Below, piece by piece: positions 1 through 49,357 of a stretch of DNA of 49,357 nt. Origin of the DNA: Candidatus Methanoflorens crillii (lineage in GTDB: Archaea; Halobacteriota; Bog-38; Methanoflorentales; Methanoflorentaceae); contig PMMR01000049.1 of assembly GCA_003162175.1 (NCBI GenBank), positions 7,151 through 56,507 on the forward strand, written 5' to 3'. The position numbers and the translations under genes were made by a program. A model generated the notes under the pieces. That model saw only the letters and a program-made list of their open reading frames with translations. It was not told the DNA's origin and made no database searches. Numbering within the stretch: position 1 is the first letter of the stretch; every line of letters starts with the position of its first letter.

Positions 1-134
1 CGGTGGTGAGTGTGACGCCGACGGCCAATCAAACGGGAGGCGGCGGCGATCCCACACTCGTTGGTGCAGCGATAATCGGCATTATTGCGGTTGGGCTTAT
101 GGTTGGCTTCTATTACACGACAAGGAGAATGTGA
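1..134 (+). CDS. C-terminal end of a membrane-anchored surface protein (partial)
   Basis: This reading frame is open from the window edge to a TGA at 132-134, giving about 43 residues. It reads as a Thr/Gly-rich stretch (VTPTANQTGGGG), then a hydrophobic span of about 20 residues (roughly LVGAAIIGIIAVGLMVGFYY) and a short basic tail, TTRRM. This is the usual end of an exported archaeal protein anchored by a C-terminal transmembrane helix. The body lies outside the window, so its function cannot be stated. Its stop overlaps the GTG start of the next gene, so the two are probably co-translated. Confidence 0.7.
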   Translation, partial: VVSVTPTANQTGGGGDPTLVGAAIIGIIAVGLMVGFYYTTRRM

Positions 135-526
135 CCACGCAGCGCGGACAAAACAAATACGTCGAAGTCAACAAAGGCGACGTCTACAACCGAATTCTTG
201 AGTTAGATATTCGAAAAATGGAAAAACGCCACGAACGCCACATATGGCATGTAAAATCCATGTGGGGTGGGGTGGCAGGGATTCTTCTCGCTGTTTATGT
301 CGTGCTCACGTCACAATACTTGTACGGCAACGCCGTTCTCGTGCGAGGCGACAACTATGTTCTAGCCGGCGGAACCATTCTTATTTCGATCGCCCTGTGC
401 TACGGGCTCATGTGGATTGGTGTAATACGCGAATATAAGAAATTCGAAGCTGTGATCAACGAAAAAATAAGGTACTACGAAAGCTTAATAAATGCGCCGC
501 TAAGCGCGCAGCTCTCTAGAGACTAG
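131..526 (+). CDS. Small two-helix membrane protein, unknown function
   Basis: The protein has 131 residues. The first 45 are charged and soluble. Two hydrophobic segments follow, at about 46-66 and 76-99, and a charged C-terminus. The GTG start is favoured because AGGAG at 124-128 precedes it and because it overlaps the upstream stop codon (ATGTGA), which suggests translational coupling to the surface protein. I do not recognise a family. The stop at 524-526 overlaps the stop of the convergent gene on the other strand by three bases. Confidence 0.65.
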   Translation: MTTQRGQNKYVEVNKGDVYNRILELDIRKMEKRHERHIWHVKSMWGGVAGILLAVYVVLTSQYLYGNAVLVRGDNYVLAGGTILISIALCYGLMWIGVIREYKKFEAVINEKIRYYESLINAPLSAQLSRD

Positions 527-795
527 TACCGCTTTTTGTATTCCCGCGGATCTTGGTCTTCGAAGGTGAGATCTTTATAGTCTAGCTCATTACGATCTTT
601 TCTTTGGTGGTCAGGGCTATATGCGATCAATGACGCCCCTCGGATCAAGACGATTCCAACGAGGATGAGCACGAGTGCAAACAGAACGATAGCGGGAAGG
701 TTCAGGGTGGTAAGGAGAAGCCCAATGATCCCTAATTGTGACAAGAGAACGAACGCGCCGGCGATTATCAGCAGTGCTCCGAAGAGATACACCAA
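523..795 (-). CDS. Small membrane protein, unknown function
   Basis: This 90-residue protein has two hydrophobic helices at about 4-29 and 33-53, joined by a very short turn. A charged cytoplasmic-type tail rich in Asp, Lys and Arg follows. It is the last of three minus-strand genes spaced 8 and 10 bases apart (1299 to 523), so it is probably the distal member of an operon. I recognise no family. The hydrophobic hairpin is clear from the sequence; any function would be a guess. Confidence 0.6.
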   Translation of the reverse strand: MVYLFGALLIIAGAFVLLSQLGIIGLLLTTLNLPAIVLFALVLILVGIVLIRGASLIAYSPDHQRKDRNELDYKDLTFEDQDPREYKKRY

Positions 796-803
796 AAAAG
801 CGC

Positions 804-1061
804 CTAGTCTCGTGAGACGTCCTCCTCCTGTGTTCCAGCCGCGACTTTCCCCATCAATTCGACAACTTCTTTGAAGCTTCTTACTTTTATTGGACCGTAG
901 ACCTTGTCCAACACTAGGGAGTGGGCGTTTCTCCCAACGGCAACGGCGGGCTTACCCCGGTTGCGTAGTTCAATCGTGAGTCCCTCGTCATCGAGGGCGC
1001 GGGCGGCAACCCCGAACGTCTTCAGCGCGGAAAGTGCATTGCCAATCATTTTATCGCTCAC
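804..1061 (-). CDS. Small conserved-looking protein, unknown function
   Basis: The product is 85 residues, soluble, with no transmembrane segment or signal. It begins MSDKMIGNALSALKTFG and alternates amphipathic helices with short beta-like segments (ELRNRGKPAVAVGRNAH). It sits 10 bases after the gene ending at 1072 and 8 bases before the membrane protein at 795, so the three probably form one transcript. I do not recognise the family. The tight spacing and the normal codon pattern support a real gene. Confidence 0.6.
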   Translation of the reverse strand: MSDKMIGNALSALKTFGVAARALDDEGLTIELRNRGKPAVAVGRNAHSLVLDKVYGPIKVRSFKEVVELMGKVAAGTQEEDVSRD

Positions 1062-1071
1062 ATCGGCGTGC

Positions 1072-1299
1072 TTACGACATCAGATCCCGAAACTGTTGGA
1101 CCAGCTGGCCAAGCCTTTCGGGTTCAACTATATCGACGGAAACAGTGGTTCCTTCGTCTTCAACTTTGATCTCAATAGCAGGATCGTTGTGCACCTTCAG
1201 CAAAAGTTTCGTGTCGTTCTGATAAATAATTTGAAGGTAGTCTTTGCTTGATCGCACAATCTCGCGTATTCGCTCCGAGTCCATAAGTCCATTTGGCAT
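1072..1299 (-). CDS. Small protein, unknown function; first gene of a three-gene operon
   Basis: The protein has 75 residues. It has a basic N-terminal helix, a beta-rich middle (LLLKVHNDPAIEIKVEDEG) and a C-terminal helix. The start at 1299 is preceded on the minus strand by GGTGA at 1306-1310. A TATA-like stretch at about 1333-1342 (minus strand) would place transcription about 13 bases before the start. A later ATG at 1284 is an alternative. No known family is evident. Confidence 0.55.
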   Translation of the reverse strand: MPNGLMDSERIREIVRSSKDYLQIIYQNDTKLLLKVHNDPAIEIKVEDEGTTVSVDIVEPERLGQLVQQFRDLMS

Positions 1300-1365
1300 A
1301 TAATGTCACCATTTTTATATCAATTCAAGTAGATATAAGCTATACCCGTGCGTTAAAAAGCTTGC
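1300..1365. promoter_or_regulatory. Divergent promoter region
   Basis: These 66 bases separate two divergent genes and are rich in A+T. GATATAAGCTATA at about 1333-1345 can serve as a TATA element on both strands, and ATATAAAAA occurs on the minus strand at about 1313-1320. For the plus strand, a start about 25 bases downstream falls at about 1362. That makes the GTG at 1366 nearly leaderless. No operator was recognised. Confidence 0.4.
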
Positions 1366-2391
1366 GTGCCTATTTCCCACAGAAACGACACGATGTCTGC
1401 GAGTCTATTTCAATTCTACCGGACGTTCGTCCCGACGCTGCGCGGGCTGAATGACCCCGTTGTGTTATCCTTCGATAACACGACCTTTGCCAAGGCGTAC
1501 GCGACAGATCCCGCGATCATCCCACACCATTTCATTCACAGCGGCAACTTTTTCTCGCCCCCATATTCGAAAAAGCCCGAACTGCGAACGAAAGAAAGGA
1601 TTCTGTCACTGCAGGAAAAGTTGGTGAACCACAGGACCGACGGTTTGATGACACTCAACGTTCCGGTCAACGGTGATTTTAAGACGCCCTACTGGAAGCA
1701 CGTCAAAGCAGATCGTTTGAAGGCGCTCGAAACGAGCCTAAAAGCCGCTTTGTGGGCCAATGAGAACGCTGAACGACCTGATTTGTTGTACGCTGGCTTT
1801 GAGGTAGGGACGTTCCGCGATGCTCGGTACATATTCGAGAGAGCGTTAAATGCCGGTTTGACGAAGCTCTCCGCGGGATTTGGCCTGTTTTCCCGCCTCG
1901 CGAAATTCCGCTCCGAAGATCGCGTGAAGCAGTTTGAGGTGCTCGCCGCATACAATCAGCTCTTAGGCGAGTTTGGAGACGCGCTGTTTCACGCCTCGGG
2001 AGGCAGCTCATTGAACGCCCTCGAGCTTCTCGCATACGCTAACGTTACGTCAGCAGACGGCTCGAGTGCCGTTATCGCAGGACTCGCGTATGGCTCTGTC
2101 TTAACAGCTTCGGGCAGGCTTGTGCGGGCAGACAAACTCGGCGAATGGACATGCAACTGCGAATTTTGCTCCGACAAGAGTCCTCTTGACGCGCTCAACG
2201 AGCTCAAGCGCTCTCCTGAGGCGCGCGTAAGACACAACGTTCACATAATGCGCCTTTCAGAAGCGCGTATAAACGACGCCCTTGAGAACAATACGATTGC
2301 AGAGCTCACCGAACAGCGGCTTGTTGAGTATGACAAGCAAGAACTTTGGAGATGCTATGCCATCGTGAGCGAAAAACTGCCGCGGGAGTAG
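1366..2391 (+). CDS. tRNA-guanine transglycosylase-like protein
   Basis: The 341-residue protein looks like a compact member of the tRNA-guanine transglycosylase (TGT) superfamily. It keeps a zinc-site pattern in its C-terminal third, CNCEFC followed about 22 residues later by H (CxCxxC...H). Before that comes a TGT-like segment, HASGGSSLNALELLAY, and then SADGSS, whose Asp may be the nucleophile. It lacks a PUA domain, so it is not a full-length archaeal TgtA. The substrate is not known: tRNA, free base or another nucleic acid are all possible. The start may be GTG 1366 or ATG 1393; neither has a good ribosome binding site, which suits a nearly leaderless mRNA. A HAD phosphatase follows four bases later. 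Confidence 0.6.
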   Translation: MPISHRNDTMSASLFQFYRTFVPTLRGLNDPVVLSFDNTTFAKAYATDPAIIPHHFIHSGNFFSPPYSKKPELRTKERILSLQEKLVNHRTDGLMTLNVPVNGDFKTPYWKHVKADRLKALETSLKAALWANENAERPDLLYAGFEVGTFRDARYIFERALNAGLTKLSAGFGLFSRLAKFRSEDRVKQFEVLAAYNQLLGEFGDALFHASGGSSLNALELLAYANVTSADGSSAVIAGLAYGSVLTASGRLVRADKLGEWTCNCEFCSDKSPLDALNELKRSPEARVRHNVHIMRLSEARINDALENNTIAELTEQRLVEYDKQELWRCYAIVSEKLPRE

Positions 2392-2395
2392 GGAC

Positions 2396-3046
2396 GTGCT
2401 TAAAGCAGTGATGTTCGACTGGGATGGGACACTCTACAATTCGGTCATTCCCACCTACAAGAGCTATCTAGTCGTCATGGACGCCTTCGGCCTGCCTCAG
2501 GTAAGCCTCGAAGAGTTCCGCCAAGACAGTCGTCCCAACTATCACGATTACTACTTGTACTTAGGGATACGCGAAGACGACTGGGCAACCGCAGATGCAG
2601 CGTGGATGGACTGCTACGCGCGACATAACAAAGGGTGTGCACTGTTCGACGGCACTGCCGAGGCGCTACTTGAACTGAAGAAGATGCATTTGAAGCTGGG
2701 CCTCGTATCTGGCGGGTCTCGAGAGCGCGTGACGAGCGAGGTCAGTGAACAAGGAATCGAGGCGTACTTCGATACCATGTTGTTTGGCGACGATGTCGGA
2801 TTTGAGCACGGGAAGCCAGCGCCGGAAACCTTGCTTATGGCAATAGAACAAGCGCGTGTCGTCGCCTCGGAGGTACTCTACGTGGGCGACATGGTCGAAG
2901 ATATCCTTATGGGAAAAAAAGCGGGGACAAAAACGGCCGCAGTGCTCTGCGGCTTTGCCACGCGTCAGTTGCTGATCCGCGCCCAGCCCGATTTCGTGCT
3001 GCGCGACGTAAGCACCTTGCCCGATGCCATTAAAAAGGAAGTTTGA
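2396..3046 (+). CDS. HAD-superfamily phosphatase (phosphoglycolate phosphatase-like)
   Basis: This 216-residue protein has the HAD motifs in order: DWDGTL with nucleophile Asp8 and acid Asp10, VSGGS for motif II, Lys in GKPAPE for motif III, and VGDMVEDILMGKKAG for motif IV. A helical cap lies between motifs I and II, as in the subfamily with phosphoglycolate phosphatases. The GTG start follows GGGAGTAGGG. It is four bases from the TGT-like gene, so they are co-transcribed and may act on related substrates. The substrate cannot be read from the sequence. Confidence 0.8.
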   Translation: MLKAVMFDWDGTLYNSVIPTYKSYLVVMDAFGLPQVSLEEFRQDSRPNYHDYYLYLGIREDDWATADAAWMDCYARHNKGCALFDGTAEALLELKKMHLKLGLVSGGSRERVTSEVSEQGIEAYFDTMLFGDDVGFEHGKPAPETLLMAIEQARVVASEVLYVGDMVEDILMGKKAGTKTAAVLCGFATRQLLIRAQPDFVLRDVSTLPDAIKKEV

Positions 3047-3063
3047 AGAGGGGGAACCCCCTT
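3047..3063. terminator. Possible hairpin between convergent genes
   Basis: A short G5-AA-C5 inverted repeat lies exactly in the 16-base gap between the HAD gene and the convergent hsp20. Its two-base loop is tight and there is no T-run on either side, so it is weak evidence for a bidirectional terminator. Confidence 0.3.
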
Positions 3064-3551
3064 CATTCGACGCTAATGTGCGACTTCTCTTCTTCAGGTT
3101 GGACGCGTTTCAGCCTCACCTCAAGAACGCCATTTCGGTAGGTTGCCTTCGCGCTGTGTGGGTCAACCTTGACAGGCAGTTCAACGCTTTCAGAGTATTT
3201 TTTAAACTCGTTTTGGGCTTTGATATCGAGTCTGCTCTCTGTGGTGTCGAGCTGCACATCCGTTCGATCCACGCCGGGCATCTCGGCAATAACGTGAACT
3301 TCGTCCGTCGTCTCCATGACGTCAATCAGGGGCTTTCGCTCGTCCTCCATCTTGACGCTCCTGCCTAAGGGCTGGACATTCCCGAATTCTCGCACTTCTG
3401 GCGCTTCGCCCGGGTGCTGCGTCATTGAGAACCCGTAAATGAAGGGTTTCGGTTGCCCCCCTTCCTGCAGGTCTCGCAACATCTGATCCATCAGCTCATC
3501 GAATCCTTCACCGAAAAAGTCATCGAAAAAACTCCCTCGTTTTTTCGCCAT
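3063..3551 (-). CDS. hsp20: Small heat shock protein, Hsp20/alpha-crystallin family
   Basis: The 162-residue product is an ATP-independent chaperone that holds unfolding proteins. The N-terminal region (1-70) is Phe- and Gly-rich. The alpha-crystallin domain spans about 72-152 and includes the diagnostic NGVLEVRLKR near its end. A terminal ISV can serve as the I-x-I/V anchor that drives oligomer assembly. It is the last gene of an hsr1-cdc48-hsp20 cluster, 50 bases after cdc48. The same order is known from Archaeoglobus fulgidus, where it is one heat-shock operon. Confidence 0.93.
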   Translation of the reverse strand: MAKKRGSFFDDFFGEGFDELMDQMLRDLQEGGQPKPFIYGFSMTQHPGEAPEVREFGNVQPLGRSVKMEDERKPLIDVMETTDEVHVIAEMPGVDRTDVQLDTTESRLDIKAQNEFKKYSESVELPVKVDPHSAKATYRNGVLEVRLKRVQPEEEKSHISVE

Positions 3552-3601
3552 TTTTACGCCTCCTTCTCTTTCTTCACGCCGTTAATTCTATGTCTAGCAT
3601 C

Positions 3602-5842
3602 TCACGCATAACCTGCAAATTCAGGCTTTGCGGCCTGCTCCTTCGGCTCTTCTTCGGTAACAGAGAACTTTGCAAACTCCGTTGCGATCCTCTCGTACTG
3701 GTGAAGCATGTCGCGAGACGCCGTTGGCTTGACCCGATTGATAGCAGCGTACAGATGCGCTTTCGAAATCCGTATCGTCGCCGCCCCTTCTTTAACCTGC
3801 TCGGACGTCATGTCGTCTCGGATGAAGCCTCGAAGAGCGAGCATCGCGCCTTCTCTGCAAATTGCTTCGATATCGGCCCCGACGTATCCATCGGTCTCTT
3901 TGGCGAGCTGCTCGATGTCGACGTCGTCTGCCAGCGGCTTTCCGCGCAGGTGGATTGCAAATATCTGCGCGCGACTCGACACGTTTGGTGGCGGTATGTA
4001 CACGAGCCTGTCAAGTCGTCCGGGCCGTAGGAGCGCCATATCAACCATATCGGGCCGATTCGTTGCGCCGATCACCACCACGTCCTTTAGCTCCTCTAAG
4101 CCATCGAGCTCGGTCAGCAGTTGGCTCACTACGCGTTCCGTCACGTGCGAGTCTGAACTCGCCCCTCGGGTCGGTGCTACCGCGTCAAGCTCATCGAACA
4201 GGATGATGGTCGGTGAGACTTGCTTGGCGCGTCGAAACGTCTCGCGCACGCCTTTTTCCGACTCGCCCACCCACTTGCTCAACAGTTCGGGCCCTTTTAT
4301 GCTAATAAAGTTGGCTTCGCTTTCCGTCGCGACCGCCTTGGCTAGGAGCGTCTTTCCCGTCCCCGGTGGGCCGAAGAGCAAGACGCCTTTTGGCGGCTTC
4401 GTGTTGATCGTGCTAAACGCGTCAGCGAATTTTATTGGCCACTCCACGGCCTCTATCAGCTCTTGTTTGGGCGCTTCAAGCCCCCCGACGTCTTGCCATT
4501 TCACGTTCGGCGCCTCAACAAACACCTCGCGCATCGCTGATGGCTCGATGTTCTTCTGGACGTTCGTGAAGTCTTCCGCGGTGACCTGGAGCTTATCGAG
4601 CACATCTTGTGAGATCTCTTGTTCAAGGTCAATCTCGGGAAGGATCTTTCGAAGTGCGTGCATCGCCGCTTCTTTTGATAGGGCGGCGAGGTCAGCACCG
4701 ACGAAGCCGTGCGTCGTACGGGCAAGGTCCTCCAGGCGCACGTCGCCGGCGATGGGCATGCCCCTGGTGTGCACCTGTAATATTTGAAGACGACCAGCCG
4801 CATCGGGCACTCCAATTTCGATCTCTCTGTCAAATCGACCGGGCCTCCGCAGCGCGGGATCGATTCCTTCAGGACGATTGGTAGCGGCGATCACCACGAC
4901 CTCTCCGCGCGCCTCGAGGCCGTCCATTAGCGCGAGCAGCTGGGCGACGACGCGCCGCTCCACCTCCCCCGTGACTTCGCTCCGCTTGGGCGCGATCGCG
5001 TCGATCTCGTCTATAAAAATGATCGCGGGAGTATTGTCTGACGCTTCCTTAAACAGCTCCCGGAGGTGTTGTTCGCTCTCACCGTAAAACTTGCTCATTA
5101 TCTCCGGGCCGCTGATGTTGATGAAGTATGCGTCCGTCTCATTCGCGACGGCTTTCGCGATGAGTGTCTTTCCCGTGCCCGGTGGGCCATAGAGCAAGAC
5201 GCCTTTTGGCGGGTCGATGCCGAGCTTTTGGAATAGCTCGGGGTGCCGCAGCGGCAACTCAATCATTTCTCGAACCAAGGCGAGCTCTCGTTGGAGGCCG
5301 CCGATATCCTCGTAGGTGACGTGAGAAATCGAACGTTCCGCTGCCACCGTCGGCTTTTCTTTAAGCGTTATTTGCGTGCTCTTCCCAGCGATAACGATGC
5401 CTGCTGGCTGGGTGGCGGTGATCACAAAAGTTATCGGATTGCCCAGCATTTCGACCCGGAGCGTCTCGCCCTTCTGCACTGGACGCCCCTCGAGGAATCG
5501 CATGAGATAGTCTTCCCCACCGACGATACGCACCGGCTGGGTGGGGGCCAGCGTGATCTTGACGGCCGGATTCGATTTTGCCTTGCTAATGACGACCTTG
5601 TCGTCGATGCCCACGTGTGCGTTACCGCGAATGTTACCATCGATTCTGATTATGCCGAGGCCGCGGTCTTCTGGGTATGCCGGCCACACCACTGCGGCCG
5701 CTCTGTTGCGGCCCATTATCTCGATGATGTCGCCACTTACGAGCCCGAGTTGTCGCATGGTATCCATGTCGATTCGGGCGATACCTCTTCCCGCGTCGCG
5801 ATGATACGCCTCGACGACTTTAAGCGTTACTTCTTCTACCAT
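3602..5842 (-). CDS. cdc48: CDC48/VAT AAA+ ATPase
   Basis: This 746-residue protein is the archaeal p97/VAT homologue, a hexameric unfoldase that feeds or remodels proteins for the proteasome. The N-domain covers 1-185 (double-psi barrel plus the following subdomain). The D1 ATPase has Walker A GPPGTGKT at 219-226 and Walker [15 protein letters not shown]. The D2 ATPase has a second GPPGTGKT near 491-498 and [14 protein letters not shown]. Each has the second-region-of-homology ATNRP element. The C-terminal tail ends in FAGYA, resembling the aromatic C-terminal motif used for docking to the 20S proteasome. It lies between the ArsR-type regulator and hsp20. Confidence 0.96.
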
Positions 5843-5893
5843 TTTTCAATGTCTCCTATTTCGTGTGTGTGATGCGTTGATGAGCTTATCTCC

Positions 5894-6547
5894 CTACCTT
5901 GCTAGCCAGTACGTCTTTGCATCGATTCTTCTGATTTTCTCTCGTTTTTCGAGGTCGCGAAGGCGCTCTGACAATATCTGGGCGGGTATCGCGAGCCCTG
6001 CTGATAGCTGCTGGGCGGTCTTTGGCCCGGTAAGCAGCAGCGAAAGGATGTCATATTCAATGAAGTCGTGCGATATTCCGTCGATTTTCCGCGCGCCACG
6101 TTCCATCACTTCATTCATCAACTCTTGTACCCTTTGCTGGGCCCCCATCAGTTCGCGGTTTGCCCTTCTAAGGCTATCGAGTGTCTCAGCTACGTCGCCT
6201 AGACTGCGCGTCTTAAGTTGTATCTCGCCTATCGGAGTTGAGACCTCAATAACGCTTTGTTCCCTCTGTCCAGGGTTCGCAGTCTCAACGCCATAGCTGA
6301 ACGGAGAGATTTGAATCTCAAGCAGCACGTTATCGGCGATGTGGAAGTACTTCCGCCTTCGCTCGTCGACAATGAACGCGATGATGCCCGCCTGCTCGAG
6401 CATGCTCAGGTGGCTGATCACGGCCTTGGGCGCCACGTGAAGTCTTTCCGAGATCTCGGTCACGTAAAAAGGCCGCAGCGAAAGGAGTTTCAAAATATTG
6501 CGGCGATTTTCATTGCCGAGAATGTCAAGGAGGGCTGCTTCGTCCAT
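5894..6547 (-). CDS. hsr1: ArsR-type heat shock regulator, HSR1-like
   Basis: The 217-residue protein has an N-terminal winged helix (about 5-70) with a recognition region near HVAPKAVISHLSMLEQAGI. A middle section follows (about 115-160) with a likely coiled coil and then a second predicted winged-helix-like C-terminus (LSLLLTGPKTAQQLSAGLAI). It is the first gene of hsr1-cdc48-hsp20, the order known in Archaeoglobus fulgidus, where HSR1 represses its own heat-shock operon. Pyrococcus Phr is a comparable regulator of hsp20 and an AAA+ ATPase. A perfect CTAAC-N5-GTTAG repeat stands upstream of its start. The identification rests on gene order and the operator as well as the domain. Confidence 0.85.
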   Translation of the reverse strand: MDEAALLDILGNENRRNILKLLSLRPFYVTEISERLHVAPKAVISHLSMLEQAGIIAFIVDERRRKYFHIADNVLLEIQISPFSYGVETANPGQREQSVIEVSTPIGEIQLKTRSLGDVAETLDSLRRANRELMGAQQRVQELMNEVMERGARKIDGISHDFIEYDILSLLLTGPKTAQQLSAGLAIPAQILSERLRDLEKREKIRRIDAKTYWLAR

Positions 6548-6588
6548 TGCTCTTTCTTAGCGTGTCACGGTCGCAATGGATCGTAACA

Positions 6589-6603
6589 CTAACTTATAGT
6601 TAG
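6589..6603 (-). promoter_or_regulatory. Predicted HSR1 operator, CTAAC-N5-GTTAG
   Basis: CTAACTTATAGTTAG is a perfect inverted repeat 42 bases upstream of the hsr1 start. It matches the site I recall for A. fulgidus HSR1. On the minus strand the TATA element CTTTTATATAG at about 6612-6622 would start transcription near 6591, so the operator covers the transcription start. A repressor bound there would block the promoter. A further GTTAG half-site lies at 6622-6626, on the upstream edge of the TATA element. Confidence 0.75.
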
Positions 6604-7115
6604 TTTCAATTCTATATAAAAGTTAGTCAATCAGGCACTGGTGAAACAACGGTGAAATATGTTAGAAAACTGTTGAAAACACGGTTGTTGAACCAGAGAA
6701 GAAAAGTCCGAAGTCTGTAGAAAAAGTCGAGCATGTTGAGGACTCATTCTATAAAGTCTCCAATCAATAGAAGCTCCTGAACATGAGCAGCCGCCATCTT
6801 TCTCGTAACACTTTCCCCAAACATGCTCTTTGCGCACAGGACGTCGGAGCCAAGCTTCGGAAACAAAGGGGAGCTTCCGTTGTAGCTTTTGCTCCACGCC
6901 TAAATCTTCGTGCGCCTCCTCGTCAATGAATGCCGTACCTCAAGCTTGACTTTTCAAACAGGTGACAAAACTCGAGCGTCAACGTGTTGACAACTGGTGC
7001 GGCCCGCGACTTCAGATCACGGAACAGCGCCTCGTGGAAGATCACAACGCATTTATATGCAAATTGACGTTCATTATTGGGTGCACTATCTAGATTCAGA
7101 ACCTCGAAGCCGGGC
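6604..7115. other. Long intergenic region, possibly with a decayed gene
   Basis: Beyond the hsr1 promoter and the TATA element (TTTATATGC, about 7051-7059) of the next gene, no convincing gene is visible. A plus-strand reading from GTG 6652 begins VKYVRKLLKTRLLNQRRK and hits a stop. The next frame continues with SVEKVEHVEDSFYKVSNQ before another stop. This may be an eroded gene with a frameshift, or chance. Confidence 0.3.
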
Positions 7116-8036
7116 ATGTCCAAGCAAAATGACGAACTGAAGCGCCGTGTTCATGAGATCTTCCAGCCCACCCCTGTAGGCGAGGCCCGCATCGTTGCGG
7201 CGCGTCGTCGGGATGTTTCCACAGCTACGCGCGTACGCTTCTTCTTGATAGCGTTGATCTGGCTGCTCGTAGGTGTCGTCATACTCGCCAGCTATAGCGA
7301 CGTATACCAACGATACCACTACCTCTTTAACGCAGTCTTTGCCTTTGCAATCGTGGTTTTTACCATCGAACTCCTGCTCCGTGTGTGGTCATGCACGGTG
7401 GACCCGCGGTTCAGGGGTCCGATCAAAGGCAGACTAAAATGCCTTTTTACAACATCCCTGCTCATAAATCTGCTTGTCATTGTGCCTTTTTATGCCAAGC
7501 CGTTCTTTCCAGGAGCGGACGTACTGGTAAACGCGGCGATAATTCTTATCATCCTCAAGCTGCTAACGTACTCTAGTGTATTCAAGTTCGTCACCGATAT
7601 TCTGAAAGCGAAAAAAAACGAGCTCGTTACTGCGCTGGCAATCGACCTGATCTTGCTGATAACGTTCTCTAGTTTGATGTTCATTATTGAGCATGGCTCA
7701 GACCCGCGCGATTTTTCAAGCATTCCTGCTGCCGGGTGGTGGGCGGCACAGACTCTGACTACCGTTGGTTACGGCGATCTCGTCCCTACGACACCGCTCG
7801 GACAATTCTTGGCAGTTATTGCAATGTTCTTAGGCATAGCCACTTTTGCCATTCCAATTGCCATTATCGGCGCCGGATTCACCGAGGCATTCGAAGCACG
7901 ACGGAGCGGACAAGGGCAGGCGCAGGCCGCCGACCCGTGTAAATTGCTGGGTAATTTGGCCGATCTCAAAGAGCAAGGAGTCATCACCGAGGAGGAGTTC
8001 GCGGCCAAGAAACAGGAGCTTCTGACCAGACTCTGA
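7116..8036 (+). CDS. Potassium channel with SHOCT tail
   Basis: The 306-residue protein is an integral membrane K+ channel. Six hydrophobic segments precede and follow a pore loop carrying the selectivity filter TTVGYGD near residues 215-221. The segment in the S4 position has few positive charges, so strong voltage sensing is doubtful. The C-terminus (about 272-306, LGNLADLKEQGVITEEEFAAKKQELL) is a SHOCT-type short helical domain, common at the ends of oligomeric membrane proteins. I chose ATG 7116 over the TTG at 7077 because the TATA element near 7055 puts the transcription start at about 7080. It stands alone. Confidence 0.88.
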   Translation: MSKQNDELKRRVHEIFQPTPVGEARIVAARRRDVSTATRVRFFLIALIWLLVGVVILASYSDVYQRYHYLFNAVFAFAIVVFTIELLLRVWSCTVDPRFRGPIKGRLKCLFTTSLLINLLVIVPFYAKPFFPGADVLVNAAIILIILKLLTYSSVFKFVTDILKAKKNELVTALAIDLILLITFSSLMFIIEHGSDPRDFSSIPAAGWWAAQTLTTVGYGDLVPTTPLGQFLAVIAMFLGIATFAIPIAIIGAGFTEAFEARRSGQGQAQAADPCKLLGNLADLKEQGVITEEEFAAKKQELLTRL

Positions 8037-8183
8037 CGCCATTTGTTCGGACAAGCGAAGCTTAGGGCGACACGCAGACGTTTTGATGTGTACGGCCCCC
8101 CGCAGTCCGTTCACCATAGCGAAATCAGGCGAGACCAATACGCTTTTCCCGTGCGGGCCGTATGCTTAGTGAGGAGTGAACCA

Positions 8184-8870
8184 ATGGATATTATCTTTGC
8201 AATGGACATTCGAGGCGGAGTCGTCGTTAGAGGCTACAGAGGCGATCGAGAACGATATGAGCCCATTGAACGCCATAGTAAGATCTGCACGACATCAGAT
8301 CCGCTAAATGTCGTTGACGCCATTAAGCCGAGGAGGACGTACATCGCGGATCTCGATCGGATCCTCGGTTCGGGCAGCAACTCACTCATTATCCAACGCA
8401 TAGGCACACGCACAAAAACCCTCATCGACATAGGTATCCGGCGGCTCGATGACGTCCGGGAAGCCGAGCGAATCGGTGATACAGCGATAATTGGCACCGA
8501 AACGGGACGCCTCGACGTGATTCGAGCAGCTCAATCGATGCGGATCGCCGTTAGCATTGATTTGAAGGAGGGGAGTGCAGTGTCGCCCGATCCAGCACTT
8601 TCCGGAGATCCTCTCGGGGTTATCGAGAAGATGAACCTCTACAAGATGAGCGAACTAATCGTGCTGAACATCAATCTCGTGGGAACGAAGCACGGGGTCG
8701 ACTTTGATTTTATAGAGAGGGTGATCGACGTTTCGGGACATCCAATTGTCGTCGCTGGCGGAATAAAGAACAGTGAAGACTTGGATACGCTCGAAGATCT
8801 CGGGGCTGCAGGCGTGATTCTCTCGACGGCGATTCACGAAGAGATAATCCCGGTCGATCTCGTCCGATAG
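8184..8870 (+). CDS. HisA/HisF-family TIM-barrel protein
   Basis: The 228-residue product resembles HisA, the ProFAR isomerase of histidine synthesis. It starts IIFAMDIRGGVVVRGYRG, like the HisA Asp8 strand, has a second half with VSIDLKEG, and ends with a phosphate-binding VVAGGIKNSEDL...GAAGVIL pattern. It belongs to the archaeal HisA-like paralogues (I recall TIGR00734) rather than to HisA proper: the canonical HisA catalytic loops are altered and no his genes are near. GAGGAGTG at 8171-8178 fixes ATG 8184 as the start. The true reaction is unknown; a sugar-phosphate isomerisation or aldol step would suit the fold. Confidence 0.75.
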   Translation: MDIIFAMDIRGGVVVRGYRGDRERYEPIERHSKICTTSDPLNVVDAIKPRRTYIADLDRILGSGSNSLIIQRIGTRTKTLIDIGIRRLDDVREAERIGDTAIIGTETGRLDVIRAAQSMRIAVSIDLKEGSAVSPDPALSGDPLGVIEKMNLYKMSELIVLNINLVGTKHGVDFDFIERVIDVSGHPIVVAGGIKNSEDLDTLEDLGAAGVILSTAIHEEIIPVDLVR

Positions 8871-8897
8871 AGAACAAAAAACAAAAAAAGACGATCA
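8871..8897 (-). terminator. T-rich terminator after glnA
   Basis: Downstream of the glnA stop, the minus strand reads CTTTTTTTGTTTTTTG at about 8877-8892, preceded by a GCGGA...TCCGC inverted repeat at about 8899-8926. T-rich tracts of this kind end archaeal transcripts. It also lies directly after the convergent HisA-like gene. Confidence 0.55.
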
Positions 8898-8937
8898 GAG
8901 CGGAAAAGCCCGCCAGTTCTCCGCCCCAAAACGCTCT

Positions 8938-10269
8938 TTACAAGACTGGCAGGTACCGTCCGATCTCGTACTCCGACACCTGGATGCGATACTCATCCCA
9001 CTCTTTCTTTTTGAGTTGGATGAAGCGGTCAAAGACGTGATTGCCAAGTGCGCGTCGCACGAGTTCAGAGTTCTCGGTCTCTTTTATGGCGAGTCCCAAA
9101 TTCTCGGGGAGTGAGCCAATGCCATGCGCATCGAGCTGTTGCGGCGTCATTTTGAAGATGTCCTTCTCGACGGGGTCAGGGAGGTCGTAGCCCTTTTCCA
9201 TTCCGTCGAGCCCGCTTGCGAGCATTACCGCAAAGGCAAGGTAGGGATTACAGGCCGGATCGGGGCAACGCAGTTCTACCCTCGTCGCGAGCTCATTTCC
9301 GGGCTTATACATTGGCACTCTTATCAGTGCGGATCTATTTCGCCGCGCCCACGAGATGTAAACAGGCGCTTCATAGCCGGGGACGAGTCGCTTGTACGAG
9401 TTGACCCATTGGCTCATGACGAGACAGAATTCGTTCACGTGCTTCAACTGGCCGGCAATAAAGCCTTTACCCTGCTCTGACAGGTGGTACATGTCATTGG
9501 GGTCGAAAAATGCATTCTTCTTTCCCCTAAACAGTGATTGATGCGTATGCATGCCGCTTCCGTTCTCACCGAGTATGGGCTTCGGCATGAACGTGGCATA
9601 GTAGCCTGCCCGGAGCGCGATCTCCTTAACAACGAGGCGGTACGTCATGACGCTGTCGGACATGGTCAAAGCGTCCGTGTAACGGAGATCAATCTCGTGT
9701 TGGCTAGGGCCAACCTCGTGGTGACTATACTCGACGTGAATGCCCATGTCTTGCAGCGCAAATATCGTGTCTCTCCGAAGATCAGTCGCCTGATCCAAAG
9801 GGGTAAGATCGAAGTACCCGCCGGTATCAATGATATCGGCGCATTGATTGTTTGCAAAATAGAAATACTCAAGTTCCGGCCCAATGTTGAATGTCAGGCC
9901 TTTCTTCTCTGCTCGCTGGAGATTTCTTTTGAGGACGTACCTAGGGTCTCCCTCATAAGGCTTCCCCGACGGTTCAAGAACGTCACAGATGATTCGCGCG
10001 ACGCCCTTTTCTTTTGGCCGCCAGGGCAATATCGCAAAGGTGCTGGGATCCGGCTTCGCAATCATATCTGACTCCTCAATCGTTTGATAGCCAATGATTG
10101 AGGAGCCATCGAAGCCCATTCCTTCATCGAGAGCCCCTTCAAGCTCGTCGCTTGTTATTGCAAAGCTTTTCAGAGCGCCGAGGATGTCCGTAAACCAGAG
10201 TCGAATGAACTTTATGCCATGTTCTTCGACTTGGGCTACAACATAGTCTTTGTCCTTCGTTTCTGCCAT
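8938..10269 (-). CDS. glnA: Glutamine synthetase type I (GSI-alpha)
   Basis: The 443-residue enzyme makes glutamine from glutamate, ammonia and ATP. Characteristic segments include MGFDGSSIIGY near residue 51, a metal-ligand Glu in NIGPELEYF, HHEVGPSQHEID, the glutamate-binding NGSGMHTHQS and a C-terminal region with RVELRCPDPACNPYLAFA. The length is that of GSI-alpha, without the insertion of adenylylated GSI-beta enzymes, so it is unlikely to be controlled by adenylylation. Control is probably transcriptional through the operator at 10299-10312 and the adjacent nrpR. It has its own promoter. Confidence 0.97.
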   Translation of the reverse strand: MAETKDKDYVVAQVEEHGIKFIRLWFTDILGALKSFAITSDELEGALDEGMGFDGSSIIGYQTIEESDMIAKPDPSTFAILPWRPKEKGVARIICDVLEPSGKPYEGDPRYVLKRNLQRAEKKGLTFNIGPELEYFYFANNQCADIIDTGGYFDLTPLDQATDLRRDTIFALQDMGIHVEYSHHEVGPSQHEIDLRYTDALTMSDSVMTYRLVVKEIALRAGYYATFMPKPILGENGSGMHTHQSLFRGKKNAFFDPNDMYHLSEQGKGFIAGQLKHVNEFCLVMSQWVNSYKRLVPGYEAPVYISWARRNRSALIRVPMYKPGNELATRVELRCPDPACNPYLAFAVMLASGLDGMEKGYDLPDPVEKDIFKMTPQQLDAHGIGSLPENLGLAIKETENSELVRRALGNHVFDRFIQLKKKEWDEYRIQVSEYEIGRYLPVL

Positions 10270-10298
10270 GGAAAAACTCCTGTTCGTAATTCTCGGTA

Positions 10299-10312
10299 GG
10301 AAATTACGTTCC
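10299..10312 (-). promoter_or_regulatory. Predicted NrpR operator of glnA, GGAA-N6-TTCC
   Basis: GGAAATTACGTTCC fits the palindrome GGAA-N6-TTCC known for NrpR in Methanococcus maripaludis. The TATA element on the minus strand (GTTTATATTT, about 10329-10338) places the transcription start near 10307, inside the site. Bound NrpR would therefore block initiation; 2-oxoglutarate releases NrpR under nitrogen limitation in characterised species. Confidence 0.75.
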
Positions 10313-10410
10313 GCTTTAGGCCGTAATGAAATATAAACATTTCCAGCACGCCAAGATTTGCGGGGAAAGGAGGATCGCAGCGCTACGCGGCATGGTCGAC
10401 TGAGCGGTGT

Positions 10411-11388
10411 TTACAATCGTTGATTAAGGAGCTTCACATCCATGAGAGCTGAGATCGAATGTACTTTCACGGCTATTTCCAGCTCATAAAGTGCCGCCAT
10501 TGGATTTGCTCCGGCGTAATTGTTGATCTCGACAACGTCATTTTCAGCGCAGATTCCAAGCGAACCTTCTTGAATCGGGCTCTCGATCCAGCCGACGATG
10601 CCAGCTTTTTTAGCGTCCTGGAGCAGCTCGATGGATTTTTCAGATGCGATAGCTGGCACGGTTCTAACGTTCGCGAGCACTGTGCCCTTTCCGCTCCGAG
10701 CTGCAGCCAAAATAGAGGTCATTCGTCGTGCGGTGAATATTTGAATCGGGTCGAGCGACGTCCCGCCATATGAGATGAGATCCGTATAGGCGATCGGCTG
10801 GCTGTTGTTGATTGCGAGAAGCCCCCCGTATCTGATGCTAGACGGAATCCCGTGTTTGATCAATATGCCGTCGACGGTCATGCTACACATAGTCACGAGC
10901 CCCACCGCCCCATACGGGATGAAGACGGCACCAACCTTATCCCCCTCCTCTAAAACACGCACGTAGGGGCTAACAGTGTATCCGCTATCTATTGTCTCAG
11001 CTGCCGCTTCTATTGCGACATCGAAGTCATTCTTGTCGATAGTCGCGACATTGACTATGATGTCGCCATTTCTAAGCTTTAAGTCGAAACTCGTCCGGTA
11101 AACCAGCTCGTCGATCCTGGTTATGACAAATCCGACACGATCTCCGACGATCGCTTCATTCAACTCTTTCAGGCCTTTTTCGGTGATGACTCTGCCAGCG
11201 TTACCGATTTTAGTCGTAAAGCCTTTGTAATCAAGCAGCACCAAATAGTGGCGCACGGCGCGTTCTCCTATCGGGTATCCTCGTTGACTTAAGCTTGCGG
11301 AGATCATCCGCGCTCCGATAGCCTCGTCACTTTCGTCGAGAATTCGTAGGATTTCGATTAGCTTTCTCTCTGTCTCGATGTTCGTCAT
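10411..11388 (-). CDS. nrpR: Nitrogen regulator NrpR (one-NRD form)
   Basis: This 325-residue protein has an N-terminal winged helix (about 5-80) and one NRD (DUF128) domain (about 85-325), with the Gly-rich core VFIPYGAVGLVTMCSMTVDG and a second half containing YGGTSLDPIQIF. NrpR represses nitrogen-assimilation genes and releases DNA when 2-oxoglutarate binds. The M. maripaludis protein has two NRDs in one chain; here there is one, as in the NrpRI subunit of Methanosarcina, so a separate NrpRII may exist elsewhere. It lies upstream of glnA on the same strand, 141 bases away, and a matching operator sits between. Confidence 0.88.
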   Translation of the reverse strand: MTNIETERKLIEILRILDESDEAIGARMISASLSQRGYPIGERAVRHYLVLLDYKGFTTKIGNAGRVITEKGLKELNEAIVGDRVGFVITRIDELVYRTSFDLKLRNGDIIVNVATIDKNDFDVAIEAAAETIDSGYTVSPYVRVLEEGDKVGAVFIPYGAVGLVTMCSMTVDGILIKHGIPSSIRYGGLLAINNSQPIAYTDLISYGGTSLDPIQIFTARRMTSILAAARSGKGTVLANVRTVPAIASEKSIELLQDAKKAGIVGWIESPIQEGSLGICAENDVVEINNYAGANPMAALYELEIAVKVHSISALMDVKLLNQRL

Positions 11389-11520
11389 GAAAAGTCGCAG
11401 AACACTTAAGCGCTTATTTGAGCCAGCAGGCCCCCCAGATGCGCTAAAGTATTAAGGGGGCACCTTATTTGTAGTTTTCCGAGTTAATTTCAATACCGAT
11501 AAGCCCCTTCGGATAACTAT

Positions 11521-11608
11521 GGGCTCGTAGGGTAGTGGACTATCCTCTTGGACTTCGGAGCCTTTGTGGAGACATCCAAGAACCTGGGTTCAAATCCCAG
11601 CGGGCCCG
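11521..11608 (+). tRNA. tRNA-Arg(UCG) with a 15-base intron
   Basis: The acceptor stem is GGGCTCG with CGGGCCC, the discriminator is G and no CCA is encoded. The T arm is CTGGG-TTCAAAT-CCCAG. The anticodon stem TTGGA (11548-11552) pairs with TCCAA (11575-11579). The 15 bases at 11559-11573 form an intron at the usual 37/38 position: CTTC (11553-11556) pairs with GGAG (11568-11571), leaving three-base bulges GGA and ACA, an archaeal bulge-helix-bulge. After splicing the loop is CTTCGGA with anticodon TCG, and the mature tRNA is 73 bases. Confidence 0.85.
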
Positions 11609-11652
11609 TCAATCTGCTCTACAAAGAGCAAGCGCCAGCCACAGCGTTTTTG

Positions 11653-12993
11653 TTAATTTCCGAGGCTCATAAGCGGCGCCGGAATCGAACCGCCTCTTTT
11701 GATGAACTTTTTGGAGCTAAATGCGTTGATTGGCACCACAGGCGCAGCCCCGAGCAACCCACCGAACTCAATCAAGTCTCCTTCCTTTCCTACGGGAATA
11801 AGCCGCACACCCGTCGTTTTGTCGTTGATGACCCCGATCGCGCACTCGTCAGCAATTATTCCCGCGATTGTCTCGGCGGGTGTCGCAGAAGGAATGCACA
11901 CCATGTCAAGCCCAACCGAACATACGGACGTCAGTGCCTCAAGTTTCTCAAGCCCGATGGCGCCGACGCGGATTGCTTCAGCCATGCCAGCATCTTCGCT
12001 AACCGGTATGAACGCGCCACTGAGGCCCCCTACGCGTGAAGACGCCATCGCGCCCCCTTTCTTGACCGCATCAGTAAGCATAGCGAGTGCAGCAGTCGTT
12101 CCAGGCGCTCCGCACCGCTCAATCCCCATTGCTTCGATGATCTGTGCGACAGAGTCCCCCTTCTGGGGGGTAGGCGCTAACGAGAGGTCGACAATTCCGA
12201 AATCAACATTCATTCGTGCTGCTATCTCTTTACCTACCAACTCCCCCACGCGAGTTATCTTGAATGCGGCACGTTTGACAACCTCGGCGAGCTCACCGAG
12301 ATCGCAATCTCCCATTCGCTCCACCAAAGCCCTAATGACGCCGGGACCTGATATACCCACGTTCACGACCGATTCGGGTTCGCCTGGACCGTGAAAGGCG
12401 CCGGCCATGAACGGATTATCAGGTGGCGCGTTTGCAAAGGTAACCAAACGGGTGCAAAGCTGCGGATCGATGCGAGCAAGCTCCTTGATGACTCTACCCA
12501 TTCGGAGCGCGGCCTCGATGTTGATGCCCGCTTTGGTCGTAGCGATGTTCACGGAGGCACACACTTTTTCTGTCGTGCTCAATGCCTCCGGAATCGAGCT
12601 CACAAGTGCCTCAGTCCCGATTGTAAAGCCTTTCTGGACGAGGGCCGAGTAGCCACCGATAAAGTCGACGTTCAACTCAGATGCAGCTTCATCCATCGCG
12701 CTTGCAATCAATGGACCAGATTGTGGATGGACGTCGATCAAGGAGCCAATAGGAGTTACCGAGATGCGCTTGTTTACTATCGGCAGCGAATACCGCGCCA
12801 CCGCTCGATCGGCTTCTGAGCGCAGCTTAGATGCGACAGACACGATCCGATCATGCACAGCTTGGGCCATCTGTTCAGGGTCGTCTCGCACGCAGCCCAT
12901 CAAGTTGATGCCTACAGTGACTGTCCGTATGTCGAGATGCTCGTAGAGAATCATGTCGAGCGTTTCGAGTATTTCATCAGCGCTGAAGATCAT
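11653..12993 (-). CDS. UPF0210 (DUF711, PFL-like) family protein
   Basis: The 446-residue protein belongs to UPF0210, a family distantly related to glycyl-radical enzymes by fold only. Typical segments are an N-terminal [21 protein letters not shown], a central [20 protein letters not shown] and a C-terminal [20 protein letters not shown]. The length matches the family, with no truncation. The biochemical role is not known. It is a single gene flanked by two tRNA-Arg genes. An ACT-domain protein is its usual partner in bacteria and archaea, but none is adjacent here. Confidence 0.85.
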
Positions 12994-13260
12994 AACTTCC
13001 CCTTTTCGCGTAGCGACTATGCGAGCATAGCTACAGCGGGCATTCGCCGAAGATCAACTTAGTCTTTGTGGTGTTTCACGGCGTGCACCGAGATCACCTT
13101 TCAAGTTACACTCGAGCCACCAAAGCCCAGTCGCGAGAAGAGAGACGAACGCTGACTGACGGCGTCCGATTTCGGTTCGGCTAGCGAAAATTCGCCTTGC
13201 CCTGTAAGCGACCAATAACTTCGGAAGCGCTTTTTAAGGCCGCGTGAGATGCAAAGAAAA

Positions 13261-13335
13261 CGGACCCGGAGGGATTTGAACCCTCGACCACCGGCTTAGA
13301 AGGCCGGTGCTATATCCTGACTAAGCCACGGGCCC
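13261..13335 (-). tRNA. tRNA-Arg(UCU)
   Basis: Read on the minus strand, the acceptor is GGGCCCG with CGGGTCC (one G-U pair) and discriminator G. The anticodon stem is CCGGC/GCCGG around loop CTTCTAA, giving anticodon TCT. The T arm is GAGGG-TTCAAAT-CCCTC. No intron and no encoded CCA are present. A TATA-like TTTATAAG on the minus strand near 13362-13369 is the likely promoter. Confidence 0.93.
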
Positions 13336-13573
13336 CTTTTATTCCATGCTAGCAACTCATACTTATAAATGTGTTAAATAGGGCAACTGCGCGACGGGTT
13401 GCTTTCAGTAGCAAGGCTCAGGCCTCTGACGCATCGGTCCTGGCGCAACAGACAACAAAAAAGCACCGGCATGTGCACTCCACGCGAAGCCTTCGTCCTC
13501 CAAGGATCGGAAGGCGCTCTCACGTGAGTCGCAACGTGCACCGAGCCGGGACTAGTTTGAAGCTCAGATCAGT

Positions 13574-13966
13574 TCATCGACCTTCAAAGTGGCATTCTTC
13601 GGCGGTCTCGACTGCGATAATCTTGCCTGGACCTTCGTCCTCAATGCCGCGCAGCCGGCACGTGCGTTCGCGCAGCTCGAGCTGAATCCGGGCCGACATA
13701 ACCTCACGTTCTTCATAGAAGTCACCCACCCGGTGTGAAACTTTTTGCATTGAAATGGTTTTGTTGCGAACGCGCGCTAAAACCCCGGTCGTACCGATCG
13801 CAAGGTCGTGACGACTCGCGTCCGTCACAAACACTTCCTCACTAACGTTAGCTTCGAAAACAATTGGGATGTTATGAGCACTGCGCAACTCAAAAGTTCT
13901 AACGCGCTTCGTGACGAGGTCGTCGATTGACTCTTTTGATATACCGGTCAAAGCTAGATGTCTCAT
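13574..13966 (-). CDS. DUF473-type protein
   Basis: The 130-residue protein begins MRHLALTGISKESIDDL and contains RTFELRSAHNIPIVFEAN and EEVFVTDASRHDLAIGTTGVLA. I recall this pattern as the DUF473 family of methanogens. The sequence could read through from an upstream start, but ATG 13966 lies only four bases after the stop of the preceding gene and matches the family start. No function is established. It is translationally close to the PAC2-type gene, so the two are likely made together. Confidence 0.7.
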   Translation of the reverse strand: MRHLALTGISKESIDDLVTKRVRTFELRSAHNIPIVFEANVSEEVFVTDASRHDLAIGTTGVLARVRNKTISMQKVSHRVGDFYEEREVMSARIQLELRERTCRLRGIEDEGPGKIIAVETAEECHFEGR

Positions 13967-13970
13967 GTGC

Positions 13971-14717
13971 TCACCCGTACATGACCTGCGTTGGTCCTTT
14001 CGTTTCGGCCTGTTCTGCCCCTTGAACCTGCTCGGCAAGCTTGTGCAGCTCTGTTTCGATCTGGTCCGCTTCCTCAACCAGCTTCTTCGTGCTAATGTTC
14101 AAGTTCAATACATTGCTTACCACGTCTATGACGCGAGCTGCTGCGCGTGGATCAGGAGTGGGGCCTTGGGTTTCTCCCAAGAGGCAAAGTGCCGGGAGCT
14201 TGTTAACATGACTCTCATTCATTATGCTTCCGGCGATACCCGAGATACTTCCGGTCACCAAGGTCTCGGTCTTGTCCTTCACGAGACTGAGTTGTTCGGC
14301 GCCAGTTGCGGCCGCATAAACGGTGCGTTCTTCGCGCATCGTGGCGATACCGGCGATCGGTATGTTGAGTTTCGCGTTCAGGCTCTGCGCCCAGCCAATA
14401 ACTGCTTTTCCTATATCATATGCAATCATTGGGTGAATCAGGATATCCGACAGCACTACGATGAAGTTGTTTTGAGGATCTTCGTAGATTCTGACTGGGG
14501 CGTGCGTGAGTCCATCAAAGAGCACGGTAATGGGCGGGAATAGGCGAGATTCGATAGTTCCTATCTGCGTCATTTTGAGCTCGGCTGCTATTTGTGTGGC
14601 CACGATGTTGCCAACGAGGCCGATTCCGGGGAATCCCGCGAGGATTACGGGGCTCTTTGAGCTCACCTCTTGTTCGATAATCATGTCGACGTATTCGTTA
14701 TCAGTTCCGGCTTTCAT
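13971..14717 (-). CDS. Proteasome assembly chaperone (PAC2) family protein
   Basis: This 248-residue protein has the PAC2 family core: an N-terminal PVILAGFPGIGLVGNIVATQIA, then IYEDPQNNFIVVLSDILIHP and the GSISGIAGSIMNE segment. A C-terminal helical region ends in Gln- and Glu-rich sequence. Archaeal members (PbaA/PbaB-like) interact with proteasome alpha subunits, although not all are dedicated assembly factors. A minus-strand TATA element (TTTAAAAAG, about 14746-14754) gives a very short leader. DUF473 follows. Confidence 0.82.
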   Translation of the reverse strand: MKAGTDNEYVDMIIEQEVSSKSPVILAGFPGIGLVGNIVATQIAAELKMTQIGTIESRLFPPITVLFDGLTHAPVRIYEDPQNNFIVVLSDILIHPMIAYDIGKAVIGWAQSLNAKLNIPIAGIATMREERTVYAAATGAEQLSLVKDKTETLVTGSISGIAGSIMNESHVNKLPALCLLGETQGPTPDPRAAARVIDVVSNVLNLNISTKKLVEEADQIETELHKLAEQVQGAEQAETKGPTQVMYG

Positions 14718-14901
14718 AATGTATCAGCGTCCACAATTGCTCACTTTTTAAACAATGACCCATTACTAAGTAAATACTTTATCTATCCATTCCACGACTC
14801 TTCTGGTGATCTCAGAACGGCACCTTGCATAATCGCGTCCTTTGCGGAGCGCATATAAACAATGTGCCGCAAAGAACGTATGGGCCTCACCGCCACAGGT
14901 C

Positions 14902-15231
14902 GTGACTACAATTCAAGAATATGCGTTCAAACGAGGATTCAAGAAGGATGCTAATCAGCGGGTTGTCGAAGCACTCAAAGCTTGCTTCGGCATCGATATT
15001 AACGTGCGCGACGAAGAATACCGCTTAAGCTACGGCGCACTCAAGACGATGACGATAAGTGTGGCTGAGACGTTACTCGTCGATACCGAACCCAGCACCG
15101 GCGTTCCAGAAGCGGTAATGATCGATACGAACGCGCGGTTCCGCTGTTTTCTGGAAAAAGCAACTGGATACACGGCAAAACAGCGTGCAAAAAAGGCTCA
15201 AGAAGCGGTAAAACGCGTTAAAGAGGACTGA
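14902..15231 (+). CDS. Small archaeal protein, probably DUF5611
   Basis: The 109-residue product starts MTTIQEYAFKRGFKKDANQRVVEAL, contains YRLSYGALKTMTI and DTNARFRCFLEKATGYTAKQRAKKA. I recall this as DUF5611, found in methanogens; no function is known. An upstream TTG at 14842 is in frame, but the TATA element CATATAAAC at about 14850-14858 would start transcription near 14880, so the GTG at 14902 is the likelier start. It is a single gene facing the convergent leuS. Confidence 0.65.
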   Translation: MTTIQEYAFKRGFKKDANQRVVEALKACFGIDINVRDEEYRLSYGALKTMTISVAETLLVDTEPSTGVPEAVMIDTNARFRCFLEKATGYTAKQRAKKAQEAVKRVKED

Positions 15232-15252
15232 CCTACTCCTACTCTGCCCGCG

Positions 15253-18159
15253 CTATTCGGCGTAGATTGCCGGTTTCGTGGGAAGCGCTCGCCTCGCGCG
15301 ATTCGCCGGATCGTACACGTTGTTGTTTTCTTCGCAGACATACACATGTTTCCCAAATTTTCGCGTCATGTAGTCCTTAGCGGCGAGAAGAGTCTCTGAT
15401 TCGGCCTTGAAGTCCAGCGCGCCAGCAGATGGGGCTTCGTGAGCGAGCGACTTGACAAGATCAGGTGCGATATGAGCGATTTCTTTTACATACATACGAA
15501 GAAGGGGGTCATCTTTGGCTCGGGCTATGATGTTCCTGATCGAGAGATCGTCAAGCCCACGCGCCACGCCGTAGAGGGTGTATTTCCACTGAGCCGGAAG
15601 GTAGATAAAAACTGATTCGGTTTCCCGCTTTATTGCGGCTTGTATGTTTGAGATATCAGTGATCACCCCATCCAAGAAGCCCTTTTGCGGAAGTGTTTCG
15701 GCATAAAGATCGTCATACAGAGGGAATTCTGCGAGGGAGATATAACCAGACTTCAGCATTCGCTCCCACAGCTCCTCTGCGATGTGAGGCATAACAGGGG
15801 CCAGCACCCGGAGCCATATTTCGATGACGTCCCAGAGCGTGCGACGCCTCTCGTCACCGTCCAGAATCATCGATTTGTACTCTTCAACCCGGTTTAAGTG
15901 TTCAAAAAACGCTTCGGTGACGTACTTTCTGTACGAGAATTGATGGGCGGCTTCAGACGTTTTTGATACCATCGCCTTAGTCGCGGCCAGTATCCATCGA
16001 CTCGCAAAAGAAAGCTGTCCATTGTACTCCGGCCTCCCCGCTTCGACATCACTCTTGGTTGCATGCCAAAACCGCAGAAGCCTCTTTTTGACCATCTCGA
16101 CTTCTTTTTCCCGCCAGTCAATGGTTGAATTCAGGTCGGCAATGGACACCAGACAGAGCCGCACGAGGTCCGCGCTATAGACCTCCGGGACTGTCGCGAT
16201 GGGAATTACGTTGCCCTTGCTTTTCGACATCTTCACCCCTTCGCGAACAAGAAGCTCGTTAAGGGTAACGAGCTTTGGCCAGCAAGTCTCCGGAAACAGT
16301 ATTGCGTGATGGAACAAGAAGAAGCTCAAGTGATTGGAAATGTGGGCAATAGCAGTGTGCCGATGATCGTTCGGATACCAGTAGATGAAATCGTTTCTCG
16401 CAGCTCTAATCACCGTCTCAGGCAAACCTGTTTGCTGGCAGACGTCCGTTGCGTCGCCCTTGCCTAAGAAAATGTAGTCAAAGAAGGCGGGCGTTAGGCG
16501 CTTCGGGTCACACTCGCGAATGTGCTTGATGACCGTATAGAGCGCCATGTAGATAACGGAATCAGAAAGCGGCTCAATTATCCAGTGCTCGGTTGCGAAT
16601 GGAAATTCCGTCCCAAGCCCTCTGCGGCGAACGCACGGTCGTTGATCGAGCCACTCAAACGTCTGGACGAACTGTGCTCTGTATATCTCTGGTATGATTT
16701 CAAGCTGGTCAAGTAACTCAAATGCCTTTTCCTTCCAGTGAGGGTCGCCATAGTTGAGGAAATACTGGCCGGGCTCTATGGCCACAACCACACGGCCGCC
16801 ACATCGACAGAGTCCTTTTGTTGAGGTCTCATAAATGTTCGACGCGCCGTTTCGGCTATTCAGGAATTCTACGATATCCTGCTTGACGTCGCGCACTAGC
16901 CGGCCATCAAATTGCTCGGCAGTTTCCTTAAGAATGCCGGTATAGAATTCCTCCCGGTAAAGCATGTTGGTAATATGGCTCAGCGTCTTGTCGTCGCGTT
17001 GAGATCGAACACCATAGCGTTCGCATAGCTCTGATGCAGGAAAATCCCCGTACCCGTCGATTTTGACGAGAGATATTGGCCGTATAGCTTCAATATCGCT
17101 TCTTAACGAGGAGAGATCGACGTCTAAACCTATGCTCCCGTGCTGCTTTAGGTCGTTCAGCGCGGCCCAATCATAGGGGGCGTGAGCGGGGACACTCATG
17201 ACGATTCCGGTACCGTGATCAGAATCGACGAAAGACGCCGGAAGAATGGGTATTTTCCGTCCCAGAGGGCTGACGCAATGCGCCCCTAGGAGTGACGTGC
17301 CCTGAAACTCCTCGATGATAGTGACCTCTCGCTGCTGATACCGCAACTTGGAGGCGCTTTGGTGGGACACGATCCACGTCTCACCATCGACGTAGGCTTT
17401 GACGTAGGTCGCGTCAGGCGCAACCCAAAGATTTGTTACCGCAAAAACTGTTTCAGGGCGCAGCGAGGCCGTGACGACATAAGCGTCGTCCAAAGAGAAC
17501 TTGATCCCAACGTACTCGTCGATTGATATCTTCTCAACGTCGCCGCCGGCGATATCGTCTTCCCCGACGGCGTTTTGATCGATCGTGCAGAAGAGAACTG
17601 GATGTTGTCCGCGCACGATCAGCCCGAGCTCCATCAGCTTGCCGTACTGCCAGCGAATAAACTGGTTGTAAACGAGGTCGCCGGTGGTAAACTGTCGGGA
17701 CCAGTCGATTGAGAAGCCCATCTTCTTGAAATCTGGCGCGATCTTCTCTGCAAAGTAGTTCGCGATATTCCAAGGATCCACAAACGAATTGACGATCTGC
17801 TCAACGCGCGACTCGTCATCCTCATAGAGGCGAACGTAGTTCGTATAAAGCGCTATCGTCGCGCTTTCGTGGCGCGCTATGCACGAGCTAATGGCGAGTA
17901 TAGGTGTTCCCGTAATATGCCACGCCATCGGCCACAGCACGTTGTGGCCGTTCATTCGCATAAACCGAGCGTGGATATCAGCAACGTTATAGGTCCGCGT
18001 ATGGCCTATGTGCTGGGGTCCGCTCGTATACGGATACGGCGTCGTTAAGAAGTATTTCTTCGGCCCTGCGTTTTTTGGCTCAAATATCTTGTCGCCAAAC
18101 CAACGACCCTGCCATTTCCTCTCAATCGCTCGAATTTCATCAAGTTCAGAAGTTGCCAC
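15253..18159 (-). CDS. leuS: Leucyl-tRNA synthetase, archaeal type
   Basis: The 968-residue class I enzyme charges tRNA-Leu. The nucleotide-binding HIGH is at 50-53 within GPQHIGHTRTYNVAD, and KMSKSKGN is near residue 641-648. The editing domain (CP1) lies between, with a threonine-containing segment near LRPETVF. The C-terminal region holds the anticodon-binding helices and an archaeal extension. The length matches archaeal and eukaryotic cytosolic LeuRS. It is the third gene after nob1 and a pyrE-like gene, with gaps of about 28 bases, so co-transcription is plausible. Confidence 0.97.
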   Translation of the reverse strand: MATSELDEIRAIERKWQGRWFGDKIFEPKNAGPKKYFLTTPYPYTSGPQHIGHTRTYNVADIHARFMRMNGHNVLWPMAWHITGTPILAISSCIARHESATIALYTNYVRLYEDDESRVEQIVNSFVDPWNIANYFAEKIAPDFKKMGFSIDWSRQFTTGDLVYNQFIRWQYGKLMELGLIVRGQHPVLFCTIDQNAVGEDDIAGGDVEKISIDEYVGIKFSLDDAYVVTASLRPETVFAVTNLWVAPDATYVKAYVDGETWIVSHQSASKLRYQQREVTIIEEFQGTSLLGAHCVSPLGRKIPILPASFVDSDHGTGIVMSVPAHAPYDWAALNDLKQHGSIGLDVDLSSLRSDIEAIRPISLVKIDGYGDFPASELCERYGVRSQRDDKTLSHITNMLYREEFYTGILKETAEQFDGRLVRDVKQDIVEFLNSRNGASNIYETSTKGLCRCGGRVVVAIEPGQYFLNYGDPHWKEKAFELLDQLEIIPEIYRAQFVQTFEWLDQRPCVRRRGLGTEFPFATEHWIIEPLSDSVIYMALYTVIKHIRECDPKRLTPAFFDYIFLGKGDATDVCQQTGLPETVIRAARNDFIYWYPNDHRHTAIAHISNHLSFFLFHHAILFPETCWPKLVTLNELLVREGVKMSKSKGNVIPIATVPEVYSADLVRLCLVSIADLNSTIDWREKEVEMVKKRLLRFWHATKSDVEAGRPEYNGQLSFASRWILAATKAMVSKTSEAAHQFSYRKYVTEAFFEHLNRVEEYKSMILDGDERRRTLWDVIEIWLRVLAPVMPHIAEELWERMLKSGYISLAEFPLYDDLYAETLPQKGFLDGVITDISNIQAAIKRETESVFIYLPAQWKYTLYGVARGLDDLSIRNIIARAKDDPLLRMYVKEIAHIAPDLVKSLAHEAPSAGALDFKAESETLLAAKDYMTRKFGKHVYVCEENNNVYDPANRARRALPTKPAIYAE

Positions 18160-18187
18160 TTAGACTCCCGGCGGTGCGTCTCAACGA

Positions 18188-18781
18188 TTAGAAAATGGCT
18201 ATTTGGACAAGCGACCTGATGGGAACGCTCTGGACTTGATCAATCCCCTTCTTGTTGATAAGCACAGCTACCGATAGCGGCGTTGCTTGCATCTCTTTGA
18301 TGCTTTCTATAAGTTCAATCGCCGTGCTTCCAGTGGTTATTACATCATCGACTATCGCGCAGCTTTTTCCCGCAATATCAGCGAAGTTTTGACTAAATGA
18401 GCCCTTAACGCCGCCATTTTCAGATCCCTTTTGTTTTTGCGGAACAAACACGGCGAGCTCTGCTCCGATTTCGTCGGCGACAAGCGTCGCAAGGGGTAAT
18501 CCACTTAGCGCTACGCCGATTACTACGTCAGGATCACCTGTCTCCAAGATCATGTCGACCAACGCGAGCGAGACGAATCTAAGCCTCTCTGCGTTTTGCC
18601 CAATCTCGCTCCAGTTTACGTATATGTCCTTTGGCGCAGGCTCTTGTGAGCTCTTGGAGCGGGTGAGAAGCCACGTTGCAGTTTCTCGTGATATGTTTAG
18701 TTCATCCGCTATCTCCCCGGAACGCAACCCTTTCTCGCGTAGTTCCTGCGCTTTGCTTATGAGATCGTTCAAATCGTTCAT
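18188..18781 (-). CDS. Orotate phosphoribosyltransferase-like protein with HTH (PyrE2/GfcR type)
   Basis: This 197-residue protein fuses an N-terminal helix-turn-helix (about 1-45, LRSGEIADELNISRETATWLL) to a type I phosphoribosyltransferase domain carrying the PRPP loop CAIVDDVITTGST. Close relatives are annotated as PyrE-like. One haloarchaeal member, GfcR, is a transcription regulator of sugar catabolism, so a regulatory rather than enzymatic role is likely. ATG 18781 is chosen because GGGAGGAGT lies just upstream; the reading frame itself extends further. Confidence 0.83.
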   Translation of the reverse strand: MNDLNDLISKAQELREKGLRSGEIADELNISRETATWLLTRSKSSQEPAPKDIYVNWSEIGQNAERLRFVSLALVDMILETGDPDVVIGVALSGLPLATLVADEIGAELAVFVPQKQKGSENGGVKGSFSQNFADIAGKSCAIVDDVITTGSTAIELIESIKEMQATPLSVAVLINKKGIDQVQSVPIRSLVQIAIF

Positions 18782-18808
18782 GTTATGACTCCTCCCACCT
18801 GTCAAAGA

Positions 18809-19279
18809 TTACCGCTTCACCGGCTTAACTCTCACCTCAGATCCACAGACAGGGCAGATCTTTTCCGTTTCATACACCCGACCACATCCGACACACCTGC
18901 ATCTCCATTTCAGTACGCGTTTGATGCGTGCCTGCTGGATCGGCTGCGTCTCAATCCCGAGGCACGCCGCGACATTTTGAACGGCATAATCATCCGTAAC
19001 CAGCGTACCGCTTACTTCAAGTGCCTTCGCCAGCACGTCAATATCTGCTTGAGACAGCTTAAGGTGGTCACCCGTCGACTTAGCCTTTTCCGTGACAACG
19101 TCTACCGCTTTTTTCAACGGCTCTTCGATTTTCAGTCCCTCTTTTAGAAACTCTTGCAGTACTACTGTCGCTTGAGAGCTCTTCAACTCGCGGGTTACCT
19201 CAGGCACTGTGTACATAATGCCAGAGACGTGAACGCCATAAATAAACACGGGAGCGTCAAGCACGTACGTTGTAGACAT
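18809..19279 (-). CDS. nob1: Nob1-type rRNA endonuclease (PIN domain plus zinc ribbon)
   Basis: The 156-residue protein has a PIN domain (about 1-115) that starts STTYVLDAPVFIYG, with catalytic acids in the first Asp, DIDVLAKAL and LVTDDYAVQN. A zinc ribbon follows with CRCVGCGRVYE...CPVCG. This is the archaeal Nob1 layout; Nob1 cuts the 3' end of 16S rRNA during 30S maturation. The start at 19279 fits the family; an in-frame ATG at 19312 would add 11 residues. It is first in a probable nob1, pyrE-like, leuS transcript. Confidence 0.86.
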   Translation of the reverse strand: MSTTYVLDAPVFIYGVHVSGIMYTVPEVTRELKSSQATVVLQEFLKEGLKIEEPLKKAVDVVTEKAKSTGDHLKLSQADIDVLAKALEVSGTLVTDDYAVQNVAACLGIETQPIQQARIKRVLKWRCRCVGCGRVYETEKICPVCGSEVRVKPVKR

Positions 19280-19571
19280 CAGCCGTGCATATGTAATTGA
19301 TTCAATATGCATCTTTTTCTAGCAAATAGTCACCTACGGCGAGCTCCTCAGCTAGCACAGGCGGCTTTATTTGATTTCGCAGGCGCAAGCGGCATACCCG
19401 CATCTGCGCGCCGCGATCTCCGTGGCATCAGCCTTTCAGGGGCGCATCTAGCAACGCTGCGTCTGTTGCCGGTTAACGTTCACAAGGGCTGTTCAGTCCT
19501 CTCCGAGCCGGAGAAAGGTTTTTATTATCGCTGAGTGCTCTACCAATGAATACTAAATGGAGGTGCATTCA

Positions 19572-19973
19572 ATGACGAACCTGCCAGAAAAGGTAGTCAA
19601 CAACATTAACGCTGTGAAGACTGTAGTATTCGCAACGGTGAGCGACGCCGGTATACCAAACGTAGTACCCAATCAATTCTTCATCGTAAAAGACCCCGAA
19701 ACAATTCTCGTCGGTGACAACTTTTGGCACAAAACTGCTGACAACCTGACGAGGCCAAATTGCAACGTTGCCCTTACGTCGTGGGAGGGCTATGAAGGCT
19801 ATCAACTCAAGGGCATAGCAAACTATGTGACTGAAGGACCTGACTACGAGATGATGAAACAGAAGATCAAGAGCCGAAATGAAAAACTGCCTGCAAAGGG
19901 CTGTGCGATACTAAAGGTAACAGAGGTCTACGACCTCGCTCCAGGGCCAAACGCAGGAAAAAGAATCGCATAA
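19572..19973 (+). CDS. Pyridoxamine-phosphate-oxidase-like FMN-binding protein
   Basis: The 133-residue protein has the split-barrel PPOX fold: an N-terminal TVVFATVSDAGIPNVVPN, VGDNFWHKTADNL and NCNVALTSWEGYEGYQLKG. Small archaeal members bind FMN or F420-type cofactors and reduce unknown substrates. The start ATG 19572 is fixed by GGAGGTG at 19559-19565, so the earlier in-frame ATG at 19557 lies too far upstream. A TATA element (TTTTTATTA, about 19513-19521) precedes. It is monocistronic. Confidence 0.85.
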   Translation: MTNLPEKVVNNINAVKTVVFATVSDAGIPNVVPNQFFIVKDPETILVGDNFWHKTADNLTRPNCNVALTSWEGYEGYQLKGIANYVTEGPDYEMMKQKIKSRNEKLPAKGCAILKVTEVYDLAPGPNAGKRIA

Positions 19974-20089
19974 CCGGCCAACCCCAACTAGCCGCAGTTG
20001 TGGCAGTTTTCAAAGCTGTGCAACGATCGTCAGTTACGACCATTAATACTCGTCGCTCAGAGCGGAGCTGGAGATACTAGAGGTAAAGA

Positions 20090-21901
20090 ATGCCAGAAGA
20101 TATATTAACTCTTTTTTCACAATTTGGCCTCAAAAAAGAAGCTGGGGGGGTTTACCTTCATCTGCTACAGACCGGACGGCGAACGGCAGTTGAAGTAGCC
20201 GAATCGCTTCATCTCACTAGTCACGGTGCTAACAAGGTCCTGCTAGAGCTTTCGAAACAAGGACTCGCTAAGCGTATATCGACCAATCCGGAAACGTTCG
20301 TAGCTGCGTACCCGTCCTCCTTGCTAAATCCTGCCATTAGTAAAGAGGCCGCGAAGTTACAGAGCCTCAGCGAGGCGCGAGATACGCTGCTCGAGCTGTG
20401 GGACGTTGAGCGCACAAAAGCGCAAGGCCTGCCCGTCGAATGGTGTCCGATCGAAGAGGGCTTCATCGTTTTGTATGACAAAGACGATATTATCGACAGG
20501 CGTCTCGAGACCTTTCACGCGACAGAAAAAAGGCTCTGGATCATCTCTACCGAGTTTTGGCTCCTTCGATGGGACAAAGTGCTTCACGACTATTTTGTGG
20601 GTGATGAGGACAAATGCAGGATAGAAGATCTAAGGATCCTGCTTCCGATTACGCCAAACAATATCGATGCAGTAAAGCAGCTCTCTACGTGCTTTAAGAT
20701 ACGACACGCACCAATGATGAGCAGTTTCGCGGTCGTTATTTCAGACTGCAAAGAGGCGATGTATACGGGCGTAACAAAGGATCTCGACGAGTTAGAGCGA
20801 GTCGAACTCACCCCGTCGCTGTGGTCGAACAACAGCGGATTTATTGAAATCCAGAGTTCCCTGTTTCAATCCCTCTGGGATAAAGGGATAGACGCCCGTT
20901 TGAGGATACAAGAGATAGAGACGGGTAAGCCCATCGAGGTCACGCGCGTCATTACCGACTACCAGGAGATCGCGCAAGACTTCGAGTCGCTCATAAACAC
21001 GGCCCAAAAAGAGATATTCTTGTGGAGCAGAAGCGAGGCTTTGCCGATTTTGGCACCACTCATTCCAAAGGATGCGCGACAACGAGGTATTGACGTGGTT
21101 GTAATGGCCGAGATTACTAAGGATAATCTGCAGGCAGCTCAAGAAATCGCGGAACGTGCGGATGTGCGCCATATCCCTCAGATTGTGCATAGCACGGGGG
21201 TAATCATCGATCAGCAGGCAATGCAAGTGTTGCTTTATTCATTTAGTGAAAAGGGCGCAGAGCTCTATAATTCAATTTATACGAATACACAGAGCTTCGT
21301 TGAAACGCAGCACTCGATGATGGAAGACATGTGGCACTCAGGAATCGAGCTGCGGTACAGAGAAGAAGAGCTGACTGCAGGACGAGTGGTGCAGACGATA
21401 CAAGTCATAAAGAAGAGGGAGAACGTCTACAAGGCTTTCTATGAGATGCTCGACAGGTCGAAAAATGAATTCAACGTGATACAAACTCGTATGGGGGTAA
21501 AACGGCTCTATAATTTGATCAAGGATAGAGAGATGCCCAAGATAACGTATCGTTTGCTGGCACCTATTGAAAGCGTCAACATCGAAGAAGCACGTCTGCT
21601 TACGAAGTATTTTGAAATTCGTCATCTTGAATCGGAGACTGGGGCAGGAATTTTTATTTCCGATGACGACAAGCTGCTCGGAACGAGTTATGTTTACGAC
21701 ACCGGCGATACAGATAAAGTGATATACAAGTCAGCCTTCAGAACGGACATTTCTGAGTTCATTTTTATCGAAAAGGAGCTCTTTAACAGCTTCTGGTACA
21801 ACGCGACGCCGCTAAGTATTAGAGAGCAGGAGCTCCCAATTAACGTGGCAAAAGGTGTGATCGACGCGGAGAAGCCTGAAAAGCGACCTACAAGACGCTA
21901 A
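20090..21901 (+). CDS. TrmB-like transcription regulator with three tandem sensor modules
   Basis: The 603-residue protein has a TrmB-type winged helix at about 1-80. It then carries three related modules at about 122-278, 284-430 and 436-583. The repeats share IRHAPMM/VRHIPQI/IRHLESE followed by a hydrophobic strand and Asp, and each closes with a W/F-W aromatic plus a basic-acidic tail (LWDKGIDARLRIQEIE, MWHSGIELRYREEEL, FWYNATPLSIREQEL). This pattern is a degenerate phospholipase-D-like fold as in TrmB-family sensors. A usual TrmB has one such unit. AGAGGT precedes the start. It is a lone gene, so its targets and ligand are unknown. Confidence 0.8.
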   Translation: MPEDILTLFSQFGLKKEAGGVYLHLLQTGRRTAVEVAESLHLTSHGANKVLLELSKQGLAKRISTNPETFVAAYPSSLLNPAISKEAAKLQSLSEARDTLLELWDVERTKAQGLPVEWCPIEEGFIVLYDKDDIIDRRLETFHATEKRLWIISTEFWLLRWDKVLHDYFVGDEDKCRIEDLRILLPITPNNIDAVKQLSTCFKIRHAPMMSSFAVVISDCKEAMYTGVTKDLDELERVELTPSLWSNNSGFIEIQSSLFQSLWDKGIDARLRIQEIETGKPIEVTRVITDYQEIAQDFESLINTAQKEIFLWSRSEALPILAPLIPKDARQRGIDVVVMAEITKDNLQAAQEIAERADVRHIPQIVHSTGVIIDQQAMQVLLYSFSEKGAELYNSIYTNTQSFVETQHSMMEDMWHSGIELRYREEELTAGRVVQTIQVIKKRENVYKAFYEMLDRSKNEFNVIQTRMGVKRLYNLIKDREMPKITYRLLAPIESVNIEEARLLTKYFEIRHLESETGAGIFISDDDKLLGTSYVYDTGDTDKVIYKSAFRTDISEFIFIEKELFNSFWYNATPLSIREQELPINVAKGVIDAEKPEKRPTRR

Positions 21902-22151
21902 CTCTGACGACGGCCCGTACAGCGTATCTGCTTCTGAAAAGTTCGACTAACATCAGGTAGCGGCCCAACGCTCTGACGCCGAGCGCGTACCCGCGTCGTC
22001 TAAAAATACCCAAAAACTTTGGACACTTGGCTGGCTTTCTGCTGAACTGCTCTTTGCAAGTATACCTTGTTGAGCACGTATTCTGATTTAAAGATGCTCA
22101 AAGCAACATTTTTTATACATAACACGACGTCAATATGTGGAGGGTGTCATC

Positions 22152-22370
22152 ATGACGCGTGGAGTATTGCATAAAGACGTTTCGACGCTTAGCGGGGTCA
22201 ACGTAGGAAAGGTAAGAGATGTTCTAATTAACTGGGATAACAAGGAAATTTCACTAGATGTCTCAAAAGGCTTGCTCAAAGGGGAAACAATTGTCCCTTG
22301 GTCGAAAATCATGAGCGTTGGCGATATCATTATAGTTTCTGATGATCTAGCCCCTGAAGGCAGTAAGTGA
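22152..22370 (+). CDS. PRC-barrel domain protein
   Basis: The 72-residue protein reads as a single PRC-barrel beta domain (DVSTLSGVNVGKVRDVLINWDNKEISLDVSKG ...). PRC-barrels bind RNA-processing or photosynthetic partners elsewhere, but the archaeal small ones are uncharacterised. GGAGGGTG at 22138-22145 sets the start at ATG 22152 rather than the earlier GTG. A TATA element (TTTTATAC, about 22109-22116) gives a leader of about 15 bases. It is monocistronic, with 122 bases to the next gene. Confidence 0.8.
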   Translation: MTRGVLHKDVSTLSGVNVGKVRDVLINWDNKEISLDVSKGLLKGETIVPWSKIMSVGDIIIVSDDLAPEGSK

Positions 22371-22492
22371 GCGTTCTTAACGAGTTGCGCTCGCTGCAGA
22401 GTTCCTCCTGTGATTTAATTATCATCTCACGTATTTCTCTCGATTTGCTTCTCTCTTACGAACGACTCGTATTACACGCTCGGTGGTAGCCA

Positions 22493-23344
22493 ATGAAAGG
22501 TTTTGCCGTTGTGTTCGACTGCGCGGGTACACTTCTCGAGAAACATCGCGTAGCAAAAGATATTGACCAAGGCAAGCTCTTGCATCAGATAGTATCCCTC
22601 AGTTTCATAGGGACGCGGCTGGACTACGTGCTTGCTGTGTTTCAGCTGGATGTTCCCAAAGACCTAGAAGGCGTGCCCACTGACTTGTCCATCGCTGATT
22701 TCTTGGACATCTACCACGTAGACCTTGTAGTTGTTTGCTCCAACGTCCCGGTTGCTGAAACGACGGTGTTACGCGCTGTTGCGCGGGATACAAAGAGTCG
22801 AGTAAAGGATCTAGTCGATGTGGTCGACGAAGTCAGCAAAAGTTGCAGCGCGTCGTACTTCACCGGCGCTGCGGCAATCGTTGATATTGAACAAGGCCAT
22901 ATTCCGTACGTTCTGGCCACATGCGGAGAACTCTTTGAGTCGGCGCGTCCTGTGATTGATGAACTCAAACGTATTGGGGGCGACATCTACGTAGCCTCAG
23001 GCGATGCGAAAAACACCCTCTATGCCCTCGCTGACCGCATTGATATTCCGCACGAGGACGTCAGGGATATCGCAACTCCGAGCGCAAAGGAGCAACTGGT
23101 CTACGAACTTAAGGAACAATACCGTTACGTCGTGATGGTGGGCGATGGGATCAATGACATCCCCGCATTGAGAGCCGCGGACCTAGGAGTTCTAACGGTA
23201 CAACAGAAAGAGGAACGTCCCGCAACGCTCTACGAATCAGCCGATCTCGTAATAAAAGACTTAACGCTCTTGCCTGGCATATTAAAAAACATTATTACGA
23301 ATAACGGTTATAACGGTACGGGGTCGAAGGAGGCAACACTTTAA
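22493..23344 (+). CDS. Soluble P-type-ATPase-like HAD protein, coupled to atwA
   Basis: The 283-residue protein has HAD motifs of the P-type ATPase kind without any membrane segment. Motif I is FDCAGTLL: Asp9 is kept but the second acid is Ala, as P-type ATPases also lack it (DKTGT). Motif II is ASGDAKNT and motif IV is VGDGINDIPALRAADLGV. I recall this family as COG4087 and its members near atwA in methanogens. The stop overlaps the ATG of atwA (TAATG), so the two proteins are likely made together. A role in MCR activation or repair is inferred from this coupling alone; the substrate is unknown. Confidence 0.8.
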   Translation: MKGFAVVFDCAGTLLEKHRVAKDIDQGKLLHQIVSLSFIGTRLDYVLAVFQLDVPKDLEGVPTDLSIADFLDIYHVDLVVVCSNVPVAETTVLRAVARDTKSRVKDLVDVVDEVSKSCSASYFTGAAAIVDIEQGHIPYVLATCGELFESARPVIDELKRIGGDIYVASGDAKNTLYALADRIDIPHEDVRDIATPSAKEQLVYELKEQYRYVVMVGDGINDIPALRAADLGVLTVQQKEERPATLYESADLVIKDLTLLPGILKNIITNNGYNGTGSKEATL

Positions 23345-24939
23345 TGGCCGTCTTGATAGAAGTCGAAAACTTAGTCAAAACGTTCGGCGAATTTGAGATA
23401 TTAAAAGGCATCGATTTCACCCTTGACGAGGGCGAGGTACTCGGAATCATAGGCAAGAGCGGGGTCGGAAAAACCGTCTTACTGCACGCCATACGAGGAT
23501 TGAAAGAATACAAACCTACCAGCGGTAAAATCTATTACAACGTAGCGTATTGTCGAGACTGTCGACACGTCGACGTGCCCAGTCGAGTCGGACAACCGTG
23601 CCCCATATGTGCCCGAAAGATGCAATTCTTCCGAGTCGACGCGTGGGCAGACGAAGAGAGCGATTTGCAACGGGACGTGAGAAGCCGCGTTGCGATAATG
23701 CTACAGCGCACTTTCGCTCTTTACGGCGACGAACGCGCCATAGAAAACGTTATGAGGAGCTTCACAGAACGCGGGTACGGCGATTCTGAAGCAATTTATA
23801 AAGCATCTGAACTTATTGATCAGGTTAAGTTATCACATCGAATGATGCACATGGCGCGCGATCTCAGCGGCGGAGAGAAACAGCGGGTTGTTTTGGCGCG
23901 CCAACTGGCAAGATCGCCGATCATCTTACTCGCTGATGAACCGACTGGCACCCTGGACCGGAAGACAGCGGAGATCATCCACAAAATAATCCGACACGAG
24001 GCCAAAACGAACGATATGGCTGTGCTCGTTACCTCGCATCTTCCCGAAGACATTGAATCGATGGCTGACAGAGCAATACTGCTCGACAACGGGATAATCG
24101 CCAAGGAAGGCGCCCCGAAAGAAGTCGTTGATGAGTTTTTGAGCACTGTTGGGGAAATAAAGAAACACGAGATCGCCTCTGGCGACACGATAGTGAAAGT
24201 GGCCGAGCTTGAAAAGAAATACGTGACACTCGATCGCGGAGTGATCAGAGCCGTCAGCAACGTTTCGTTTGATATCCAAGAAGGGGAAGTCTTTGGCCTC
24301 ATCGGATTAAGCGGGGCCGGAAAAACAAGCGTTTCCAAGATCATCGCAGGTGTGCTCGAGCCGACGAATGGCGAGGTGCGGGTGCGCATTGGGGATGATT
24401 GGGTGGACATGACGATGCCCGGACCCGACAACAGAGGAAGAGCAAAGCCGTACATTGGCGTGCTTTACCAGGAATATGACCTTTACCCCTTCCGCGACGT
24501 TTTGGATAACCTCACGAGTAGCATCGGCTTGGAACTTCCCGCTGAACTTTCCGAACACAAAGCGGTACAGACTCTGACGGCAGCCGGCTTCAGCGAGGCG
24601 ACGAGCGAGAGCATCCTTGCTAAGCTGCCAGATGAGCTAAGTCAAGGAGAGCGGCATCGGGTGGCTCTCGCACAGGTGCTGATTCGAGAGCCCAACCTCG
24701 TCATACTAGACGAACCCACAGGAACGATGGATCCAATCACCAAGAAAGACGTGTCAAACTCAATTCTGACTGCGCGCGCGGAAATCGGCGAGACGTTTAT
24801 GATCGTATCGCACGATCTCGATTTCGTTCGGGAGGTCTGCGACCGGGCCGCTCTCATGCGCGCGGGCAAGATCATCTCCATCGGGCCGACCGCGCAGGTG
24901 CTTGACGTTCTGACAGAGCAGGAGAAAGCGGCCAGCTGA
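23344..24939 (+). CDS. atwA: Methyl-coenzyme M reductase activation component A2
   Basis: The 531-residue protein is a twin ABC ATPase. It supplies ATP hydrolysis for the reductive activation of the nickel cofactor of MCR. Domain 1 has Walker A GKSGVGKT at 37-44, signature LSGGE at 174-178 and Walker B LLADEP. Domain 2 has GLSGAGKT at 321-328, signature LSQGE at 432-436 and ILDEPTG. A four-cysteine insert (C70, C73, C86, C89) lies in domain 1. The protein lacks membrane spans. It overlaps the HAD gene and is followed by mmp3 after 16 bases. Confidence 0.95.
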   Translation: MAVLIEVENLVKTFGEFEILKGIDFTLDEGEVLGIIGKSGVGKTVLLHAIRGLKEYKPTSGKIYYNVAYCRDCRHVDVPSRVGQPCPICARKMQFFRVDAWADEESDLQRDVRSRVAIMLQRTFALYGDERAIENVMRSFTERGYGDSEAIYKASELIDQVKLSHRMMHMARDLSGGEKQRVVLARQLARSPIILLADEPTGTLDRKTAEIIHKIIRHEAKTNDMAVLVTSHLPEDIESMADRAILLDNGIIAKEGAPKEVVDEFLSTVGEIKKHEIASGDTIVKVAELEKKYVTLDRGVIRAVSNVSFDIQEGEVFGLIGLSGAGKTSVSKIIAGVLEPTNGEVRVRIGDDWVDMTMPGPDNRGRAKPYIGVLYQEYDLYPFRDVLDNLTSSIGLELPAELSEHKAVQTLTAAGFSEATSESILAKLPDELSQGERHRVALAQVLIREPNLVILDEPTGTMDPITKKDVSNSILTARAEIGETFMIVSHDLDFVREVCDRAALMRAGKIISIGPTAQVLDVLTEQEKAAS

Positions 24940-24955
24940 CGGACGCATAGTAGGC

Positions 24956-26476
24956 ATGTGCGCCAAGTTCATCGTTCTTGATGGGAAACAGGTTGTGCTC
25001 GATCGCGCAACCCGCACGCTCCGCGATGCGTTTGAACTCACGAATACCCCCTACCGCGACGGCCTGCTTGTGGGCGTCATAAAGGGGAGAAAAACGCAAA
25101 AACTGGACGTCATCAAGGAATATGCGGTTTACACAAACAAAGGCGAGATCAGAATTGAGGTCGATGAACCGAGCCGGCGCCTTTGGCTGCGCACGTATGA
25201 AATATTTGTTGGGACCAAGGTCCACTGGTCTCAGCCCCAGATAGTATCAGCCGGCCCCGTTCCGAGCGACCTTGAGATCGATCGCGGTGAACGAGAATAC
25301 GAGCGCTGGGATATTACATACAGCCTTGGCGGGTTTGATCAGACAAATACGTACCTTTCGTTTATAAAGAAGAGGCATAGCGCCGCGTATGGAACAAACG
25401 CCGTCGTTGGAAAAGCAGTCGCAGGCAGAAATGTCCTCGAAAAACTCGAGAATGGAGACGAAATTCAAAGAATCGAGCCGATTGAGCGACTCGAATATAT
25501 CACCGACAAGTTCACGACCTCTGACTTTGACATCGAACTTGAAGATGGAATGGAAGTCTACACCTACTTCAAGGCAACGCTCTCGAGAGATGCGTCTGAG
25601 GGCGTAGAACACTTCTTGGCCCTTGCTAAGGACGGCTGCTATCGAGTGGATGCAGTAACAAACACCTATGTCGTTTCTACGCGCTTACACGGTCGATCGT
25701 CCCCCTTTGAAATGCTCGATGCGAGGAGCGAGGGCGCAATCACCGTCCGTACGTCTGGAAACGACGGTGGCAACGTATATATTTACAAGAGAGATACGCC
25801 CTCAAATTCTAGCCATTCGGTCATCGGCTATGTCAGCGAGGGGCTGGAGCTCGTCAAAATCGCGACGCCGGGGCAGAGATTGCGCGTGTGTACCGATCCC
25901 ACCCGCATCATGTTGTTGGGCTTGCGCGTCGCGGCAATAGAGGAGGAGGTCAATCGATTAGGTATCTCTCTTGAGCGCGAAGGGTACGATGGCGAAGACG
26001 CCGTCGTTGTGCATCAATCGCCGCTCAACACGGTCGACATTCTCAAAGCTAGAAGTGTGAAAACGTTTGCAGTCCCACATGATAAGCTTGTTAAAATTGA
26101 GCTTTATGACGATCGTGCTCCTAAAACGGTAGCGTTCGTGAGGACGGTCACGGGTTTGAGAGATAATCCCGTAGGCTCATTGCAAGCTTACGTGAAATAC
26201 GGCAAGACTATCATGTTCCGCGCGCAGACGGCAGAGAAGTTTGACATTGTGCCGGAAAACACGCCCACGACAAAAGTGAGCGCCGGCGAAATCGGTGTTT
26301 CAAATCGCTCCACTAAGTACGCAGGACTTATCGGAGTACGACTTGAAGATAACGAAAAGTACGGACCAACCGGTGAGCGGTTCAACAGCACCAACATCGT
26401 TGGGAGGATACTGCACACAAGCCCGCTTCAAAACGTGCGCGAAAATGAAACAATATACGTACACGAAGCTCTGTGA
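24956..26476 (+). CDS. mmp3: Methanogenesis marker protein 3
   Basis: The 506-residue product matches Mmp3, a soluble protein that co-purifies with A2 and MCR in the activation complex. Two related beta-rich segments resemble cyclophilin-like folds: one around YERWDITYSLGGFDQTNTYLSF and a C-terminal one from VKIELYDDRAPKTVAF to GERFNSTNIVGRI. The N-terminal 130 residues form a separate unit with a ubiquitin-like beginning (FIVLDGKQVVLDRATRTLRDAF). The length is normal for the family. It closes the first transcription block; the next gene, mmp6, has its own A+T-rich promoter. Confidence 0.93.
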   Translation: MCAKFIVLDGKQVVLDRATRTLRDAFELTNTPYRDGLLVGVIKGRKTQKLDVIKEYAVYTNKGEIRIEVDEPSRRLWLRTYEIFVGTKVHWSQPQIVSAGPVPSDLEIDRGEREYERWDITYSLGGFDQTNTYLSFIKKRHSAAYGTNAVVGKAVAGRNVLEKLENGDEIQRIEPIERLEYITDKFTTSDFDIELEDGMEVYTYFKATLSRDASEGVEHFLALAKDGCYRVDAVTNTYVVSTRLHGRSSPFEMLDARSEGAITVRTSGNDGGNVYIYKRDTPSNSSHSVIGYVSEGLELVKIATPGQRLRVCTDPTRIMLLGLRVAAIEEEVNRLGISLEREGYDGEDAVVVHQSPLNTVDILKARSVKTFAVPHDKLVKIELYDDRAPKTVAFVRTVTGLRDNPVGSLQAYVKYGKTIMFRAQTAEKFDIVPENTPTTKVSAGEIGVSNRSTKYAGLIGVRLEDNEKYGPTGERFNSTNIVGRILHTSPLQNVRENETIYVHEAL

Positions 26477-26528
26477 TTTATATTGCTAGATAATTATAAT
26501 ATTAACCGCTGACATAATTACGTTACGA
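26477..26528 (+). promoter_or_regulatory. Promoter of the mmp6-mmp7 block
   Basis: The 52 bases between mmp3 and mmp6 are the most A+T-rich part of the cluster: TTTATATTGC at 26477-26486 and AATTATAATATTAAC at about 26493-26507. The second would start transcription near 26525, giving a leaderless or very short-leader mmp6 message. The gap divides the cluster into two blocks. Confidence 0.55.
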
Positions 26529-26987
26529 ATGAGTGGTGCAATGGTATCAGATGAGATTACAAAAATGGTCGTTCTTGCAGACTCAAGCCCCATTTTGCCC
26601 AGCGAGCTGGCATTACGGGCCTATGAATTATCGACTGACGCCGTGGTGAAAGAGACGTGTTTCGGGCTCATTGTTACGGGATCAGAGAAAGCGGTCAATG
26701 AAACTATAGAAGAGCTGAGGAAACTGGATCCATCCGGGATTTTCGTCAAGGACCGCGGGTTCCCACCAGGCGATTCAAGAAGATGTCGCGCTGTTAGGGG
26801 GGGCGGCGCACGACCAGGCTTCCACCAGCTCGAGAAGGAATCTGCCATTCTTCCGAGCATATCGTACGGTTTAGAGACCATCGACGACCCAGTGGACGCG
26901 AAAGAACGAAAAACACGCGACAAGCTCAAGATCGACCGCTTGATCGAGATCATTGAAGAGCAATCAAAAGAGGATGTCAATGGCTAA
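26529..26987 (+). CDS. mmp6: Methanogenesis marker protein 6
   Basis: The 152-residue protein matches Mmp6, restricted to organisms with MCR. The N-terminal half is a small alpha/beta domain, and the middle carries PSGIFVKDRGFPPGDSRRCRAVRGGGARPGFHQLEKE, a conserved basic/glycine stretch of the family. The C-terminus is a charged helix. The exact role is not known. ATG 26529 and ATG 26541 are both possible. Its stop overlaps the start of mmp5 by 8 bases, so translation is coupled. Confidence 0.9.
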   Translation: MSGAMVSDEITKMVVLADSSPILPSELALRAYELSTDAVVKETCFGLIVTGSEKAVNETIEELRKLDPSGIFVKDRGFPPGDSRRCRAVRGGGARPGFHQLEKESAILPSISYGLETIDDPVDAKERKTRDKLKIDRLIEIIEEQSKEDVNG

Positions 26988-27438
26988 AATACTCATATTT
27001 CCATCAAACAGTCTGATTCTATCTGATTTGGTCGCGCGATTCGGTCACGAGCCGCTTACGCTGATGCGCGTCATACGACGGAAAATAACGGAAGTCGGAA
27101 TAGATAGCCCACCGATTAACGTCACACCAGAAGACCCGAAGAGAGGACTCAAATATGCGGCGGTCGACGTCCCTTCTGGTGTGCGCGGGCGGATGGCGCT
27201 TCTTGACCCCCTGATAGAAGAGGCTGAAGCCGCTATCATCGTTCACGAGGCCGATTACTCATTTGGATGTATGGGGTGCGCCCGAACGAATGAACTAGTC
27301 AAGTACATTGTTCGCAACAAGGATATTCCGCGCTTAGAGCTCGCATATCCGACGAATGACGATGAGGCGCGTGAATTCGTGCAAAAGATACGCGACTTCT
27401 GCGAGTCCTTGACCCACAAAGCGGAGGTACCCGCGTGA
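26980..27438 (+). CDS. mmp5: Methanogenesis marker protein 5
   Basis: The 152-residue product matches Mmp5. It begins [25 protein letters not shown] and contains [19 protein letters not shown], with a conserved Cys-x-x-Cys. This may bind metal or redox-cycle. The function is unknown. The start at 26980 is supported by AGAGG (26968-26972) and by overlap with mmp6; the upstream TTG frame is not needed. Its stop overlaps the GTG start of mmp15 (GTGA). Confidence 0.9.
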
Positions 27439-28667
27439 CGAGAAAAATCAGGATAGCGCACCTCGCCTGTGGCTCCGAATACAGTGGGATCCAAAAAGAG
27501 ATTGAACATGCTGTCGCGGCCGTGAATGCTGAGATTGTATATCCCGAAGTAGATACGGACACGATCAAAGACGCTGTACGCGAGTGGGGACTAGAAGTCG
27601 CCAGCCCTGATTTGCAGCTTATGATAGCGCGGGCCAAATCTATAGTCGAAGGTGGCTTCCCAGTCGACGCGGTGTTTATAACTACGTGCTTTCGATGCGC
27701 TGAAGGTGCCATAACGCGAAGCGAATTGCGGCGTTATATCCATGAGCGTGCAAATTTGCCAGTTATTAGCTACTCGTTTACTGAACGGACTACTGCGGAA
27801 ACGCTCCTTACGCGGATGGAAGCTCTCGTGACCACCGCGCTGAGACGAACCTTGCTCGCGCGCGAAAAACAGACAGGATTAACTGCCGGCATCGACTCAG
27901 GATCGACCACCACAAAAGCAGTGGTAATGCGAGATAACGAGATAATTGGAGTTGGCTGGGTCGACACCACCGAAGTATTGAAGAGTGCCGAACTTGCGTA
28001 TACGACAGCGCTGAAGATGGCAGGAGTAAACAAATCTGAAATTCAAGCGCTTGGGACCACGGGTTACGGTCGCTTGCTTGTCGGAGAAGCGATGAAGGCT
28101 GCGCTCGTTCAAGAAGAGCTCACCGTAAACTCGAAGGGTGCGGTTTATCTCGCAGAGAAACAAAAAGGACCCGCGACGGTCATCGACATTGGCGGCATGG
28201 ATAACAAGGCTATTTCGGTCATGGATGGCATTCCCGGCAGCTTCACCATGGGCGGAATTTGCGCCGGAGCTTCAGGTCGTTTTCTCGATATGACCGCACG
28301 TCGATTGGGGGTCGACATCAGTGAATTAGGCCCCTTGGCGTCCAAAGGAGACCATAACCGCGTGACCATGAACAGCTACTGCATCGTTTTCGGAACGCAG
28401 AGCCTTGTCAACGCACTCTCGCTTGGAGCTAGCAAAGAAGACGTCGCAAGTGCGGCCTGCTACAGTGTCGCAGAACAGGTCTTCGACCAGCAGCTTCAAG
28501 AGCTAGAAATTGTTGAACCCGTCATCATGGTCGGTGGAACCTCGCTCATCAGCGGTCTCGTGGAAGCGATGCAAGACTTGCTCAGAACGAAAGTTGTGGT
28601 GCCTAAATATTCACAATACATCGGCGCAGTCGGATCTGCGCTACTCGCCAGCGGGTTTGTAGAATGA
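27435..28667 (+). CDS. mmp15: Methanogenesis marker protein 15 (BadF/HgdC-type ATPase)
   Basis: The 410-residue protein has an N-terminal 150-residue domain with a Cys pair region ([11 protein letters not shown]) and then an acetate/sugar kinase-Hsp70-actin ATPase domain. The latter has the phosphate-binding [14 protein letters not shown] near 152-165 and [14 protein letters not shown] near 273, the pattern of 2-hydroxyacyl-CoA dehydratase activators that hold a [4Fe-4S] cluster between two subunits. An ATP-driven low-potential electron donor for MCR activation is therefore a reasonable inference, not a demonstrated function. GTG 27435 overlaps the mmp5 stop. Confidence 0.92.
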
Positions 28668-28732
28668 GGCCCCGATGAATCAAAACTCAGCGAGGCATCG
28701 CGCGAACCATCTACAAAGAGATTGCATACGAC

Positions 28733-29296
28733 ATGATCGATTCTGAAAAAGTGGCAGTAGAGTCTCCCGATACACAGGGGGCGCGGTTAATTGAAGAATT
28801 GACGTCTGACATCTTGTCTGACCTGGACGTCGCCCAATCGCTGAACAACATCAGAATCTTCATCGATCCCGACGAACCTGTGTTCATCTTATATGGTAAG
28901 CTTGCGATCTCACTTCCCGATATAAAGATCTCCGACGTCGCTACGATGACGCATACCGACGATGGATTGAAGCTGGATATCAAGAACGAACGGTACGTCA
29001 ACGATCTGCTCGATAAGCTCGTTGCGCGATACGGCAAGGCCAACATTTTGCAGCTCGATCGGTACACCGTCCTTGTCGCGACCGACGACGATATTCCTGA
29101 CGAAACCATCTATGAACCCACGACGGAGCTGAAGCGCAAAGTCATCGATTCAATACGGCGCGTCGCGCCCGAAGGCTACAGAATCATAAAGCACGACATT
29201 ACGGATGACTACATCCTGTTCATAGCGTCAGAGGAGCCGATCAAACAGGAATGGATAGATCGGGGGCGCACGTTGCTTAAAGAGGCGGGATTGTAG
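28733..29296 (+). CDS. mmp17: Methanogenesis marker protein 17
   Basis: The 187-residue product matches Mmp17, reported in the MCR activation complex together with Mmp3, Mmp7 and A2. The sequence opens EKVAVESPDTQGARLIEEL and contains IRIFIDPDEPVFILYGKLAIS, a conserved beta-rich section. The 65 bases before it have no clear promoter, so it is probably still part of the mmp6 transcript. The frame is open for 54 more bases upstream of ATG 28733 but holds no alternative start. It ends one base before mmp7. Confidence 0.91.
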   Translation: MIDSEKVAVESPDTQGARLIEELTSDILSDLDVAQSLNNIRIFIDPDEPVFILYGKLAISLPDIKISDVATMTHTDDGLKLDIKNERYVNDLLDKLVARYGKANILQLDRYTVLVATDDDIPDETIYEPTTELKRKVIDSIRRVAPEGYRIIKHDITDDYILFIASEEPIKQEWIDRGRTLLKEAGL

Positions 29297-29297
29297 G

Positions 29298-30218
29298 ATG
29301 TTAGAGCCTCTCATGTACACTGGTGGTGTGTACCGACACGACGAGTTGATGGAGCTTGTTGAGGACCTCGGCGGCCACCTTCTGCAAAAGAACGTCATGC
29401 AGCTCGAAGTCGTGCTCTTGATACTCGTTCCAGCGGACGATATAAGCGCGGTAGAGCAAAAAGCGGCAGAGCTCTTAGGAACGATCACTAGAGCACCCCT
29501 CATCGGCACCGAAATCGCCGTTGTCGCACCGAGTCTCGCCTATCACCACATGCCCCATCCGACGTGCGATATCGCAGAGTATCTTCGAAGGAACGGCGCA
29601 AAGACGAATATCATTGGCCTGGCTCGAGGAGTGGGACGGCGCGCGGCACAGCTGACAAAGAGCGAGCGCGGGCTGATAAATGAGCACGATTTGGCGTTGT
29701 TTATTCTTGGAGATTTCCTGAGTTGCATAACAGACGTCAAATATCAGCTCTATGAGGATCTCGACGTCCCGATAATAGTAACTGGAGGCCCGGAATGCGA
29801 GGCAGTTCCCTACGCGTATGCATACATTGGGGGAATAGGACGACGCGCTAAAGGGTTTCACCGAGAATCTGAGTTCGCAATCCTGGATAACATCGTCGGA
29901 ATGATCAGCAAGGCTCTAGATGAGAGACGCGAAGAGCTTGAGAAGGACCCACTATCGGTGAGCCCATTCCGCCTCATGGACGAGATCACACAACAGATTC
30001 CAGAAGTTGGCGAAAGCCTCTCTCCCACACCAATTACGATGCATTTAGACGGTATGCGAATTAAGCTTCCTTACGACGAGTACTATGAAAAAATACGGAA
30101 TGTGAAATTCATTGAAGGCCCGACCCTCTCAGACGTAGCGGAAGTTAGACCTTCGTTTATGCGTGAATACCTTGTCTTAACGATCAAAACGAGATCGGTC
30201 GCGGGATTTGCTCTCTAG
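29298..30218 (+). CDS. mmp7: Methanogenesis marker protein 7
   Basis: The 306-residue protein matches Mmp7, a component of the MCR activation complex. Landmarks are MYTGGVYRHDELMELVEDLGG at the start, YHHMPHPTCDIAEYLRR and GPECEAVPYAYAYIGGIGRRAKGF, with conserved Cys and His that may be metal-cluster ligands. The Mmp7 and Mmp17 pair is usually encoded together, as here, with a one-base gap. It is the last gene of the plus-strand mmp block; mmp10 lies convergent 68 bases on. Confidence 0.93.
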   Translation: MLEPLMYTGGVYRHDELMELVEDLGGHLLQKNVMQLEVVLLILVPADDISAVEQKAAELLGTITRAPLIGTEIAVVAPSLAYHHMPHPTCDIAEYLRRNGAKTNIIGLARGVGRRAAQLTKSERGLINEHDLALFILGDFLSCITDVKYQLYEDLDVPIIVTGGPECEAVPYAYAYIGGIGRRAKGFHRESEFAILDNIVGMISKALDERREELEKDPLSVSPFRLMDEITQQIPEVGESLSPTPITMHLDGMRIKLPYDEYYEKIRNVKFIEGPTLSDVAEVRPSFMREYLVLTIKTRSVAGFAL

Positions 30219-30286
30219 TTGAAGGCCGTCGGGTTGCACGCACCCGGCGCAAGCATACCGATTGCTGCTCGGCGATTTCTAGGCTG

Positions 30287-31504
30287 TCACGTCCCTATCG
30301 CATTGATCGTCCGAATTAGTTCCTTGAAGCTTGCTATCTCACGTCTCAACACTTCTTCACGCCTCAGGCCGATGCTCATCTCGCCATCAACTGTGAGTTC
30401 TTCGGGCCCTCGTCGCACAATTCGGTACACTCCATCGGCACGCAGCGCCGCCGTAGCGGCCTTGTCGTGCACCATTGCCCGACCAGGGATGATGACCGTC
30501 TCATTCATATCTGCCAAATCCAGCTTCTGAATGTCGTCGAGCGTGATGAGACAGGCGATCTCTTTTTCGGTGCTCACAACGTTGACGTTTGGCGCTATCC
30601 GCTGAAATATGGAACGAAGATACGGCCCGGCTACAGCTCCGGTGATTACAGTGGCGCGCTTCTCAGTTCTAGGAAGATGCGCTTCGGGATTGATTGCCAC
30701 GTAGAAAGGTGACCCGATTTCAGGGTCCCATAACGGGGTACCGGTCACTCGCAGCTTGTAACGGTCGTTGATACTGCTAACTAGTTCCTTGAAGCTCTCC
30801 ATGGGCTGAGATTCGATGTCGCGCATTATGGGCGCATTCCCAAGAATTAACCCTTCCTTCGTGTGATTCGCGAACCGCATCAAAATCAAACCCCGTGCAC
30901 CCATGCCCTCGAGATCGTCACACGTTTTTCTGAGAACGTCGCCGTCGTTGACCCCAGGTACGATTACCGCGGCGGCATAAACGTCAGAGGACGCGCAAAA
31001 GGTCGAGAGGCATTGAAGTGAAGCTTCAGGGGTGGGGTCTGCCATATAGCGTTTGCGCAAGCCAGGATCGGTCGCAAAAACGGTAAATGACACTTCGCGC
31101 ACGTTATTATTGATTAGCTTTTCAGCAGCTTCCGGGCTGTCGAATCCTTTGCCACTTGTGTACCCGAGATGGATCGGGACTTGGAGGCTGGCGAGCAACT
31201 CAGCCAGCTCGAGTAAATCAGGATAACAGCTGACGTCCCCCCCACCACTTATCGTGACCTTTTCAGGGTCTTTTGAACTCATCTTGAGTGTAGCGTGGAC
31301 ATCTTGCGCCACGCGTAAAAGTGGCTTAAACCCCGAGTACTTCTCTGCAATCGCTCTTCCGCAGTAGTCACAGCCCTCACTGAGGGGTGAACAGAAGCGG
31401 CACCCAAATGGCTTAAAGTCTGTTACCTTCTTAAAGTAGCAGTAACTGCAAAACCCGCGACAATCAACCCCGGGCTTCCCTCCCACGTCTGCGAGCAGCT
31501 CCAT
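30287..31504 (-). CDS. mmp10: Mmp10, MCR arginine C-methyltransferase (radical SAM)
   Basis: The 405-residue enzyme is the radical SAM, cobalamin-dependent methylase that puts the 5-methyl group on an arginine of McrA. The N-terminus holds the SAM cluster motif CRGFCSYC (C15, C19, C22) and four more cysteines at 35, 38, 45 and 48 for a structural iron site. GGGDVSCYPDLL and later GVNDGDVLR follow in the barrel. It is set apart from frhB by a T-rich terminator and its own promoter, and converges on mmp7. The link to MCR makes it a natural neighbour of the mmp block. Confidence 0.94.
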   Translation of the reverse strand: MELLADVGGKPGVDCRGFCSYCYFKKVTDFKPFGCRFCSPLSEGCDYCGRAIAEKYSGFKPLLRVAQDVHATLKMSSKDPEKVTISGGGDVSCYPDLLELAELLASLQVPIHLGYTSGKGFDSPEAAEKLINNNVREVSFTVFATDPGLRKRYMADPTPEASLQCLSTFCASSDVYAAAVIVPGVNDGDVLRKTCDDLEGMGARGLILMRFANHTKEGLILGNAPIMRDIESQPMESFKELVSSINDRYKLRVTGTPLWDPEIGSPFYVAINPEAHLPRTEKRATVITGAVAGPYLRSIFQRIAPNVNVVSTEKEIACLITLDDIQKLDLADMNETVIIPGRAMVHDKAATAALRADGVYRIVRRGPEELTVDGEMSIGLRREEVLRREIASFKELIRTINAIGT

Positions 31505-31592
31505 ACGATCACCTATCCGCGCGGCAATTCCATTAACCAGTATTATAATTTAAAAAATATAAAAGTTTGCAAAAAATAAAAAAAAGAGGGGG
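31505..31592 (-). promoter_or_regulatory. Terminator of the frh operon and promoter of mmp10
   Basis: On the minus strand, directly after frhB, comes CTCTTTTTTTTATTTTTTGC (about 31567-31586), a T-rich terminator. Further on come CTTTTATATTTTTT (about 31553-31566) and AATTATAATAC (about 31540-31550), TATA elements for mmp10. The two transcripts are therefore separate. Confidence 0.6.
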
Positions 31593-32441
31593 TTAGAACG
31601 GATTTGGAAGTCCAATTTCCGCTCTTTCCGCCCTGGTCTTCTCAGAGCGATCCCACTTGTTCTGCGCGAGCCTCGTCAGCATTTCCATGCCGAACTTGCC
31701 GGGATCTATTGGCTTGGTCTCAAACAGGCCCATATCGACCGCGCTTTGGAACAGATCCTTTCCGACTTTGGTCCGCGGCATGACGGTCGACCACCCGTCA
31801 GGCGAGCCGATCGATCCCGTCGAGATGTCCGCAGTTCGCGCGGTCAGGTCGGGACATATATAGCAGCCCGGCTGAACGTAACTGTGGGTAAGTTTCACCG
31901 GGACTTCAACCCGCTCGCCCATATTTGACGTGACGATCATCTTGCCCTTTGAAACATCCATCTTTTGGACGTGCTCAATATTCACCTTGTGAAGCTCTTC
32001 GACGATCGCTTTAATTCCCGTGTAGCTGAAGTTCTCGGTGCAGAATATGCCGAGAAGCAGTGCCATTTTGTTAGGCAGATGACGCGCCCCAAACGGATAG
32101 AGCTGCATCTTTCGGACCGCATAGGTCAGGCAATGCATTCCTACCATCCCGATCTTATCGAGGCCGTTCTCACGTGCTGCAATCTTTAGCGCGTTGTTGA
32201 GTGGGCACAGCACGTATTTTGTGCCGGCCGCCGCGATAATCTCCTCAGGCGTCGTGGCGACGTATGGCTCCGGATTCCAAGGTTCGTCGGTCGGCATAGC
32301 GACGATCGCGCCTTCAATCACGCCGGTTTCAAGCGCGTGGATCAAAAGGGAGCTGACTATACCGCCGTCTTGTGAATACTTCTGAAGAGTCTTGTCCGTC
32401 GTCTTAACCGTCATAATGTCGAGGTACTTACCTAGAACCAT
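31593..32441 (-). CDS. frhB: F420-reducing hydrogenase subunit B
   Basis: The 282-residue subunit binds F420, FAD and an iron-sulphur cluster and passes electrons from FrhG to F420. Typical parts are YSQDGGIVSSLLIHALETG near the start, AAGTKYVLCPLNNAL, VGMHCLTYAVRKMQ and the cysteine-containing GCYICPDLTARTADISTG. The length is normal for FrhB. It follows frhG directly (stop then ATG with no gap), the last gene of frhADGB. FrhB homologues with other partners exist, but the position shows this one is the hydrogenase subunit. Confidence 0.96.
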   Translation of the reverse strand: MVLGKYLDIMTVKTTDKTLQKYSQDGGIVSSLLIHALETGVIEGAIVAMPTDEPWNPEPYVATTPEEIIAAAGTKYVLCPLNNALKIAARENGLDKIGMVGMHCLTYAVRKMQLYPFGARHLPNKMALLLGIFCTENFSYTGIKAIVEELHKVNIEHVQKMDVSKGKMIVTSNMGERVEVPVKLTHSYVQPGCYICPDLTARTADISTGSIGSPDGWSTVMPRTKVGKDLFQSAVDMGLFETKPIDPGKFGMEMLTRLAQNKWDRSEKTRAERAEIGLPNPF

Positions 32442-33305
32442 TCACTCCACCCCCATGACGCGCTTCTCTATCATTTCAAACGTCGGCTCGAAGCTCCTCG
32501 GACATTGCGCATAGCACGCTCCGCATTTTATGCAGAGCTCCTGGTTGACGTGCGGGCGCCCGTAGTCCATGTCAATCGCCCGCGTTGGGCACGACATGGC
32601 GCAGGTGCCACACCCGATGCACAGTCCGTTTCCGATGATTTTTGTCAACAGGTCGCAGCCGCACGCAAATCCCGCAAGTTCGGCGAGGGGCTTCAAGTAC
32701 TCTAGGTCCGCACCTACCGCCGCGAGTATCGTGTTAGCGATCACCTCTGGACCAGTAGGACACCCAGGAAGTGCGAAATCGACTTTAACGAGATTCGCTA
32801 CGGGAACGAACGATTCGTGCGATGGCGTCGCCGCTTGTCCACCTACACTGTATCGAGTCACGCAGCCTGAGCTGGCACAACCGCCCATGGCGACCAAAAA
32901 CGTCGAATTCTGTCGGATCTTGCGTATGTCGTCGACCTGTCTCTTGTCTTGCAGACAAATAGAACCGTGAACAATGGCAATATCCATTTGATCATCGGGG
33001 ATCTGTCGTACGTCTGCAAGCGTGGTCTCATAACGATAGTCTATCGCGTCGAGCAAATCAAGAAGAATGTCGTAGTTGTCTACTAGCGATATAAGACATC
33101 CCGTACATCCACTCATCACTGCCGTTAGCACCTTCGGCTTTGCAGCAGCCATTTCCTTCACCTCCGCCTCCGCTTCTGCGGGCTTTACTGTTATCTCAGG
33201 TTGAGCGGCATCCGTTTTCTCTTCTGCAGCCGCAGGGCTGGCCGTCTGCATCTCCGCGATGTTTTCGGCGTCAGATTTCTTCTCTTTCTTCCAAAACGGG
33301 CTCAT
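32442..33305 (-). CDS. frhG: F420-reducing hydrogenase small subunit with long N-terminal extension
   Basis: The 287-residue protein is the electron-transfer subunit with the proximal-cluster motif SGCTGC (C67 and C70), GSICLQ, GGCASSGC, the GCPTGPEV segment and, at the C-terminus, two ferredoxin-type motifs (CIGCGTCAMSCP and CIKCGACYAQCP). Residues 1-56 are an Ala/Glu/Lys/Pro-rich low-complexity extension not needed for the fold. An internal ATG at codon 52 (33152) has GGAGGTGA six bases upstream and would give a standard-length FrhG. The full-length start at 33305 also has GAGGAG and overlaps the frhD stop (ATGA). Confidence 0.94.
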   Translation of the reverse strand: MSPFWKKEKKSDAENIAEMQTASPAAAEEKTDAAQPEITVKPAEAEAEVKEMAAAKPKVLTAVMSGCTGCLISLVDNYDILLDLLDAIDYRYETTLADVRQIPDDQMDIAIVHGSICLQDKRQVDDIRKIRQNSTFLVAMGGCASSGCVTRYSVGGQAATPSHESFVPVANLVKVDFALPGCPTGPEVIANTILAAVGADLEYLKPLAELAGFACGCDLLTKIIGNGLCIGCGTCAMSCPTRAIDMDYGRPHVNQELCIKCGACYAQCPRSFEPTFEMIEKRVMGVE

Positions 33306-33760
33306 AAATACTCCTCTATTTCCTTTTGGATTAGCTCCATAGCATCAGGAATCGATCCTTTGACTTCTTCTGTAAGTCCAAATTCGATTTGCGTATGACG
33401 TTTCGGCTGGCACGCAATGATGGTGACATCACATCGTTCTTTCAAGTCGTTAAGTGGTGTTGACGTCTGCCAGCATTGATGGTCGGCGTAACGGTTCTCG
33501 TCGACGTCGTCTATTGAAAGCTTCTTTAGCTCTCCTGGAGCGCCACCGAAGTCAATCGAATCAACCAGCACGAGCTTCTTGCATTCAAAAATTCCAAACA
33601 AGAAGTACCCTCTGCCGATGTCGACGACCTTCAGTCGAGTTGCGGCATTCAATTTCTGCTTTAGAACAGGAACTAAGGACGTCGCGAAGCCGTTGTCACC
33701 GTACAGTGGGTTTCCACAGCAGGCGATAACCGCTTCAGCATCGCAAATCGATTCGCTCAC
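33302..33760 (-). CDS. frhD: F420 hydrogenase maturation protease
   Basis: This 152-residue peptidase trims the C-terminus of FrhA after nickel insertion. The family signature lies in CCGNPLYGDNGFATSLV, whose Asp and the later Asp in LVDSIDFGGAPGE are likely nickel ligands. The C-terminus covers frhG by four bases and the start follows the frhA stop by one base, so the order frhA-frhD-frhG-frhB is the usual frhADGB. It acts once on the large subunit and is not part of the enzyme. Confidence 0.94.
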   Translation of the reverse strand: MSESICDAEAVIACCGNPLYGDNGFATSLVPVLKQKLNAATRLKVVDIGRGYFLFGIFECKKLVLVDSIDFGGAPGELKKLSIDDVDENRYADHQCWQTSTPLNDLKERCDVTIIACQPKRHTQIEFGLTEEVKGSIPDAMELIQKEIEEYL

Positions 33761-33761
33761 T

Positions 33762-34985
33762 TTAGATCATCTTGTTCTGAATGATGGCTTTTTCTGGATC
33801 CAGCACGATCATATGCGTTGCACACGAGTTGCATGGATCGTACAGCCGTACTATGACTTCCGCGAACTTGTAGTGGTCCCCTTCTATTGCTTTGCTAATC
33901 GTTGGATAATTCCACGTCGTCGGAACGATGCAGTTGTAGTAAGTAATCCTGCCGTCCTTGACCCGCGCCATGTGAACGTTCGAGCCACGAGCTGCTTCGT
34001 TGATTCCGATTCCAAGTTCGTTGTCGCCGCGACCGGCACACGCTTCCTTTGTTACGCCGCTCGTATTGAGCTCATCGAGGAGGTTCTCTGCTCGATGAAC
34101 AAGCGTGCCTTGTTCACGCTGCCGAGCCTTTTGGATCGCCAGTGCGCCCTTCTCAGTGAATCCCTTGAACGTGACCGCACGCGCGCGAGGGCCGACTTCT
34201 ACGGGTTCGCCGCCAACAAGGCATATCGTATTATTTGCCTCTTGCCCTACTTCAAGCGAGCTGTACCAGTTGTTCGGCTGTTCCTCATTGAACGTTTCCC
34301 ACGGGAATGCCTCTCTGTCCCCGTAAGTCAAGTCTGAAGCAAACACGTCGTAGTCGTGCAGCCCCATATCAGACGGATAGTCAGAGTCCTTGATCAGCCC
34401 CATCATGAAGTCAGTCTGTTCGTTTGAAAGCTGCTCGTAGGTTCGCAGACTCATCTGCAATTTCGCTCTTGCGAGATCGCTTATGTTATGTTCCATGCCG
34501 CCTATGACGATGTCAGGCGCATGCAGGCCCTCTCCGCCGACCACATCAATGATGTTCTGGGCGATTTTTCTCATTCCCTGACAGCGCTTCATGGCGTCTG
34601 TGTAGACGTTTTTGTCAAAGCCGACACCGCACCCGAAATCCGGGAAAATCAAAATGTTATGAAGCGGATGGCTGTGCATCTTGTTAGCAATGGCAGCCAG
34701 TTCTCGTAATATCATGCCGTCCTTTGGTGGCTCAACACCGATTGAGTCCTCCACAGCCTCTACCGAAGCGCACGAGTGAGAGATAGGGCAGATGCCACAA
34801 ATCCGCGACGTTGCCAGTGGGGCGAACTCCATCGGCTTGCCGATAAGGAACTTCTCAAAATTCCTGACCGGTGTAATGCTGAAGTAGTTCCCTTTTTCCA
34901 CTATGCCATCGTCGTTTGTCTCTAGAACTAACTTGGCGTGCCCTTCGACACGAGTACACGGCGAGATTTCAACTACATTGGCCAA
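33762..34985 (-). CDS. frhA: F420-reducing hydrogenase large subunit
   Basis: The 407-residue subunit carries the [NiFe] site. The two ligand motifs are RICGICPISHS near the N-terminus (about residues 60-70) and DPCNSCATH near the C-terminus. The last 16 residues after that His (MIVLDPEKAIIQNKMI) are the peptide removed by FrhD. The start is TTG 34985, because AAGGAGG at 34994-35000 stands eight bases from it and the product then begins ANVVEISPCTRVEGHAKLVL like the family. The ATG at 35009 is too far upstream of that site. It is first in frhADGB. Confidence 0.95.
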   Translation of the reverse strand: MANVVEISPCTRVEGHAKLVLETNDDGIVEKGNYFSITPVRNFEKFLIGKPMEFAPLATSRICGICPISHSCASVEAVEDSIGVEPPKDGMILRELAAIANKMHSHPLHNILIFPDFGCGVGFDKNVYTDAMKRCQGMRKIAQNIIDVVGGEGLHAPDIVIGGMEHNISDLARAKLQMSLRTYEQLSNEQTDFMMGLIKDSDYPSDMGLHDYDVFASDLTYGDREAFPWETFNEEQPNNWYSSLEVGQEANNTICLVGGEPVEVGPRARAVTFKGFTEKGALAIQKARQREQGTLVHRAENLLDELNTSGVTKEACAGRGDNELGIGINEAARGSNVHMARVKDGRITYYNCIVPTTWNYPTISKAIEGDHYKFAEVIVRLYDPCNSCATHMIVLDPEKAIIQNKMI

Positions 34986-35009
34986 ACTAGTAACCTCCTT
35001 TTGGTGCAT

Positions 35010-35479
35010 TTAGAGAGATAAGATGAATTTTATTGACGCTAATAGTATAAAATCTAGACCGTTCTGGGGCTTTTTTTGCAGGGAGTATGGCAGGCAACCC
35101 CCAACCCCCCTACATGAATATTTCTAATTCACAGACGTATGTGCACAAACAAAGCCGTTTTTGACTATTTGAGGCATTTTTCGATTCATCCCTCTTGTTG
35201 CAGAATTCGCTTCGATCATCGCTGCCCGATCTTCACTATTTAACGAACGCTTTAGTGCTTGACGCTACGATACCTCATGAAATTTAGCTGCCAGCTTGCA
35301 AGCAGGATTCATTTCTTGAGGCGCGACCGTAACAGAACGTCTACTCTTGATAGGGTGCTCATCACTTCGACCGCGCTGGTTGTCGCCTTTCGATTCTTCC
35401 CTTACACGACTAGACATCTTTGAAGAGGAAGACAGGATTGGGACGCAAATGCGCTGCATGCGCAGAGCGGTCCTCCTCA
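35010..35479. promoter_or_regulatory. Long intergenic region with the frh promoter
   Basis: A TATA element on the minus strand (TTTTATACT at about 35047-35055) would start the frhADGB transcript near 35025. Beyond it the stretch holds C-runs near 35097-35113 and no convincing gene. A 71-residue frame at 35265-35480 lacks family features. No operator was recognised. The rest of the roughly 470 bases is unassigned. Confidence 0.45.
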
Positions 35480-36646
35480 TCAGTCCAGGTCATTTTTCGT
35501 ACGAAGTATGCTGTCAAACTCAACTCCCGTCTCGCGCAAAAAACTCGTAACGATTTCGATTACCGTTGCCAAAGTATAGTCTTCGTCGTCAAACTCCCCG
35601 CTTTGTTCAAGCAAGAAGCCTATATCGTCGTCGCTTGCGTTGCCCAGACGCAGAACACGCGAACCCTCAACCTCACACGCGCCCGTGTAGAGTCCATCTC
35701 CGTCACCATCAGTGATTCCAACAATCGGAATGCCAGCCCGCGATAAGATGTCGCCGCAGATTGATGTGGTATCGTCTCCGACAGTAATCGCACAAATCGT
35801 TGTTTCATTGACAGATTCCAAGGTTTCGTCCGCGCGGTGGTTGACAAATGTCACTGAACCACGTTGTAACGGGCGCGCAGGCACCATCGAACGTTGAATG
35901 CACGCTTCGTTACTCGCTCTGAGGTGTCCGGTCTTAACATAGACGGTGCTCAAGTCAATATTGCCAATCTTCTCAAGCCCGTGGGCTTTCATAGCAACGC
36001 CTGCAATGTCGACAATTCTGCCTCGTTGCACGATGACCGCAACGTCCTCATCAACCACGGTCCCGACGACCATTCCCTGCACCAACAACGGTTCTCCTGG
36101 CCTAGCGCCATAGATATGTCGCGTAACAACTTCATCGGTCTGCTCCACGGACAACCCTCTTTTGTGCTTTTTGACGAGCTTAAGCGATAGACGATCCGAC
36201 AAATTCCTAGCGACGTACTGAACGTCGCGGGACGTGTCCCCGTCAGCGCCCCGCCAAAGGATAACACTGCCGTCGATTAAGCCTGGTCGCTCTACGTGGA
36301 TAACAGAACGTCGCACGCGCGACGATACTATCTGGCCGAAGACGCGTCCTGTTTCAGAAGTTTTGCCACAGTTGGCAAGGACAAGTACCTCTTTGTCTAA
36401 AACGCGGTTGAGTGCATCGCTTGTGTGTATATTTTGAGAGGTGTCAACGAACGTCAGATGCTTATCTAAGGCTGCGACGCGGGCCATTGTACCTCCAGCG
36501 AGCACACGCAATGGCCCAAGGGCCCGCAAAGCGTCTACGATATCAGCGATTTTTCCAGAGTCTATGAGTTCAGGCCCGTGAATTACGAGTCTGATGTCAA
36601 TAGCAGGGTGATTTAGGGCCCGCCCAGGCGGCACGGTCTCTTGCAT
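35480..36646 (-). CDS. DUF2117-type archaeal protein
   Basis: The 388-residue protein starts IRLVIHGPELIDSGKIADIVDAL and continues RVLAGGTMARVAALDKHL, a pattern I recall as DUF2117 (COG4018) of methanogens. A second half contains the paired segments GMVVGTVVDEDVAVIVQRGRIVDIAGV and GIPIVGITDGDGDGLYTG, which looks like a nucleotide- or metal-binding unit. No role is known. It is monocistronic, 112 bases after the start region of glmS's neighbour, and has no obvious partner. Confidence 0.65.
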   Translation of the reverse strand: MQETVPPGRALNHPAIDIRLVIHGPELIDSGKIADIVDALRALGPLRVLAGGTMARVAALDKHLTFVDTSQNIHTSDALNRVLDKEVLVLANCGKTSETGRVFGQIVSSRVRRSVIHVERPGLIDGSVILWRGADGDTSRDVQYVARNLSDRLSLKLVKKHKRGLSVEQTDEVVTRHIYGARPGEPLLVQGMVVGTVVDEDVAVIVQRGRIVDIAGVAMKAHGLEKIGNIDLSTVYVKTGHLRASNEACIQRSMVPARPLQRGSVTFVNHRADETLESVNETTICAITVGDDTTSICGDILSRAGIPIVGITDGDGDGLYTGACEVEGSRVLRLGNASDDDIGFLLEQSGEFDDEDYTLATVIEIVTSFLRETGVEFDSILRTKNDLD

Positions 36647-36757
36647 AACTATAAACGGTCGTCCTCGGCGTGTGAAATCACGTCAATGTGGCCGTAATAC
36701 GACCAGTCTAAGACCCAGTGTGGTCAGACTTGCAAACCAAATTCGTAGCGTCAACAG

Positions 36758-38584
36758 TTATTCAACCGTAACGCTCTTGGCGAGATTGCGCGGCTGATCG
36801 ATCTCGGCGCCGAGGTACTTAGCTGCATAGTACGCGAGTAACTGGAGCGTGACCGCAGCGAGCATCGGCGAGAACAATTCATCGACATCCGGCATCTTGA
36901 TCACAGAGTCCACATATTTGACGATCTCGTTGTCAGATGCGTTCGCGATCGCAATGACGTAGGCGTTTCGCGCCTTTACCTCTTTGATATTGCCGAGCGT
37001 TTTGTAATATGTCTTACCTTTCGGCACGATGGCGATGACGGGGGTGTCCGCGGTGATAAGAGCAAGTGGGCCGTGCTTTAGCTCTCCTGCCGGAAATCCC
37101 TCAGCTTTGATGTAGGAGATCTCTTTCATTTTAAGTGCGCCTTCGAGCGCGATGGGATAGCTAAGCCCACGTCCGATGAAATAGCAGCAGTCCGCTTCGC
37201 AAATTCGAGAGGCAGTTTTCTCGATGCTGCTAATGTTGTCAAGAAGTGACTCGATCAGGCCCGGCACCGACTTCATTGAGGTTATGATGTTGCGTGACGT
37301 CTCAACGTCGATGAGCTTCTTCAATCGCGCCACGTAGACGCCGAACATGTAAAGCGTAAGTATCTGCGCCGTAAAGGTTTTTGTGGCCGCGACGCCAATT
37401 TCTATTCCCGATTTCGTTAGCAGAATTTCATCGGCTTTTCGCGTAATCGTGCTGCCGACCACGTTGGTTATCGCGAGCGTGAGGTAGCCTTGCGACTTTG
37501 CCTCGTTCATCGCAGCGAGCGTGTCTGCGGTCTCACCTGACTGACTGATGCAGATTGCGAGGGATCTTGTGCCCGACAAGAAGTTGTTGTAGCGAAACTC
37601 AGAGCTGTATTCTACCTTGACCGGGATTCGCAGCAAATCCTCGAGGGCATACTTTCCGAGGATCCCGGCGTGGTATGAAGTCCCACACGCAATGATCGTA
37701 ATGCTTTCAATATTCTTAATCTCATCTTCGAGCGGGCGAAGTTCCTTAAAATCGATGCTACCCTCGAGCTCGCACAAGCGATCCTCCATGGTCTCCCGCA
37801 ACGCCTTCGGTTGCTCGTGGATCTCCTTGAGCATAAAGTGCTCATAACCCCCTCGCTCCGCGTCTTGGATGCTTCCTTCGGCGAGAGTCACGGTCTTCTC
37901 AACACTCAAACCTTGTAATGTTGATACGGTCACGCTGTCTCTGGTAAGACGGACGATTTCGCCATCGTTAATGTATATGACCTTATTCGTGTATTTCCTG
38001 ATTGCTGGAATATCACTCGCGAGGAAGTTCTCTCCATCTCCCAATCCCACGATCAGTGGGCTATCCTTTCTCGCGGCAACGATGACGTCCGGTTCGTTGT
38101 CTGATATGACCGCAAGGGCATATGAGCCTTCGACGCGCAGCAGCGCCTCCCGCACGGCGCGTTCAAGGTCGCCATTGTAGCAGTCTTCACAGAGGTGTGC
38201 TAACACTTCAGTATCCGTGTCAGAACTGAAAATGTGGCCTTTGCTCGTAAGTTCATCTTTCAGAGCTTGAAAGTTCTCGATGATGCCGTTGTGAACCACG
38301 GCGAAACTGCCACTGCAGTCGGCGTGTGGGTGTGCGTTGGTGGAAGATGGAATCCCGTGTGTAGCCCAGCGGGTGTGACCGATTCCAACGCAGGCATTGT
38401 TGGTCAAATCTAAAATATTTTCAAGATCAGAGATCTTTCCTTCTGTTTTCGTTATATCAATTTCCGCGCCATTCAGCGTGGCAATGCCTGCTGAGTCATA
38501 GCCTCGGTACTCGAGCCGTTTTAGTGACTCAACTATGATTGGCGTAACGCTTCGGTTGCCGATACATCCAACTATGCCGCACAT
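36758..38584 (-). CDS. glmS: Glutamine-fructose-6-phosphate aminotransferase
   Basis: The 608-residue enzyme makes glucosamine-6-phosphate, the first step to UDP-GlcNAc for glycans. The N-terminal glutaminase domain has the nucleophile Cys2 (MCGIVGCIG) and TRWATHG and NGIIENF. Two SIS isomerase domains follow, with CGTSYHAG, SQSGETADTLAA and a C-terminal QPRNLAKSVTVE. The length is standard. A minus-strand TATA element (CTTTTATAGA, about 38642-38651) gives a leader of about 35 bases. It diverges from purD. Confidence 0.97.
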   Translation of the reverse strand: MCGIVGCIGNRSVTPIIVESLKRLEYRGYDSAGIATLNGAEIDITKTEGKISDLENILDLTNNACVGIGHTRWATHGIPSSTNAHPHADCSGSFAVVHNGIIENFQALKDELTSKGHIFSSDTDTEVLAHLCEDCYNGDLERAVREALLRVEGSYALAVISDNEPDVIVAARKDSPLIVGLGDGENFLASDIPAIRKYTNKVIYINDGEIVRLTRDSVTVSTLQGLSVEKTVTLAEGSIQDAERGGYEHFMLKEIHEQPKALRETMEDRLCELEGSIDFKELRPLEDEIKNIESITIIACGTSYHAGILGKYALEDLLRIPVKVEYSSEFRYNNFLSGTRSLAICISQSGETADTLAAMNEAKSQGYLTLAITNVVGSTITRKADEILLTKSGIEIGVAATKTFTAQILTLYMFGVYVARLKKLIDVETSRNIITSMKSVPGLIESLLDNISSIEKTASRICEADCCYFIGRGLSYPIALEGALKMKEISYIKAEGFPAGELKHGPLALITADTPVIAIVPKGKTYYKTLGNIKEVKARNAYVIAIANASDNEIVKYVDSVIKMPDVDELFSPMLAAVTLQLLAYYAAKYLGAEIDQPRNLAKSVTVE

Positions 38585-38764
38585 TCAACCGTCTCGTTGA
38601 AATTGTTTCGAAAGGCCCCAAACATAGGCAGTCGTGATGATCTATAAAAGTTGCGATTTTTGCTCTTGCTAATTCATTCTGGATTGGCAGCTCATATAGC
38701 TGTTGCTGGCGAACAGCGTTGAGCATTTATCTATTATTTGTTTAATATTTGTCTGTGTCCCGAT

Positions 38765-38805
38765 CTGCATAGCTTTTTATCGGAAAATGACTTACCCAGC
38801 ACAAC
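38765..38805 (+). promoter_or_regulatory. Promoter of purD-argF
   Basis: The TATA-like CTTTTTATCG at about 38771-38780 lies about 30 bases before the purD ATG. The transcription start would fall near 38800, so purD may be leaderless or nearly so. No ribosome binding site is visible. Confidence 0.5.
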
Positions 38806-40086
38806 ATGAAGGTCTTGTTAGTAGGTTCAGGCGGTCGTGAACACGCCATGGCGATGGCCATTGCCCGGAGCGTTGAAGAGCCGACGCTCTACGCCGCAAT
38901 GAAGTACAAAAACCCAGGCATCGCCCAATTATGCGAAGAGTACCTCCTCGTCAACGAAACTGACTTAGAGAAGGTGGCAGATTACGCCCACTGCGCCGAT
39001 CTGGTAGTGATCGGGCCTGAAGCGCCCCTGGCAGAGGGGCTCGTGGACGTGCTCGACCATCGCGGTGTGCGCGCTTTTGGACCTACGCGACAGGCAGCTG
39101 CAATCGAATCAGATAAGGGGTGGACCCGCTCTTTCATGTCCGAAAAAGGCATTAGAGGATGCCCTAAGTACGCACTGTTCGACGATTTAAGTGATGCAGA
39201 TCGCTTCATCAAAGACAACATCGATGAAGAAGGGTTGGTGATCAAGCCAGTTGGTTTGACTGGCGGAAAGGGTGTTGTAGTCATCAATAGCTATTCTGAG
39301 GGCAAAGACTACCTAAAAACGCTTCGAGGGCCTGTGGTTATTGAAGAGCGCCTTTCTGGCGAAGAATTCACGGTGCAAGCATTCGTTGACGGAAGCGTGT
39401 TAGCACCCGCGCCAGCGGTTCAAGATCACAAGCGTGCCTTTGAAGGCGACCTCGGACCCAACACGGGAGGTATGGGTTCGTACACAGACAAGTCCGATGT
39501 CCTACCTTTCATGAATAAAGACGACTATGGTGCTGCTGTAGCCATAATGCAAGATACGATAAACGCTCTGAAAAGTGAGGGTATTACGTTCAAGGGTATC
39601 TTGTACGGCCAATTCATGCTTACGCGAACTGGACCCATGGTCGTGGAGTTCAACTGTCGATTCGGGGATCCAGAGGCTATGAACATTCTTCCACTCCTCA
39701 AATCCGACTTCATTGAGCTCGCAGAATCGGCTGTTGATGGCACGTTGAAGCAGGCCGACTACGAACTTCGTGCCACGGTCTGTAAATATATTGTGCCGGC
39801 CGGTTATCCAACGAACCCCAAGCCAACTGAGATCACCATCGATACGGACCACATCGATGCCTCGCTGTTTTATGCAAGCGTCAACGACCGCGACGGCGCG
39901 ATCACCACCACCACATCTCGAGCTTTGGCAGTCCTCGGGGTGGCAGAGACAATAGAAGATGCTGAGCACCAAGCAGAGCGGGCACTTCAGTTTATAAAGG
40001 GTGACGTATTTGCGCGGCATGACATCGGGAAAAAAGAGCTGGTACAGAGTCGCATTGAGCACATGAAGCGCATCAGGGACGCGTAG
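38806..40086 (+). CDS. purD: Phosphoribosylamine-glycine ligase
   Basis: The 426-residue enzyme joins glycine to phosphoribosylamine in purine synthesis. The N-terminal Rossmann part starts MKVLLVGSGGREHAMA, the ATP-grasp region has KPVGLTGGKGVVV and NTGGMGSYTD, and the metal-binding VEFNCRFGDPEAMNILPLL follows. The length is typical. It lies 30 bases upstream of argF with which it may share a transcript, although the two pathways are unrelated. Confidence 0.96.
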   Translation: MKVLLVGSGGREHAMAMAIARSVEEPTLYAAMKYKNPGIAQLCEEYLLVNETDLEKVADYAHCADLVVIGPEAPLAEGLVDVLDHRGVRAFGPTRQAAAIESDKGWTRSFMSEKGIRGCPKYALFDDLSDADRFIKDNIDEEGLVIKPVGLTGGKGVVVINSYSEGKDYLKTLRGPVVIEERLSGEEFTVQAFVDGSVLAPAPAVQDHKRAFEGDLGPNTGGMGSYTDKSDVLPFMNKDDYGAAVAIMQDTINALKSEGITFKGILYGQFMLTRTGPMVVEFNCRFGDPEAMNILPLLKSDFIELAESAVDGTLKQADYELRATVCKYIVPAGYPTNPKPTEITIDTDHIDASLFYASVNDRDGAITTTTSRALAVLGVAETIEDAEHQAERALQFIKGDVFARHDIGKKELVQSRIEHMKRIRDA

Positions 40087-40116
40087 CTTAGAACTGCGCC
40101 CCTCAAAGGATTCACA

Positions 40117-41019
40117 ATGAAGGATCTTATTTCTATCGGCGATTTGACGAAAGGTGAAATCTTCGAGATCATCCAGCTTGCCATCCGCCTCAAAGGAGAA
40201 CGATCAAAAGGGATATTCCCGAACGGTTTAGAGCACAAAACTCTAGGGATGATATTTGAGAAACCCTCAACTCGAACGCGAACGGCGTTTGAGGTTGCGG
40301 CGGTCGAGTTGGGCGGGTACCCAATCTACTTGAACTGGAATGATCTTCAGTTGGGACGAGGGGAGACAACTGCGGATACGGCGCGCGTGCTCTCGAGGTA
40401 TCTGAGCTGCATCGTCATGCGAGCGAACAGCCATTTAACGGTCATAGACATGGCCAAAAACGCCTCAGTGCCCGTGATTAACGCCCTTTCAGATATCGAG
40501 CACCCGTGTCAGCTACTCGCAGACCTGATGACGATTTATGAAAAGAAGGGGGCGCTCAGCGGTCTTAAACTCGCGTGGATTGGTGACGGAAATAATGTCT
40601 GTAATTCAGCAATACTGTCCTGCGCGCTGATGGGGATGCGCGTTGATGTCGCATGCCCCCCCGGTTATGAACCGGACGGCGAGATTCTGCGCAGAGGTCA
40701 GCAGCTGTCCGCCGTGAGAGTTCTTCGCGATCCGCTCGAAGCCGCCTCCGCTGCCGATATTTTGTATACGGACGCCTGGGTTTCTATGGGGGACGAAGCA
40801 ACTTCTGCACTGCGTGCGCGCGCGTTCTCTGAGTACCGCATTGACACCAAGGTGCTCAATGTAGCGAAGAGCGACGCGATCGTTCTCCACTGTCTGCCCG
40901 CTCACCGGGGGCAGGAGATCACTGATGAAGTCATGGATGGACCACATTCAGCCGTTTTTGATCAAGCGGAAAACCGATTGCACTCCCACAAGGCCTTACT
41001 GTTAAAGCTGCTTCGTTAG
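40117..41019 (+). CDS. argF: Ornithine carbamoyltransferase
   Basis: The 300-residue enzyme makes citrulline from ornithine and carbamoyl phosphate. The carbamoyl-phosphate site is STRTR at 51-55, the HPCQ at 129-132 is the family signature, and the ornithine-binding HCLPAHRG starts at 258. The length is normal. Its TAG stop abuts the stop of the convergent carS with no base between. Aspartate carbamoyltransferase is excluded by the HCLP motif. Confidence 0.96.
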   Translation: MKDLISIGDLTKGEIFEIIQLAIRLKGERSKGIFPNGLEHKTLGMIFEKPSTRTRTAFEVAAVELGGYPIYLNWNDLQLGRGETTADTARVLSRYLSCIVMRANSHLTVIDMAKNASVPVINALSDIEHPCQLLADLMTIYEKKGALSGLKLAWIGDGNNVCNSAILSCALMGMRVDVACPPGYEPDGEILRRGQQLSAVRVLRDPLEAASAADILYTDAWVSMGDEATSALRARAFSEYRIDTKVLNVAKSDAIVLHCLPAHRGQEITDEVMDGPHSAVFDQAENRLHSHKALLLKLLR

Positions 41020-41553
41020 TTACCACGGCTCCTTTTTCTTGCCAAGCTTAAAGCCAATAAAGTTGACGGCGAGATGCAAGAGCGGACTTAAGATCAGGAC
41101 GACGACAATTATTGGGAGCGTAAAGTTGAGGGTGAACCAACCGGTAAAAAAAACATATGTGAGCACCCACGCGCCGATCACAAAGTCGAGCTGATCGAAA
41201 ACGGGCAGCGGAGCCCCCCTTTCCATCCTTAGCCGTCTCTTGAAGAAGCTCTTGGTGAGGTCTCCGAGCATCGCCCCTAGTGCTAAAGTGACTACCACCA
41301 GAACAGGCTCAAATGAGGGCACGCCGATCCGCGTGCTGTTTTTGATGAGTTGCAGGAGCAGACCCACTGCGATTCCCGACAACGTCCCGCCGATTAATCC
41401 TCTAAACGTCTTGCCCGGTCCAAAAACCCTTCTTCCGTCGACAAAGTTCCGACCGAAATCGAGAGGAGTTTTTCCCGCAAATAGGACGGCACTCGAATTA
41501 GGCACATACGCAGGAAGCATCAGCCACAGGGCATCAATAATGAGCACAAGCAT
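41020..41553 (-). CDS. carS: CDP-archaeol synthase
   Basis: The 177-residue integral membrane enzyme activates digeranylgeranylglyceryl phosphate with CTP. Conserved pieces are the LPAYVPNSSAVLF start, DGRRVFGPGKTFRGLIGG and GAMLGDLTKSFFKRRLRMERG, with LPVFDQLDFVIGAW after it; four or five hydrophobic spans alternate with these. This is the archaeal CarS (formerly DUF46) pattern. A minus-strand TATA element (TTTAATATG, about 41577-41585) precedes it. A tetraether-synthase-type gene diverges from the same region. Confidence 0.95.
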   Translation of the reverse strand: MLVLIIDALWLMLPAYVPNSSAVLFAGKTPLDFGRNFVDGRRVFGPGKTFRGLIGGTLSGIAVGLLLQLIKNSTRIGVPSFEPVLVVVTLALGAMLGDLTKSFFKRRLRMERGAPLPVFDQLDFVIGAWVLTYVFFTGWFTLNFTLPIIVVVLILSPLLHLAVNFIGFKLGKKKEPW

Positions 41554-41719
41554 TGCATTGCGAAAGGCGCATCATACATATTAAATCTGTCTCCGGCGGT
41601 CAAATTGGTCCGTAATCGTGAGGAGCACGGTGCAACCGCCGCTGTGCACCCACACCTCAAAGCACAAAATAATAATAGTAACAAAATAAAAGCTTTATCA
41701 GGAAACGCTGGAGAACTGC

Positions 41720-43258
41720 ATGTCAATTTATGAAGCGCCTGTCATATTACCTAAGCGGACGACCTCCTTGTGCCACGAATGTCTTAAGCCGATTGAAGCT
41801 ACCATCTACGAGAAGGACGGCCAGGTGTGGATGGCCAAGAGATGTCCTGAGCATGGCATATTCGACGAGTTGTACTGGTCCAGCGCAGAGATGTACCACA
41901 AGGCTGAGCGCTTTTCGTACGCTGGAAAAGGGGTACAGAACCCGCAACTTACGCTTCACGATGCATGCCCACTCGAATGCGGCCTCTGTGATGCCCATCT
42001 CACGTCCACGTGCCTCGCAAACGTGGATGTCACCAACCGGTGCAACTTGCGCTGCGAATGGTGTTTTGCTAATGCTCACGCACAGGGGTACGTCTATGAA
42101 CCTACGTTCGAGCAGCTCACCGATATGCTTACAACGCTGCGCGAAGAACGACCCGTCCCGACGCTTGCGGTGCAGTTTTCGGGCGGCGAACCAACGCTGC
42201 GGGACGATCTCCCCGAGATCATTAGCAAGGCAGTTGAACTGGGTTTTATTCAGACCCAAATTGCCACTAATGGCATCCGGCTTGCAAAAGATGAGACCCT
42301 CGCAGGCACGCTTAGACGCGCCGGGCTGAGCACAGTATATCTTCAATTCAACGGCGTATCCAAGCAGACCGACAGGTTCATCGAGCTAAAAAAGAAAGCC
42401 ATCGAGAACTGCAGAGATGTCGGCCAGGGCGTAGTGCTGGTTCCTACGATCGGTCGCGGGCTAAATGACCACGAAGTCGGCGAAATAATCCTTTTTGCAG
42501 CTCAAAACGTGGACGTAATCAGAGGGGTCAACTTTCAACCAATGGCGTTCACTGGCGCTGCGAACGATTTGGCACCAGCCGTGCGAAACGCACAGAGGTT
42601 TACGCTACCTGACCTCGCGCTTAACATAGAACAGCAGACGGGCGGACAAGTAAAGGCTGACGACTTTTATCCCGTGCCGTGTGTCGTATCGATCTCAAAA
42701 CTCATTGAGGCGTACACAGGAGCGCCGCAGATCGAGTTTAGCTGCCATCCGCACTGTGGCATCGCCACTTATTTGTTCGTCGAGGACGGGAAGCTTATCC
42801 CGATAAACAGATTCGTGGACGTTGACAAATTCTTTGAGCTTACCCAGAAGATTGCGAACAAACTGAATAATGGCGGTGTGCTGCGCAAGCCGGCAGCGCT
42901 TATGCGAGGACTGCTAGCACTAAATTCGGTCGTCAACGAGGAGAATCAGCCGGAATCCATTCACTTTAAGGAAATGATTAAGACGGTCTTGCTGACCCAC
43001 GACTACAAAACGCTCGGAGACTTTCACAAGCATACCCTTTTCATCGGCGGCATGCATTTTATGGACGCTTACAACTACGATGTGGAACGGGTCAAACGTT
43101 GCGGTATTCACTACGCAGTCCCTGGCGGACTAATCATCCCATTTTGCGCGTACAATAGTGGCCCCTGCTACCGAGATGCCATCGAAAAGAAGTACAGCAT
43201 CCCGCTCGAGGAGTGGGAGCGTACGCGTGGGAAGCTGCTACTCGAACCACTCACGTGA
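41720..43258 (+). CDS. tes: Radical SAM enzyme of the tetraether lipid synthase family
   Basis: The 512-residue protein has an N-terminal cysteine unit (LCHECLKP at 17-24, KRCPEHG), a second cysteine group ACPLECGLC at 82-90, and the radical SAM motif CNLRCEWC at 108-115. SGGEPTLRDDL follows in the barrel. The layout matches the archaeal tetraether synthase (MJ0619/MA_1486 type), which joins two archaeol tails carbon-to-carbon. Related paralogues make other cross-links, so the exact product is not certain. GGAG stands before the ATG. The gene is divergent from carS, which makes the substrate precursor. Confidence 0.82.
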   Translation: MSIYEAPVILPKRTTSLCHECLKPIEATIYEKDGQVWMAKRCPEHGIFDELYWSSAEMYHKAERFSYAGKGVQNPQLTLHDACPLECGLCDAHLTSTCLANVDVTNRCNLRCEWCFANAHAQGYVYEPTFEQLTDMLTTLREERPVPTLAVQFSGGEPTLRDDLPEIISKAVELGFIQTQIATNGIRLAKDETLAGTLRRAGLSTVYLQFNGVSKQTDRFIELKKKAIENCRDVGQGVVLVPTIGRGLNDHEVGEIILFAAQNVDVIRGVNFQPMAFTGAANDLAPAVRNAQRFTLPDLALNIEQQTGGQVKADDFYPVPCVVSISKLIEAYTGAPQIEFSCHPHCGIATYLFVEDGKLIPINRFVDVDKFFELTQKIANKLNNGGVLRKPAALMRGLLALNSVVNEENQPESIHFKEMIKTVLLTHDYKTLGDFHKHTLFIGGMHFMDAYNYDVERVKRCGIHYAVPGGLIIPFCAYNSGPCYRDAIEKKYSIPLEEWERTRGKLLLEPLT

Positions 43259-43265
43259 ACACGAA

Positions 43266-43338
43266 TAGCCCGGCACGGATTCGAACCGTGGTCGTGAGAT
43301 CCAGAGTCTCACATGATTGACCGCTACACTACCGGGCT
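43266..43338 (-). tRNA. tRNA-Gln(CUG)
   Basis: On the minus strand the acceptor is AGCCCGG with CCGGGCT, discriminator A, and no CCA is encoded. The anticodon stem TGAGA/TCTCA holds loop CTCTGGA, giving anticodon CTG. The T arm is CACGG-TTCGAAT-CCGTG. The first base A and the GTGT in the D arm match archaeal tRNA-Gln. No intron is present. Confidence 0.92.
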
Positions 43339-43451
43339 ATAGCTACTTTCTATACGAGCGCAAAACTGCTCATCCGAGCGGCGCGCGCTGCTACCTACAG
43401 TCACGCACGACCATATATTTACTTAACGAAAGCTGCTAACACCGTGGTGTT

Positions 43452-43919
43452 GTGAAGGCCCTAACACACTCGATTTTCGCTTTCGCTTTCTGCATCGTCC
43501 TTAGCGAGATCGCACTCCCCCCGGCCGCGACAAACAAGTTGTTCTTGCTGCTGTCTGCCACCGTTTCGCTGCTGCTGGCGTCACTTCCTGACGTCGACGC
43601 GCGTCTGCCGCTACGACTCATCGGTCACAGAAGTGGATTTTCCCACTCGATCTTCACCGCAGCGGCGTGCGCATGTCTTTCCTACGTCCTGTTCTCGCCA
43701 TACCCGCCATTCGATCTAATCGTCATACCCGCTGTCATAGCGGCCATTACAAGCCATATCCTTCTCGATTCGCTGACGGTGTCAGGCTGTCCGCTGCTCT
43801 GGCCGCTTAGCCGTCACCGTTTTTCGGCGCACCTATGCAAGTACGACAGCCCTTTGGCTAATACATCAATCATCCTGTTCTCCTGTGCCGCAATCGTCGC
43901 CTTCGTGCTTTACGGGTAG
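43452..43919 (+). CDS. Membrane-bound metal-dependent hydrolase, YdjM/DUF457 family
   Basis: The 155-residue protein has an early metal-site pattern (THSIFAFAF with His), then SLPDVDARLP, LIGHRSGFSHSIF and HILLDSLTVSG, with several hydrophobic spans between. Asp and His in these motifs are the expected metal ligands. The family (YdjM type, COG1988) is poorly characterised. The GTG start has only a weak upstream GGTG. It stands alone between tRNA-Gln and LSm. Confidence 0.8.
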   Translation: MKALTHSIFAFAFCIVLSEIALPPAATNKLFLLLSATVSLLLASLPDVDARLPLRLIGHRSGFSHSIFTAAACACLSYVLFSPYPPFDLIVIPAVIAAITSHILLDSLTVSGCPLLWPLSRHRFSAHLCKYDSPLANTSIILFSCAAIVAFVLYG

Positions 43920-44082
43920 GGGGGCTCCTTCTTCGCGAGCTAATCTGTGAAATGTGGGACTCAGGGTGGCCGCAAGCAGGCTCGAACTATGGTGACTGAA
44001 GTTTTGTGGAGCAATCTTCGGCGAACAACGCAGAACAAAATATTAAAGTATTCGAAAAACCAATTTTATGTGAGGATTCAAA

Positions 44083-44307
44083 TTGTTCCCGTCAAAGAAG
44101 GTTCAAAATCTGGTTGGTTCCAAGATCCAAGTAGAGATGAAGGGCGAAAAATGCGTGCTCGAAGGCCTATTGATGAGTGCAGATGACTATCTAAACTTGC
44201 ATCTCACGAACACCACTGAAGTTGTTGATGGACAAAAGTCCCGAGTTCTGGGATCGGTCGTACTTCGCGGCAACAATATCATTCTTCTAAACCCTGTAAA
44301 CGACTAG
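44083..44307 (+). CDS. lsm: Archaeal LSm (Sm-like) protein
   Basis: The 74-residue product has the Sm fold: SKIQVEMKGEKCVLEGLLMSADDYLNLHL is Sm1 and RVLGSVVLRGNNIILLNPV is Sm2. It forms heptameric rings that bind U-rich RNA. The start is TTG 44083, because a stop lies just upstream in frame and GAGG at 44072-44075 is correctly spaced. A TATA element (AAATATTAAAG, about 44038-44048) precedes. Archaeal lsm genes usually precede rpl37e; that gene is not found here. Confidence 0.93.
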   Translation: MFPSKKVQNLVGSKIQVEMKGEKCVLEGLLMSADDYLNLHLTNTTEVVDGQKSRVLGSVVLRGNNIILLNPVND

Positions 44308-44420
44308 TCCGGAATTACCTGAACCTGCTTTGAGAGAACAGCCGATGCTCCAGTGGTATATTGTCTAACCCCCCTGTGATCGCAGCTGGGTCGCTCGATA
44401 CCCGAGAAAGGTGCTAAACC

Positions 44421-44561
44421 GTGAACGCTACACTAAGCGAAAAAAGCAAGCACGAGCTACTCTTAGCGCAAGGCAAGATAGCGCCGTGTACAGGATGCCA
44501 CGAAGTATGTACTCCAGAGTACTGTTCGCTGCTCGATGAGTGGCTAGAACTACTCATGTAA
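44421..44561 (+). CDS. 46-residue protein with four clustered cysteines
   Basis: The frame from GTG 44421 to TAA 44559-44561 encodes 46 residues: a polar helix-like N-terminus and then CTGCHEVCTPEYC at 23-35, with Cys at 23, 26, 30 and 35 plus His27, followed by SLLDEWLELLM. AAAGGTG at 44407-44413 is well placed before the GTG, and a stop lies two codons upstream in frame, so the start is certain if the gene is real. The cysteine spacing suggests zinc or iron-sulphur binding. It resembles no family I can name. It lies 113 bases after lsm. Confidence 0.5.
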   Translation: MNATLSEKSKHELLLAQGKIAPCTGCHEVCTPEYCSLLDEWLELLM

Positions 44562-44877
44562 CATGCGGCCCGGGCTTTGACGTGTTCCGTCGAATGACGC
44601 AGGAAGCAAGTCTCTATTTTGGCGTTTTCTCGCTAGGAGCCACGAATTCATTTGCTTGAGGGCAAACCGGCCTCTATTGTAACGATCACCGATGCGTAAC
44701 TGTGGTTTCTTCCGAGGTGCGAACCAAACTGCGTTCGATTTCAGTCCTCGATTAACAGATACTTTTTTCTAGAAAAACGCGACTCACAGTTGTTAAACAC
44801 GAAAAACTGGCGTCGGCTGCGACTTATTTCACAACGTTGAAATACTTTAATCGCAAATATTACTATGGGACTTATTT
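44562..44877. other. Intergenic region without an evident gene
   Basis: Nothing coding is convincing here. A TATA-like ATACTTTAATC at about 44832-44842 serves the next gene. The stretch from 44562 to 44830 shows no repeat, tRNA or terminator that I can support. Confidence 0.35.
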
Positions 44878-45279
44878 TTGGGAAAACGCGACCGAGAGCT
44901 GGCCAAAAACGTGGCGAAATGCTATTATGGCTTAGATGACGGAGATTGTGAGATCGAAGTCATTGAGAGTCTTGACAGCAAGATGCCGAATGTCAGCTTC
45001 ATAAACGAAATAAGGAAAGAGCTGCAAGTGTGGTGGCCTCGCAACATCGGCATGAAATCTAAGGTCGCGCGCTTATCTGAGTCAGATTTTGTATACTGCA
45101 TCAACGAGCTTCGCGCGAGAAACGGATCACCCCCCATTTCCTCAGACGGGACGTTGCACAAGAAATGGATGGAATGTATGGCATCAAATGAGCCGCACGT
45201 ATATCTCGTCGCGATCCGAGGAGAGAAAACCAAGTTCGTTTTGGTGAACACGCAAGTTCACTCCCGGAGCAAAGCCTAA
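44878..45279 (+). CDS. Unknown soluble protein
   Basis: The 133-residue protein begins with a basic patch, carries LQVWWPRNIGMKSKVARLSESDFVYCIN in the middle and ends HVYLVAIRGEKTKFVLVNTQVHS. No transmembrane span, signal or known motif is evident. The start is TTG 44878, with no usable ATG in frame. The nearby ATG at 44865 is out of frame. A TATA element at about 44832-44842 supports transcription from about 44865. It is followed by a short gap with a promoter for drg. I cannot assign a family. Confidence 0.5.
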   Translation: MGKRDRELAKNVAKCYYGLDDGDCEIEVIESLDSKMPNVSFINEIRKELQVWWPRNIGMKSKVARLSESDFVYCINELRARNGSPPISSDGTLHKKWMECMASNEPHVYLVAIRGEKTKFVLVNTQVHSRSKA

Positions 45280-45352
45280 CTTTTTTAAAGATATACGGCC
45301 TCCCCTCTGCATTCGCTGAAGACGTTGATGATTGTGACGATCAGGAGATCGT

Positions 45353-46432
45353 GTGAGTAGTATAGAAGAGCAAATCAGCGAAATAGAAACGGAGATACGC
45401 GAGACACCATACAACAAAGCGACACAACTCCACATCGGTCGTCTAAAAGCGAAACTTGCGCGGCTTAAGGATAAGCGAGAGCCGAGGGGTTCGCATAAGG
45501 GAACTGGGTTTGCTCCACGAAAGTCCGGTGATGCTACCTGTGTGTTAGTTGGATATCCGTCCGCGGGAAAGTCAACCCTGCTAAACGCGCTCACAAACGC
45601 AAAATCGCCAGTTGGAGCTTACGATTTCACGACACTGAATGTCATCCCTGGTTCTATGGTGCACAAAGGAGCGCATATACAAGTCTTGGACGTACCTGGA
45701 CTGATAGGCGGCGCAGCAGTCGGAAAAGGTAGAGGAAAAGAGATAATTTCAGTTGTGAGAAGCGCGGACCTAATATTGATCGTGGTCGACGTTTTTAGTG
45801 AATATCAAGTCGAAATAGTCAAAAAAGAATTGCATGACGCAGGAATCAGGATAAATCAAAGCCCTCCAAACGTAGCGATAATCAAGAAACCTCGCGGGGG
45901 GGTTATGATTAGCGGGACTCCCAATGCTGCTGAAATCGACGAAGCTACGATAAAAGCGATTTTACATGACTTCAAGATCCACAACGCGGACGTCATTCTC
46001 AAAGAAGACATCAGTGTCGATCGATTTGTCGATGCCCTAATACCGGGCAGACTTTTCGTACCTGCAATAACGGTTGTAAATAAGATAGATCAGTCTTCTG
46101 AGTCACCAACGTTCGGGGACGTTCACATTTCCGCAGAGCACGGCATCAACATCGAAGGCCTAAAAGACCTGATCTTTGAAAAACTGAGATTCATACGGGT
46201 GTACCTAAAACCCCAGGGCAAAGCGGCAGATATGGAAAACCCACTGATTTTGCGCCGCAACTCCACGATCGAGGAGGTCTGCAACCTAATGCACGCACGC
46301 ATCTCCAGACGATTCCGATACGCGCATGTGTGGGGTGCGAGCGCGAGACACGCGGGGCAGCGCGTCGGGCTAAACCACGTGCTCTTGGATAACGATACTG
46401 TTACCCTGGTAGCCTCCCGCAATTACTCGTAG
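45353..46432 (+). CDS. drg: Obg/DRG-family GTPase
   Basis: The 359-residue GTPase has an N-terminal coiled coil with PYNKATQLHIGRLKAKLARLK, G1 GYPSAGKST at 67-75, the G3 DVPGLIGG at 113-120, G4 NKID near residue 243 and a C-terminal TGS domain (about 280-359). DRG proteins bind ribosomes and help stalled translation in eukaryotes; archaeal roles are less known. The GTG start follows AGGAGAT, and a TATA element TTTAAAGATATAC is at about 45284-45296. The last residues, NHVLLDNDTVTLV, are typical of TGS. Confidence 0.95.
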   Translation: MSSIEEQISEIETEIRETPYNKATQLHIGRLKAKLARLKDKREPRGSHKGTGFAPRKSGDATCVLVGYPSAGKSTLLNALTNAKSPVGAYDFTTLNVIPGSMVHKGAHIQVLDVPGLIGGAAVGKGRGKEIISVVRSADLILIVVDVFSEYQVEIVKKELHDAGIRINQSPPNVAIIKKPRGGVMISGTPNAAEIDEATIKAILHDFKIHNADVILKEDISVDRFVDALIPGRLFVPAITVVNKIDQSSESPTFGDVHISAEHGINIEGLKDLIFEKLRFIRVYLKPQGKAADMENPLILRRNSTIEEVCNLMHARISRRFRYAHVWGASARHAGQRVGLNHVLLDNDTVTLVASRNYS

Positions 46433-46563
46433 GCTCTGCTTTCCAAAACTCGATTCTGCTCGCGCGCTAAGATTTGAGCAGGAGTTTAGCGTCAAAAAGG
46501 TCCTAGCTAGATTTTGTCGCATTACACTAAGCTTATATCGGACAAATAAGCCATGTTGAACCA

Positions 46564-48141
46564 ATGGAGCTCCACATTGGGGAGACGTTCAGCATCGACC
46601 CGGGGTATCTTGTAACTGAACGAAGCGCCGTTATCGGCCAAAGCGGAAGCGGCAAAAGCTATCTCGTCAGTGTGATCTGCGAAGAACTTGCCGCGAGTAA
46701 TCTCGGATTCGTCGTGATCGATACTGAAGGAGAATACGCTGGGCTCTCCGGTTACAAGAGCATCGATGTAATTGATGAGATTGAAGGCATTTCGACCGAC
46801 GAAGAGCGGGTCCGAAAAATCATCGAAGAGTCAAAAAGAATAGTCCTCGACGTTTCCGAGACTGATCCAAAGGTCATAGATAAGTTTTTAGGAAGCGTCT
46901 ATCAAGTCGCCACCGACATGTTCCGAGAAGGGCGTGATCGGCAGAACCCTTTCTTAGTTGTCGTCGAAGAGGCTGACATTTACGTTCCGCAGAGAGGACG
47001 CGGACTCGATATCTTGCAGGTAATGAGCAGAAGAGGCAGAAAGCGGGGCCTTGGTATTCTTTTTGCGACGCAGAGGCCTGCTTTGGTCAACAAGAACGTT
47101 TTGAGCCAGTGCAACAACGTGTTCATCGGAAAGCTGACGTTAAGAAACGATATCGATTCGGTGCGTATATTTTTCTCCTCGATGGATGATGCACGCCAGC
47201 TGACAGCACTTGAACCGGGACAGTTTTACGTCCAAGGAGCTATCGCTGATCCTTCGTTCATCAAAGTGCGGCAGCGGAACACGCGCCACGGAGGGGCGAC
47301 CCCCACCATTCAACGTCAGACCGAGCACGCATCGGATCTCAAACCGCACGGTGGCGTTCGCGCAGCACAGGATTTGGACAAGGCCGAGCACATGCGAGCG
47401 CGACTTGCTCTTAATACGACGACGGGAAGTAAGAAGGTTGATTATATATCATTCGACGAAACCAAGCTCCTCAGCGCCTTAAACAGTCACAAGAAGCACA
47501 AGCACTTGAAGTTCTTCGGCAGGAATGAGAGAGTCAATGACTTCAACCTGCTGATGTTGCCGATATTCTCGGTTTCCGTTCGAGAGATGAAGAAACGACT
47601 CTTAGGCGTGAGGTTCAACGACTACACTATCTTGATTGATGCCATTACCGGGGATATCTTAAGCCCTAACGGCGAGCGGCGGCAGTCTAAGAACCTACAC
47701 CTTCTCGCAGACCTCAGCCTAACGCAACTGAAAGTGATGGATTTTATATTGGACAGCAGCGGCACCACCTATGCGAAATTGCGCGAAGCTCTGCCCGATA
47801 AGAACGTCAAATCGAGCTTGAAGAAGCTGGAAGAACGGCGCCTGATTGGCATAAAGGATGGGCTCTATTTCTCCCTCTATGACATAAGTTATCCAAAAAC
47901 CCTCGTTTCAGAGAGCACTGATGGTTTAAAGCTTAGAGAGGGTCGCGCAGAAGATGTCATAAAGCCCAGGCTGTCAAAGCAACAACTCAAAGGACTGATA
48001 CGAGGACTGTATCCTGGCTGTGAGGTGACTGATGCAAATATTATATACTCGCCGGTTCTTGAGGTCTTGTACGCGGGCGAGTCCTCAAAAAGACGTGTGA
48101 AAATAGACGCGTTGACTGGAAAGATTTTGCATAGCGCGTAG
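46564..48141 (+). CDS. HerA-like ATPase (DUF87) with C-terminal extension
   Basis: The 525-residue protein has an ATPase domain with Walker A GQSGSGKS at 25-32, Walker B VVVEEADIY and LGILFATQRPALVNKNVLSQC in the FtsK/HerA manner (to about residue 250). A second part has a possible winged helix (LTQLKVMDFILDSSGTTYAKLREALP) and two similar ends, ILIDAITGDIL and VKIDALTGKIL. HerA-type pumps act on DNA ends with NurA, but no nurA is near. TATA GCTTATATCGG (about 46530-46540) gives a nearly leaderless mRNA. It might serve repair, or transport of another polymer. Confidence 0.85.
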   Translation: MELHIGETFSIDPGYLVTERSAVIGQSGSGKSYLVSVICEELAASNLGFVVIDTEGEYAGLSGYKSIDVIDEIEGISTDEERVRKIIEESKRIVLDVSETDPKVIDKFLGSVYQVATDMFREGRDRQNPFLVVVEEADIYVPQRGRGLDILQVMSRRGRKRGLGILFATQRPALVNKNVLSQCNNVFIGKLTLRNDIDSVRIFFSSMDDARQLTALEPGQFYVQGAIADPSFIKVRQRNTRHGGATPTIQRQTEHASDLKPHGGVRAAQDLDKAEHMRARLALNTTTGSKKVDYISFDETKLLSALNSHKKHKHLKFFGRNERVNDFNLLMLPIFSVSVREMKKRLLGVRFNDYTILIDAITGDILSPNGERRQSKNLHLLADLSLTQLKVMDFILDSSGTTYAKLREALPDKNVKSSLKKLEERRLIGIKDGLYFSLYDISYPKTLVSESTDGLKLREGRAEDVIKPRLSKQQLKGLIRGLYPGCEVTDANIIYSPVLEVLYAGESSKRRVKIDALTGKILHSA

Positions 48142-48145
48142 AACC

Positions 48146-48814
48146 TTATTCGATGCTCTGCCCGATTATGCGAATAGAACTGTTCTTCATGCGGTTTCGC
48201 GCTGATACGTTTATCAAAAGAGGAGTTATCGACTCGACCATAGATGACGCTTCAAGCGGTCCGGCATCTAAGGGAGAAAGCCCCTTTATGTCCTTTATCA
48301 GCCCCATAACGGTTTCTTTCGGCTGTTCAGAGCCACACACGAGAACGTCTAGGCCGAGCGCATCTTTGAGATCAAGCAGGCGTGCCGCAGGCGTTGTGTG
48401 AAACGCTGAAACGACATCATTGTTCGAAAGAATGGCTTGTATCTCGACGGCAGCGCTTCCATACTTATCGGCGGGCACGTAGCGCAAGAACCCATCTCTT
48501 GTCATTGGCACGACCGGAGATACGACTATTGCGTTACCCTCTAGCTGATCTTTGATCGCAACCGCCGTCGGGATCGCAAACTGATACTGGAGCGCAAGCA
48601 CTACTACATCGCTTTGTATTATGGCTTGAGCGTTTTCTTCCCCGTACAGTTCGCACGTAGTGCCTTCCTTGAGTAGTCGCGATTCGCAGGAAATTGCCGC
48701 TTCCTCAGCTTTTTCAGCGCTTCGTGATCCTATGACCACGTCGTGTTTTGGAGCCCAGCGAAGCGCTAGCCCCTCTCCGATGTTTCCCGTGCCACCGAGC
48801 AAAGTTATGCGCAT
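48146..48814 (-). CDS. npdG: F420H2:NADP oxidoreductase
   Basis: The 222-residue enzyme moves hydride between F420H2 and NADP+. The N-terminal Rossmann motif is LLGGTGNIGEGLALRWA, with the NADP-discriminating IGSRSAEKA after it, followed by VVLALQYQFAIP and VSPVVPMTRDGF. The C-terminal AGPLEASSMVESITPLLI fits the dimer and F420 site. It is complete and single. A TATA element (GTTTATAAACG, about 48850-48860, minus strand) precedes. It complements the frh operon, which supplies F420H2 from H2. Confidence 0.95.
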   Translation of the reverse strand: MRITLLGGTGNIGEGLALRWAPKHDVVIGSRSAEKAEEAAISCESRLLKEGTTCELYGEENAQAIIQSDVVVLALQYQFAIPTAVAIKDQLEGNAIVVSPVVPMTRDGFLRYVPADKYGSAAVEIQAILSNNDVVSAFHTTPAARLLDLKDALGLDVLVCGSEQPKETVMGLIKDIKGLSPLDAGPLEASSMVESITPLLINVSARNRMKNSSIRIIGQSIE

Positions 48815-49011
48815 TGAAAAACCCGTTTGGATAGATTAGCAAAGATGCGTTTATAAACCTTTGTTCCACTGTGACCATCGTATCTGCAACGGTGCGGCGC
48901 CTTGAATACGCCCGACGTTACAAAAAGTTACAAAAACATCAAAACCGCAGCAATTCGATGCAAAACGCCTTCATAATAACGAGATTTTGTGGCTCTGACG
49001 CCTTATCTTAA

Positions 49012-49042
49012 ACAAGAAAAAGAAGGATCCCGTGTAGGGATC
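49012..49042 (-). terminator. Hairpin terminator of the surface protein gene
   Basis: GATCCC and GGGATC (49026-49031 and 49037-49042) form a perfect six-base stem with a five-base loop, overlapping the stop codon by two bases. On the minus strand a T-rich run (CTTCTTTTTCTTG) follows. Intrinsic-looking terminators with a stem this strong are uncommon in archaea; the T-run may be the active part. Confidence 0.6.
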
Positions 49043-49357
49043 AAATACGCCTCATCAGCAGGTATATCGACCCAGCGACAAGTGCCGGTATTCCGAGCCC
49101 AAGCAGTGAGAATTCTAGAACGGACTGCGGCGGTGAGCTTGCAACGCTCGTTTGAGCGGCTGGAACAGATAGTCCAGGCACCGAGGCATTGTCTGGCATT
49201 TCAGACGCACTTTTCGCAGCTATCAGGGAATTCGAGCCTGAGCTGCTTGACTGACCGGATGTCTGCTTGGAAGCTGCTACAAGACGGGGCGTCGAGGTGG
49301 CCTTTGCCTTCGTGGGGGCTGTTTTTGTCAGCGATGGCGTTGGCGTCGCGTATTTTA
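49041..49357 (-). CDS. C-terminal part of a membrane-anchored surface protein (partial)
   Basis: The frame is open from the window edge to the TGA at 49041-49043, about 104 residues. A Ser/Thr/Pro/Ala-rich stalk (such as TPTPSLTKTAPTKAKATSTP) is followed by a hydrophobic anchor (about FSLLGLGIPALVAGSIYLLM) and the basic end RRI. This is the stalk and anchor of an exported archaeal protein, probably glycosylated on the stalk. The domain outside the window decides its function. The Thr/Ser codon mix is biased towards ACG/TCC/TCA but is not alien. Confidence 0.7.
   Translation of the reverse strand, partial: KYATPTPSLTKTAPTKAKATSTPRLVAASKQTSGQSSSSGSNSLIAAKSASEMPDNASVPGLSVPAAQTSVASSPPQSVLEFSLLGLGIPALVAGSIYLLMRRI

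Follow-up and report, generated by a model that had tools for sequence, protein, structure and literature searches.

How does a regulator of the TrmB family come to carry three copies of one module, and what might such a protein do beside the genes for MCR activation? The question is raised by a gene in a 49,357-nucleotide stretch of DNA (contig PMMR01000049.1 of assembly GCA_003162175.1, forward-strand positions 7,151 to 56,507; hereafter the window, numbered from its first letter) from Candidatus Methanoflorens crillii. The GTDB genus concerned, Bog-38, is Methanoflorens stordalenmirensis and is a dominant hydrogenotrophic methanogen of thawing permafrost (PMC10805028). A 94% identity and a same-genus label also point to Bog-38 as the genus of the window. 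The close relatives of the source genome are MAGs from peat, bog and fen, as their record titles state. What the gene encodes is a domain architecture new to a known family, confined to one genus within the genomes of the phylum that were searched and located beside a central operon.

Domain layout and internal repeat

The regulator and its parts, all on the + strand of the window, are as follows.
20090-21901, +: coding sequence of the three-module TrmB-type regulator, 603 aa, from the open reading frame and Pfam
20120-20314, +: winged helix, residues 11-75, Pfam PF01978, with Asn48 where the recognition helix of the family has Tyr
20315-20419, +: helical linker, residues 76-110, in the place of the TrmB coiled coil
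20420-20932, +: module 1, residues 111-281, PLD-like, from hhalign alignment to modules 2 and 3 and to single-module paralogs
20933-21385, +: module 2, residues 282-432, matching PF11495 positions 4-137, with a degenerate HKD motif (H and D kept, K lost)
21386-21835, +: module 3, residues 433-582, the most conserved part of the protein

An earlier note, made from the letters of the window alone, had described one winged helix followed by three related units of about 150 residues, and this description stands. The winged helix matches PF01978 over residues 11-75 (5e-8, 33.1 bits against a Pfam cut-off of 25.6), and the aligned motifs lie at the positions that had been named (IRH at 204, VRH at 359 and IRH at 510; LWDKG at 262, MWHSG at 414 and FWYNA at 568). 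A helix is predicted for residues 76-108 in a low-confidence full-length model, and the linker residues 76-110 are poorly conserved. The second Pfam family, PF11495 (Regulator_TrmB), matches in three stretches, with 2e-9 and 37.5 bits for the whole protein against a cut-off of 22.2; the best stretch (residues 287-425) spans only positions 4-138 of the 233 in the profile. When the modules were scanned singly, module 2 matched PF11495 (1.2e-6), and modules 1 and 3 gave no match to it.

Since module 2 alone reaches PF11495, the repeat was tested directly, module against module. Profiles of each module, built from seven aligned orthologs, were compared by hhalign, with 60 column-shuffled controls for every module pair. 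The E-values were 1.9e-8 for modules 1 and 2, 1.2e-8 for modules 1 and 3 and 1.4e-4 for modules 2 and 3, with scores of 54, 55 and 31 against shuffled maxima of 23, 19 and 16, respectively. An alignment of 18 modules shows no variation in the R-H, I, D, F, W and E positions, which fall where the note had placed the motifs. That one module is usual in TrmB relatives, as the note had also said, is true of the ordinary members, from which the regulator departs with its three modules and a Methanocella-like form, described below, with two.

Fold of the modules and the loss of catalysis

A full-length AlphaFold2 model made with seven close orthologs reached a pLDDT of only 36 and was not used for the fold, whereas module 2, modelled with the 18 internal module copies as alignment rows, reached 81. 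The top matches of this model in a Foldseek comparison with the PDB included Pyrococcus furiosus TrmB (3qph, E 3e-6), the PLD nuclease Nuc (1byr), the sugar-binding domain of TrmB (2f5t) and TrmBL2 (5bpi); to Nuc it aligns with a TM score of 0.71 and an E-value of 6e-6. The predicted structure shows module 2 to have a PLD/TrmBL2-like fold, and by homology modules 1 and 3 probably share a PLD-like fold with it. A search of PDB sequences with the whole protein or with the module profile returned nothing meaningful.

The HKD residues had been called degenerate, and an alignment with a related archaeon's true PLD protein bears this out: of HxKxxxxD, module 2 keeps the H and the D without the K, and modules 1 and 3 keep the D only. 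The motifs required for PLD catalysis, HxKxxxxD and GSxN, are not found in the modules, which, having lost the HKD residues, are judged from sequence to be catalytically dead PLD-like domains. Two other PF11495 matches were considered as regulators and rejected. The first, of 749 aa (L053:503-2752, on contig C33 of genome G051), has two PLD domains with intact HKD motifs, so that the PF11495 model evidently also catches true PLD proteins. The other, of 355 aa in genome G103, has a signal-peptide-like start and no visible winged helix.

Whether the modules sense a ligand is a separate matter. In TrmB, six of the seven sugar contacts (Asn305, Gly320, Met321, Val324, Ile325 and Glu326) lie in the second, C-terminal subdomain of the EBD; TrmBL2 is without this sugar-binding subdomain, and no effector domain is recognised in it (PMC4158304). 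The second subdomain is absent from the modules, the best PF11495 match ending at profile position 138 of 233; because the match stops short of the sugar contacts, the modules lack the known ligand pocket. On this evidence we do not class the regulator as a sugar-sensing protein of the TrmB/TrmBL1 type. With TrmB and TrmBL1 of P. furiosus, which combine PF01978 with a full PF11495, it has in common the winged helix, the helical linker and the PLD-like first EBD subdomain; it differs in having three modules rather than one, each without the second subdomain (sugar contacts Asn305 and Gly320-Glu326), and in having Asn or Ser at the equivalent of Tyr50. With TrmBL2 (5BPD/5BPI), an archaeal chromatin protein, it shares the winged helix, a PLD-like part without the sugar-binding C-terminus and the fold match, whereas TrmBL2 has one module, a conserved DNA-binding domain and 264 aa. 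The modules are shown to be best described as TrmBL2-like PLD modules, and the three stacked sensors that the note had imagined, integrating several ligands or acting as a stepwise switch, are a conjecture.

Distribution and origin

Each of the seven genomes of GTDB Bog-38 ("Methanoflorens") has the three-module architecture, full length in six and split over two contigs in one. Full-length relatives were found in none of about 390 genomes of the phylum outside the genus (in a sample of 394), in which the class of Bog-38 is represented by this genus only, and viral contigs held no relatives. With 0 of about 390 non-genus genomes carrying it, the three-module form is not one already common in the phylum, in keeping with the earlier note.

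A search with the module profile did reveal open frames of 593-598 aa in three of the four genomes of a Methanocella-like family. They encode TrmB-V4R proteins of 581-592 aa:
L094:8182-9927, TrmB-V4R protein
L095:9190-10956, TrmB-V4R protein
L096:9289-11067, TrmB-V4R protein

In each, two modules in tandem stand between a winged helix and a Cys-rich V4R-like domain, so that TrmB proteins with two modules are present in a second lineage. They resemble the regulator in the tandem modules behind the winged helix and in total length, and differ from it in their V4R-like third domain, in their gene neighbourhood and in an identity of only about 21-22%. The three genes lie near ABC-transporter and transporter-like genes.

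The modules of the regulator are closest to one another, through module 1; next come the single-module paralogs in their own genome and the first module (S1) of the Methanocella-like proteins. The second module of those proteins (S2) and the single TrmB proteins of the Methanocella-like family are less similar to them than are the same-genome paralogs, near which S1 scores. These paralogs (L056 and L058) share a module with the R-H, D, F, W pattern and differ in being about 255-280 aa long with one module. The pattern of similarity, at identities of 20-29%, fits duplication within the lineage. The best explanation of the gene, which as a whole we place slightly below an even chance, would be that it is a TrmB-family member specific to this lineage, whose single C-terminal PLD-fold module became three in the common ancestor of the genus by multiplication.

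DNA-binding domain and selection

The Tyr with which the TrmB recognition helix contacts DNA is Asn48 in the regulator and Ser in its most distant ortholog (L021); the paralogs have Y or H. In MreA of Methanosarcina acetivorans, a TrmB-family protein, this Tyr is likewise replaced by Ser, and MreA still regulates methanogenesis genes (PMC4158304), so that its loss proves neither a loss of function nor exclusion from the family. MreA differs from the regulator in its length (139 aa) and in having no module at all.

Identity to L021 is 60% over residues 1-110 and 89% over module 3, and dN/dS, estimated at a dS of about 1, is about 0.02 for module 3 but 0.11-0.13 for the winged helix. Of the folded parts of the protein, the winged helix evolves fastest and is conserved least. 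In the orthologs of the paralog L058, the N-terminal part, winged helix included, equals or exceeds the module in conservation (identities of 92/91, 81/74 and 76/65% for the N-terminal part and the module, respectively). These comparisons of dN/dS and identity indicate that purifying selection on the regulator is strongest on module 3, the opposite of what is seen in L058. Conservation this extreme in module 3 suggests that it has a specific partner or ligand.

Gene neighbourhood and upstream DNA

The gene had been described as standing alone, with no metabolic context, and here the earlier note does not hold: the gene is co-directional with, and 5' of, a PRC gene and a HAD-atwA-mmp operon, in an order conserved across the genus. 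The features downstream of it are these.
22104-22130, +: non-coding block 5' of the PRC gene, conserved between species and containing a TATA-like stretch, from an alignment of six genomes
22152-22370, +: small PRC-barrel gene, 72 aa, PF05239 (6e-6), conserved in six genomes
22493-30218, +: MCR activation/maturation cluster, HAD - atwA (component A2) - mmp3 - mmp6 - mmp5 - mmp15 - mmp17 - mmp7, by NCBIfam families

The gap between the regulator and the operon is 590 bp and holds the 72-aa PRC-barrel gene. Beyond mmp7, on the opposite strand, are mmp10 and frh hydrogenase genes; upstream of the regulator lies a PNPOx gene, with genes for a PIN protein, a GfcR-like protein and LeuRS on the opposite strand. 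Wherever the region is assembled in the genus, the order regulator-PRC-HAD-atwA-mmp is the same. Since collinearity within the genus extends over the entire 18-kb block, this synteny is weak evidence of a functional link.

The cluster HAD-atwA-mmp3-6-5-15-17-7 is itself widely shared among methanogens. A different, single-module TrmB gene stands beside it in two of four Methanocella-family genomes, directly 5' and co-directional in one, divergent and close by in the other:
L127:4545-5324, similar single-module TrmB gene next to the HAD-atwA-mmp cluster
L128:5061-5873, similar single-module TrmB gene next to the HAD-atwA-mmp cluster

No TrmB gene lies beside the cluster in the other two of these genomes or in most other methanogens examined, and outside the genus a TrmB-like gene is near atwA at only 3 of 20 loci, in one of them about 6 kb away. 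The conserved neighbourhood, together with the TrmB genes by the same cluster in Methanocella-family genomes, makes local control of MCR maturation plausible.

The block at 22104-22130 is almost identical between species and far more conserved than the intergenic DNA around it; its own genome contains no second copy that differs by less than 3 mismatches. In the DNA upstream of three genes (regulator, PRC and HAD), a search found none of the known TrmB sites (TACT-N3-AGTA and others) and no operator or dyad common to the three regions.

Proposed role and alternative explanations

We favour, while placing it somewhat short of probable, a TrmB-family transcription regulator with a tandem array of PLD-fold modules that acts on its own and neighbouring promoters. 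The precedent of MreA, which regulates methanogenesis genes without the DNA-contact Tyr, supports this local control; the want of a shared operator, a winged helix that is the least conserved part and lacks the key Tyr, and the missing sugar-binding subdomain weaken it. The protein would still regulate transcription, as a dimer joined by the helix that follows its winged helix, and its tandem modules would form an effector array, an oligomerisation array or both. Given their odd number, two modules may pack within the chain as a PLD-type pair, leaving the conserved third for contact between chains or for an effector. The most likely targets would be the adjoining PRC and HAD-atwA-mmp genes and its own promoter, and MCR maturation would thereby follow an energy or redox signal.

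Three other explanations bear on the same observations. The regulator might act mainly at distant sites, on another regulon, and owe its place beside the mmp operon to chance inheritance; we consider this rather unlikely, as the co-directional placement and the different TrmB gene by HAD-atwA in two Methanocella-family genomes speak for a local role, although a distinct PRC gene, preceded by a conserved promoter-like block of its own, intervenes before the operon and the region is generally collinear in the genus. It is unlikely, too, that the protein is a global or chromatin protein like TrmBL2, binding DNA non-specifically through its winged helix and using the modules as an oligomerisation scaffold with no ligand. 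The match of the modules to the PLD part of PF11495 only, the place of TrmBL2 among the best fold matches, the drift of the recognition helix with loss of the specific DNA-contact Tyr and the failure to find a conserved operator are all in its favour, but in TrmBL2 proteins Tyr50 is present and the DNA-binding domain is well conserved (PMC4158304), the opposite of what the regulator shows, and the conservation of module 3 points to a specific partner or ligand.

That the regulator no longer binds DNA at all, its modules being a protein-protein adaptor and its winged helix a relic or a protein-binding domain, we regard as very unlikely. The N-terminal part does evolve fastest (60% identity to L021 against 89% for module 3), with Asn or Ser for Tyr; yet the winged helix is still recognisable (5e-8) and under purifying selection (dN/dS 0.11-0.14), and MreA functions despite the same loss. 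If the preferred reading, local transcription control, is pressed to a dedicated switch for MCR maturation, with an intrachain module pair, one interchain contact and a module 3 that reads a core methanogenesis metabolite or an Mmp or AtwA protein, it becomes quite unlikely.

Significance

No transcriptional regulator devoted to MCR activation turned up in a limited literature search. Should the regulator switch the MCR maturation genes, it would bear on methane output, Methanoflorens being a dominant methanogen of thawing permafrost. Multi-module TrmB regulators are not listed in a 2014 review of the family (PMC4158304), and the tandem modules in two archaeal lineages show that the family builds such proteins.

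Elsewhere in the source genome, and on contigs of its congeners, we observed an array of TrmB paralogs that recurs across genomes of the genus (L056; contig C23, positions 1-9055). It contains a double winged helix with one module (at least 401 aa, running off the contig end), module-only ORFs and winged-helix-only ORFs, and looks like domain shuffling or decay in an expansion of the TrmB family.
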